A DNA stretch of 35,538 bases, taken from contig NZ_FTNC01000024.1 in the NCBI RefSeq assembly GCF_900156285.1, forward strand, positions 1 to 35,538, given 5' to 3'. Origin of the DNA: Halanaerobium kushneri (GTDB lineage: Bacteria; Bacillota; Halanaerobiia; Halanaerobiales; Halanaerobiaceae). The position numbers and the translations under genes are program-made. The notes under the pieces were generated by a model. That model saw only the letters and a list, made by a program, of their open reading frames with translations, searched no databases and had not been told where the DNA came from. This document shows positions 1 to 35,538 of this stretch, in pieces (position 1 is the stretch's first letter; each line of letters starts with the position of its first letter).

Positions 1-2
1 GA

Positions 3-344
3 ACAACCTGTCCAACTATTGAAGCAATTACAGATACGAATTTTACAATTGTTGTTACCGAGCCTTCACCATTTGGCCTGCATGATTTGAAGATGGTTAT
101 TGAAATGTTAAATGATCTTGAACAGCCCTTTGCGGTAGTAATTAATAGAGCAGAAGCTGACAGTGATTATTTAATTGAAAATTACTGTCAGGAAGAGGGA
201 ATTAAAGTAATGCTTAAAATTCCGTTTTCCAGACAGATTGCAGAGCTTTATTCAGAGGGGATTCCTTTTGTTCAGAAATTAGCTGGCTGGGAAGAAAAAC
301 TGCAGCAATTATATCAGGAAATTAGAGAGGAGGCCCTAAAATAA
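3..344 (+). CDS. Mrp/MinD-family P-loop ATPase, 3' part only
   Basis: This gene enters from the left edge. The frame is open from base 3 and gives about 113 residues, so the first internal ATG at 87 is not its start. The visible beginning, TTCPTIEAITD, followed by VVTEPSPFGLHDLK, matches the C-terminal half of the MinD/Mrp ATPases that carry ferredoxin domains, where a P-P-G-T-x-C-P segment is the switch II region. The nucleotide-binding P-loop lies outside the window. Its stop (342-344) shares one base with the ATG of the next ATPase, so the two are translationally coupled. Such ATPase pairs sit beside NifX-like and DUF5320 genes in many anaerobes and probably take part in Fe-S cluster or redox cofactor handling. 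The substrate is unknown. Confidence 0.85.
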   Translation, partial: TTCPTIEAITDTNFTIVVTEPSPFGLHDLKMVIEMLNDLEQPFAVVINRAEADSDYLIENYCQEEGIKVMLKIPFSRQIAELYSEGIPFVQKLAGWEEKLQQLYQEIREEALK

Positions 345-1207
345 TGAAAGAAATTACTGTAATTAGTGGTAAAGGTGGGACAGGCAAAACTACCTTTACA
401 GCTAATCTGGCTTCCATACTTGATAATTTAGTAGTTGGAGATTGTGATGTAGACGCTCCAAACCTGCATCTTTTATTGAATCCAAGAAATAAAAGTGAAG
501 CAGTTTTTAAGGGAATGAAACTGGCAGTTAAAAATGATGATCTCTGTATTGACTGTGGACTATGTTATGAAAATTGTCGTTTTAATGCCATTACTGCTGA
601 TAACTATCAGATTAAAAATTTAAAATGTGAGGGCTGTGCTGTTTGTTCATATGTCTGTCCGACTGATGCAATCAGGATGGAAGAAATTGAAACCGGAACT
701 CTTTATGAGGCAGAGAGTAACTATGGAGAGATGGTGCATGCTAAATTGATACCTGGAGCAGACACCTCAGGTAAACTGGTAAGTGAAGTAAAAAATAGGG
801 CTTCAGAGATAGCAAAAACCAAAAATAAAGATTGGATTTTAGTTGATGGTTCACCTGGTATTGGCTGTCCGGTGATTGCTTCTCTAACCGGTTCAGACAT
901 GGCAGTACTGGTTACAGAGCCAACTCTTTCAGGCTTTGCAGATTTAAAAAGGGTAATGGAGGTTGTCAACCATTTTAAAATTCAAGCTGGAATAGTAATC
1001 AATAAATTTGATCTAAATAGTAATATTACAGCTAAAATTGAAGCCTTTGCTGAAGAGGAAAAGATTGAATTGCTAACCAAAATACCTTACAGCAGGGTAA
1101 TAGTTGATTCACTCAAAAAAGGAGAACTATTTGTTGATAATGATCAAGAACTAAGAACAAAAATGCTGACTGTAAAAGAAAAGCTTACTAAAATACTGGA
1201 AAGATAA
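344..1207 (+). CDS. MinD-like ATPase with two inserted 4Fe-4S ferredoxin motifs
   Basis: This is a 287-residue cytoplasmic ATPase. It opens with the deviant Walker A motif KGGTGKTT (residues 10-17) typical of the MinD/Mrp/ParA group. Residues about 66-110 hold two bacterial ferredoxin motifs, CIDCGLCYENC and CEGCAVCSYVCP, so it should bind two 4Fe-4S clusters. A DGSPGIGCPV segment and VTEPTLSGFADLKR follow. This domain order (P-loop, ferredoxin insert, rest of the ATPase) is known for ferredoxin-containing MinD paralogs that occur in pairs; the partner is the gene ending at 344, overlapping by one base. Proposed roles are Fe-S cluster carriage or redox-linked cofactor assembly, but the precise job is not settled. 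A broken NifX-like gene follows 23 bases later behind a good ribosome site (AAAGGAGG). Confidence 0.93.
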   Translation: MKEITVISGKGGTGKTTFTANLASILDNLVVGDCDVDAPNLHLLLNPRNKSEAVFKGMKLAVKNDDLCIDCGLCYENCRFNAITADNYQIKNLKCEGCAVCSYVCPTDAIRMEEIETGTLYEAESNYGEMVHAKLIPGADTSGKLVSEVKNRASEIAKTKNKDWILVDGSPGIGCPVIASLTGSDMAVLVTEPTLSGFADLKRVMEVVNHFKIQAGIVINKFDLNSNITAKIEAFAEEEKIELLTKIPYSRVIVDSLKKGELFVDNDQELRTKMLTVKEKLTKILER

Positions 1208-1230
1208 GAATTAAAGGAGGCTTTAATAAA

Positions 1231-1332
1231 ATGAAAAAGATTGCTGTACCTGTACAGGGCGAAAATGTATCAGCTCATTTTGAACCTGGTATAAATTTTT
1301 TTTACTTTATTCTTGACATATGTTCAAAATAG
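1231..1332 (+). pseudogene. 5' remnant of a NifX/NafY-like Fe-Mo cofactor domain gene
   Basis: An ATG at 1231 with an AAAGGAGG site (1214-1220) starts a 33-codon frame beginning MKKIAVPVQGENVSAHFEPG. This fits the start of the dinitrogenase iron-molybdenum cofactor (NifX/NafY) family, whose members are about 110-130 residues with an S-A-H-F-G stretch near residue 17. After residue 20 the similarity stops, and the frame runs into a T-rich stretch and a TAG at 1330-1332. The end of the frame lies inside a consensus promoter for the next gene. The simplest reading is a gene cut by a deletion that removed the last three quarters. It could still be translated as a short peptide. Confidence 0.7.
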
Positions 1333-1341
1333 AGTTATAAT
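1313..1341 (+). promoter_or_regulatory. Consensus sigma-70/SigA promoter for the DUF5320 gene
   Basis: TTGACA at 1313-1318 and TATAAT at 1336-1341 are both perfect, with exactly 17 bases between them. The promoter is inside the tail of the NifX remnant and reads into the gene at 1402. CATATGTTCA occurs at 1317-1326, overlapping the -35 box, and again at 1361-1370, in the presumed leader. The pair could be an operator. Confidence 0.8.
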
Positions 1342-1401
1342 ATAGACAGAAGATAAAGAGCATATGTTCAATAACAAAATTTACTAAAGGAGTGATTGTT
1401 T

Positions 1402-1776
1402 ATGCCACGCGGAGATAGAAGAGGTTCAGAAGGTAGAGGTCCAATGACAGGAAGAGGATTAGGATATTGTGCTGGTAATGATCAGCCGGGATTTGCAGTT
1501 GATGCAGCTCCTCAGGGAGCAGGCAGAGGATTTAGAAATGGTGCCGGACGCGGTCCTGGATTTGGAAGAGGTAGAGGTAAAGTTAGAGGTCGTGGAATGG
1601 GTTATGGATTTGCTGCTGGTCGAGGAGCAGTTAATGCTCCAGCCGGTAAAGAGATAGATTATGACAGTGAAGAAAATAAAAATCGTGAAATAACTCGCCT
1701 GGAAAACCTGGCCAATACCCTTTCCAGTGAGCTTGAAATTGTAAAAAAACAGATAGAAGACTTAAAGAATAATTAG
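1402..1776 (+). CDS. DUF5320-family glycine/arginine-rich protein with C-terminal coiled coil
   Basis: The ATG at 1402 lies 7 bases after AAAGGAGTG (1386-1394) and is preferred over the TTG two codons upstream. The 124-residue product begins MPRGDRRGSEGRGPMTGRG, followed by LGYC, the hallmark of DUF5320. Residues about 40-75 are a low-complexity stretch of G, R and F (GRGPGFGRGRGKVRGRG). The last 35 residues (REITRLENLANTLSSELE and on) form a probable coiled coil. There is no signal peptide or membrane segment. Family members sit next to NifX-like proteins and ferredoxin-type MinD ATPases, as here. The function is unknown; a role in metal or cofactor handling is only suggested by context. The gene has its own strong promoter (1313-1341) and a hairpin terminator at 1810-1892. 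Confidence 0.85.
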   Translation: MPRGDRRGSEGRGPMTGRGLGYCAGNDQPGFAVDAAPQGAGRGFRNGAGRGPGFGRGRGKVRGRGMGYGFAAGRGAVNAPAGKEIDYDSEENKNREITRLENLANTLSSELEIVKKQIEDLKNN

Positions 1777-1809
1777 ACACCAACAAGATACAGCTAAATA
1801 TTTTTATTC

Positions 1810-1892
1810 CCCCTTATTACGGAGCATTACAAATTTTCAGGAAAAAAAATCCTGGAACTGAATTCTGGTCAGCTCTGTAATAAGGGGTTTTT
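1810..1892 (+). terminator. Large hairpin terminator with an inner hairpin
   Basis: The arms 1810-1825 and 1872-1887 pair over 16 bases (CCCCTTATTACGGAGC with GCTCTGTAATAAGGGG, one G-T pair). Five T follow at 1888-1892. The 46-base loop holds a second small inverted repeat, CAGG (1838-1841) with CCTG (1851-1854), around a run of A. This is longer than most intrinsic terminators, so it may be a structured RNA or a small mobile repeat that also stops transcription. Confidence 0.65.
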
Positions 1893-1941
1893 GCGCTTTA
1901 ATGGAACTTGAGTTAATTACTGAGAGCCTAATGCTGATTTC

Positions 1942-1975
1942 TTGTTTTTATAGCTAAATTATTATATAATAATTT
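1942..1975 (+). promoter_or_regulatory. marR-type promoter with palindromic operator
   Basis: TTGTTT (1942-1947) and TATAAT (1965-1970) are spaced by 17 bases. A perfect 20-base palindrome with arms AAATTATTAT and ATAATAATTT lies at 1956-1975, centred on the -10 box. A site of this kind over the promoter of a MarR gene suggests self-repression. Its pure A/T content makes chance palindromes more likely, so the operator call is tentative. Confidence 0.55.
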
Positions 1976-2026
1976 TAAATAATGGGATATAATTTTCAAA
2001 AAGTTAATTTGATGAGGGAGTTTAAG

Positions 2027-2458
2027 ATGGGTAAAAAAACAAATAAAATGATAGAAGAAAAAATAAGAAATATAGCTAAGTATTTAAATCAATACACTAA
2101 AGACCACCTTAAATGTTATAATCTTACTTTAGGGAGATTCCATGTTTTACGAGTAATTATTGAATCACAGCCAGTTAGTATGGGAGAAATTCATGAAGAA
2201 CTTCATATGGCAAATAGTACTGTAACTGTTATAGTAGATTATCTTCATGAGGCTGGTTTAGTTAAAAGAAGAAGAGATGAGAATGACAGAAGAGTTGTGC
2301 TTTTAGAGATTACCGAGCAGGGCCGAGAAATTATGGAGAGCTTATTGAAAAAAAGACAGGACTTTATGGAAAAAGCCCTGGTGGATATGGAAGATTCAGC
2401 TGAAGATTTAGCTCGAATTTTAAGTAAATTAATGGATAAAATTGAAGAAATATACTAA
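2027..2458 (+). CDS. MarR-family transcriptional regulator
   Basis: The ATG at 2027 follows GAGGGAG (2014-2020) by 6 bases and gives 143 residues, normal for MarR. The longer frame from 1982 lacks a ribosome site. A winged-helix domain spans residues about 35-110: VSMGEIHEELHMANSTVTVI is the helix-turn-helix and RRRDENDRRVVLLEITEQG is the wing, with the D-x-R motif typical of the family. Helices at both ends form the dimer interface. The ligand and targets are unknown. The nearest candidate targets are its own promoter, the envelope genes downstream (34 bases to the next start) and the DUF5320 gene upstream. Confidence 0.93.
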   Translation: MGKKTNKMIEEKIRNIAKYLNQYTKDHLKCYNLTLGRFHVLRVIIESQPVSMGEIHEELHMANSTVTVIVDYLHEAGLVKRRRDENDRRVVLLEITEQGREIMESLLKKRQDFMEKALVDMEDSAEDLARILSKLMDKIEEIY

Positions 2459-2492
2459 TCAGATAAATAGATAAGTTGAGGAGGAGAGTATT

Positions 2493-4136
2493 TTGAAAAA
2501 AAGACTCTTATTTTTTTTAATTATATTTTTAATTTTATTTAGCTTCAATCTTAATGTGAGTGCTCAGAGTGATCTTGCCATGTCAATCAGGAATCATCTG
2601 CTGGTTATTGAAGAATATGATGGTCATTTTCCTGAAGGGGAAGATGTAAGTTTTTATAGAGAATTAATAGAATTTTATGATCAGCGTTATCATCGTTCAG
2701 TCTGGTTTGATGATGATCGGTTTAAAAAAGATCCCGAACAATTAATTAGAGAAATAAAAAACAGCTATAATGAGGGGTTAAATCCCTTAGATTATCATTT
2801 AGGATTGATTGAAAATTTTGTTCATGATCCAGATCTTTTTAAAGCTAATTCTCTTGATAAAAGAGCTCTACTGGAAATTTTATTAACTAATGCTTATTTG
2901 AGTCTTGCATCTGACTATTTAAATGGCAAAATAGATCCAGAGATAATTGTAGATGACTATAACCATCAGGCTGATAATTTGGAAGCTCAACAATTATTAG
3001 CATCACTGGTGGAAGAAGAAAAGCTTGCGCAAACCTTGGCTTCAAAACTACCTAAATCTTTTAATTACACAAAACTTAGAGATGAATTATATCTATATAG
3101 AGACTCTGGGAAAATTAAAGAGTGGCCTGTAATCAATACAGATGAAGTTTTAGCTTTAAAAGCTGAAGGGACGGCAGTGGCACAGCTGATTGATAATTTA
3201 TCAGCAAGAGCTTATCTTAATTTAGAGAGCCTTAAAGACAAAAGCTATTATAGTCAGCGGGTAGAAAGGGCAGTTAGAAAATTTCAGCTTAATAATGGTT
3301 TGAAAGCTGATGGGATAGTTGGTCCTCGTACCAGAAATGCTTTAAATATTAAGCTTGAGCAGAGAATTAGACAGATAATAATTAACATGGAGAGATGGAG
3401 GTGGCTGCCAGAAGACCTGGGAAAACGCTATATTTATGTAAATATTGCTGATTATAATTTAAAATTATACGAAAATAATCAGGTCATTATGGAAATGAAG
3501 ACTATTGTTGGTCAGGAGCAGCGAAGTACACCTGTTTTTAGTGACACTATTAAATATCTAGTTCTAAATCCCTACTGGTATGTTCCAAAATCAATAGCAG
3601 TTAAGGATAAATTACCACTAATAAAGGAAGATTATAATTATCTTAAAGAAAATAACTATTCTCTTTTTAAATATACGGGCAATAATAATTTACAGGAGAT
3701 AAATCCGGCTGAAGTTGAGTGGTCAGCAATTAATAAAGATAATTTTAATTTTTTACTGCGTCAGAATCCCGGAGATGAAAATGCTTTAGGAAGAGTTAAA
3801 TTTATGTTTCCCAATAAATTTAGTGTCTATCTGCATGATACGCCGGGGAGGTATCTGTTTTCAGAAACAGATAGAAGTTTTAGTTCAGGCTGTATCAGGA
3901 TTGAAGAACCAGTTGATCTGGCTGAATATTTATTGAGTGATCAAAAAGATTGGGATCGTAAAAAAATAGAAATGGAAATGAAAAAAGATCGAGAAAAGAC
4001 AGTTTATTTAAAGAATCCTATTAAGATATACCTGCAGTATAATACTGCCTGGGTTGATAATCAGGGTGATTTAAATTTTAGAGAAGACATCTATAATCGA
4101 GATAAAAAAATTATTGCAGAATATTTTAACCAATAA
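2493..4136 (+). CDS. YcbB/LdtD-type L,D-transpeptidase with signal peptide
   Basis: Translation starts at TTG 2493, 5-6 bases after GAGGAGGAGAG. Residues 1-24 are a signal peptide (hydrophobic run FFLIIFLILFSF, ending NVSA). Residues about 240-285 are a peptidoglycan-binding domain (RVERAVRKFQLNNGLKADG). The C-terminal half is a YkuD catalytic domain with H448 (HDTPGRYLF) and the active-site motif SSGCIR, catalytic C467 and R469. The 547-residue length and domain order fit the YcbB/LdtD branch, which makes 3-3 cross-links in peptidoglycan from the outside of the membrane, or joins proteins to it. This branch is typical of diderm bacteria. The next gene is another exported cell-wall enzyme candidate. 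Confidence 0.92.
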   Translation: MKKRLLFFLIIFLILFSFNLNVSAQSDLAMSIRNHLLVIEEYDGHFPEGEDVSFYRELIEFYDQRYHRSVWFDDDRFKKDPEQLIREIKNSYNEGLNPLDYHLGLIENFVHDPDLFKANSLDKRALLEILLTNAYLSLASDYLNGKIDPEIIVDDYNHQADNLEAQQLLASLVEEEKLAQTLASKLPKSFNYTKLRDELYLYRDSGKIKEWPVINTDEVLALKAEGTAVAQLIDNLSARAYLNLESLKDKSYYSQRVERAVRKFQLNNGLKADGIVGPRTRNALNIKLEQRIRQIIINMERWRWLPEDLGKRYIYVNIADYNLKLYENNQVIMEMKTIVGQEQRSTPVFSDTIKYLVLNPYWYVPKSIAVKDKLPLIKEDYNYLKENNYSLFKYTGNNNLQEINPAEVEWSAINKDNFNFLLRQNPGDENALGRVKFMFPNKFSVYLHDTPGRYLFSETDRSFSSGCIRIEEPVDLAEYLLSDQKDWDRKKIEMEMKKDREKTVYLKNPIKIYLQYNTAWVDNQGDLNFREDIYNRDKKIIAEYFNQ

Positions 4137-4209
4137 TTTTATTATTTAATTTACAATTTACACAACTTATTTTACATTATTTAAAATTAAAGGAGCAAAG
4201 ACGAAATAA

Positions 4210-5166
4210 ATGAAAAAAGCAATTTATACAACAATAATTATACTAGGATTTCTACTTTTTTTTAACTCCGTTCCAGGCTTAGCTTTTTCAAATGGACATG
4301 CAAATTTTTCAATTAAATATGAGGGTTTAAAAATTCCATTTAAAACTTTCAGTATTTTTGTTTTACCTGGTGAGGAAATAAAATTTGAAATTGCTGAAGA
4401 AAACAGAGATAAAACTTACCAGATTGAACTTGGAGAAAAAGTTTTTGAAAGCAAAAATTCTTTTACCTGGAATGCTTACCAAGAAGTCGGGCATTATCGG
4501 ACACTAATAAAAGAAAAAAATTCAGCCGATCCTGATGCCAGGATAAAAATTAACATTTTTGTAATTTGCCCACGTAATAATAAAAATGGTCAATATTTAG
4601 AAGATTTTAGAATAGGTTATTATCCAGATATTCCTGCAGATAAAAAAGAATATTATACAAAGCCTAAAGGTTTTTTGAAAATTGAGGAATTAATGCTTGG
4701 TATTAACTTAACACCCCATTTTAAATTGGAGCAGTTTTTAACCAATCAGACCAGACAATTTCCACAATTTATAGCAATTCAGGAATCACTGCTTTTAAAA
4801 CTAGAATTTTTTCTGGAAGATATTAACAATGCTGGTTATAAAGCTGATACATTTGGAATTGTAAGTATTTATCGTACACCTTATTTTAATAAGAAATTGG
4901 GGAATAATACTGATTTTAGCCGCCATATTTTTGGTGACGCGGCTGATATATTTATTGATAGAAATGGAAATGAGTGGATGGATGATTTAAACGGAGATGG
5001 TCAATCTACAATTGCTGACTCTAATATTCTTTATAATCTTGCGGTTGAATTTGATCAAAAAGAAAAATTTGCTCAGCTTCAGGGCGGGGTTAGTAGTTAT
5101 AAAGGAAATGGAGTAAGAGGTCCTTTTATTCACATTGATACCCGGGGCTTTCATATTAACTGGTAA
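4210..5166 (+). CDS. Exported M15-type zinc D,D-peptidase-like protein with an EF-hand-like insert
   Basis: The 318-residue product has a signal peptide (residues 1-26, ending GLAF), an N-terminal beta-rich part of about 130 residues that I do not recognise, and a C-terminal peptidase M15 domain. The zinc motif S-x-H-x-x-G-x-A-x-D is seen as SRHIFGDAAD with H239 and D246, and the third ligand in HID (H308, D310). Between them lies DRNGNEWMDDLNGDG (residues 250-264), shaped like an EF-hand or dockerin calcium loop. M15 enzymes cut D-Ala-D-Ala or related stem-peptide bonds. The AGGAG site is 14 bases from the ATG, an unusually long distance. Function on cell wall is a family inference. Confidence 0.8.
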   Translation: MKKAIYTTIIILGFLLFFNSVPGLAFSNGHANFSIKYEGLKIPFKTFSIFVLPGEEIKFEIAEENRDKTYQIELGEKVFESKNSFTWNAYQEVGHYRTLIKEKNSADPDARIKINIFVICPRNNKNGQYLEDFRIGYYPDIPADKKEYYTKPKGFLKIEELMLGINLTPHFKLEQFLTNQTRQFPQFIAIQESLLLKLEFFLEDINNAGYKADTFGIVSIYRTPYFNKKLGNNTDFSRHIFGDAADIFIDRNGNEWMDDLNGDGQSTIADSNILYNLAVEFDQKEKFAQLQGGVSSYKGNGVRGPFIHIDTRGFHINW

Positions 5167-5241
5167 CTGTTTAATTTAATAAAGTAGCTGATTATAATTT
5201 TGATTGATTTATTTAATAACTTAAAACAGGGGGTAATTTAA

Positions 5242-6741
5242 TTGTTAGTTGGAGATATTATTTCAAAAACAGCAAATCAAAAAAAGGATAAAACTGCAGC
5301 GGTAATTGATGATCAAAAAATAACTTATGGTGAATTGGAAAAGGAGAGTAATAAACTTGCTCATGGATTGATAGATTTAGATATTGAACCTTCAGATATG
5401 GTAAGCATTATGCTTCCAAACAGTTTAGAGTTTTTAGTTGCATATCTTGGAGTTATTAAATCTGGAGCAACAATGGTGCCTTTAAATATTAGCTTTAAAG
5501 CGCCAGCAGTTGAATATATTTTAAACAATTCTGAAGCAAAAGTAGTTATTACTTCTAAAAGATTTTTGCCTTTAATTCAGTCCTGCAGTTTAGATTATCT
5601 GGAAAACATAATTCTGGTTGATGGAGAGATTGGTGATGATTATATATCATTATCAGAATTAAAAGACCAAAAAACGACTCTGCCTGAACTGCAGAAAATA
5701 GATCAGGAATTTACGGCTGCCTGTCTCTATACTTCAGGTACAACTGGACAGCCAAAGGGAGCAATGTTAACTCATCATAACCTTATTTTTGATACTAGAA
5801 AAACTATTGAACATTTAAAGGTTGATGATAGTGATCGCTACATTTGTGTACTGCCGATGTTTCATGCTTTTGCAGAAACTGTCTGTATGTTAATGCCTAT
5901 GTTTTTAGGAGCAGAAATAGTTATTGTAGACAGATTCTTACCAGAAAAGGTTTTAAAAACTATTCAGGAGAAAAATGTTACTTTTTTTGCGGGAGTACCT
6001 ACAATGTATTCAGCACTGTTGAATGTTAAAAACAAAAATCAATTTGATCTTTCTCATCTTAATTTATGTATTTCTGGTGGAGCTGCTATGCCCCAACAAA
6101 CTATGGAGGATTTTGAAAAAACTTTCAATGTTAAAATTCTGGAGGGTAATGGCCCAACTGAAACTTCACCGGTTGCTTATGTTAATCCTGTTGATGGGGA
6201 AAGAAAATCAGGCTCAGTTGGACTGCCAATTCCAGAAACTGAAGTAAAAATTGTGGATGAGAATGATAGGGAGCTGTCCCCTGGTGAGATTGGAGAAATT
6301 ACAGTTAGAGGAGAACATGTAATGAAAGGGTATTTTAAGATGTCGGAGGCAACAGCTAAGACTCTTCGTAATGGTTGGCTTCATACTGGCGATCTTGGGA
6401 AAATGGATGAAGATGGATATGTATATATTGTTGATCGAAAAAAAGATATGATTAATGTGGGAGGAATGAATGTTTATCCCCGTGAAATTGAAGAACAGCT
6501 TTATAAACATCCTAAAATACAGGCAGCTGCTGTTGTTGCAACTAAAGATGAACTGAGAGGGGAAATACCTAAAGCAGTAATTGTTTTAAGAGAAGATGAA
6601 AAGGCAACAGAAAGAGAGATCCAGAAATACTGTATGCAGTATTTTGCAAATTATAAGATTCCAAAACTGGTGGAATTCATTGACGAACTGCCAAAAAATG
6701 CTACTGGTAAAATTGATAAAAAGTCTTTAAGTGATATCTAA
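5242..6741 (+). CDS. Long-chain fatty-acid--CoA ligase / AMP-binding acyl-CoA synthetase
   Basis: The TTG start at 5242 follows CAGGGGGT by 8 bases; the product has 499 residues, standard for the family. It belongs to the ANL superfamily, which adenylates a carboxylate and then forms the CoA thioester. The P-loop motif YTSGTTGQPKGAM is at about residue 167. GNGPTETSP is the A5 adenine-binding motif, GWLHTGDLG holds the ribose-binding aspartate, DRKKDMINVGGMNVYP marks the hinge, and PKNATGKIDK near the end has the catalytic lysine. The sequence resembles FadD-like synthetases more than acetyl-CoA synthetase. There is no signal peptide. No beta-oxidation genes are nearby, so a lipid-salvage role is plausible but the substrate chain length cannot be told. 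Confidence 0.9.
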   Translation: MLVGDIISKTANQKKDKTAAVIDDQKITYGELEKESNKLAHGLIDLDIEPSDMVSIMLPNSLEFLVAYLGVIKSGATMVPLNISFKAPAVEYILNNSEAKVVITSKRFLPLIQSCSLDYLENIILVDGEIGDDYISLSELKDQKTTLPELQKIDQEFTAACLYTSGTTGQPKGAMLTHHNLIFDTRKTIEHLKVDDSDRYICVLPMFHAFAETVCMLMPMFLGAEIVIVDRFLPEKVLKTIQEKNVTFFAGVPTMYSALLNVKNKNQFDLSHLNLCISGGAAMPQQTMEDFEKTFNVKILEGNGPTETSPVAYVNPVDGERKSGSVGLPIPETEVKIVDENDRELSPGEIGEITVRGEHVMKGYFKMSEATAKTLRNGWLHTGDLGKMDEDGYVYIVDRKKDMINVGGMNVYPREIEEQLYKHPKIQAAAVVATKDELRGEIPKAVIVLREDEKATEREIQKYCMQYFANYKIPKLVEFIDELPKNATGKIDKKSLSDI

Positions 6742-6813
6742 AATTCCAAAAAATTTTAGGTCTTCTGTCCCGCAGTCATTTTTTCGGATTAAATTAATGC
6801 GGAGGTATAATTT

Positions 6814-7464
6814 ATGGAAAAAGATTTCGAAAAACTTCGCCAGAAAATGGTAAAAGAACAGCTGATAAAGAGGGGAATAGAAGATGAGGCTGTGCTTAAG
6901 GCCTTCAGAAAAGTTGCAAGAGAAAAATTTATGCTCGAAAAAAATAGAGAATATGCCTATCAGGATGGAGCTCAGAGTATTGATGCTGGTCAGACAATTA
7001 GTCAACCTTACATTGTTGCTCTGATGCTCCAGTCTTTAGGGTTAAATGAGGGAGCTAGAGTCCTGGAAGTTGGAACCGGTTCTGGCTATGCGGCAGCTCT
7101 GCTTGCTGAAATAGCGAAGAAGGTTTATACTATTGAACGAATTGAAGAACTTGCCCTTAAAGCCAGCAAAGTATTGGAAAAATTAAATTACCATAATGTA
7201 GAAGTAAAAGTTGGTGATGGCAGTCTTGGTTGGGAAGAAAATGCTCCTTATGACGCTATATTAGTTTCTGCAGCTGCACCCTATGTTCCAGAAAAGTTAA
7301 TAGAACAACTTACAGTTAAAGGGAGGCTGATAATACCAATTGGTAAACGTAATGGTATCCAGCAGTTAAAATTAATTACTAAAAAATATAGAAATAAAAT
7401 TAAAGAAGAAAATCTTGAATATGTTCGTTTTGTTCCTCTACTGGGAGAGGATAGCTGGAGATAG
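6814..7464 (+). CDS. pcm: Protein-L-isoaspartate O-methyltransferase
   Basis: The product has 216 residues, the normal length. It uses S-adenosylmethionine to methylate isoaspartyl residues in aged proteins, starting their repair. The substrate-side motif QTISQPYIVALM is at about residues 64-75, the SAM-binding motif I is VLEVGTGSGYAAALL, with VYTIER as post I, and DAILVSAAAPYVPE follows. The ATG at 6814 has a GGAGG site 10 bases before it. It lies 72 bases after the acyl-CoA synthetase on the same strand and ends at a clear terminator (7471-7496). Confidence 0.95.
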   Translation: MEKDFEKLRQKMVKEQLIKRGIEDEAVLKAFRKVAREKFMLEKNREYAYQDGAQSIDAGQTISQPYIVALMLQSLGLNEGARVLEVGTGSGYAAALLAEIAKKVYTIERIEELALKASKVLEKLNYHNVEVKVGDGSLGWEENAPYDAILVSAAAPYVPEKLIEQLTVKGRLIIPIGKRNGIQQLKLITKKYRNKIKEENLEYVRFVPLLGEDSWR

Positions 7465-7470
7465 TTTATT

Positions 7471-7500
7471 AAATCAGCCGCGATCGCGGCTGATTTTCTT
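7471..7500 (+). terminator. Intrinsic terminator after pcm
   Basis: A perfect 26-base palindrome at 7471-7496 has arms AAATCAGCCGCGA and TCGCGGCTGATTT, folding as an 11-base G/C-rich stem with a small loop, followed by TTTTCTT. Confidence 0.9.
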
Positions 7501-7536
7501 AAAAAAAAATAAAAAGTAGACAGGAGTGGAGTATTA

Positions 7537-8994
7537 ATGACAGCAACTTTAACATCTTTTTCAGTTTATCTGGTTTTTTTAATGAGTATTGGAGTATATT
7601 TTTACAGAAAAACCGCTAATTTAGAAGATTATCTGATTGGTGGACGAAAAATGGGAAGCTGGGTTACGGCACTTTCAGCTCAGGCAAGTGATATGAGTGG
7701 TTGGCTTTTAATGGGACTGCCAGGTGCTGTTTATTTGGGAGGACTGAGTCAGGCCTGGATTGCTGTAGGTTTATTTATTGGTACAGTTTTGAATTGGAAA
7801 TTTGTGGCTGCTCGTTTAAGAGTATATACGGAAAAAACAAATTCAATGACCCTTCCATCTTTTTTTGAAGATCGCTTTGGTGATCCAACAGGACTTTTAA
7901 GGATTTTTTCAGCAGCAGTAATTCTTCTATTTTTTACTATTTATTCTGCTTCTGGCCTGGTTGCTTCTGGTAAATTATTTGAATCATTATTTAATATTGA
8001 TTATACACTGGCTGTAATTTTTGGCGGTCTGGCAATAGTTTTATATACTTTTTTGGGGGGCTTTATGGCTGTTTCCTGGACTGATTTTTTTCAGGGGATT
8101 TTAATGTTTCTGGCGATAACAATAGTGCCTACTGTGGCATTTGGAGAAATTGGTGGTTTGACTTCTGTTGTTCAAATGGCAGCCGAAAACGGAGTTTCTC
8201 TCTCCTTAATGCCAGAGGGATTTGGGATTGCGGCAGTTATTTCAGCTCTGGCCTGGGGACTTGGTTATTTTGGTCAGCCTCATATTCTGGCTCGTTTTAT
8301 GGGGATTGATACCATAAAAAAAGTCGCACCAGCACGTAAAATTGCAGTTGTCTGGGTTTCGATTTCTCTGACAGCAGCTGTTTTTGTTGGGATTATTGCA
8401 GTTCCAATGTTTCCTAATATTGTAGACAGTGAAAAAGTTTTTATAGAAATGATAGCCACAATTTTTAATCCCTGGTTGGGTGGAATTTTGTTGGCAGCAA
8501 TTTTATCTGCAATAATGTCAACCATTGATTCTCAGCTTTTAGTATCTTCTTCAACTTTAACTGAAGATTTTTATAATAAAATAATAAAAAGAGAAGCCAG
8601 TGAAAAAGAAAAGATGTGGGTTGGCAGAGCTTTTGTTATTGTAATTGCAGTAGTTGCTTTTTTTCTGGCTTTAAATCCGGAAAACACTGTTTTAGATCTG
8701 GTGGCTTATGCCTGGGCAGGACTGGGGGCTGCATTTGGTCCGGCAGTATTATTTTCGCTTTTCTCAAGCAAAACTTCCTGGCAGTCAGTTTTTGCTGGAA
8801 TGATTGCTGGTACAATAACATTAATTATTTGGAAAGAGAGTGGTCTGGGAGCAGAACTTTATGAGATAGTACCTGGATTTATGGTTAATATATTAGTAAT
8901 TATGCTGGTTAATAGATTTATCAGTCAGGAGAATGAAGAAATTCTGGCTGAGTTCAAAGAAGTTAAAAAAATTTATAAAAGAGATTTAAAGTAG
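7537..8994 (+). CDS. putP: Sodium/proline symporter (SSS family)
   Basis: The product is a 485-residue membrane protein with about 12-13 hydrophobic segments. It belongs to the sodium:solute symporter family, which imports a solute together with Na+. LEDYLIGGRKMGSWVTALS, then AQASDMSGWLLMGLPGA near residues 29-65, is characteristic of PutP, and FGQPHILARFM together with SAIMSTIDSQLLVSSS gives the conserved TM8-9 Na+ site region. The start at 7537 follows AGGAGTGGAG. It probably takes up proline as a nutrient or compatible solute, useful in a salty habitat. It has no linked proline dehydrogenase, which favours the osmoprotectant role. That last point is inference. Confidence 0.92.
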   Translation: MTATLTSFSVYLVFLMSIGVYFYRKTANLEDYLIGGRKMGSWVTALSAQASDMSGWLLMGLPGAVYLGGLSQAWIAVGLFIGTVLNWKFVAARLRVYTEKTNSMTLPSFFEDRFGDPTGLLRIFSAAVILLFFTIYSASGLVASGKLFESLFNIDYTLAVIFGGLAIVLYTFLGGFMAVSWTDFFQGILMFLAITIVPTVAFGEIGGLTSVVQMAAENGVSLSLMPEGFGIAAVISALAWGLGYFGQPHILARFMGIDTIKKVAPARKIAVVWVSISLTAAVFVGIIAVPMFPNIVDSEKVFIEMIATIFNPWLGGILLAAILSAIMSTIDSQLLVSSSTLTEDFYNKIIKREASEKEKMWVGRAFVIVIAVVAFFLALNPENTVLDLVAYAWAGLGAAFGPAVLFSLFSSKTSWQSVFAGMIAGTITLIIWKESGLGAELYEIVPGFMVNILVIMLVNRFISQENEEILAEFKEVKKIYKRDLK

Positions 8995-8997
8995 TTT

Positions 8998-9027
8998 TTG
9001 AACTTAAACTATAAAAATATTTAAAAT
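8998..9027 (+). promoter_or_regulatory. Candidate promoter for exonuclease III gene
   Basis: TTGAAC (8998-9003) and TAAAAT (9022-9027) are 18 bases apart and sit 51 bases before the ATG of the next gene. Confidence 0.4.
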
Positions 9028-9077
9028 GAACAGAATTAAGACTTAAATTGTTATGGGGAAAGAAAGGATGGATTTTA

Positions 9078-9845
9078 ATGAGGATTTATTCCTGGAATGT
9101 TAATGGAATAAGAGCTGTAAAAAGAAAGGGTTTTCTTGACTGGATAACTGAAGAGCAGCCAGATATACTTGGACTTCAGGAAATTAGAATTCAGGATCAT
9201 CAATTAAAGGATAATTTACGTGATATAGAGGGTTATTATTCATATTTTACTTTTGGTGAAAAGAAGGGTTATAGTGGGGTAGCTCTTTATACTAAAATAG
9301 AACCACTGGATGTCTGGCATGGGCTGGGAATTAAGCGTTTTGATCGTGAAGGAAGGGTTATTGCAGCAGAATTTGAAAATTTTTATTTGCTGAATATTTA
9401 TTTTCCCAACGGAAAGCGCAGTCAGGAAAGGTTAAATTATAAGCTTGATTTTTATGACGCTACTCTGGACTACTGTGAGGAGCTGCGTCAAAATGGAAAA
9501 GAAGTAGTGGTTTGTGGTGATTATAATACTGCGCATCATCCGATAGATCTTCATGATCCTGATTCTAATAAAACCACATCAGGATTCATGCCAGTGGAAA
9601 GAAAGTGGCTGGATAAACTTGAAAACCATGGTTATATAGATAGCTATCGTTATTTTCATCCAGAAAAAGAATGTTATTCCTGGTGGAGTTACAGGACAAG
9701 GGCGCGAGAACGAGATGCAGGTTGGCGGATTGATTATCATTTTATTTCTCAGGGTCTCGAAGGCAATCTGGAAAATGCTGAGATTTTAAATGAAGTTAAA
9801 GGCTCAGATCATTGTCCGGTAACTATTACTCTTGATTTAGATTAG
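9078..9845 (+). CDS. xth: Exodeoxyribonuclease III (AP endonuclease)
   Basis: The start at ATG 9078 gives the canonical N-terminus MRIYSWNVNGIRAV and 255 residues. The TTG frame 30 bases upstream would add ten residues not found in the family. The enzyme cuts DNA 5' of abasic sites and degrades one strand 3' to 5' in base-excision repair. Metal and catalytic residues are visible: N7, E35 in GLQEIR, the CGDYNTAHHPIDL motif (D and N), WRIDYHF, and the terminal GSDHCPV with the catalytic D-H pair. It acts in the cytoplasm on DNA. It is transcribed alone, with a candidate promoter at 8998-9027 and a terminator at 9901-9937. Confidence 0.95.
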   Translation: MRIYSWNVNGIRAVKRKGFLDWITEEQPDILGLQEIRIQDHQLKDNLRDIEGYYSYFTFGEKKGYSGVALYTKIEPLDVWHGLGIKRFDREGRVIAAEFENFYLLNIYFPNGKRSQERLNYKLDFYDATLDYCEELRQNGKEVVVCGDYNTAHHPIDLHDPDSNKTTSGFMPVERKWLDKLENHGYIDSYRYFHPEKECYSWWSYRTRARERDAGWRIDYHFISQGLEGNLENAEILNEVKGSDHCPVTITLDLD

Positions 9846-9900
9846 TATTAAAGCTTATTTTAATAAAGTTATTTGAAAAGAAAGCTTGAATTAATTATTA

Positions 9901-9940
9901 AAGGCATCTCCAATCATAAAATGATTGGAGATGCCTTTTT
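9901..9940. terminator. Two-way terminator between xth and the MFS gene
   Basis: Arms AAGGCATCTCCAATCA (9901-9916) and TGATTGGAGATGCCTT (9922-9937) pair perfectly over 16 bases around a five-base loop. Poly-T follows on both strands, so it serves the two convergent genes. Confidence 0.92.
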
Positions 9941-9954
9941 CTAAACTTTTCTAA

Positions 9955-11169
9955 TTAGTTTATCGGTTCTTTTTTTAAAAAGAGAAGAGAAATAACAATT
10001 CCAATTGCTGCAATTATTAATGTGGGATAAAAGACAAATTGATAGCTTCCCATTATATCTCTTATACTGCCAGAGAATAGATTTCCAATTACTGCTCCCA
10101 CTCCATAGGCTGTGAAAAGATAACCATAATTTTTACTGTAATTTTTTTTGCCAAAAAAGTAAGAAGTTGCAGCAGGAGCTATAGCCAGCCAACCTCCGAG
10201 ATTAAGCCAAAAAATTGCAAAAGCAATAAAATATAGTATAGGATTACCTGAGTTGTTGATGATCATTAAAATTGAAGCCAGGATAATTAAGGAGAAAGAA
10301 ATAATAGCTGTCTTTTTTACTTTGAATTTATCGGTCAGAGCTCCAAAAATTGGCCGACCTATTCCATTAAAAATCGCAAAAAGAGACACATAAATAGAGG
10401 CAGTTGCAGAATTTAAATTAATTAGTTCTTCAGCAACTGGTCCGGAAATGGCTATGGCCATCAGTCCAATAATAGTACCAATTACAAAAGTAGTCCACAG
10501 CGCATAAAAACTTTTGCTTTTAATCATTTCTCCAGGGGGAATTTCTTGATTAGAAATTTCAAGATTTTTTGTTCTATTTTTTTTCTTTGTCTTTTTTTCT
10601 GGAAATTTAAGTGGGATAGCTAAAAGAATAATAATCACTGCAAAAATTACTCCCAAAATTTTAAAAGTTGTAAAAGCACCAAAGTGTCTGATTAACCATC
10701 CTGCAGCAGGAGCAGTTATAAAAGGAGATAAGCCAAATCCTCCAAGAGTTAGTCCAACTGCCAGTCCTTCCTTATCCGGAAACCATTTGGCAGCTACAGC
10801 CATTGGAGCACCATAGGCAATTCCAACTCCCATGCCTCCAATTACACCATAACTAATTGTGAGAACAATTATTGAAGAAGTAAAGCCAGATAAAAACCAG
10901 CCGATGGAGATTAAAACTCCCCCTGCAATTGTCATTGCTCTGGGACCATATTTGTCCATATAACTACCGGCAAAGGGCATAGCGAGGGCATAAAAAACCA
11001 GAAAAATCATATACGGTAGGCCACTTTCAGTTGCACCAATGTTAAAAGCTGTTTCTATAGGTTTTCTAAAAATACTCCAGGAATAAATTGTTCCCATACA
11101 CATAAATATTATCAAGCCTAAAGGAATATAAAGCCATCTACTCTTATTCTCGATTACTGATGCTTGCAT
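9955..11169 (-). CDS. MFS transporter, OxlT-like (oxalate/formate antiporter family)
   Basis: The 404-residue protein has 12 predicted membrane segments. Its first segment, SRWLYIPLGLIIFMCMGTIYSWSIF, continues into RKPIETAF, which is typical of the oxalate/formate antiporter branch of the major facilitator superfamily. DKYGPRAMTIAGG is the loop 2-3 signature, and FNGIGRPIFGALTDKF is its counterpart in the second half. A hydrophilic lysine-rich loop (about residues 193-216) separates the two six-helix halves. The substrate is probably an organic anion such as a dicarboxylate or monocarboxylate, but no metabolic gene nearby confirms it. The start codon follows AAGGAGG. It faces away from the flavoprotein gene at 11371; the shared region has repeated TAGTTA-type motifs. 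Confidence 0.88.
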   Translation of the reverse strand: MQASVIENKSRWLYIPLGLIIFMCMGTIYSWSIFRKPIETAFNIGATESGLPYMIFLVFYALAMPFAGSYMDKYGPRAMTIAGGVLISIGWFLSGFTSSIIVLTISYGVIGGMGVGIAYGAPMAVAAKWFPDKEGLAVGLTLGGFGLSPFITAPAAGWLIRHFGAFTTFKILGVIFAVIIILLAIPLKFPEKKTKKKNRTKNLEISNQEIPPGEMIKSKSFYALWTTFVIGTIIGLMAIAISGPVAEELINLNSATASIYVSLFAIFNGIGRPIFGALTDKFKVKKTAIISFSLIILASILMIINNSGNPILYFIAFAIFWLNLGGWLAIAPAATSYFFGKKNYSKNYGYLFTAYGVGAVIGNLFSGSIRDIMGSYQFVFYPTLIIAAIGIVISLLFLKKEPIN

Positions 11170-11210
11170 TTTTTAAATTTCCTCCTTAATTATTTTATAT
11201 TACTTGATTA

Positions 11211-11290
11211 TATAGTTATTAACAGTTAATATATTATTATAAAAACAACTTTTCTTTCAAATTAATTAGACAAATTAATAACTATAGTTA
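11211..11290. repeat. Inverted repeats in the divergent control region
   Basis: TATAGTTATTAA (11211-11222) is repeated in reverse complement as TTAATAACTATA (11275-11286). The second copy is also part of a 12-base palindrome, TAACTATAGTTA (11279-11290). These lie between the diverging MFS and flavoprotein genes and are candidate binding sites for a shared regulator. The region is A/T-rich, so chance is possible. Confidence 0.4.
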
Positions 11291-11370
11291 GAAACATAAT
11301 AACAAAACCGCTTATCTTTATCAAGTTAAAAGAGTAAAGTTTAAATATTTAAAATTTTAAGGTGATAATT

Positions 11371-12525
11371 ATGGATAAAGAGCTAATAATTGTTGGAGCT
11401 GGTCCTGCAGGCTGTGCTGCTGCTTATAAAGCAGCTAAATATGGTCTGGATACTCTGATTATCGAAAAAGAGGAGTGGCCGCGATATAAAGCCTGTGGAG
11501 GTGCTCTTTCTGATCGAACAACCAAAATTTTAAAGAAATATGATATTGATCTAAAAGCAGAAATAATAAAAAGTGAAATTAATAATTTTAAATTTAGATT
11601 TAAAAACAATGTTGAGTTTGAATTTAATTATAATAAAGTTCCAATCAAATTAGTAGATAGATCTGCTTTTGATGATTTTATGGTAAGTAAAGCAGAAAAA
11701 GCAGGGGCAGAATTTGTCCCTAAAAACAGGGTTTTAAATTTAAAGGAGAAAGACGAAAAAGTTTGGATAGAAACTGAAAAAGGAAATTATCAGAGTCAAT
11801 ATTTAATAGCTGCGGATGGTGCTAACAGTAAAATTTCAAATTATTTAAATTTTGATCAAAGTAATATAAGTTATAAAGGTATTGCAATGGAAGCTGAAGT
11901 TGAAAGAGATAAATTGAGTTTTGATAATTTAAAAAATCAGATAACTATTAATTTTAATTATTTGGCAGATGGCTATGCCTGGCTTTTTCCAAAAAATAAT
12001 TATCTTTCAATTGGTCTGGGGATTATGAGATATAAAAAAATAAATATTAAAGAAATTTTTTATAACTATCTTAATGATCTTGGAGTTGAAATAAAAGATA
12101 ATCAGATTTTGATTCAGGCACATCCAATACCAATTTACTCTAGTAAAAATACTATGAATAGAGGAAGTGATAGAATCTTGCTTGCTGGAGATGCTGCCCA
12201 TCTTGCAGATGCTTTTATTGGTGAGGGTATTTTTTATGCTCTGAGCAGCGGTTTTGCTGCTGCTGAATCGATTATTGAAACTAAAAATTCAGAGCTGCCA
12301 ATTAAGGATATTTATCAGGATAAATTAGATAGATCAATAATTAGCGAGCTTCAGGCAGCTGAAAAAATAGCCAGCTTATTTTATAATAATCAACAAATTG
12401 TGAGATTTATTTTGAGTAAGAGAAAAGATCTATTAACCACTTTTATGAATGCTGTGCAGGGAGTTGAAAGTTACAGGGAACTGAGCAGTCTTTTTAATTT
12501 TCTAAAAAAGCTAGTAAAACTATAA
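11371..12525 (+). CDS. Geranylgeranyl-reductase-family FAD-dependent oxidoreductase
   Basis: The ATG at 11371 follows AAGGTG by 6 bases; the GTG three codons earlier overlaps that site and is less likely. The 384-residue product has an N-terminal FAD-binding Rossmann motif IVGAGPAGCAAAYKAAKYG, followed by PRYKACGGALS (the K-x-C-G-G segment of the family), AADGANSKIS, and the second flavin motif ILLAGDAAHLADAFIGEG. The family includes enzymes that saturate prenyl chains of archaeal lipids, chlorophyll or menaquinone. In bacteria the role is often unknown. A lipid link is weakly supported by the next gene, a lipid-kinase homolog 56 bases away. The exact substrate cannot be told. Confidence 0.88.
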   Translation: MDKELIIVGAGPAGCAAAYKAAKYGLDTLIIEKEEWPRYKACGGALSDRTTKILKKYDIDLKAEIIKSEINNFKFRFKNNVEFEFNYNKVPIKLVDRSAFDDFMVSKAEKAGAEFVPKNRVLNLKEKDEKVWIETEKGNYQSQYLIAADGANSKISNYLNFDQSNISYKGIAMEAEVERDKLSFDNLKNQITINFNYLADGYAWLFPKNNYLSIGLGIMRYKKINIKEIFYNYLNDLGVEIKDNQILIQAHPIPIYSSKNTMNRGSDRILLAGDAAHLADAFIGEGIFYALSSGFAAAESIIETKNSELPIKDIYQDKLDRSIISELQAAEKIASLFYNNQQIVRFILSKRKDLLTTFMNAVQGVESYRELSSLFNFLKKLVKL

Positions 12526-12581
12526 TTTAGAGAATAAATTATATTATAGAGTGCTAAAAAAATAAAAAAAGAGGTTTATTT

Positions 12582-13502
12582 ATGGATAAAAAAATTATTG
12601 CAATTGTAAATCCAGCAGCCGGTAGTGGTAAAACTGCTAGAATCTGGCCTGAGAAAAGCGCCTACTTAAAAAAAGAGTTTAATAAATTTGAGGATATTTA
12701 TACCGAAAAACCTGGTGATGCAGTAAAAATTGCCAGAAGCGCAGTTACAGAAAATTATGATTGTATTATTGCTGTGGGGGGAGACGGTACTGTAAATGAG
12801 ATAGTTAATGGTATGCTTTCTGCCAGCAGGAGAAAGAGAAGAACAAAGCTTATTGTTTATCCTCTAGGTACAGGCTCTGATTTAAGCAGAACTTTAAACC
12901 TTCAGACTGATACTGTAAAGTTCAGTTCTTTGATTAAAAGAGGGAAGAGTAAACAGATTAAAGTTTTAAAAGCTGAATTTTTAAATAAGCAGTTAGAAAA
13001 AGATAAAAGATATTTTATCAATATTGCAGATTGTGGTATGGGGGCAGAAGTAGCTAGAAATTTAAATCAAAGTCAAAAAACAATGGCTGGCAGTCTGAGT
13101 TATTTAATTAAAATTTTTCAGACTTTATTTAAATATCAAAATAAAGAAATGAGAGTCGAAGCTGATAATAAATTAATTTATCAGGGGAAACTCAATTCGG
13201 CAATAATTGCAAATGGAAATTATTTTGGAGGAGGAATTAAAATTGCTCCGGAAGCTGATCTGCTGCAAAATAAAATAAATTTAGTTTTATTAAAAAATTT
13301 TTCTAAACCAGGAATAATTTTTAATTTACTCAGAGGTTATTACGGCAGACATCTTAGTCATCCTCTGGTAGAGTCGCATCTGGTGAAAAAGGTTAAAATT
13401 ACAACAGCGGAAAAAGTCGAATTAGAACTTGATGGTGAATCAACAGGATATATTGACGCCGAATTTATGATTTCTCAAAGTAAAATACCAATAATTTTTT
13501 AA
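12582..13502 (+). CDS. Diacylglycerol kinase-like lipid kinase (DagK/YegS family)
   Basis: The product has 306 residues, normal for the family. NPAAGSGKTARIWP at residues 9-22 and the nucleotide-binding VGGDGTVNEIVNGML (about residues 66-80) are the family signatures, followed by YPLGTGSDLSRTL, and ELDGESTGY near the end is the conserved metal-linked motif. The enzyme phosphorylates diacylglycerol or a related lipid at the inner membrane face, feeding it back to phospholipid synthesis. Known relatives also include YegS and sphingosine kinases, so the lipid is not certain. It lies 56 bases after the flavoprotein gene, probably in the same transcript. Confidence 0.9.
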   Translation: MDKKIIAIVNPAAGSGKTARIWPEKSAYLKKEFNKFEDIYTEKPGDAVKIARSAVTENYDCIIAVGGDGTVNEIVNGMLSASRRKRRTKLIVYPLGTGSDLSRTLNLQTDTVKFSSLIKRGKSKQIKVLKAEFLNKQLEKDKRYFINIADCGMGAEVARNLNQSQKTMAGSLSYLIKIFQTLFKYQNKEMRVEADNKLIYQGKLNSAIIANGNYFGGGIKIAPEADLLQNKINLVLLKNFSKPGIIFNLLRGYYGRHLSHPLVESHLVKKVKITTAEKVELELDGESTGYIDAEFMISQSKIPIIF

Positions 13503-13583
13503 TTGAAAATTAGAGAAGATTGATTGAAACTATGGGTTAAATAACAATATATTCCAATATTATGTTTTGAAAATCACATATGT

Positions 13584-13620
13584 TCATAAAAAAATTGGCC
13601 AGTTTTAAAACTGGCCAATT
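13584..13620 (-). terminator. Terminator of the minus-strand secreted-protein gene
   Basis: A perfect 28-base palindrome (13593-13620; arms AATTGGCCAGTTTT and AAAACTGGCCAATT) is followed on the minus strand by a run of T (plus-strand A run 13588-13594). It may also stop the lipid-kinase transcript from the other side, but the plus-strand T tract is weaker. Confidence 0.85.
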
Positions 13621-13635
13621 AATTATTTTAATTAA

Positions 13636-14133
13636 TTAAAAATTATTTACTAAGTCTCCTGTAACAGTAGCTCCACCGGAGATAACAAAACTATTTTTAG
13701 CAGCTTCATTTTCGAAGTAGATATTACCATCAACTGTAAATCCAGTTTCTAGTTCAAAACCTTCTGCTTCAACATAAACGTCACCAACAAAAGTACCAGC
13801 TTTAAATCTGGTGCTTGGGCTCTTAACAGTAATACTTGGTGCTTCTAAGGTATATCTGTCAGTTACATTATGATCATCATCCTGATCATAAAGAGCTAAC
13901 TTACGGTCAACTTCACCTCTGTTTTTATGAGTACCTTCTAAGACGATGTCTTTATCAACAGCTAAATCCTGCTGAATAATTACAATCCAGGCACCATCTG
14001 CGCTAGTAGCATTCATTAAGCTATCAGCATCAACTACTCTGGAAGCTGAGGACACTGTGTCCTGAGCACTTACTGCTGGTGCAACTAATAAAGCTGCAAC
14101 TGCAATCATTAATACAATTGTTTTAATTTTCAT
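13636..14133 (-). CDS. Small secreted protein of unknown function, beta-solenoid-like C-terminus
   Basis: The 165-residue product has a clear signal peptide (residues 1-23, MLIAVAALLVAPAVSAQ-like end, cleavage probably after VSA). I do not recognise the mature part as a named family. It has an acidic middle (LYDQDDDHNVTD) and a C-terminal 60 residues of short alternating beta strands with regular glycines: GTFVGDVYVEAEG, FTVDGNIYFENEA, SGGATVTGDLV. This spacing resembles bactofilin or other beta-solenoid proteins, but the match is by eye only. It has its own promoter (14178-14207) and terminator, so it is a single-gene unit. It diverges from the PAS gene. A cell-surface or matrix role is a guess. 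Confidence 0.7.
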   Translation of the reverse strand: MKIKTIVLMIAVAALLVAPAVSAQDTVSSASRVVDADSLMNATSADGAWIVIIQQDLAVDKDIVLEGTHKNRGEVDRKLALYDQDDDHNVTDRYTLEAPSITVKSPSTRFKAGTFVGDVYVEAEGFELETGFTVDGNIYFENEAAKNSFVISGGATVTGDLVNNF

Positions 14134-14177
14134 AAATAAATCCTCCTTTAAAATTTTAATTAACCTAACTTAACTAT

Positions 14178-14207
14178 ATCTTAACATATATGTGAAAAAT
14201 GTGTCAA
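14178..14207 (-). promoter_or_regulatory. Promoter of the secreted-protein gene
   Basis: On the minus strand TTGACA (14207-14202) and TAAGAT (14183-14178) are 18 bases apart. The spacer contains the palindrome ACATATATGT (14184-14193), which could be an operator. Confidence 0.55.
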
Positions 14208-14276
14208 GTGAAATTATAAATTTATTTTTATTTTTTAATAAAATATTACTTGATAATAAAGGAAAGATAAGACAGT

Positions 14277-14294
14277 TATTGAATATATTCAATA
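14277..14294. promoter_or_regulatory. Perfect 18-base palindrome upstream of the PAS gene
   Basis: TATTGAATATATTCAATA is perfectly symmetric and lies 34 bases before the ATG at 14329, where an operator would be expected. No regulator is identified. Confidence 0.4.
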
Positions 14295-14328
14295 GAATGA
14301 GTATTTTTATCTAATTGAGGTGAAAAAG

Positions 14329-15903
14329 ATGAAAGAAATTATTGAAATGGCAGAATTAAGACGGAGATTCAAATTAGAACTTGATATAATGGCTGAATTT
14401 TTTAAGACTGATGATTTAAAAATGGCTGTTTTAACATCAAAAAACATAATTAAGATTTTTGAACAGCAAAATAATAATTTTGAAACAGCTGTAAAAACAA
14501 CTAATTTAAATAGAAATTTATATAAAGAAATTATTGCGGCAGATGATTTTGAAACTAAAGCTATACTGGCTGAGCATCTGGTTGAGTTTAATTCTGAATT
14601 ACATATTTTTAAAGTTGAAGCTGCTGGTTTCATTTATATAGTCTATTTTCCTGTGAATAGAGATAGGGAAACTAAAAATCAGGAATCACTAAAGCTCTTT
14701 AAAAAACAATTTAAGGCAGTTTTGGATGATATTTATCGTCAGGAAGAAATTAAAGATGATTTAAGCAAAAAAAGTTTAGAAAATAAAAACTTAGCCAAAG
14801 AAAAGTATTTTACTGCTTCTGCGCTTGATTCAGTACCCGGTAATATTTCTATTTTAGATAAAGAAGGGAATATATTATATACAAATAGTTCCTGGGAACA
14901 GTTTGCTTCTGAGAATGGAGCAATTTCAAAAAACGTAGGAGTAAATACAAATTATCTTAAAATTTGTAAACAGGGAGCAGAAAAAGGAAATTTAACTTCT
15001 GTCCAGGCCTATAATGGTATTCTTTCAGTGTTAAATGATGAACAGGACAGTTTTAGTATGGATTATCCCTGCCATTCTCCGCTGGAAAAACGATGGTTTA
15101 GGATGTATGTTTCTTCTTTTAAAGGTATAGGGGATTATGAAGTTATGATTCTACATCAGAATATAACTAAGGAAATTAAAGCAGAAAAAAAATCAGAAGA
15201 AATTTTAAATAAACTACCTGCTGCCATTTTAAAATTTGATTCTAAACATAAACTTATTTATTTTAATCAAAAAGCAATGAATTTATTTGAATTAAGTGAA
15301 AAAGATCTGAGAAGAAGATTTAATAACTTAAAAATTGCTGATCAGAGTGGTGATGATTTTATAGATAAACTGAATTATGCAGCAGTAAATAGGAAGCGAA
15401 TTGAATTTAAAATTTTAATTAGTCAGGATGATTTTAAAAAACATTATAGTAATTATTTAATACCTGAATTTGAGGGGGAACAGTTAAAAAATATTATTTC
15501 TATTATACCAGAAGAAATGAGCTCCAGGAATACTAATCAGAAAAATCAAAACCAGCGTAATCATTACCTGCAGCTTTTCGATAATTTTCCTGAAGCTTTA
15601 GTTTTACTCGACATTGATGAAAAAATAATTAACGTTAATAAAGAATTTTCGCAGTTGTTTGGATATGAGATAGAAGAATTAAAAAATGAGAAACTTGATG
15701 AGTTAATTGTTCCAGCAGCACAAATAAAGGAAGCCCAGGAACTTTCTCATCTGGTTTTAACCGGAGCTCAAATTGAAGAAAAAGTAAAAAGAATTAATTC
15801 TCAGGGTGAGGAAATTGATCTGAAACTTATTGCATTTCCTGTACTTTTAAATAACAACCAAATAGGTGTATATGCAATTTATAGAGAAATAGATAAAGTA
15901 TAA
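14329..15903 (+). CDS. Multi-PAS sensory protein without an output domain
   Basis: ATG 14329 lies 6 bases after GAGGTG and is preferred over the GTG inside that site. The 524-residue product is soluble. The first 150 residues are mostly helical and unassigned. Three PAS domains follow. The first (about 165-290) has the signature ILYTNSSWEQFASENGA, then VGVNTNYLKIC and YPCHSPLEKRWFRMYV. The second (about 293-395) starts ILNKLPAAILKFDSKH. The third (about 412-523) starts LFDNFPEALVLLDIDEK. In most proteins this PAS type is attached to a histidine kinase, GGDEF or EAL domain; here the chain simply ends. The FapA-like gene begins 23 bases later, so the two probably work together. Confidence 0.85.
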   Translation: MKEIIEMAELRRRFKLELDIMAEFFKTDDLKMAVLTSKNIIKIFEQQNNNFETAVKTTNLNRNLYKEIIAADDFETKAILAEHLVEFNSELHIFKVEAAGFIYIVYFPVNRDRETKNQESLKLFKKQFKAVLDDIYRQEEIKDDLSKKSLENKNLAKEKYFTASALDSVPGNISILDKEGNILYTNSSWEQFASENGAISKNVGVNTNYLKICKQGAEKGNLTSVQAYNGILSVLNDEQDSFSMDYPCHSPLEKRWFRMYVSSFKGIGDYEVMILHQNITKEIKAEKKSEEILNKLPAAILKFDSKHKLIYFNQKAMNLFELSEKDLRRRFNNLKIADQSGDDFIDKLNYAAVNRKRIEFKILISQDDFKKHYSNYLIPEFEGEQLKNIISIIPEEMSSRNTNQKNQNQRNHYLQLFDNFPEALVLLDIDEKIINVNKEFSQLFGYEIEELKNEKLDELIVPAAQIKEAQELSHLVLTGAQIEEKVKRINSQGEEIDLKLIAFPVLLNNNQIGVYAIYREIDKV

Positions 15904-15926
15904 TTGTATCTGGGAGGTGATTAACT

Positions 15927-17699
15927 TTGGAGAATAAAGATGGAATTGTATATCTGGAAAATGGTAACTTAACTATTATTAATCCAGAAGGTCTGGGACG
16001 ATATCCCCGGATAACTGCCGGGAAGAATGTTGAAATATATATTAATGGAGAAAAAGAAAATAAAGAGGTAGTTGTAAGTCAGGATATAGAAGAATTAATA
16101 GAATTAAAAATAAAACAAACTAATAAGAGTAAAGAATTAAATATAAAAGTCAGCAGAAATAAGCTTAAAGCATATTTGCTGATAGATCTTATTCCAGAAC
16201 AAAAATTGGAAATTAAAGACAAAGAGCCCGCCAATCATATTAAAATAGAGACTAAATCTCAGAAGAAAGTTTACCCTAAAATATCCAAAACTGAAATACT
16301 CGAGCTGCTTGATTATTATAATATAAGTTATGGAATCAACCATGATCAAATCAGCAAAATTATGACTCAAAAAGGTAATTTAAATGGGGAGTATTTAATT
16401 GCTGAAGGCAAAAAGGCAAAAAAGGGAGAAAATGCCCAGGTAATAAAAAGCGAAAAATATAAACAGCGCGACGAAAATTTATTTAATGTTATAGATTCAA
16501 TCGAAAAAGGGGAGACAATCTGTTATAAAAAGAAAGCGGTTGAAGGAGAATATGGGATGAATATTTTTTCTGACAGAATTTCTCCGCCTCCTGTCAAAAA
16601 TATTGAACTGAAAGCTGGAAAAAATGTACAGCTAACAAAAGATAATTTAAAAGCAATTGCTTTAGAGGGGGGACAGCCGAAGTTAATTAGAAGAAACGGT
16701 ACTGTTGAAGTACATATTTATAAACAATATATTATTAAAGGAGATGTGGATAAGCACACAGGTAATATAAAATACGAGGGAGATCTTCTTGTTAAGGGAG
16801 ATGTTAAAGATTATTTTAATGTTGAAGTAGGCAATGATTTAAAGGTGCAGGGAAATATAGCTAATGCGGAAGTTAAAACTCAGGGAGATCTTTATGTAAA
16901 TAATAATATTATAGCGAGCAAGCTGTTTATTGGCAACTATCTAGAACAGGAAATAATAATTTCTTTGAAAAAAATTATTCATTATCTGGAGGATTTAAAT
17001 AAAGGTGTTGAGGAAATTTTAGGAGAGGCCAGTAAAAGAAAGATGAATCTCAGTAATTTTAGAACTGGTAGGGTTTTAAGATTATTGATTGAAAATAAAT
17101 TCCCTGAATTAAAAACTTTGATCCTGCATGTTAATAAAAGCATTAAAAGTAGTGAGCAGTTAAAAAAATATTTTCAGGAAATAACACCTTATTTTAAGAA
17201 CATGGCCAATTTAGAGCGAATTAAAGATGAAAAGATATTATCCAATTTTAAAAATAATCTGTTAGAATTTGTTGATTTTAATTTGGAACAAAATGGTGTT
17301 TTAAATATCTATACAGGCTATATACAAAATTCGGAAATTAATATTGGGGGCTCAGTAATTATTAATCGTCTTGGTTGTTATAATTCAACTATTCGAGCTA
17401 AAAAATCAATTATTGTAAAGAGTAAACCTGGATTTTTAAAAGGGGGATCATATCAGGCCGAAGAAGTAATTTTTTCTCAGGCAGCGGGAAGTAAATTGAG
17501 TAAAACATATTTTAGAATTGGAAAACAGATTTTCATTAAAGAGGCACTGGGAACTCTGGTAATAAAAAGTGAAAAAGATCGTAAAATTATTGAAGAAGGG
17601 AGTAAAAACATCAATTATGAAGTTAATAATTTTGGCGAACTAGTAACTGCAGGTACACTTCCTAATATAAATAAATATCTGCTGCGAGATGAAAATTAA
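15927..17699 (+). CDS. FapA/DUF342-family protein
   Basis: The TTG start at 15927 follows GGGAGGTGA by 6 bases. The 590-residue product is a FapA (formerly DUF342) protein. The N-terminal part (GNLTIINPEGLGRYPRI) is followed by the DUF342 domain, with the recognisable ISPPPVKNIELKAGKNV stretch. Then comes a right-handed beta-helix of glycine-spaced strands (YEGDLLVKGDVKDYFNVEVG, LKVQGNIANAEVKTQGDLYV). A helical segment (about 340-450) interrupts the helix, and further beta repeats close the protein. FapA proteins have been linked to flagellar assembly, polarity and sugar signalling. No flagellar genes are in the window. The partner here is the PAS-only sensor just upstream, and a terminator follows at 17723-17755. 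Confidence 0.88.
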   Translation: MENKDGIVYLENGNLTIINPEGLGRYPRITAGKNVEIYINGEKENKEVVVSQDIEELIELKIKQTNKSKELNIKVSRNKLKAYLLIDLIPEQKLEIKDKEPANHIKIETKSQKKVYPKISKTEILELLDYYNISYGINHDQISKIMTQKGNLNGEYLIAEGKKAKKGENAQVIKSEKYKQRDENLFNVIDSIEKGETICYKKKAVEGEYGMNIFSDRISPPPVKNIELKAGKNVQLTKDNLKAIALEGGQPKLIRRNGTVEVHIYKQYIIKGDVDKHTGNIKYEGDLLVKGDVKDYFNVEVGNDLKVQGNIANAEVKTQGDLYVNNNIIASKLFIGNYLEQEIIISLKKIIHYLEDLNKGVEEILGEASKRKMNLSNFRTGRVLRLLIENKFPELKTLILHVNKSIKSSEQLKKYFQEITPYFKNMANLERIKDEKILSNFKNNLLEFVDFNLEQNGVLNIYTGYIQNSEINIGGSVIINRLGCYNSTIRAKKSIIVKSKPGFLKGGSYQAEEVIFSQAAGSKLSKTYFRIGKQIFIKEALGTLVIKSEKDRKIIEEGSKNINYEVNNFGELVTAGTLPNINKYLLRDEN

Positions 17700-17722
17700 A
17701 ATTCTTATTAAAAAATTTGATC

Positions 17723-17755
17723 AAAACTGCCGAGAATTTTTAGCGGCAGTTTTTT
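17723..17755 (+). terminator. Intrinsic terminator after the FapA gene
   Basis: AAAACTGCCG (17723-17732) pairs with CGGCAGTTTT (17744-17753) around an 11-base loop, followed by more T. Confidence 0.88.
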
Positions 17756-17771
17756 ACCGTTTTATTACTTC

Positions 17772-17799
17772 TTGATTTATGTTACAATGAGGATATAAT
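17772..17799 (+). promoter_or_regulatory. Candidate promoter of the short CvfB-like gene
   Basis: TTGATT (17772-17777) and TATAAT (17794-17799) are 16 bases apart, directly after the upstream terminator and 26 bases before the ATG. This shows the following gene is an independent unit. Confidence 0.55.
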
Positions 17800-17825
17800 T
17801 AATTAAGAAAGGTGCTGATTGAATA

Positions 17826-18290
17826 ATGAGAAGTAGTGATATTGATACAACTGGAATTGAAGAAGCTCCAGAAAATGTAGGGTTTAGTGAAGGTGACAGG
17901 GTAAATATTTTAGTATATAAATTTACTGACTTGGGAGCAACAGTAATTATAAATGATCGGTATTTTGGTCTAGTTTATGAGAATGATATTTATAAAGATA
18001 TTAAAGTTGGAGATAAATTAAAAGGATATATTAAAAAAATTAGGGAAGATAATAAGATTGATGTTAGTCTGCGTAAAATTGGCTACGGTAGAATAGAGGA
18101 TGCGAAAGGAAAAATTCTAAAGAAACTTAAGAACCGGGATGGTTTTTTACCTTTAAATGATGACAGTTCACCAGAAAAAATAAAAAAAGAACTTCAAATT
18201 AGTAAAGGAAGTTTTAAAAAAGCCATTGGTGGTTTATATAAAGAAAAAATTATCGACATAACTTCTAAAGGAATCAAGTTAAAAAAATAA
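17826..18290 (+). CDS. Short CvfB/YitL-like S1 RNA-binding protein
   Basis: The 154-residue product matches the C-terminal half of CvfB (YitL in Bacillus). An S1-type domain at residues about 20-82 (GDRVNILVYKFTDLGATVI, RYFGLVYENDIY, VGDKLKGYIKKIREDNKIDVSLR) is followed by a winged-helix domain (about 95-154: RDGFLPLNDDSSPEKIKKEL and ISKGSFKKAIGGLYKEKII). Usual CvfB proteins have about 280-300 residues, with two more S1 domains in front. Those are absent, and a terminator plus a fresh promoter occupy the space, so this is a short form or a 5'-deleted gene with a new start. The ribosome site AAAGGTG is 11 bases from the ATG. RNA binding and a regulatory role are family inferences. Confidence 0.82.
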   Translation: MRSSDIDTTGIEEAPENVGFSEGDRVNILVYKFTDLGATVIINDRYFGLVYENDIYKDIKVGDKLKGYIKKIREDNKIDVSLRKIGYGRIEDAKGKILKKLKNRDGFLPLNDDSSPEKIKKELQISKGSFKKAIGGLYKEKIIDITSKGIKLKK

Positions 18291-18312
18291 GTAGGGAAAA
18301 GAGCTGTTAAAA

Positions 18313-19005
18313 TTGGAAGAAAAAATTTCTTTTTATCATTTTTGTGATTTGAATAGGATAATTATATTTGTAACTATTTTATTATTTCTGACAACAATAC
18401 CAACTGTGGCTCTGGAAATAGTTTCGATTCCAGTTACAAAGACAGAAAATAATATTTATCAGATTGAAGCAGAAATTCCAATTTTAATGAATCTTAATCA
18501 TAAAAATATCCAGAAAAAGTATAATGATCTTTTTAGAGATAATATTATGACCTTTATTGAATATACCGTAGTAATGGCGAAACAGAGTTATCGTGATTTT
18601 AACGAGTCAGGATTTCCCTGGCGTGAATTTGTAGGTAGAGTAAATTTTGAAACAAAAAATACTGAGCAAATATTAAGTATTAAATTTAATTATTACCAAT
18701 ATACCGGAGGTGCCCATGGTAATCCTTATAGCCTGAGTTATAATATTGATCTGGCTACCGGAAAAGACTTAAAATTGGTGGATTTCCTGGACCGTCATAA
18801 TATGAGTCTCAGTGAAGTAGAAAAATTGATTAAAGCTGCAATAAAAAAAGATCCGGATATTTATTTTGAGGCTGATTATGGATTTCAGACTTTAGATAAA
18901 AATCAGTTTTATTATCTTGAAGATGGTGATCTGGTTATTTACTTTCAACCATATGCCATAGCTCCCTATTCAACTGGGATACCGGAATTTAGAATAAAAT
19001 ATTAA
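18313..19005 (+). CDS. DUF3298/RsiV-like exported or membrane-anchored protein
   Basis: The frame begins at TTG 18313 with only a weak ribosome site, so the start is uncertain. The 230-residue product has one hydrophobic segment near the N-terminus (IIIFVTILLFLTTIPTVAL, residues about 16-35), an uncleaved anchor or signal peptide. The outer part has the DUF3298 hallmarks: a DUF4163-like beginning (IPVTKTENNIYQIEAEIP), the motif YQYTGGAHGNPY, and DLATGKDLKLVDFL, ending in YFQPYAIAPYSTGIPEFRI. This fold occurs in the lysozyme-sensing anti-sigma factor RsiV and in the deacetylase PdaC, but no sigma-binding or deacetylase domain is present here. The role is unknown, perhaps glycan binding at the envelope. 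It lies 22 bases after the CvfB-like gene. Confidence 0.8.
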   Translation: MEEKISFYHFCDLNRIIIFVTILLFLTTIPTVALEIVSIPVTKTENNIYQIEAEIPILMNLNHKNIQKKYNDLFRDNIMTFIEYTVVMAKQSYRDFNESGFPWREFVGRVNFETKNTEQILSIKFNYYQYTGGAHGNPYSLSYNIDLATGKDLKLVDFLDRHNMSLSEVEKLIKAAIKKDPDIYFEADYGFQTLDKNQFYYLEDGDLVIYFQPYAIAPYSTGIPEFRIKY

Positions 19006-19013
19006 ATTTTTGG

Positions 19014-19046
19014 ACTGCTGTATTAATTTACAGCAGTTTTATTTTT
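19014..19046 (+). terminator. Intrinsic terminator before the SOS region
   Basis: ACTGCTGTA (19014-19022) and TACAGCAGT (19029-19037) form a 9-base stem with a six-base loop, followed by T-rich sequence. Confidence 0.8.
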
Positions 19047-19081
19047 TAAAAATTAATTATTTTTGCCTCCATTTTATCAAA

Positions 19082-19140
19082 CGAACTTAAGTTTGCTAAA
19101 CGAAAGTAATTATGTTAAAATATAAGTAAACACATGTTCG
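19082..19140 (+). promoter_or_regulatory. SOS promoter with two LexA-like boxes
   Basis: TTGCTA (19093-19098) and TAAAAT (19116-19121) are 17 bases apart. CGAACTTAAGTTTG (19082-19095) overlaps the -35 box and keeps the CGAAC-N4-GTTYG form of the Gram-positive LexA site. A second, weaker box, TAAACACATGTTCG (19127-19140), lies just after the -10 box. Together they predict tight repression until DNA damage. Confidence 0.75.
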
Positions 19141-19155
19141 TTAGGAGGTTTTGTT

Positions 19156-20411
19156 ATGCACCCTGATTATAGTAATGCTCCTCAAAATCAAATTTTATGT
19201 ATTGATATGAAATCTTTTTATGCCAGTATAGAGCTTGTGAAAAGAAATATTCATCCTTTAAAAGGTTATCTGGCAGTAATAGGGAATAAAAAGCAGCAGG
19301 GTTCAGTAGTTCTAGCTGCTTCTGCTGCACTGAAAAAAAATATGGAATTAAAACTGCAGATCGTTTATTTCAAATTCCGGATAGAGAAGAGATAATTTTG
19401 GCTGAAGCTAATATGAAACTTTATCTTGATATTTCAATGAAAATAACTGAGATTTTTAATTCTTATCTTCCTCTGGAAGCAATTCATATTTATTCAATAG
19501 ATGAGGCCTGGCTAAAATTAAATGGAAGTAGGCTTAAATATGGTGATCCCCTAATGTTGGCTGAAAAAATAAGAAAAGAAATTTGGAGTAAGTATGGCTT
19601 ACCATGTAGTATGGGTATTGGTCCTAATATGTTTATGGCTAAAGTAGCGATGGACAATGAGGGAAAAGAAATTGGACTCTGCCATTGGGATTATAGTGAT
19701 ATTCCAGAAAAGTTATGGCCGCTAAAACTTTCAGATTGTTGGGGTATTGGCAGTAAAACTGAAAAAAAATTAAATAAAATTGGGGTTTATAGAGTAGGAG
19801 AACTGGCTCATCTCCCTTTAGAATATCTTGAAAAAAATTTTGGTATTTTAGGTAATCAGCTTTATTATCATGCCTGGGGAATTGATTATTCGGAAGTAGA
19901 AGGACATTTTGATGATCAAAAAAAAGCAGTTGGTCGTGGGATTACTCTTTATAGAGATTATAATATCTTAGAGGAGATTAAAACTGTAGTTTTTAATCTG
20001 GCAGAAGAAATTAGTAAAAGAGTTCGCCAGAATAACCTAAAAGGTAAAACTGTTTCCTTATCTTTGAGATATTCAAAATGTGAAGATAAAAAAGGATTTT
20101 CTAGACAGCTCACTCTGGAAAAGAGAACTGTTATGACAGATGATATTTATCAGGCAGCTGTAATAATTTTGAATAAACATTATCAGGGAGAAAAGGTGCG
20201 AAAAATAAGTCTTTATCTGACTAAATTTACAGAAAATGATTATCAGCAGTTAAATTTATTTGAAAATAATTTAAAAAAAGTCAAAATCAATCAACTTAGA
20301 GATCAGCTGGCCTGCAAAATGGGGAAAGATGTTTTATATTACGCTCGTAATCTAGAAAAAGGAAATATTAAAGCAAGAATAGAAAATACCATTGGTGGAC
20401 ATCATAAATAG
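19156..20411 (+). pseudogene. uvrX: UvrX-like Y-family DNA polymerase, one-base frameshift
   Basis: The two frames 19156-19395 and its continuation to 20411 make one Y-family translesion polymerase of about 418 residues. It starts NQILCIDMKSFYASIELV (metal-binding D), QGSVVLAAS follows, and IYSIDEAWLKLNG carries the catalytic D-E pair. Helix-hairpin-helix text LSDCWGIGSKTEKKLNKIG and a little-finger domain complete it. This is the UvrX/YqjW branch, the usual partner of YolD. The frame breaks in a run of eight A at 19333-19340: adding one A restores AAA-TAT-GGA-ATT-AAA and then TADRLFQIPDREE. The break could be a real mutation, a sequencing error or a slippage site. The start follows TTAGGAGG. 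LexA-like boxes lie upstream. Confidence 0.88.
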
Positions 20412-20741
20412 TTAAAGTTCAAGGTTTATAATTTGCGTAAATTGCAGCTTTTTAATTTTTTTATTTAACAGTTCAATTTTTATTTGTTGTTTATATTTTT
20501 CTATTTTTAAAATTTTGCCTTCTATATTTTTAATTCTTTTATCTTCATAATATTTGACACGGAGAATTAAATTCTGGTTTAAAGCTTTAGTAATTTTAAA
20601 ATTAAATTCTCTTAATTGTTGCTGATCCAATACAGGTTTTTTAAGGTCACTCTCCCTGTTTTTTAGTTCTTTTAATCTTTTTTGATGTTCAACCAGCATT
20701 AAAGAATTCCACTTTTTATTACCACGATCTTTAAAGTTCAT
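20412..20741 (-). CDS. yolD: YolD-like protein
   Basis: The 109-residue product begins MNFKDRGNKKWNSLMLVEHQ, the hallmark of the YolD family (R-G-x-x-K-W-x-S-L-M-L-x-E-H). The rest is lysine-rich with a small beta domain (IKNIEGKILKIEKY). YolD proteins are found beside UvrX-type polymerases and are SOS-controlled; their biochemical function is not established. The gene faces the polymerase: its stop codon begins at the very next base after the polymerase stop (20411/20412), and no terminator lies between. The promoter contains a LexA-like box in its spacer (20822-20850). The ribosome site AAAGGAG is correctly placed. Many relatives have the two genes in the same direction, so this arrangement is less common. 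Confidence 0.9.
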   Translation of the reverse strand: MNFKDRGNKKWNSLMLVEHQKRLKELKNRESDLKKPVLDQQQLREFNFKITKALNQNLILRVKYYEDKRIKNIEGKILKIEKYKQQIKIELLNKKIKKLQFTQIINLEL

Positions 20742-20821
20742 TTTTTCAACTCCTTTTATTATAAATTTAAATTCTCAAATAAATTAATGGTTTGCCTGTA
20801 AAAGAAGATTTATTTTATTTC

Positions 20822-20850
20822 ATTTTACCATACAAATGTTCGAAAAACAA
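20822..20850 (-). promoter_or_regulatory. SOS promoter of yolD with LexA-like box
   Basis: On the minus strand TTGTTT (20850-20845) and TAAAAT (20827-20822) are exactly 17 bases apart. The spacer holds CGAACATTTGTATG (20842-20829), 11 of 14 matches to CGAACATATGTTCG. LexA bound here would block RNA polymerase directly. Confidence 0.72.
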
Positions 20851-20901
20851 GTTCTATTCAAAAAAATTGTCTGATTTATGTAGAATTAAAACTCAGTATG
20901 A

Positions 20902-20907
20902 TATAAT
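20902..20907 (+). promoter_or_regulatory. Possible -10 box for the dTDP-glucose dehydratase gene
   Basis: TATAAT at 20902-20907, preceded by ATG-A, lies 77 bases before the ATG at 20984. No good -35 box is seen at the right distance. Confidence 0.3.
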
Positions 20908-20983
20908 AATTTTAATGAATTTTATAATTTGGATAAAGTAGTTTTTATAATAGTAAATTTTTGCAGGAAGGGAGTTAGATTAG

Positions 20984-21943
20984 ATGAAAATTTTAGTTAC
21001 AGGTGGAGCCGGTTTTATTGGCAGTAATTTTATTCGTTATCAGCTTAAAAATTATGATGATCAAATTATTAATGTTGATAAGTTAAGCTATGCAGGTAAT
21101 TTGGATAATCTAAAAGATGTAGAAAATAATTCTAATTATCAATTTAGACAGTTGGATATCTGTGATCAAGAAAAAATAGATCATTTGATGCATCAGGGAA
21201 TAGATTATATAGTTAATTTTGCTGCTGAATCCCATGTTGACAGGAGTATAGATGATCCTTCTGTATTTGTTAAAACAAATGTTGAAGGTACACAGAGTTT
21301 ACTTGATCTGGCTCTAAAATTTGGAGTTAAAAAATTTGTTCAGATATCTACGGATGAAGTTTATGGCAGCCTTGGCAGTGAAGGAAAGTTTAAGGAAGAT
21401 AGTCCGCTAAACCCTTCCAGTCCTTATTCTGCTTCTAAAGCAGCTGCTGATCTTCTGGTTAAAGCATATGCAAAAACTTATCAACTGCCAGTTAATATTA
21501 CCAGATCATCCAATAATTTTGGTCCTTATCAGTATCCTGAAAAGCTAATACCTCTTTTTATTATCAATGCTTTAAATAATAGGAAGCTGCCTCTATATGG
21601 TGATGGAAGTAATATTCGAGACTGGATTTATGTTAAAGACCACTGTCGAGCGGTTGATCTGGTAATGCGGCGGGGAGAAAATGGTCAGACATATAATATT
21701 GGTGCCAGTAACGAAAAAAGCAATCTGGAAATCACAAAAAAAATTCTCGAATTATTGTCGAAATCAGAGTTGTTAATTAAACATGTAGAAGATCGTAAAG
21801 GACATGATTATCGCTATGCAGTTGATAGCAGTAAAATAAAGGACCAACTGGGATGGGAAGCTGAATATGACTATGATAGAGCTATGCAGATAACTTTAAA
21901 TTGGTATCTTGATCATAAAGATTGGTGGAAAAAATTACTTTAG
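20984..21943 (+). CDS. rfbB: dTDP-glucose 4,6-dehydratase
   Basis: The 319-residue product is an extended short-chain dehydrogenase of the RmlB type. It converts dTDP-glucose to dTDP-4-keto-6-deoxyglucose with bound NAD+. The NAD motif GGAGFIG is at residues 7-13. FAAESHVDRSIDDPS, then STDEVYGSLG with the catalytic acid pair D-E, and SPYSASKAA with Y148 and K152 are specific to this family, as is RSSNNFGPYQYPEKLIPLFI. It acts in the cytoplasm. No rmlA, rmlC or rmlD gene is near, so this copy is probably not for rhamnose. The WecE-like aminotransferase two genes on uses exactly its product. It follows a GGAAGGGAG site. Confidence 0.94.
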   Translation: MKILVTGGAGFIGSNFIRYQLKNYDDQIINVDKLSYAGNLDNLKDVENNSNYQFRQLDICDQEKIDHLMHQGIDYIVNFAAESHVDRSIDDPSVFVKTNVEGTQSLLDLALKFGVKKFVQISTDEVYGSLGSEGKFKEDSPLNPSSPYSASKAAADLLVKAYAKTYQLPVNITRSSNNFGPYQYPEKLIPLFIINALNNRKLPLYGDGSNIRDWIYVKDHCRAVDLVMRRGENGQTYNIGASNEKSNLEITKKILELLSKSELLIKHVEDRKGHDYRYAVDSSKIKDQLGWEAEYDYDRAMQITLNWYLDHKDWWKKLL

Positions 21944-21985
21944 AATTTAAATTTCACTTTAAATATTTGCTTTCATGATTAACTC

Positions 21986-22014
21986 TTGTTATTTCTTTCG
22001 ATTGATAATATAAT
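21986..22014 (+). promoter_or_regulatory. Promoter of the lysR-led operon
   Basis: TTGTTA (21986-21991) and TATAAT (22009-22014) are 17 bases apart, 70 bases before the LysR start, and would drive LysR and the genes behind it. Confidence 0.6.
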
Positions 22015-22083
22015 TAATTAAGAACATTAGTTTAAAACAATATTTTATAAATTATATTTTACAGTCAGTGAGAGGGTGTAGTT

Positions 22084-22974
22084 ATGCATATAGAAAGTCT
22101 AAAATATTTTCAAGAGATCGCAGAATTAAAAAGTATATCTAAAGTTGCAAATAATTCTCATATATCTCAACCTGCTTTAAGTCAGCAGATTCAGAAACTT
22201 GAGGACTCACTGGGAAAAGAACTTTTTATTCGTAGCAATAGAGGAGTTAAATTGACAGAAGCTGGTGAGGTTGTATTGAAATATGCTGATAATATAATTA
22301 GAACTTATAATAAAATGCTTTCTGATCTAAATGAACAGGATAGTCAGGAAATTAAGATTGAGGGAGAATACACCATTGCTACTTACTGTCTCCCCTGTGC
22401 AATATTAAATATGCAGTTTAAGTTTCCAAATCACAAATATAATCTGGTAGCTGCTGCTTCTGATAAAATTGAGCAGGATGTTTTGAGTGATATTTGTGAA
22501 ATTGGTTTTACAACTCATCCGGCTCAGGCGGAAAATTTACATTCAAAAGAGGTAATTAATGAAAAAGTAGTGCTCATTTCACCACCGGCTTTTGATCTAC
22601 CAGAAAAGGTGGAACTGGAAGAAATTTTAGATCATAAATTTGTGATTTTAAAAGAAGATTGCATAATAAAAGAAAATTTTAAAGAAGCACTGGCAGATTT
22701 AGGATATAATTTTTCTGAAATAGAAATTATTTCGCGCCTTGATTCTACAGAGGCAATAAAAACTTTGGTTCGAAAAGGATATGGAGTTGCTTTTGTACCC
22801 TACAATGCAGTTCGAGATGAATTTAGTGCTAAAGAAATAAATGTTTCCCGAATAATCGATTATGAGCTTGATTATGATATTTATATGATTAATAAAAAAG
22901 CGGAATTTTTATCTGCTGATGTAAAGAATTTCATTGCCAATTTTAAAAAACTGGGGAAACACATCTGTTATTAA
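22084..22974 (+). CDS. LysR-family transcriptional regulator
   Basis: The 296-residue product has the N-terminal winged helix of LysR proteins: LKYFQEIAELKSISKVA, SHISQPALSQQIQKLED, LGKELFIRSNRGVKLTEAG. A linker helix and a substrate-binding domain (about 88-290) follow, containing GYGVAFVPYNAV, a typical segment near the ligand pocket. Start ATG 22084 follows GAGAGGGTG. It points the same way as the sugar and transporter genes, 39 bases before the next start, so it is probably the first gene of that operon. LysR proteins usually activate neighbours in response to a small molecule; the substrate of the importer in the same operon is an obvious candidate ligand, but nothing in the sequence identifies it. 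Confidence 0.92.
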   Translation: MHIESLKYFQEIAELKSISKVANNSHISQPALSQQIQKLEDSLGKELFIRSNRGVKLTEAGEVVLKYADNIIRTYNKMLSDLNEQDSQEIKIEGEYTIATYCLPCAILNMQFKFPNHKYNLVAAASDKIEQDVLSDICEIGFTTHPAQAENLHSKEVINEKVVLISPPAFDLPEKVELEEILDHKFVILKEDCIIKENFKEALADLGYNFSEIEIISRLDSTEAIKTLVRKGYGVAFVPYNAVRDEFSAKEINVSRIIDYELDYDIYMINKKAEFLSADVKNFIANFKKLGKHICY

Positions 22975-23013
22975 ACAAAAGATTTAGAAATTTAATCTGG
23001 AGCGGAGTAATAT

Positions 23014-24174
23014 ATGCGAAAAATAGCATTTAATAAAACTTATTTTAGTGGAAAAGAAAAAAAATATATAGCTGATGCACTTGCAAGAGATAGTATAAGT
23101 GGTGATGGATATTATACCGCTAGAGTAAGTGAGTTTCTGGCAGAAAAGTTTGCTTTAAATAAAGTTTTAATGACTACCTCTGCAACTCATGCACTGGAAA
23201 TGGCTGCACAACTAATAGGGTTAAAAGAAGGGGATGAGGTAATTATGCCTTCTTTTACTTTCAGTTCTACAGCAAATGCAGTTTTAAAAGAAGGAGCCAG
23301 GCCAGTTTTTGCAGAAATTAAATCTGATAGTTTTAATCTTGACCCTGCAGATTTTGAGGCGAAAATTACAGCTAATACAAAGGCTGTAATTCCAGTTCAT
23401 TATGCCGGTATTAGTTGTGAGATGGATCAGATTAGAAATATTGCAAGAAAAAACGGGATTTATGTTATCGAAGATGCCGCTCATGCAGTTAACAGTTTTT
23501 ATCGGGGGGAAGCAGCTGGCAGTATGGGTGATTTTGGCTGTTACAGCTTTCACGGTAGTAAAAATTTGGTCAGCGGTGAAGGAGGTGCCCTGGTTATTAA
23601 TTCCAGCCAGCCGGAATTGCTTCAAAAAGCAGAAATCATCAGAGAAAAAGGCACAAATCGCTCTCGCTTTCTGCGGGGAGAAATTGATAAATACAGCTGG
23701 GTAGGAGAGGGCTCAAGTTATCTGCCATCTGATATATTGATGGCTCTTTTATTTGCCCAAATTAAGGAGATGGAATATATTACTGCTCAGCGAAAAATAA
23801 TATTTGAATATTATAATCATAATTTAAAGAAATTTTTAGCTGAAGATTTTCTGGATCTTATACCAGAGGTGCCTGCTGCTAAAAAAAGTAATTATCATAT
23901 TTACTATCTGAAACTTAAAAATCAAAATTTGAGAGATTTGGTTTTAAAAGAGCTCAAAGCGCGAGGGATAGAAGCTACCTTTCATTTTCAGCCTCTGCAT
24001 TCATCACCGATGGGGAAAAAGCTTGGTTATCAAAAAGAAGATCTGCAGCTGACAAATCAAATTGCTTCCAGTCTGCTCCGCCTGCCAATCTATCCAGATC
24101 TTTCTCAGATAGAATTAGATTATATTATTAAAAGTTTGGAAGATATTTTCTCCAGTTTAGTCAGGCAGGTGTAG
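23014..24174 (+). CDS. wecE: WecE-like dTDP-4-amino-4,6-dideoxygalactose transaminase
   Basis: The 386-residue product is a PLP aminotransferase of the DegT/DnrJ/EryC1/StrS family. K183 in SFHGSKNLVSGEGGAL should bind PLP. The details match WecE (RffA) rather than ArnB: GDGYYTARVSEFLA, VIPVHYAGISCEMD, and especially AEIIREKGTNRSRFLRGE, then DKYSWVGEGSSYLPSD. WecE moves an amino group from glutamate to dTDP-4-keto-6-deoxyglucose, giving dTDP-Fuc4N. That ketosugar is made by the dehydratase at 20984. No WecD-type acetyltransferase or other enterobacterial common antigen gene follows. The gene sits 39 bases after LysR and 3 bases before the glycosyltransferase. The family is sure; product stereochemistry is inferred from similarity read by eye. 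Confidence 0.9.
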   Translation: MRKIAFNKTYFSGKEKKYIADALARDSISGDGYYTARVSEFLAEKFALNKVLMTTSATHALEMAAQLIGLKEGDEVIMPSFTFSSTANAVLKEGARPVFAEIKSDSFNLDPADFEAKITANTKAVIPVHYAGISCEMDQIRNIARKNGIYVIEDAAHAVNSFYRGEAAGSMGDFGCYSFHGSKNLVSGEGGALVINSSQPELLQKAEIIREKGTNRSRFLRGEIDKYSWVGEGSSYLPSDILMALLFAQIKEMEYITAQRKIIFEYYNHNLKKFLAEDFLDLIPEVPAAKKSNYHIYYLKLKNQNLRDLVLKELKARGIEATFHFQPLHSSPMGKKLGYQKEDLQLTNQIASSLLRLPIYPDLSQIELDYIIKSLEDIFSSLVRQV

Positions 24175-24177
24175 TCT

Positions 24178-24945
24178 ATGACTGATTTCGTTTCTATCGT
24201 TGTACCGGTCTATAATAGTCAAAATTCTCTGGGAGAACTCTACCAGGCTGTGAAAAAAGTTGCTGCTGCCAATAATTTTAGATTTGAATTAATATTGGTT
24301 GATGACAACAGCTCAGATCAGAGTTATCAAGAAATTATAAAGCTGAATCACCAGGACAGCAGAGTTAAGGGGATTCGTCTGCAAGAAAATTTTGGCCAGC
24401 AGAATGCAATTTTTTGTGGTTTCAATTATGCAGTTGGAGACTATATAATTACCATGGATGATGACCTACAGCATCAGCCTGCTGATATTGCTTCTCTGCT
24501 GCAGAAGATTAAAGAGGGTTATGATGTAGTATATGCAATTCCGAAAATGAGAGCACATAGTTTTTACAGAAGAATGGGCTCCAGACTGACCAACTGGCTC
24601 TTTAATCTGATCACCCCCAAAAAGGATGAGCTTAGAGTCAGCAGTTATAGAATAATTAGCAGAGAAATCCTGAGTAAAATTAAAGGCACTAAAAAATCTT
24701 TTATTTATCTTTCAGCGATTATCTTAAAAGAGAAGCCTGAGATTGCAAATATATATACTGATCAGAAACAGCGCAAATATGGTGAGTCAAACTATAACTT
24801 TTTAAAGTTATTAAAATTATTTTTAAAGCTCTTTATTTATTATGGGGAGCTTTCATTTTTAAAATATTTTCGTTCAGAAAAAGAACAGTATCTAATTAGA
24901 GAAAGTACTTTTAAAGAGGAAGTGGAATCAAGATGCGGCTATTAA
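24178..24945 (+). CDS. ArnC/DPM1-like family 2 glycosyltransferase lacking C-terminal membrane helices
   Basis: The 255-residue product has the GT2 fold: FVSIVVPVYNSQNSLGELY, ILVDDNSSDQSYQEI, NFGQQNAIFCGF and the metal-binding DDDLQHQPADI. These match enzymes such as ArnC, GtrB and dolichol-phosphate mannose synthase, which move a sugar from a nucleotide to polyprenyl phosphate. KYGESNYNFLKLLKLFL is the conserved segment before the membrane part. The usual ArnC (about 320 residues) then has two membrane helices; here the chain ends about 45 residues later in a charged tail. A short amphipathic stretch (LKLFLKLFIYYGELSFLKYF) may hold it to the membrane. It overlaps the ATP-grasp gene by 13 bases. 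The likely donor is dTDP-Fuc4N or a derivative. Confidence 0.86.
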   Translation: MTDFVSIVVPVYNSQNSLGELYQAVKKVAAANNFRFELILVDDNSSDQSYQEIIKLNHQDSRVKGIRLQENFGQQNAIFCGFNYAVGDYIITMDDDLQHQPADIASLLQKIKEGYDVVYAIPKMRAHSFYRRMGSRLTNWLFNLITPKKDELRVSSYRIISREILSKIKGTKKSFIYLSAIILKEKPEIANIYTDQKQRKYGESNYNFLKLLKLFLKLFIYYGELSFLKYFRSEKEQYLIRESTFKEEVESRCGY

Positions 24946-26177
24946 TTCTTGGTGGAGGCAGTGCCCAGCTAAGTTTAATTAAAAAGGCAAAGGAACTTGG
25001 ACATGAAGTTGTTGTCTCAGATTATTATCAGGATGCTCCCGGCAAAAAATTTGCCGATTTCAGTTCTGAAAGCAGTACTTTTGATTTTGAGGCCAATCTT
25101 AAAACAGCAAAAAAATTTGAAGTAGATGGTGTATTAACCGCTGGAACAGACCAGCCAGTTTATACTGCTGCCCGGGTGGCTGAAAACCTGAATTTAAAAC
25201 AGTACCTGTCAGCAGAGACAGCTGAGGCTGTAACCAACAAAAGGGTCATGAAAAAGAAATTTAAAAAAGCAGCAATTCCAACGGTTAAATATAAAATTTT
25301 AGCAGCTGATTTTTCAGTCAAAAGTTTGAATAACTTCAGGAGGCCTTTTGTTGTTAAACCCCTGGATAGTCAGGGACAGCGTGGGGTTTTTAAACTAGAT
25401 ACTGCTGCCCAAATTAGAGAAAAATTTAACGAAGTTCTTTCTTATTCCAGAGAAGATAAAATTTTAGTTGAAGAATATTATAAATCAGATGAAATAACAG
25501 TTAGTGGCTGGGTTTTAAATGGAGAAGCTAAGCTTTTAACTGTTACAGATCGGCTGAGATTTGAAGCAGGTATTCATATTGGAATCTGCTCTTCTCATCT
25601 TTTTCCTTCAAAGCATTTAAAAGATTATTTTTTTGAAATTCAAAATATAAGCAAAAAAATTGTGAGTGAATTTGAAATCAAAAATGGACCGCTCTATTTT
25701 CAATTTCTAATTGGAGAAGAGGGGCTGAAGGTTAACGAAATAGCCTGCAGAATAGGTGGGGCCTATGAGGGGGATTTCATGCCGGAACTAACAGGGGTTG
25801 ATATTTTAGAAATGATGGTCAGGCTGTCAGCCGGCCTGCCCTTGAAGCAGAAAACTCTGCAGAATTACTCACTTCAGAGCAATCACAAATATTTATCTTC
25901 TCAACTCTTCTTTGCTGGCCCTGGTAAAATTGAAGATATCACTGATGAATTTGAACTTCTGGATTTAGAAGGAGTTTTAAAAGCTGGCTTTAATTATCAG
26001 ATTGGAGACCGGATTCCGGATATAGAAAATGCAACAGCCAGAGCCGGATATTTTATTGTTCTTGCTGGTAATAGAGTAGAATTAGAAGAGCGGGTAACTG
26101 CTGTATATGATAAATTAAAAATTATTGATCAGAACGGAGAAAATCTTGTATACAGAGAAATTGGAGAAAATTTTTAA
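24933..26177 (+). CDS. ATP-grasp ligase of unknown substrate
   Basis: The 414-residue product has an N-terminal PurK/biotin-carboxylase-like domain (MRLLILGGGSAQLSLIKKA, DGVLTAGTDQPVYTAARVAE). An ATP-grasp domain follows: NKRVMKKKFKKAAIPTVKY, PFVVKPLDSQGQRGVF with the ATP-binding lysine, VEEYYKSDEITVSGWV, and VNEIACRIGG, which supplies the Mg-binding E/N and an R. Such enzymes activate a carboxylate as acyl phosphate and join it to an amine or thiol. The closest general class is the amino-acid-ligase-like ATP-grasp proteins. In this operon the obvious amine is the 4-amino group of the WecE product, or an imported compound. The start overlaps the glycosyltransferase by 13 bases. Substrates are not readable from sequence. 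Confidence 0.85.
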   Translation: MRLLILGGGSAQLSLIKKAKELGHEVVVSDYYQDAPGKKFADFSSESSTFDFEANLKTAKKFEVDGVLTAGTDQPVYTAARVAENLNLKQYLSAETAEAVTNKRVMKKKFKKAAIPTVKYKILAADFSVKSLNNFRRPFVVKPLDSQGQRGVFKLDTAAQIREKFNEVLSYSREDKILVEEYYKSDEITVSGWVLNGEAKLLTVTDRLRFEAGIHIGICSSHLFPSKHLKDYFFEIQNISKKIVSEFEIKNGPLYFQFLIGEEGLKVNEIACRIGGAYEGDFMPELTGVDILEMMVRLSAGLPLKQKTLQNYSLQSNHKYLSSQLFFAGPGKIEDITDEFELLDLEGVLKAGFNYQIGDRIPDIENATARAGYFIVLAGNRVELEERVTAVYDKLKIIDQNGENLVYREIGENF

Positions 26178-26196
26178 AGAAATCGGGAGTGTAAGT

Positions 26197-27204
26197 ATGA
26201 AAAAATATATAACTATTATTATAATTTTTCTTTCAGTTTTATTATTAATCAGCGGCTGTGTAAATAATGAAGAGGCTAGTCAGCAGAAAATTACTATTGC
26301 TGAGCAGTATGGACTGGCCTATGCCCCGGTCCAGTTAATCAAGGAACTTAATTTTTTGAAAGCTGCTGATCCTGATTTAGAGGTCGAATGGAAGCAGCTG
26401 AGCAATACTACTTCTATTAGAGAATCAATGCTGGCCGGAGAGGTTGATATAGCTTTTATGGCTATACCACCATTTTTAATTGCCAGAGATAAGGGAATGG
26501 GGTGGAAAATAATTTCCGGGCTTTCGGAGAGTCCTCTGGGTTTAATGACAAATAGGGAAGATATTAATAGTCTGGCTGATTTTAAAACTGATAGCAAAAT
26601 TGCACTTCCTCAGCCAGGAAGTATTCAGCATATTTTACTGTCGATGGCAGCTGAGCGTGAATTTGGAGAGGTGGATAGATTTGATGAACAGCTTTTAACA
26701 ATGAGCCATCCTGATGCGATGAACGCTCTGCTCGCTGGTAGAGAAGTAAGTGCTCATTTTGCTTCACCTCCCTATCTCTTTTTAGAAAGTAGAGAAGAGG
26801 GTATTAAAAAGATTTTAAGTGGCCGAGAAGCCTTTGGTGGTGATTTCACCTTTATTGTCGGTGTTAGCACTGAGCAGTTTTATGGAGAGCAGCCTCAAAA
26901 TTACTCCAATTTTTTGGAGGCTTTAGGAAAAGCAATAGAATTTATAGATCAGAAACCGGATGAGGCAGCTGAAATTCTGGCTGATAATTATAATCTTGAG
27001 CCGAGTGAAATGAGGGATTATTTAAGCTGGTCGGGGATGAAATTCACTTCTAAAATCAAGGGTCTGGATAAGTTTATTGATTTTATGGCTGCAGAATCCT
27101 ATTTAGAAAAGAATAGTTATCAGTATTCTGAGCTGGTTTTTGAAGAAAATTTAGCTGGAGAGAAAGCTATATCGGAGGAGGGAGCCTCCCAAAATGAAGA
27201 GTAA
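26197..27204 (+). CDS. NitT/TauT-type ABC transporter substrate-binding lipoprotein
   Basis: ATG 26197 follows GGGAG by 7 bases and gives a lipoprotein signal, LLLISGC with the lipidated C21. An upstream in-frame ATG at 26125 would bury this signal. The mature 315 residues form a SsuA/ThiY/TauA-like binding domain: QYGLAYAPVQLIKELNFL, the SIREsMLAGEVDIAFMAIPP region, LPQPGSIQHILL and LAGREVSAHFASPPY. The class binds sulfonates, nitrate, pyrimidine thiamine precursors and others, so the ligand is open. It is anchored outside the inner membrane. It follows the ATP-grasp gene by 19 bases and overlaps the permease by 11, so the transporter belongs to the sugar operon. Confidence 0.9.
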   Translation: MKKYITIIIIFLSVLLLISGCVNNEEASQQKITIAEQYGLAYAPVQLIKELNFLKAADPDLEVEWKQLSNTTSIRESMLAGEVDIAFMAIPPFLIARDKGMGWKIISGLSESPLGLMTNREDINSLADFKTDSKIALPQPGSIQHILLSMAAEREFGEVDRFDEQLLTMSHPDAMNALLAGREVSAHFASPPYLFLESREEGIKKILSGREAFGGDFTFIVGVSTEQFYGEQPQNYSNFLEALGKAIEFIDQKPDEAAEILADNYNLEPSEMRDYLSWSGMKFTSKIKGLDKFIDFMAAESYLEKNSYQYSELVFEENLAGEKAISEEGASQNEE

Positions 27205-27958
27205 ATATAAACAGAGATTTTTCTGGGGGATTTTGTTGGCTTTTATCTGGCAGTTGACTGCAGTTAGTGGTATTTTTTCTGAGCTAATTTTTCCCGGCCT
27301 TGATCAAATTTCAATTGTTTTATTTAAATCTCTGCAGGATGGAACTTTAATTAAACAGATAGCTTTTTCACTTTCAGTGATCGCTCAAGGACTATTTCTG
27401 GCTACTATTATGGCTTTGCTTTTTGCCCTGACAGCTTACTTTTCCAGTACTGCAGCTGGCCTGATCGATACTCTTACTGCTCTTGCTCATCCGCTGCCGG
27501 GGATTGCATTGATGCCCTTAATTTTGATCTGGTTTGGCTCTGGCAGAATGGCAATTTTAATTGTAATAATTCATTCAGTTTTATGGCCTCTAAGCTTAAA
27601 TTTGAGTACAGGTTTTAATTCTATTCCAGATATCTATACTCTGATTGCTAAAAATTATCGTTTAAATAAATTTGAATTTATGTATAAAATTTTGATACCT
27701 GCTTCTCTCCCTTATTTTATTTCCGGCCTAAAAATTGCCTGGGCCAGATCCTGGCGGGCTTTAATCAGTGCTGAAATGCTTTTTGGGGCAATTAATAGTC
27801 TGGGCGGACTTGGCTGGTATATTTTTCAGAGGCGTGTTTTCTTTGATTTACCCGGGGTCTTTGCTGGAATCATTGTAATTATTATGATTGGGATAGTAGT
27901 TGAAGATTTTATTTTTGCAAAGTTAGAAAATAAAACAGTTAAGAAATGGGGGGCTTAA
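27194..27958 (+). CDS. NitT/TauT-type ABC transporter permease
   Basis: The 254-residue integral membrane protein has about six membrane segments. The cytoplasmic EAA-like loop that contacts the ATPase is at about 150-195 (IAKNYRLNKFEFMYKILIPA, then SLPYFISGLKIAWARSW). This is the SsuC/TauC/ThiX-type permease family. The start overlaps the binding-protein gene by 11 bases; its ribosome site GGAGGAGGGAG lies within that gene and next to CTCCC, so a small hairpin could mask it until translation of the upstream gene opens it. It ends one base before the ATPase start. Confidence 0.92.
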   Translation: MKSKYKQRFFWGILLAFIWQLTAVSGIFSELIFPGLDQISIVLFKSLQDGTLIKQIAFSLSVIAQGLFLATIMALLFALTAYFSSTAAGLIDTLTALAHPLPGIALMPLILIWFGSGRMAILIVIIHSVLWPLSLNLSTGFNSIPDIYTLIAKNYRLNKFEFMYKILIPASLPYFISGLKIAWARSWRALISAEMLFGAINSLGGLGWYIFQRRVFFDLPGVFAGIIVIIMIGIVVEDFIFAKLENKTVKKWGA

Positions 27959-27959
27959 A

Positions 27960-28727
27960 ATGAGCTCCTATTTAGAACTAAAAAATATTAATAAGAGTTT
28001 TGAGACTGAAAAGGAAAAAAAGATTGTTTTAGCAGATATCAATTTAAAAATTAGAGAAAATGAATTTTTGACGATCTTAGGTCCTTCAGGCTGTGGTAAA
28101 TCAACTTTACTTAAAATAATTGCCGGCTTTAGCAAAACCGATGGGGGTAAACTTTTAAAAAAAGGAAAGGCCATCAAAGAAGCGGGCATGGATAGGTTAA
28201 TGCTTTTTCAGGATTTTGAGCAGCTTTTTCCCTGGCAAAAAGTAATAAATAATGTTGAGTTTGCCGTTAAGCAGGCAGCTAAAAATAAGAAATTGAAACT
28301 CAGCTCAGTTCAAATTAAAGAAAGGGCTTTGAAATATCTTAAGCAGGTTAAACTAAGAGACTATCAGAATTATTATCCCCACCAGCTTTCCGGGGGGATG
28401 AAGCAGAGAGTTGCACTTGCCAGAACTCTGGCAGCAGAAGCTGAAATCATGTTGATGGATGAGCCTTTCGGTAGTGTGGACAGTCAGACCCGTCAGGAGC
28501 TGCAACAGCTTTTAGTTCAGCTCTGGCAGGAAGAAAATAGAACTATTATTTTTGTGACCCATGATATCAGGGAGGCAGTTTTCCTTTCCCAAAGAATCGT
28601 TGTGATGAAAAATGAGCCGGGTCAAATAATTAATATTGTTGAAAATAAGCTACCTTATCTCCGTAAACGAAGCAGCAGAAATTTTAATCATCTATTTGAA
28701 GAACTCCAGTCTCAGCTGCATAGTTAA
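27960..28727 (+). CDS. NitT/TauT-type ABC transporter ATP-binding protein
   Basis: The 255-residue ATPase has Walker A GPSGCGKST (about residues 41-49), a Q-loop MLFQDFEQLFPWQKV, the signature LSGGMKQRVALART, Walker B EIMLMDEPFGS and the switch histidine in FVTHDIREAVFLS. It energises the importer formed with the two genes before it. It resembles the second transporter ATPase at 32574-33368 in length and family. The last 44 bases overlap the end of the minus-strand glycosyltransferase gene, and no terminator is seen in the overlap. Confidence 0.94.
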   Translation: MSSYLELKNINKSFETEKEKKIVLADINLKIRENEFLTILGPSGCGKSTLLKIIAGFSKTDGGKLLKKGKAIKEAGMDRLMLFQDFEQLFPWQKVINNVEFAVKQAAKNKKLKLSSVQIKERALKYLKQVKLRDYQNYYPHQLSGGMKQRVALARTLAAEAEIMLMDEPFGSVDSQTRQELQQLLVQLWQEENRTIIFVTHDIREAVFLSQRIVVMKNEPGQIINIVENKLPYLRKRSSRNFNHLFEELQSQLHS

Positions 28728-30306
28728 CCTTATAAATTTTAACTGACCAGTTTTTGGCTCCGGTTTTACTAACAATTCTCATTGGATAAGTAGAATTGGT
28801 GAATTCTTTAATTAGAACAGTTCTCTGAGCTATAAATTTCTGCATTTCTTCATAATAGGGATAGAGATTGCCGTAGAGAATATTCCAGCTAGGTCGGCTA
28901 TTATAGATATAGTCCATTTCTTCCGGGTAGATTATATATTTAATTTGATTTTTCTTTATATAATTAGCAAAGGAAAGATTATTTTCTTCGAGATAAGCCA
29001 GATTTCTATAATCAAAGAGACTCTCATTTTCAAAATAATAGTCAGTATTTAAATTTGCCAGTACCCTGCTATCCTGGGGAACTACCTCTGCAATTTGATT
29101 AAGATAGTCCTGGTAATTATAATGGCTGTCCTTAATTATGGTGAAGATGCTGTTCAGGCCTAAAAAGCTTATTAAAAGCAGGATCAAGATTTCCTTAAGT
29201 TTAAACTTAAAATTTATATTTTTAATCAGGTTAATAAATAAAAGATAGCCAAGTGGAAAAATAAAGATAATTGAAGTCTGATTGTATCTGCCAATGATTA
29301 AATAGCCCAGATTAATAGCTGTTAGACTTATAAATAAATATAAATTTAAATCATCTTTTTTAAGAAAAAGTTTGATTAGAGAAAGCAGAGCTGTAGCTGC
29401 AAAAAAGAGCAGCTGAAATTTAATTGGCGGAATATAATAGGTACCGCTTATCTGATAAAATAATTTTAGATAAAAATCCTTGAAGTTTTCTAATTTAAGC
29501 AGCATAGAATCAAACACCCCAAGCTGGGCTCCATAGCTGCTGTAATGGCTTATGAAATTGGGATCAAACTGAAAACTTAAATAAACAAAAAAGAAAGCTA
29601 TGATAGCCAGAGTGCTGCCAAAGCTGAGATAATTTTTGAATTTAGTTTCTCTACTAAAAATTAGCTTCCAGCTGTAAATCATAATTAAAGGCAGTGAAAT
29701 GATAAAAGCATTTGGATGAAAACCAATACTTGAGCCTAGAATAAGACCCAGGTAGATATCTTTTTTGATTGAATATTCTTTTTTAGAGGCGCCATAAATT
29801 TCTTGATTATATTCAATTTTTTTTAAATAGTAGTAAAAGGCAGCTAAAAATATTAAAACTAAAATAATTTCCTGCCGGGCTAAATGAGAACTATAAATAA
29901 AATGAATATCCAGGCTCAGAATAATTAAAGCCACCAGACTTAAATTTTTGGAGTCAGTGATTAAAATGGAAATCTTATAAAAGAAAAAAAGACTCAGACT
30001 GCCCGCCAGCAGTGAGATCAGACGAAAAGTGAAAATTTGGTAAGCCATAATTTTAATAAAGATAATTTGTAAAAAATGAAAGAGGATTTTAATTGTATGA
30101 GGACTTCGAGGCAGCAGATCAAAGAAAGCTTCAGTGGCAGCTGGATTATTTGTCTGCATTATCTGACGTGAAAGTCCACTTAACCAAGCCTCATCTGAAT
30201 GAATAAAGGGAAAATTATTTAGAAAGAATAAATTTATAATTAAATATATTAATATTAAATGCCAGCTTTTAATTTTATTTAAAATATTTTTTGGAAATGT
30301 ATTCAT
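28684..30306 (-). CDS. ArnT/PMT-like (GT39) membrane glycosyltransferase
   Basis: ATG at 30306 (minus) follows TTGGGAG by 7 bases and gives 540 residues; the frame extends 16 codons further without a ribosome site. The protein has one N-terminal helix (HLILIYLIINLFFLNNF), then the first outer loop with HSDEAWLSGLSRQI, whose D-E pair is the signature of GT39/GT83-type enzymes. About ten more membrane segments follow, and a soluble domain of about 130 residues forms the C-terminus (SRVLANLNTDYYFE, FANYIKKNQIKYIIYPEE). These enzymes take a sugar from polyprenyl phosphate and add it to lipid A, protein or glycan on the outer side. It is convergent with, and overlaps, the sugar/importer operon, which fits a role as its final transferase. 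The acceptor is unknown. Confidence 0.85.
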   Translation of the reverse strand: MNTFPKNILNKIKSWHLILIYLIINLFFLNNFPFIHSDEAWLSGLSRQIMQTNNPAATEAFFDLLPRSPHTIKILFHFLQIIFIKIMAYQIFTFRLISLLAGSLSLFFFYKISILITDSKNLSLVALIILSLDIHFIYSSHLARQEIILVLIFLAAFYYYLKKIEYNQEIYGASKKEYSIKKDIYLGLILGSSIGFHPNAFIISLPLIMIYSWKLIFSRETKFKNYLSFGSTLAIIAFFFVYLSFQFDPNFISHYSSYGAQLGVFDSMLLKLENFKDFYLKLFYQISGTYYIPPIKFQLLFFAATALLSLIKLFLKKDDLNLYLFISLTAINLGYLIIGRYNQTSIIFIFPLGYLLFINLIKNINFKFKLKEILILLLISFLGLNSIFTIIKDSHYNYQDYLNQIAEVVPQDSRVLANLNTDYYFENESLFDYRNLAYLEENNLSFANYIKKNQIKYIIYPEEMDYIYNSRPSWNILYGNLYPYYEEMQKFIAQRTVLIKEFTNSTYPMRIVSKTGAKNWSVKIYKVNYAAETGVLQIDD

Positions 30307-30509
30307 ATTAATGCTCCCAATTAAGATTTTTTGATTGTTATTATTATACCACAATCAATCTTTCAATTTAAAATATTCTCAGAAAAAGCTGTTTCATTTG
30401 ATAATTGAATATACTATTAGCAAATGTTATAACCATAAGTGCTTAATATGTCTTATAATATTAATAGAGATTGTTCCAATTTTAACAATATAAATTTGGA
30501 GGTGGAAAA

Positions 30510-31430
30510 ATGAAAAAAACAGCAAAGATATTATTTATTTTATTAGCTTTTGCGATTATTCTCACAGGCTGTGAAGCAGATATTTCTGTTCCCGGTGAAG
30601 TGGGTCAGGATATAATTACAGCAGATGAAGCCTTAAAGATGATTGAGAAAGAAGATGTAGTTGTAGTTGATACTCAAAAGTCTGGTGATTTTGAAGACCA
30701 GCACTTTGAAGGTGCAGTAAATATTGCCAGAAATGATATAACTACTTTTGGTCCTTATCCAAATATGCTGGCAGATGCTTCTAAAGTAGAATCTTCTTTA
30801 GGAGAGAATGGTATTTCCAATCAGACAAAGGTAATTATTTATGATAATAACAATAATATGGACGCAGCTCGCCTGTGGTGGACAATGCTGGTCTATGGTC
30901 ATGACACTGCTAATATGAAAGTAATTAGTGGAGGTTTAAATGCTTTAGAAGAAGCTGGAGCAGAATTTGTTTCTGGTGACTATGAGGCTGAAGCCGTAGA
31001 ATATAAAGCAGCTGAAAAGAATGAGGAGCTAATTGCTACTAAGGAAGAAATTCTTGAACAGGTTAATAATCCAGAAGATGATATTGTTATTTTAGATGTT
31101 AGAACAGCAGATGAGGTTAGTGAGGGTGTAATTCCTGGAGCTATTCATATTAATTATGTTGAAAATAATAAGGATAATGGAGAATTTTATCCACCAAGTT
31201 ATATTCAAAGATATTATCCAGATAATGATATAACACCAGATAAAGAGGTCATAATGTACTGTCAGACTTCAATTAGAGCTGCTCAGAGTTTTTTAGCACT
31301 ACATAATGCTGGTTATAGAGATCTCAAACTTTACGATGGTGCCTGGATAGAGTGGTCTTCAGATAGTTCTACTCCAAAAGGAATGCTCAGTGGAGCTCCT
31401 GCAGAGCCAAGCGCTCAGGATGGTTCTTAA
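30510..31430 (+). CDS. Two-domain rhodanese lipoprotein
   Basis: The 306-residue product has a lipobox LTGC with lipidated C21, so it is anchored outside the inner membrane. Two rhodanese domains follow. The first (about 35-155) keeps the fold (VVVDTQKSGDFEDQHFEGAVNI) but its active loop reads IIYDNNNNMDAARLWW with no cysteine. The second (about 170-295) has DVRTADEVSEGVIPGAIHI and the catalytic loop YCQTSIRAAQ with C251. This inactive-active order is that of classical thiosulfate:cyanide sulfurtransferases (SseA type). It should move a sulfane sulfur atom from thiosulfate or a similar donor to an acceptor. The start follows TTGGAGGTGG. A weak terminator lies at 31459-31488, before the next rhodanese gene. 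Confidence 0.92.
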   Translation: MKKTAKILFILLAFAIILTGCEADISVPGEVGQDIITADEALKMIEKEDVVVVDTQKSGDFEDQHFEGAVNIARNDITTFGPYPNMLADASKVESSLGENGISNQTKVIIYDNNNNMDAARLWWTMLVYGHDTANMKVISGGLNALEEAGAEFVSGDYEAEAVEYKAAEKNEELIATKEEILEQVNNPEDDIVILDVRTADEVSEGVIPGAIHINYVENNKDNGEFYPPSYIQRYYPDNDITPDKEVIMYCQTSIRAAQSFLALHNAGYRDLKLYDGAWIEWSSDSSTPKGMLSGAPAEPSAQDGS

Positions 31431-31458
31431 AAAATAGAAAGTTAAAAGTTAATAATAG

Positions 31459-31488
31459 AAGTTCTTGACACTAAGTTAAGAACTTTTA
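31459..31488 (+). terminator. Weak terminator between the rhodanese genes
   Basis: AAGTTCTT (31459-31466) and AAGAACTT (31478-31485) form an 8-base stem, followed by TTATTT. The stem is A/T-rich, so read-through is likely. A TTGACA (31465-31470) inside it might instead be a -35 box. Confidence 0.5.
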
Positions 31489-31520
31489 TTTAATAAAGTT
31501 TGTGAAATATATTTTAATGT

Positions 31521-31536
31521 ATTGTGTTTTCACAAT
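31521..31536. promoter_or_regulatory. Palindromic operator candidate before the second rhodanese gene
   Basis: ATTGTGTTTTCACAAT is a 16-base inverted repeat with a four-base centre, 43 bases before the ATG. Another TTGTGAAA lies at 31500-31507 and pairs with TTTCACAA (31528-31535). The TTGTG/CACAA halves recall sites of Crp/Fnr or Rex regulators, although the spacing is not the usual one. Confidence 0.4.
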
Positions 31537-31579
31537 TTAGTTAGATTCATTTTTTACCAAAAAATTAGGAGGAATAAGA

Positions 31580-32479
31580 ATGAAAAGAAGAATTTTATTA
31601 TCAGTGGCAATAATTATGATGGCTTTAGTGGTAGTTTCTAGTTCAGCTTTTGCGGTATCAGATACAGTAGAAGATGCTGTAAATGGTTATTTTGCAAATC
31701 TTCCAGAAGATAATAGTATGATCGGAGAGAAAGCTTTTGTAGAGAAAGTTAAGTCTGGAGAAGATCTTTTTATTTTAGATATTAGACAGCCTGATGTTTA
31801 CAATGAAGGTCATGTTAAAGGTGCGGTAAATGTCCCCTGGGGACCTGAAGCAATTCCGGCTGCTCTAGATAAACTTCCTGGAGATGAAACTATTTATGTT
31901 TATTGTTATACTGCTCAGACTGCAAATCAGACAGTTGCTCTTTTAAACTTTGCTGGTTTTGATGCTAAGTCAGTTAGATTTGGCTGGAATTTAGGAATTA
32001 CTAAAGTTGATGGTTACCAGGATGCAGTAGAAACAAAAGCAAATGAACTGGCTGGAACAGCAGATTATGAAATAAATGCAGATATAGAAAAAGCAATTGT
32101 GGATTATTATGCTGGACTGGCAGATGTTAAAGATTCAATGTATAAAAACTATAAAATTTCTGAAGATATGTTAAAAATGGCTATTGATTCTGATGCAGAT
32201 ATGATGGTAGTTTCAATCAGACAGCCAGGTGCCTTTGCTGAAGGACATATTAAAGGTGCAGTTAATATTCCCTGGGGTGCTGGGATGGAACAGTATTTTG
32301 GACAGCTTCCACAGGATAAAAAATTAGTTGTTTACTGCTACACAGGTCAGACTGCAGGGCAGACAGTGGCTGGATTAAGAATGTTAGGTTATGATGCTGT
32401 ATCACTTAATGGTGGTATGGGTACTCCAGCTAATGAGCCTTATGGATGGTCAAATAAGGGTTATGAAGTAGTTCAGTAA
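31580..32479 (+). CDS. Exported tandem rhodanese with two active-site cysteines
   Basis: The 299-residue product has a cleavable signal peptide (residues about 1-25, ending SSAFA). It carries two rhodanese domains that are close copies of each other. Domain 1 (about 45-140) has ILDIRQPDVYNEGHVKGAVN, then VPWG and the loop YCYTAQTANQT with C109. Domain 2 (about 190-290) has VVSIRQPGAFAEGHIKGAVN, then IPWG and YCYTGQTAGQT with C253. Both keep the cysteine, unlike classical two-domain enzymes, so two persulfides could form. It is a free periplasmic protein, probably a sulfur carrier or thiosulfate-handling enzyme. The start follows TTAGGAGG. A strong two-way terminator follows at 32524-32555. 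Confidence 0.92.
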   Translation: MKRRILLSVAIIMMALVVVSSSAFAVSDTVEDAVNGYFANLPEDNSMIGEKAFVEKVKSGEDLFILDIRQPDVYNEGHVKGAVNVPWGPEAIPAALDKLPGDETIYVYCYTAQTANQTVALLNFAGFDAKSVRFGWNLGITKVDGYQDAVETKANELAGTADYEINADIEKAIVDYYAGLADVKDSMYKNYKISEDMLKMAIDSDADMMVVSIRQPGAFAEGHIKGAVNIPWGAGMEQYFGQLPQDKKLVVYCYTGQTAGQTVAGLRMLGYDAVSLNGGMGTPANEPYGWSNKGYEVVQ

Positions 32480-32523
32480 AGTTATTGAATTAGTTAGAAT
32501 AAAAGTAAAAACTTAGAGTTATA

Positions 32524-32555
32524 TTAAAAAGGAGCCCTTCTGGGCTCCTTTTTAA
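32524..32555. terminator. Two-way terminator between rhodanese and ABC operon
   Basis: TTAAAAAGGAGCCC (32524-32537) and GGGCTCCTTTTTAA (32542-32555) pair perfectly over 14 bases around TTCT, with T runs on both strands. It ends both convergent transcripts. Confidence 0.93.
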
Positions 32556-32573
32556 AGTTAAATAAATTAAAAG

Positions 32574-33368
32574 TCAATCAATTTGACTGTGAATAATATC
32601 CATAATTTCATTTTTAATTTTAAAATAATCATCATTATAAATTACTTCCTTAGTTCCTTTTGCCAATATCTGATTTGTAAAATCAAGATCAAAGATCTTT
32701 ATAATTTCTCCTGGCTGTTTGGACATTACAACGACTCTATTGGCTAGTAACAGGGCCTCATCTACATCATGGGTAATAAAAAAGATTGTGGTGTTGTTTT
32801 CTTCCCAGATATTACGGATTAAATTCTGCATATTTTCTCTGGTCAAAGCGTCTAAGGCTCCAAAGGGTTCATCCATTAGAACAACCTGAGGATAATTGGC
32901 CAGCACCCTGGCAATAGCTACCCTCTGTTTCATTCCTCCAGACAATTCAAAAGTGTAATTATCACCAAATCCACTTAAATTAACTTCATCTAAAAAATAT
33001 TCACGAATTTCTTTAATTTTAGCCTTTGGCAGATTTCGCATTTTAGGTCCAAATTCCACATTTTCATTAACTGTCATCCAGGGATAAAGGGTAGGAGATT
33101 GAAAAACAACCCCCCGATGCCAGTCAGGTTCATCAACTTCTTCTCCCTGCATTAAAACCTGGCCAGAACTTGGTTTTACATAGCCAGCAATGCATTTAAG
33201 TAGGGAACTCTTACCACAGCCGGAAGGGCCCAGAACACAGATGAACTCACCTTTATTAATTTCTAAGTTGATATTTTTAAGGGCAAGAGTAGAATTAATG
33301 CTTTCACCATATTCCAGGCTCATATTTTTAATTTTTATTAAGCTCTCTTTTTTTGCTTGAGCAGACAT
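32574..33368 (-). CDS. NitT/TauT-type ABC transporter ATP-binding protein
   Basis: The 264-residue ATPase has Walker A GPSGCGKSS, Q-loop VVFQSPTLYPWMTV, signature LSGGMKQRVAIARV, Walker B VVLMDEPFGALDALT and the switch histidine FFITHDVDEALLLA. It belongs to the SsuB/TauB/NrtD family of importer ATPases. It is the last gene of a three-gene minus-strand operon (permease, binding protein, ATPase), 62 bases after the binding-protein gene, with ribosome site AGGAAAGGA. A two-way terminator follows. Confidence 0.94.
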   Translation of the reverse strand: MSAQAKKESLIKIKNMSLEYGESINSTLALKNINLEINKGEFICVLGPSGCGKSSLLKCIAGYVKPSSGQVLMQGEEVDEPDWHRGVVFQSPTLYPWMTVNENVEFGPKMRNLPKAKIKEIREYFLDEVNLSGFGDNYTFELSGGMKQRVAIARVLANYPQVVLMDEPFGALDALTRENMQNLIRNIWEENNTTIFFITHDVDEALLLANRVVVMSKQPGEIIKIFDLDFTNQILAKGTKEVIYNDDYFKIKNEIMDIIHSQID

Positions 33369-33430
33369 AAAATATATCCTTTCCTGATTAGCTTCACTTT
33401 TAATTACTAAATTGGATTATCAATTTTAAA

Positions 33431-34516
33431 TTAATTATTTTCTTCATTTTCCAGTGACATTTTAATATATTCTGAATTAACATATTCATTGAATGCTTCC
33501 TGAGAAGGAGATTCTTCAATTGAACCCTGATTCTGCAAGAAGTCAGAAGTATCTTTCATTACAGTGGCAAAGTTTCCTGGCTGCTCCACTGAGCCAAAAA
33601 ACTCACCGCTTAAAAGTTCTTCTCTTGTTTTCCAGGTTGTACCTCGCATCTGGTGCAGAGCAACCTCAGCTTCTAGACCAAGTTCATTTCCAGCAATTTT
33701 TGCAGCTTTTTCTGGATCATTTCTATAAATATCTCCGGCTTTAGTTAATGCAGAAATAAAATCAGCAACCAATTCTGGATATTCTTCCGAAAATCTTTTG
33801 CGAACAACTTCAACATTGGCTGTGATATAACCTTTTTCAGCCATTTCTCTGCTGTCTGTTAAAGTTGTACCACTTTCTAAAAGCTGAGCCAGAGTCGGCT
33901 GCCAGGTATAAGCTGCCTGAACATCTCCTCGTTCCCAGGCAGCTACAATTTCGGCTGTCTGCATATCTAAAAGCTGAACATCTTTTTCAATACCTGCTTC
34001 TTTTAAAACATTTAACAGAATATAATGGGCAGTAGAAGCAAAGGGGACTGCGATTCTTTTTCCGACTAAATCTTCAATATCTTCAATTCCAGAGCCGTCT
34101 TTGACTGCTAAAGCTTCATTTTCACCCAGGACTTCATGGATCCAGACTAATTCAACATTGAGTTCGCGGGCCAGAGCAGTAATTGCATTGGTATTACCCA
34201 TGGTAGCGAAATCAATACTTCCAGAAGCAAGAGCCTGATTGGCTTCTACACCTGAGTCAAAAACTCTTGTATTAACTTCTATCCCCCGCGTAGTAAAATA
34301 TTCGTCAAAAAATCCTTCTGCCAGAGCGATAGTTTCATCATTTGGAACTCTCAAAACCCCCAAATTTATCTCTTTAGGTAATGATTCCTGGACAGCTGCA
34401 TTTTCTGTTTCTGAACTGCCATTTTTCGACTGTTCAGTACCACAGGCTGTTAAAGTTAATGCAAGTGCTGTTATTAGAAATAGTAAAATTAGTTTTTTAA
34501 AGAAAGTCTTTTTCAT
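33431..34516 (-). CDS. NitT/TauT-type ABC substrate-binding lipoprotein
   Basis: The 361-residue product has a lipobox LTAC with lipidated C25. The mature domain matches TauA/SsuA proteins: INLGVLRVPNDETIALAEGF, then ALASGSIDFATMGNTNAITA, VGKRIAVPFASTAHYILLN and AAWERGDVQAAYTWQPTLAQ, then LESGTTLTDSREMA. It binds taurine, sulfonates or related small acids at the outer face of the membrane. I favour a sulfur compound because two rhodanese genes lie next door, but no monooxygenase or desulfonating gene is present, so this is inference. The ribosome site TTGGAGG is well placed. Confidence 0.92.
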   Translation of the reverse strand: MKKTFFKKLILLFLITALALTLTACGTEQSKNGSSETENAAVQESLPKEINLGVLRVPNDETIALAEGFFDEYFTTRGIEVNTRVFDSGVEANQALASGSIDFATMGNTNAITALARELNVELVWIHEVLGENEALAVKDGSGIEDIEDLVGKRIAVPFASTAHYILLNVLKEAGIEKDVQLLDMQTAEIVAAWERGDVQAAYTWQPTLAQLLESGTTLTDSREMAEKGYITANVEVVRKRFSEEYPELVADFISALTKAGDIYRNDPEKAAKIAGNELGLEAEVALHQMRGTTWKTREELLSGEFFGSVEQPGNFATVMKDTSDFLQNQGSIEESPSQEAFNEYVNSEYIKMSLENEENN

Positions 34517-34601
34517 TTTTTTACCTCCAAATTTATAATAGCTGTCATTTTATATATACATTAATTTAAATCTAAAAACTTAGAATTTTAGTTAAGCATT
34601 A

Positions 34602-35465
34602 TTAGACATGACCTTTCCAGAAAATAATCTTTCTTTCCAGGAATCTTAATCCTGCATCAATTATGACACCTGTGATTCCCATAACTATTATACCAACAAA
34701 GATTACATCACTTTTCAAAAAATTAGATGCATCTAAAACCATCCAGCCAATACCAGAAGTCGCAGCAACCATTTCGGAAGAAACGAGAGTAGTGTAGGCA
34801 ACTCCAAAAGCTGTTCTAATTCCAGTAAAAATTTCAGGCAGAGAAGCAGGCAGCACAATTTTGAAAAAAACATCTTTTTGAGCTGCTCCCAGTGATCTGG
34901 CACTTAATACAAAATCCTGATTCAACTTTCTAACTGCAGAAACACAGGCAATGTAAATCGGTGCAAAAGCAGCTAAGAATAAGAGAATCTGCTTAGAAGT
35001 ATCATCTATTCCAAACCAGAGTACCAAGAGAGTATAATAGGCAAGTGGTGGCAGTGGTCGATAAAACTCAACTACGGAATCAATCACTGCTTCTACTTTA
35101 TCAAAATAACCGCTTAAAAGCCCGAGTGGAACCGCACTAAATATTGCAAAGAATAATGCAACAAATAAGCGTTTAAAACTGGCACCTAAATGAAGCCAGA
35201 GAGGCACTCCATTATAACCCTCATCTAAAATTCTTAAAAAAGCTCTCCAGACTCTAAGTGGACCGGGCAGTAATGTTGGGGTGAAAATTTCAAGTTTGGT
35301 AATAATATACCAGACAAGAAAAATAGCAGCCCAGGTCAAAATTGTTAGTGCTTTTTCAGTTTTAGTTTTTTTGTTTTTAGCTGTTTCTCTATTTATATTC
35401 TGACTTGAAGTATTATCAGTAGAGTTTTGAGCCTGATTTCTCCTTTTTTTATTATTTAAAGCCAT
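34602..35465 (-). CDS. NitT/TauT-type ABC transporter permease
   Basis: The 287-residue product has a hydrophilic, asparagine/lysine-rich N-terminus of about 38 residues, then about six membrane segments. The EAA-like loop is at about 185-225 (SARSLGAAQKDVFFKIVLPA, then SLPEIFTGIRTAFGVAYT). It is the SsuC/TauC-type permease and the first gene of the minus-strand transporter operon; the binding-protein gene follows after 85 bases. The start codon at 35465 follows AAGGACG. The sequence beyond it (35466-35538) is too short to place a promoter with confidence. Confidence 0.92.
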   Translation of the reverse strand: MALNNKKRRNQAQNSTDNTSSQNINRETAKNKKTKTEKALTILTWAAIFLVWYIITKLEIFTPTLLPGPLRVWRAFLRILDEGYNGVPLWLHLGASFKRLFVALFFAIFSAVPLGLLSGYFDKVEAVIDSVVEFYRPLPPLAYYTLLVLWFGIDDTSKQILLFLAAFAPIYIACVSAVRKLNQDFVLSARSLGAAQKDVFFKIVLPASLPEIFTGIRTAFGVAYTTLVSSEMVAATSGIGWMVLDASNFLKSDVIFVGIIVMGITGVIIDAGLRFLERKIIFWKGHV

Positions 35466-35538
35466 AATTTACACGTCCTTATAATTATCACAAGCATTTT
35501 GAACAATGGTTATATACTATCATCAAAGATATCATATT

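Follow-up and report, generated by a model that had tools for sequence, protein, structure and literature searches.

A conserved gene unit predicted to make a lipid-linked, N-acylated 4-amino sugar adjoins exported rhodanese genes in Halanaerobium kushneri

The window analysed here is a 35,538-nucleotide stretch of the Halanaerobium kushneri genome (contig NZ_FTNC01000024.1), and its 3' part raises the question of what a closely packed set of amino sugar, ligase, importer and glycosyltransferase genes makes, and what its product serves. A first-pass annotation had read nine of these genes as an Arn-like sugar decoration pathway and knew of no described system with such a set; our literature search, which in part drew on titles and the beginnings of abstracts, likewise found no account of this gene set, which is conserved in anaerobic bacteria and apparently undescribed. 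The explanation we prefer, to which we give about an even chance, is a transmembrane glycosylation system that makes an N-acylated 4-amino-4,6-dideoxy sugar and serves extracytoplasmic sulfur metabolism. What the analysis shows directly is which families the genes belong to, their predicted folds and catalytic motifs, and how the genes are conserved and co-occur.

Layout of the locus

Positions 20984-35465 of the window hold 14 genes, each of which we scanned against Pfam and 13 of them also against NCBIfam (Table 1). The nine genes of the first-pass annotation were all present where it had placed them, in the order RfbB, LysR, WecE, ArnC-like GT2, ATP-grasp, three importer genes and the convergent GT-C gene. 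Its spacing, with overlaps of 13 and 11 bases and gaps of 1-39, agreed with a recount from the gene coordinates: gaps of 39 bases between LysR and WecE, 3 between WecE and GT2, 19 between ATP-grasp and binding protein and 1 between permease and ATPase, and overlaps of 13 between GT2 and ATP-grasp and 11 between binding protein and permease. The GT-C gene overlaps the end of the ATPase gene by 44 bases at its 3' end, tail to tail. The block as then drawn stops short, and continues beyond the GT-C gene with two exported rhodaneses and then a TauA/TauC-like importer.

Table 1. Features of the locus, with positions in the window and the family evidence for each
Feature	Position	Strand	Evidence
RfbB, dTDP-glucose 4,6-dehydratase	20984..21943	+	TIGR01181 472.8 bits, cut-off 365.1
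LysR regulator, directly 5' of WecE	22084..22974	+	PF03466/PF00126
WecE-type dTDP-4-keto-6-deoxyglucose 4-aminotransferase	23014..24174	+	NF008687 486.7 vs 375 bits
GT2 polyprenyl-phosphate sugar transferase, ArnC/DPM-like (predicted)	24178..24945	+	PF00535
ATP-grasp ligase, L-amino acid ligase C-terminal domain	24933..26177	+	ATP-grasp_4 and LAL_C2 above cut-off
Substrate-binding lipoprotein (signal by eye), SsuA/TauA-like	26197..27204	+	NMT1 39 vs 20.5 bits
ABC importer permease	27194..27958	+	PF00528
ABC importer ATPase	27960..28727	+	PF00005
GT-C (GT39-like) membrane glycosyltransferase	28684..30306 (ATG start) or ..30354 (TTG start)	-	PMT PF02366 26.5 vs 22.7 bits
Rhod1, lipoprotein (signal by eye), two rhodanese domains	30510..31430	+	PF00581 in two stretches
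Rhod2, double rhodanese with an export signal (by eye), CYTxQTA loops	31580..32479	+	PF00581 in two stretches
Second importer, TauA/TauC-like: ATPase, binding protein, permease	32574..35465	-	TIGR01729, PRK10160, both below cut-off

Predicted steps of the pathway

The earlier proposal that RfbB and WecE make a dTDP-4-amino sugar is supported by their family scores, both above cut-off, and such a product may be predicted from them. WecE falls slightly under a further model, TIGR02379 (425.8 vs 434.85 bits), and aligns with the solved WecE 4piw, the stretch IREKGTNRSxFxRGxxDKYxW included; its presumed PLP lysine, K183, is present in 28/28 of the core genomes described below, the WecE of one of the 29 (G015) having been left out. 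For the LysR protein the top NCBIfam model was a selenium-associated LysR, at 190.2 vs 250 bits and thus under its cut-off.

The best NCBIfam model for the GT2 was NF007986 (ArnC) at only 134.9 vs 529 bits, short of the ArnC equivalog, followed by PgfS (107.4 vs 500 bits). Its closest solved chains are nevertheless those of ArnC, and a DDD motif is present in 29/29 core genomes; this homology favors the putative ArnC-like lipid-phosphate transferase that had been proposed. The window GT2 lacks C-terminal membrane helices and has no hydrophobic segment; versions from family f26 have two such segments. Profile matches of the ATP-grasp ligase include 4dim and the L-amino acid ligase 4wd3, and K142, Q147-G151, E180, E269, R273, G275 and G276 are invariant in 29/29; with the ATP-grasp catalytic residues and an LAL C-terminal domain, it would by sequence belong to the carboxylate-amine ligases. 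The predicted model of the window GT-C protein (pLDDT 85.3) matched oligosaccharyltransferases, ALG12 and ArnT (5f15), with E from 6e-7 to 1e-4, and D38-E39 is invariant among 18 aligned sequences. Having ArnT among these matches accords with the convergent GT39-type transferase of the first reading, and the model points to a GT-C-fold membrane transferase such as occurs in multi-component transmembrane glycosylation systems.

Binding protein, permease and ATPase of the first importer each pass a Pfam cut-off. The NCBIfam models shown all stayed below theirs (TIGR01728, for the binding protein, at 89.4 vs 163.5 bits), and we therefore name no substrate. The AlphaFold model of the binding protein (pLDDT 87.8) was closest to SsuA, with MES or MOPS bound, and to TauA. 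The second importer scored 216.2 vs 304.25 bits against TIGR01729 and 238.2 vs 342 bits against PRK10160. A GtrA flippase was rejected for the window genome, in which PF04138 has no match genome-wide. Two small EamA/SMR-like proteins lie between ligase and importer in 4/5 loci of families f22 and f64, the fifth contig ending there; we saw such a pair within the unit only in these families, in 4 distant genomes.

We are fairly confident that the unit is a pathway for a lipid-linked N-acyl 4-amino sugar. RfbB and WecE would yield dTDP-4-amino-4,6-dideoxy-galactose (Fuc4N) or a close isomer, to whose 4-amino group the ATP-grasp ligase would couple a carboxylic acid, in place of the ArnA formylation of the Arn pathway; the SsuA-like importer would bring in that acid or its precursor. 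The GT2 would then load the acylated sugar onto polyprenyl phosphate, a flippase (in some genomes perhaps the EamA/SMR pair) would turn the lipid-linked sugar over, and the GT-C enzyme would pass the sugar to an acceptor outside the membrane. The foremost candidates for that acceptor would be parts of the adjoining sulfur machinery, an exported rhodanese before others, and we propose a sulfur-handling protein in this role tentatively. Within this explanation, the exact sugar, acyl group, window flippase, acceptor and importer substrate are what we infer.

Conservation of the core and its association with sulfur genes

Order, class and phylum are given relative to the window genome (Halanaerobiales, Halanaerobiia and Bacillota), and genome sets and co-occurrence counts were tallied by hand. 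We defined the core as WecE-GT2-ATP-grasp, likely with the GT-C gene, and found it in 29 genomes of ten families, 18 in Halanaerobiales and 11 outside the class, so that the gene order proposed from the window alone is indeed conserved in relatives. The three genes are consecutive in 17/18 core genomes of Halanaerobiales, the contig of the 18th (G015) beginning within GT2, and an order so regular is not due to chance; within Halanaerobiales the unit behaves as an inherited package. In the ligase tree, which used 27/29 core ligases (those of L039 and L041 were left out), all 27 grouped together, separated by a branch with support 80/91 from the seven other ATP-grasp proteins included. Loci L054, L098, L099, L102, L100 and L101 served as outgroups in this tree only; the first four were rejected as core loci, since the ATP-grasp homologues there (29-31%) have distant DegT proteins nearby and neither the GT2 nor the importer. 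Alignments A1, A3, A4 and A5 held 18, 18, 21 and 18 sequences, and the GT2 alignment A2 held 16/18 Halanaerobiales sequences, G008 and G015 being left out.

The genes around the core vary more. LysR lies immediately 5' of WecE in 16/18 Halanaerobiales core genomes and near the unit in 7/11 core genomes outside the class, none being seen in the four f22 loci. The RfbB gene adjoins the core in some genomes only, and RfbA-like and RfbB genes stand within the unit at L087, L088 and L089 (the RfbA-like protein of L088 was scanned). That the importer belongs to the unit holds in part: at E <= 1e-15 its binding protein was found in 13/18 core and 0/23 non-core Halanaerobiales genomes, and its absence from 5/18 core genomes led us to reject it as an essential part of the core, or as minimal core, in that order. 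Binding protein and permease follow 3' of the ligase in 9/9 assessable core genomes outside the class, with the ATPase gene missing at the unit in G082. The second importer, whole or in part, stands beside the block in 10/18 Halanaerobiales core genomes.

The main association of the unit is with exported rhodaneses and sulfur-trafficking genes, and the first-pass annotation had missed it. Exported double rhodaneses adjoin the GT-C gene, and sulfur-trafficking genes often adjoin the unit, some core loci having neighboring genes for PF04143 transporters or for TusA-like, CoA-disulfide-reductase-like, TrxB-Trx or NrfD proteins. Rhod1, whose best NCBIfam model is 3-mercaptopyruvate sulfurtransferase (92.6 vs 250 bits), occurs in 15/18 Halanaerobiales core genomes, either next to the unit or where a contig ends. 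Rhod2, in which no obvious Ser/Thr-rich linker was seen by eye, and the ATP-grasp ligase occur in an identical set of 18 among the 41 nearest genomes. We built a Rhod2 profile from core genomes (A5: 16 Rhod2 of Halanaerobiales and two of f26), and across 299 Bacillota genomes it matched in 17/17 core genomes vs 19/282 others; because A5 holds Halanaerobiales and f26 Rhod2, hits in its source genomes are partly by construction. With core genomes outside the profile only, the counts were 9/9 vs 19/282 (p 2e-10). All these co-occurrence figures are uncorrected for kinship. Rhodaneses again adjoin the unit in families f26, f53, f64 and f87.

For family f22 such linkage was not seen. Its units (4 of the 11 distant genomes) had no rhodanese in the stretches examined, some of which were ended by the contig, and the rhodaneses of three of the four genomes (G223 excluded) are unlinked, weak profile matches, 34-37% identical to Rhod2; the non-core f22 genomes G247, G271 and G294 match the profile as well. 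Physical linkage alone could explain joint loss or transfer of Rhod2 and the core. On balance we think it reasonably likely that the function of the unit is tied to sulfur metabolism.

Competing explanations and known systems

Decoration of lipid A, with the sugar placed on LPS as L-Ara4N is by ArnT and shifting envelope charge, would account for the ArnC-like GT2, the match of the GT-C model to ArnT 5f15 and the EamA-type pair in distant relatives, and LpxC is present in 17/18 Halanaerobiales core genomes, that of the window included. In 11/11 core genomes outside the class, however, each with a listed completeness of 97% or more, LpxC had no match, so that lipid A is ruled out as general acceptor. 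The aminotransferase, moreover, is not ArnB (193.4 vs 631 bits, short of that equivalog), and the rhodanese co-occurrence would be left unexplained. We thus regard this rival as very unlikely, and what survives of the Arn-like claim is the ArnC-like GT2, the ArnT match and the EamA/SMR pair, without the lipid A decoration. Sulfonate nutrition, with sulfur scavenging as the job of the rhodaneses and the two importers, and the sugar genes only modifying the surface for uptake, would fit a first binding protein closest in its model to SsuA and TauA and a TauA-like second importer. It has, we think, a slim chance: that binding protein occurred without the sugar core in 0/23 Halanaerobiales genomes (E <= 1e-15), the importer genes come after the ligase, overlapping or a few bases apart, and the scans of 20984-35465 showed no sulfonate-cleaving enzyme among its 14 genes.

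The strongest contender, doubtful as we hold it to be, is an ordinary decoration of wall polymers or surface polysaccharides, the sulfur genes adjoining it on account of a single sulfur-responsive LysR and not of any contact between the products. Teichoic acids and wall polysaccharides are targets of such systems in PMC8035078; the f22 units are without rhodanese as far as seen; and in G154 (L110) the sulfur module stands alone, a rhodanese occurring with LysR and YeeE-TusA-YedE and without sugar genes. Set against this are the identical distribution of Rhod2 and the core in the 41 nearest genomes, which holds also over gains or losses within genus g1 and within families f6 and f7, and the renewed adjacency of rhodaneses in the four families named above.

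The preferred explanation, a glycosylation system serving sulfur metabolism, joins lipid-linked glycosylation and extracytoplasmic sulfur metabolism, fields unlinked in the literature searched, in a unit found also in distant anaerobes. Were the acceptor a rhodanese or other sulfur protein, proteins would here be modified after translation specifically for sulfur chemistry; were it not, the unit would still point to a new branch of transmembrane glycosylation, one that uses an acylated sugar. As a long shot, an acid bearing a thiol or other sulfur group, either imported or already cytosolic, might be joined to the amino sugar as an amide by the ATP-grasp enzyme and planted by GT-C on an exported rhodanese or other surface acceptor, as a glycan-borne thiol arm taking up sulfane sulfur on the outer side of the membrane, which would amount to a sugar-based, membrane-delivered sulfur carrier in thiosulfate-reducing bacteria. 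In PMC5497025, three rhodaneses, which we do not equate with Rhod1 or Rhod2, are more abundant with thiosulfate during thiosulfate reduction by Halanaerobium, and sulfide formation by Halanaerobium in fractured shale wells gives the unit practical interest; the main text mentions no transporter, gene cluster, LysR or glycosyl. The unit can also be set beside described glycosylation systems.

The Arn pathway transfers the UDP-pentose L-Ara4N onto lipid A and employs the formyltransferase ArnA and the ArnE/ArnF pair. Common to it and the window unit are a 4-amino sugar, the logic of N-acylation, an ArnC-like GT2, an ArnE/F-like pair (in some relatives) and the ArnT fold match, whereas the window unit would use a dTDP-hexose and an ATP-grasp enzyme, and distant core genomes have no LpxC match. 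The genes scanned in the window include neither an ArnA formyltransferase nor an ArnD deformylase. The dTDP-Fuc4NAc branch of enterobacterial common antigen uses RfbB, WecE, WecD and WecF; the first two are shared, and the WecD and WecF models match nowhere in the window genome, as the first-pass annotation had held. In the Pgf system of Streptococcus mutans, the GT2 PgfS, with PgfM1, PgfE and PgfM2, modifies surface proteins, and unlike for the window unit no aminotransferase, ligase or importer is named in the abstract of PMC5856776. Similar in outline are multi-component (three-component) transmembrane glycosylation systems such as CsbB-GtcA-YfhO and GtlA-GtcA-GtlB, which, according to PMC8035078, have a GT-A-type enzyme for the C55-P-sugar and then a GT-C enzyme outside the membrane; unlike these, the window unit, in a genome without a GtrA match, has its own 4-amino sugar pathway, an ATP-grasp ligase, an ABC importer and linked rhodaneses.

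Composition and conservation of the sugar unit

The reading frames, gene orders and overlaps described in the first-pass annotation were borne out in the window sequence, and family scans of the unit returned RfbB, a LysR regulator, a WecE-type aminotransferase, an ArnC/DPM-like GT2 enzyme, an ATP-grasp ligase whose C-terminal domain is of the L-amino acid ligase type, an SsuA-like three-gene importer and a convergent PMT-type gene. A separate region of the genome holds an RmlA gene that scores above the model cut-off, so production of dTDP-glucose is possible; the claimed absence of WecD and WecF also stood, neither model finding a match anywhere in the genome.

With the window ATP-grasp protein as query, orthologues were found in 18 of the 41 nearest genomes (E < 1e-140, 54-100% identity), the best match beyond these reaching only 8e-49. 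The GT2 gene adjoins the ligase gene in all 18 and WecE comes next in 17, the contig of the eighteenth (G015) beginning within GT2, so that the proposed search for this gene order in other genomes found it conserved. The convergent GT-C gene is present in 17 of the 18 (the G014 contig stops after the ligase), and it directly follows the ligase in the loci that lack the importer (L044, L046, L052, L053). The binding protein of the importer was detected in 13/18 genomes of the order with the WecE-GT2-ligase core versus 0/23 others among the 41 (E <= 1e-15).

A profile of the 18 ligases, run on 299 genomes of the phylum, matched 26 at E <= 1e-20, and 11 of these, from families f22, f26, f53, f64 and f87, lie outside the class (E < 1e-95). 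All 11 carry the WecE-GT2-ligase unit, at lower identity than in the order: the three genes are consecutive in six, and are interrupted in four f22 genomes by a polytopic membrane protein between WecE and GT2 and in G097 by a rhodanese gene together with a copy of the f22-type membrane protein. Leaving aside G051 and G169, whose contigs end first, genes for the importer's binding protein and permease come after the ligase in 9/9 genomes outside the class, and an ATPase gene does so in eight, being missing in G082. Between ligase and importer, L093, L094, L095 and L096 encode a pair of small EamA-type proteins reminiscent of ArnE/ArnF (the L093 pair was scanned and the second protein of L096 judged by eye; the L097 contig ends there), and RfbA-like and RfbB genes lie within the unit in L087, L088 and L089, the RfbA-like protein of L088 scoring 227.7 against an RmlA cut-off of 360.65. 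A tree built from 27 of the 29 core ligases plus seven other ATP-grasp proteins separated the core from those seven at a branch supported at 80/91 (79% of bootstrap trees), which points to a likely, but not firm, single origin.

Enzymes and predicted structures

Residues K142, Q147-G151, E180, E269, R273, G275 and G276 are invariant in 29/29 ligases, as are the presumed PLP lysine K183 in 28/28 WecE proteins and the DDD motif in 29/29 GT2 proteins. The window WecE aligns to the solved WecE 4piw across the IREKGTNRS...DKYxW stretch. WecE proteins of L087, L088 and L094 score above the cut-off and that of L090 below it (349.2 against 375), so the sugar in f87 may differ. The window GT2 is without C-terminal hydrophobic segments; f26 versions have two.

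The predicted model of the GT-C protein (pLDDT 85.3) resembles oligosaccharyltransferases, ALG12, ALG9 and ArnT. Since the f22 membrane protein scored below the PMT_2 cut-off in its L094 copy (21.4 against 26.1 bits), and the f26 unit ends in a protein of 683 aa (L088; 13 hydrophobic segments, no Pfam match) or 659 aa (L089), models support a GT-C role only in the GT39 type of the order, f53 and f87. The predicted binding protein (pLDDT 87.8) is most like SsuA with MES or MOPS and TauA, followed by thiamine-precursor and PQQ binders, a fold that suggests a small anion, for example a sulfonate, as substrate. The restriction of the importer, within the order, to genomes with the core suggests a role in feeding this sugar pathway.

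Association with rhodaneses and sulfur proteins

Beyond the GT-C gene lie two proteins, Rhod1 and Rhod2, each with two rhodanese domains and, by eye, an export signal. At E <= 1e-20 Rhod2 was found in 18 of the 41 genomes, exactly the 18 having the ligase; six of the 23 without both are listed as less than 85% complete. The two are jointly present or absent in 8/4 genomes of genus g1, 3/2 of f6 and 3/5 of f7. A Rhod2 profile matched 36/299 phylum genomes at the same threshold, comprising 17/17 core versus 19/282 other genomes (Fisher p 4e-18, kinship ignored). The profile includes sequences from eight of the 17; core genomes outside it gave 9/9 versus 19/282 (p 2e-10), and 5/5 when f22 was also removed (p 3e-6), kinship again ignored. 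At E <= 1e-100 it matched 12/17 core genomes (eight of them contributed to the profile) versus 0/282 others, and a smaller check on the same genomes gave 11/11 versus 0/20 controls (listed non-matches of the ligase profile), both without regard to kinship.

In 22/29 core genomes a Rhod2-type gene shares a contig with the ligase, at a distance of up to about 10 kb; in three it lies at or near the end of another contig beside Rhod1 (G004, G014, G249; two also with the GT-C gene), and in four, all f22, it is unlinked to the ligase. Given this physical linkage, joint loss or transfer could yield part of the co-occurrence. Other sulfur or redox genes also occur near the unit: PF04143 sulfur transporters (L046 and L090 by scan; L045, L048, L053, L087 and L091-L093 as relatives in the same blast cluster, and L107 by blast; L049 and L052 by eye), TusA-like proteins (by eye in L049, L052, L087 and L090-L093), a rhodanese-bearing CoA-disulfide-reductase-like protein (L044 scanned), a TrxB-Trx fusion (L090), NrfD with an Fe-S protein (L088), and, in f22/f64, a NapC-type cytochrome and a split-Soret cytochrome c (L094 scanned).

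Against a general tie to sulfur, the stretches retrieved for the f22 units showed no rhodanese, the f22 rhodaneses of three genomes examined are unlinked and only 34-37% identical to Rhod2, and non-core f22 genomes (G247, G271, G294) also match the profile; in f22, then, little besides the redox cytochromes speaks for such a tie. The sulfur module can also stand alone, since G154 carries LysR, YeeE-TusA-YedE and rhodanese together without the sugar core.

Coordinates of features in the window and in related loci
Locus	Position	Feature
Window	19398-20411	ORF of 337 aa, Y-family DNA polymerase-like by eye; shorter than 418-435 aa relatives in L037, L039, L040 and L041, possibly truncated
Window	30510-31430	Rhod1
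Window	31580-32479	Rhod2
L041 (G008)	8677-14576	GT2 and GT-C genes apparently split; decay or assembly error
L042	1174-2343	Group II intron reverse transcriptase between rhodaneses and second importer
L090	15597-17384	Four-rhodanese-domain protein
L093	10992-13214	Four-rhodanese-domain protein, also with copper amine oxidase N-terminal domain
L094 (f22)	13783-15233	NapC-type cytochrome and split-Soret cytochrome c directly upstream of WecE
L110 (G154)	8576-15326	LysR, YeeE-TusA-YedE and rhodanese

Acceptor, proposed route and known systems

LpxC is present in 17/18 core genomes of the order versus 0/11 outside the class, each of the latter listed as at least 97% complete. Lipid A was therefore rejected as the general acceptor, although it could be one acceptor in Halanaerobium; a protein or wall polymer remains as candidate. 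The importer's own binding protein aside, the rhodanese is the exported protein most often seen next to the unit and hence the leading candidate acceptor. By eye, the Rhod2 alignment held no Ser/Thr-rich linker.

The anatomy of the unit fits a lipid-linked N-acyl sugar route, in which a nucleotide sugar would be made, aminated and then N-acylated by the ATP-grasp ligase, and the acylated sugar would be moved to polyprenyl phosphate, flipped and transferred outside by the GT-C enzyme. Distant ATP-grasp homologues (29-31%) also lie near distant DegT aminotransferases in polysaccharide-like loci (L098 (G082:C10), L099, L102, L054), which may mean that amino sugars are often acylated by ATP-grasp enzymes. 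No description of this gene set was found in the searchable literature, which covered few subscription journals, in agreement with the earlier statement that no such system was known. The Arn pathway formylates the amine ahead of lipid loading, and here the ATP-grasp ligase may take the place of that step.
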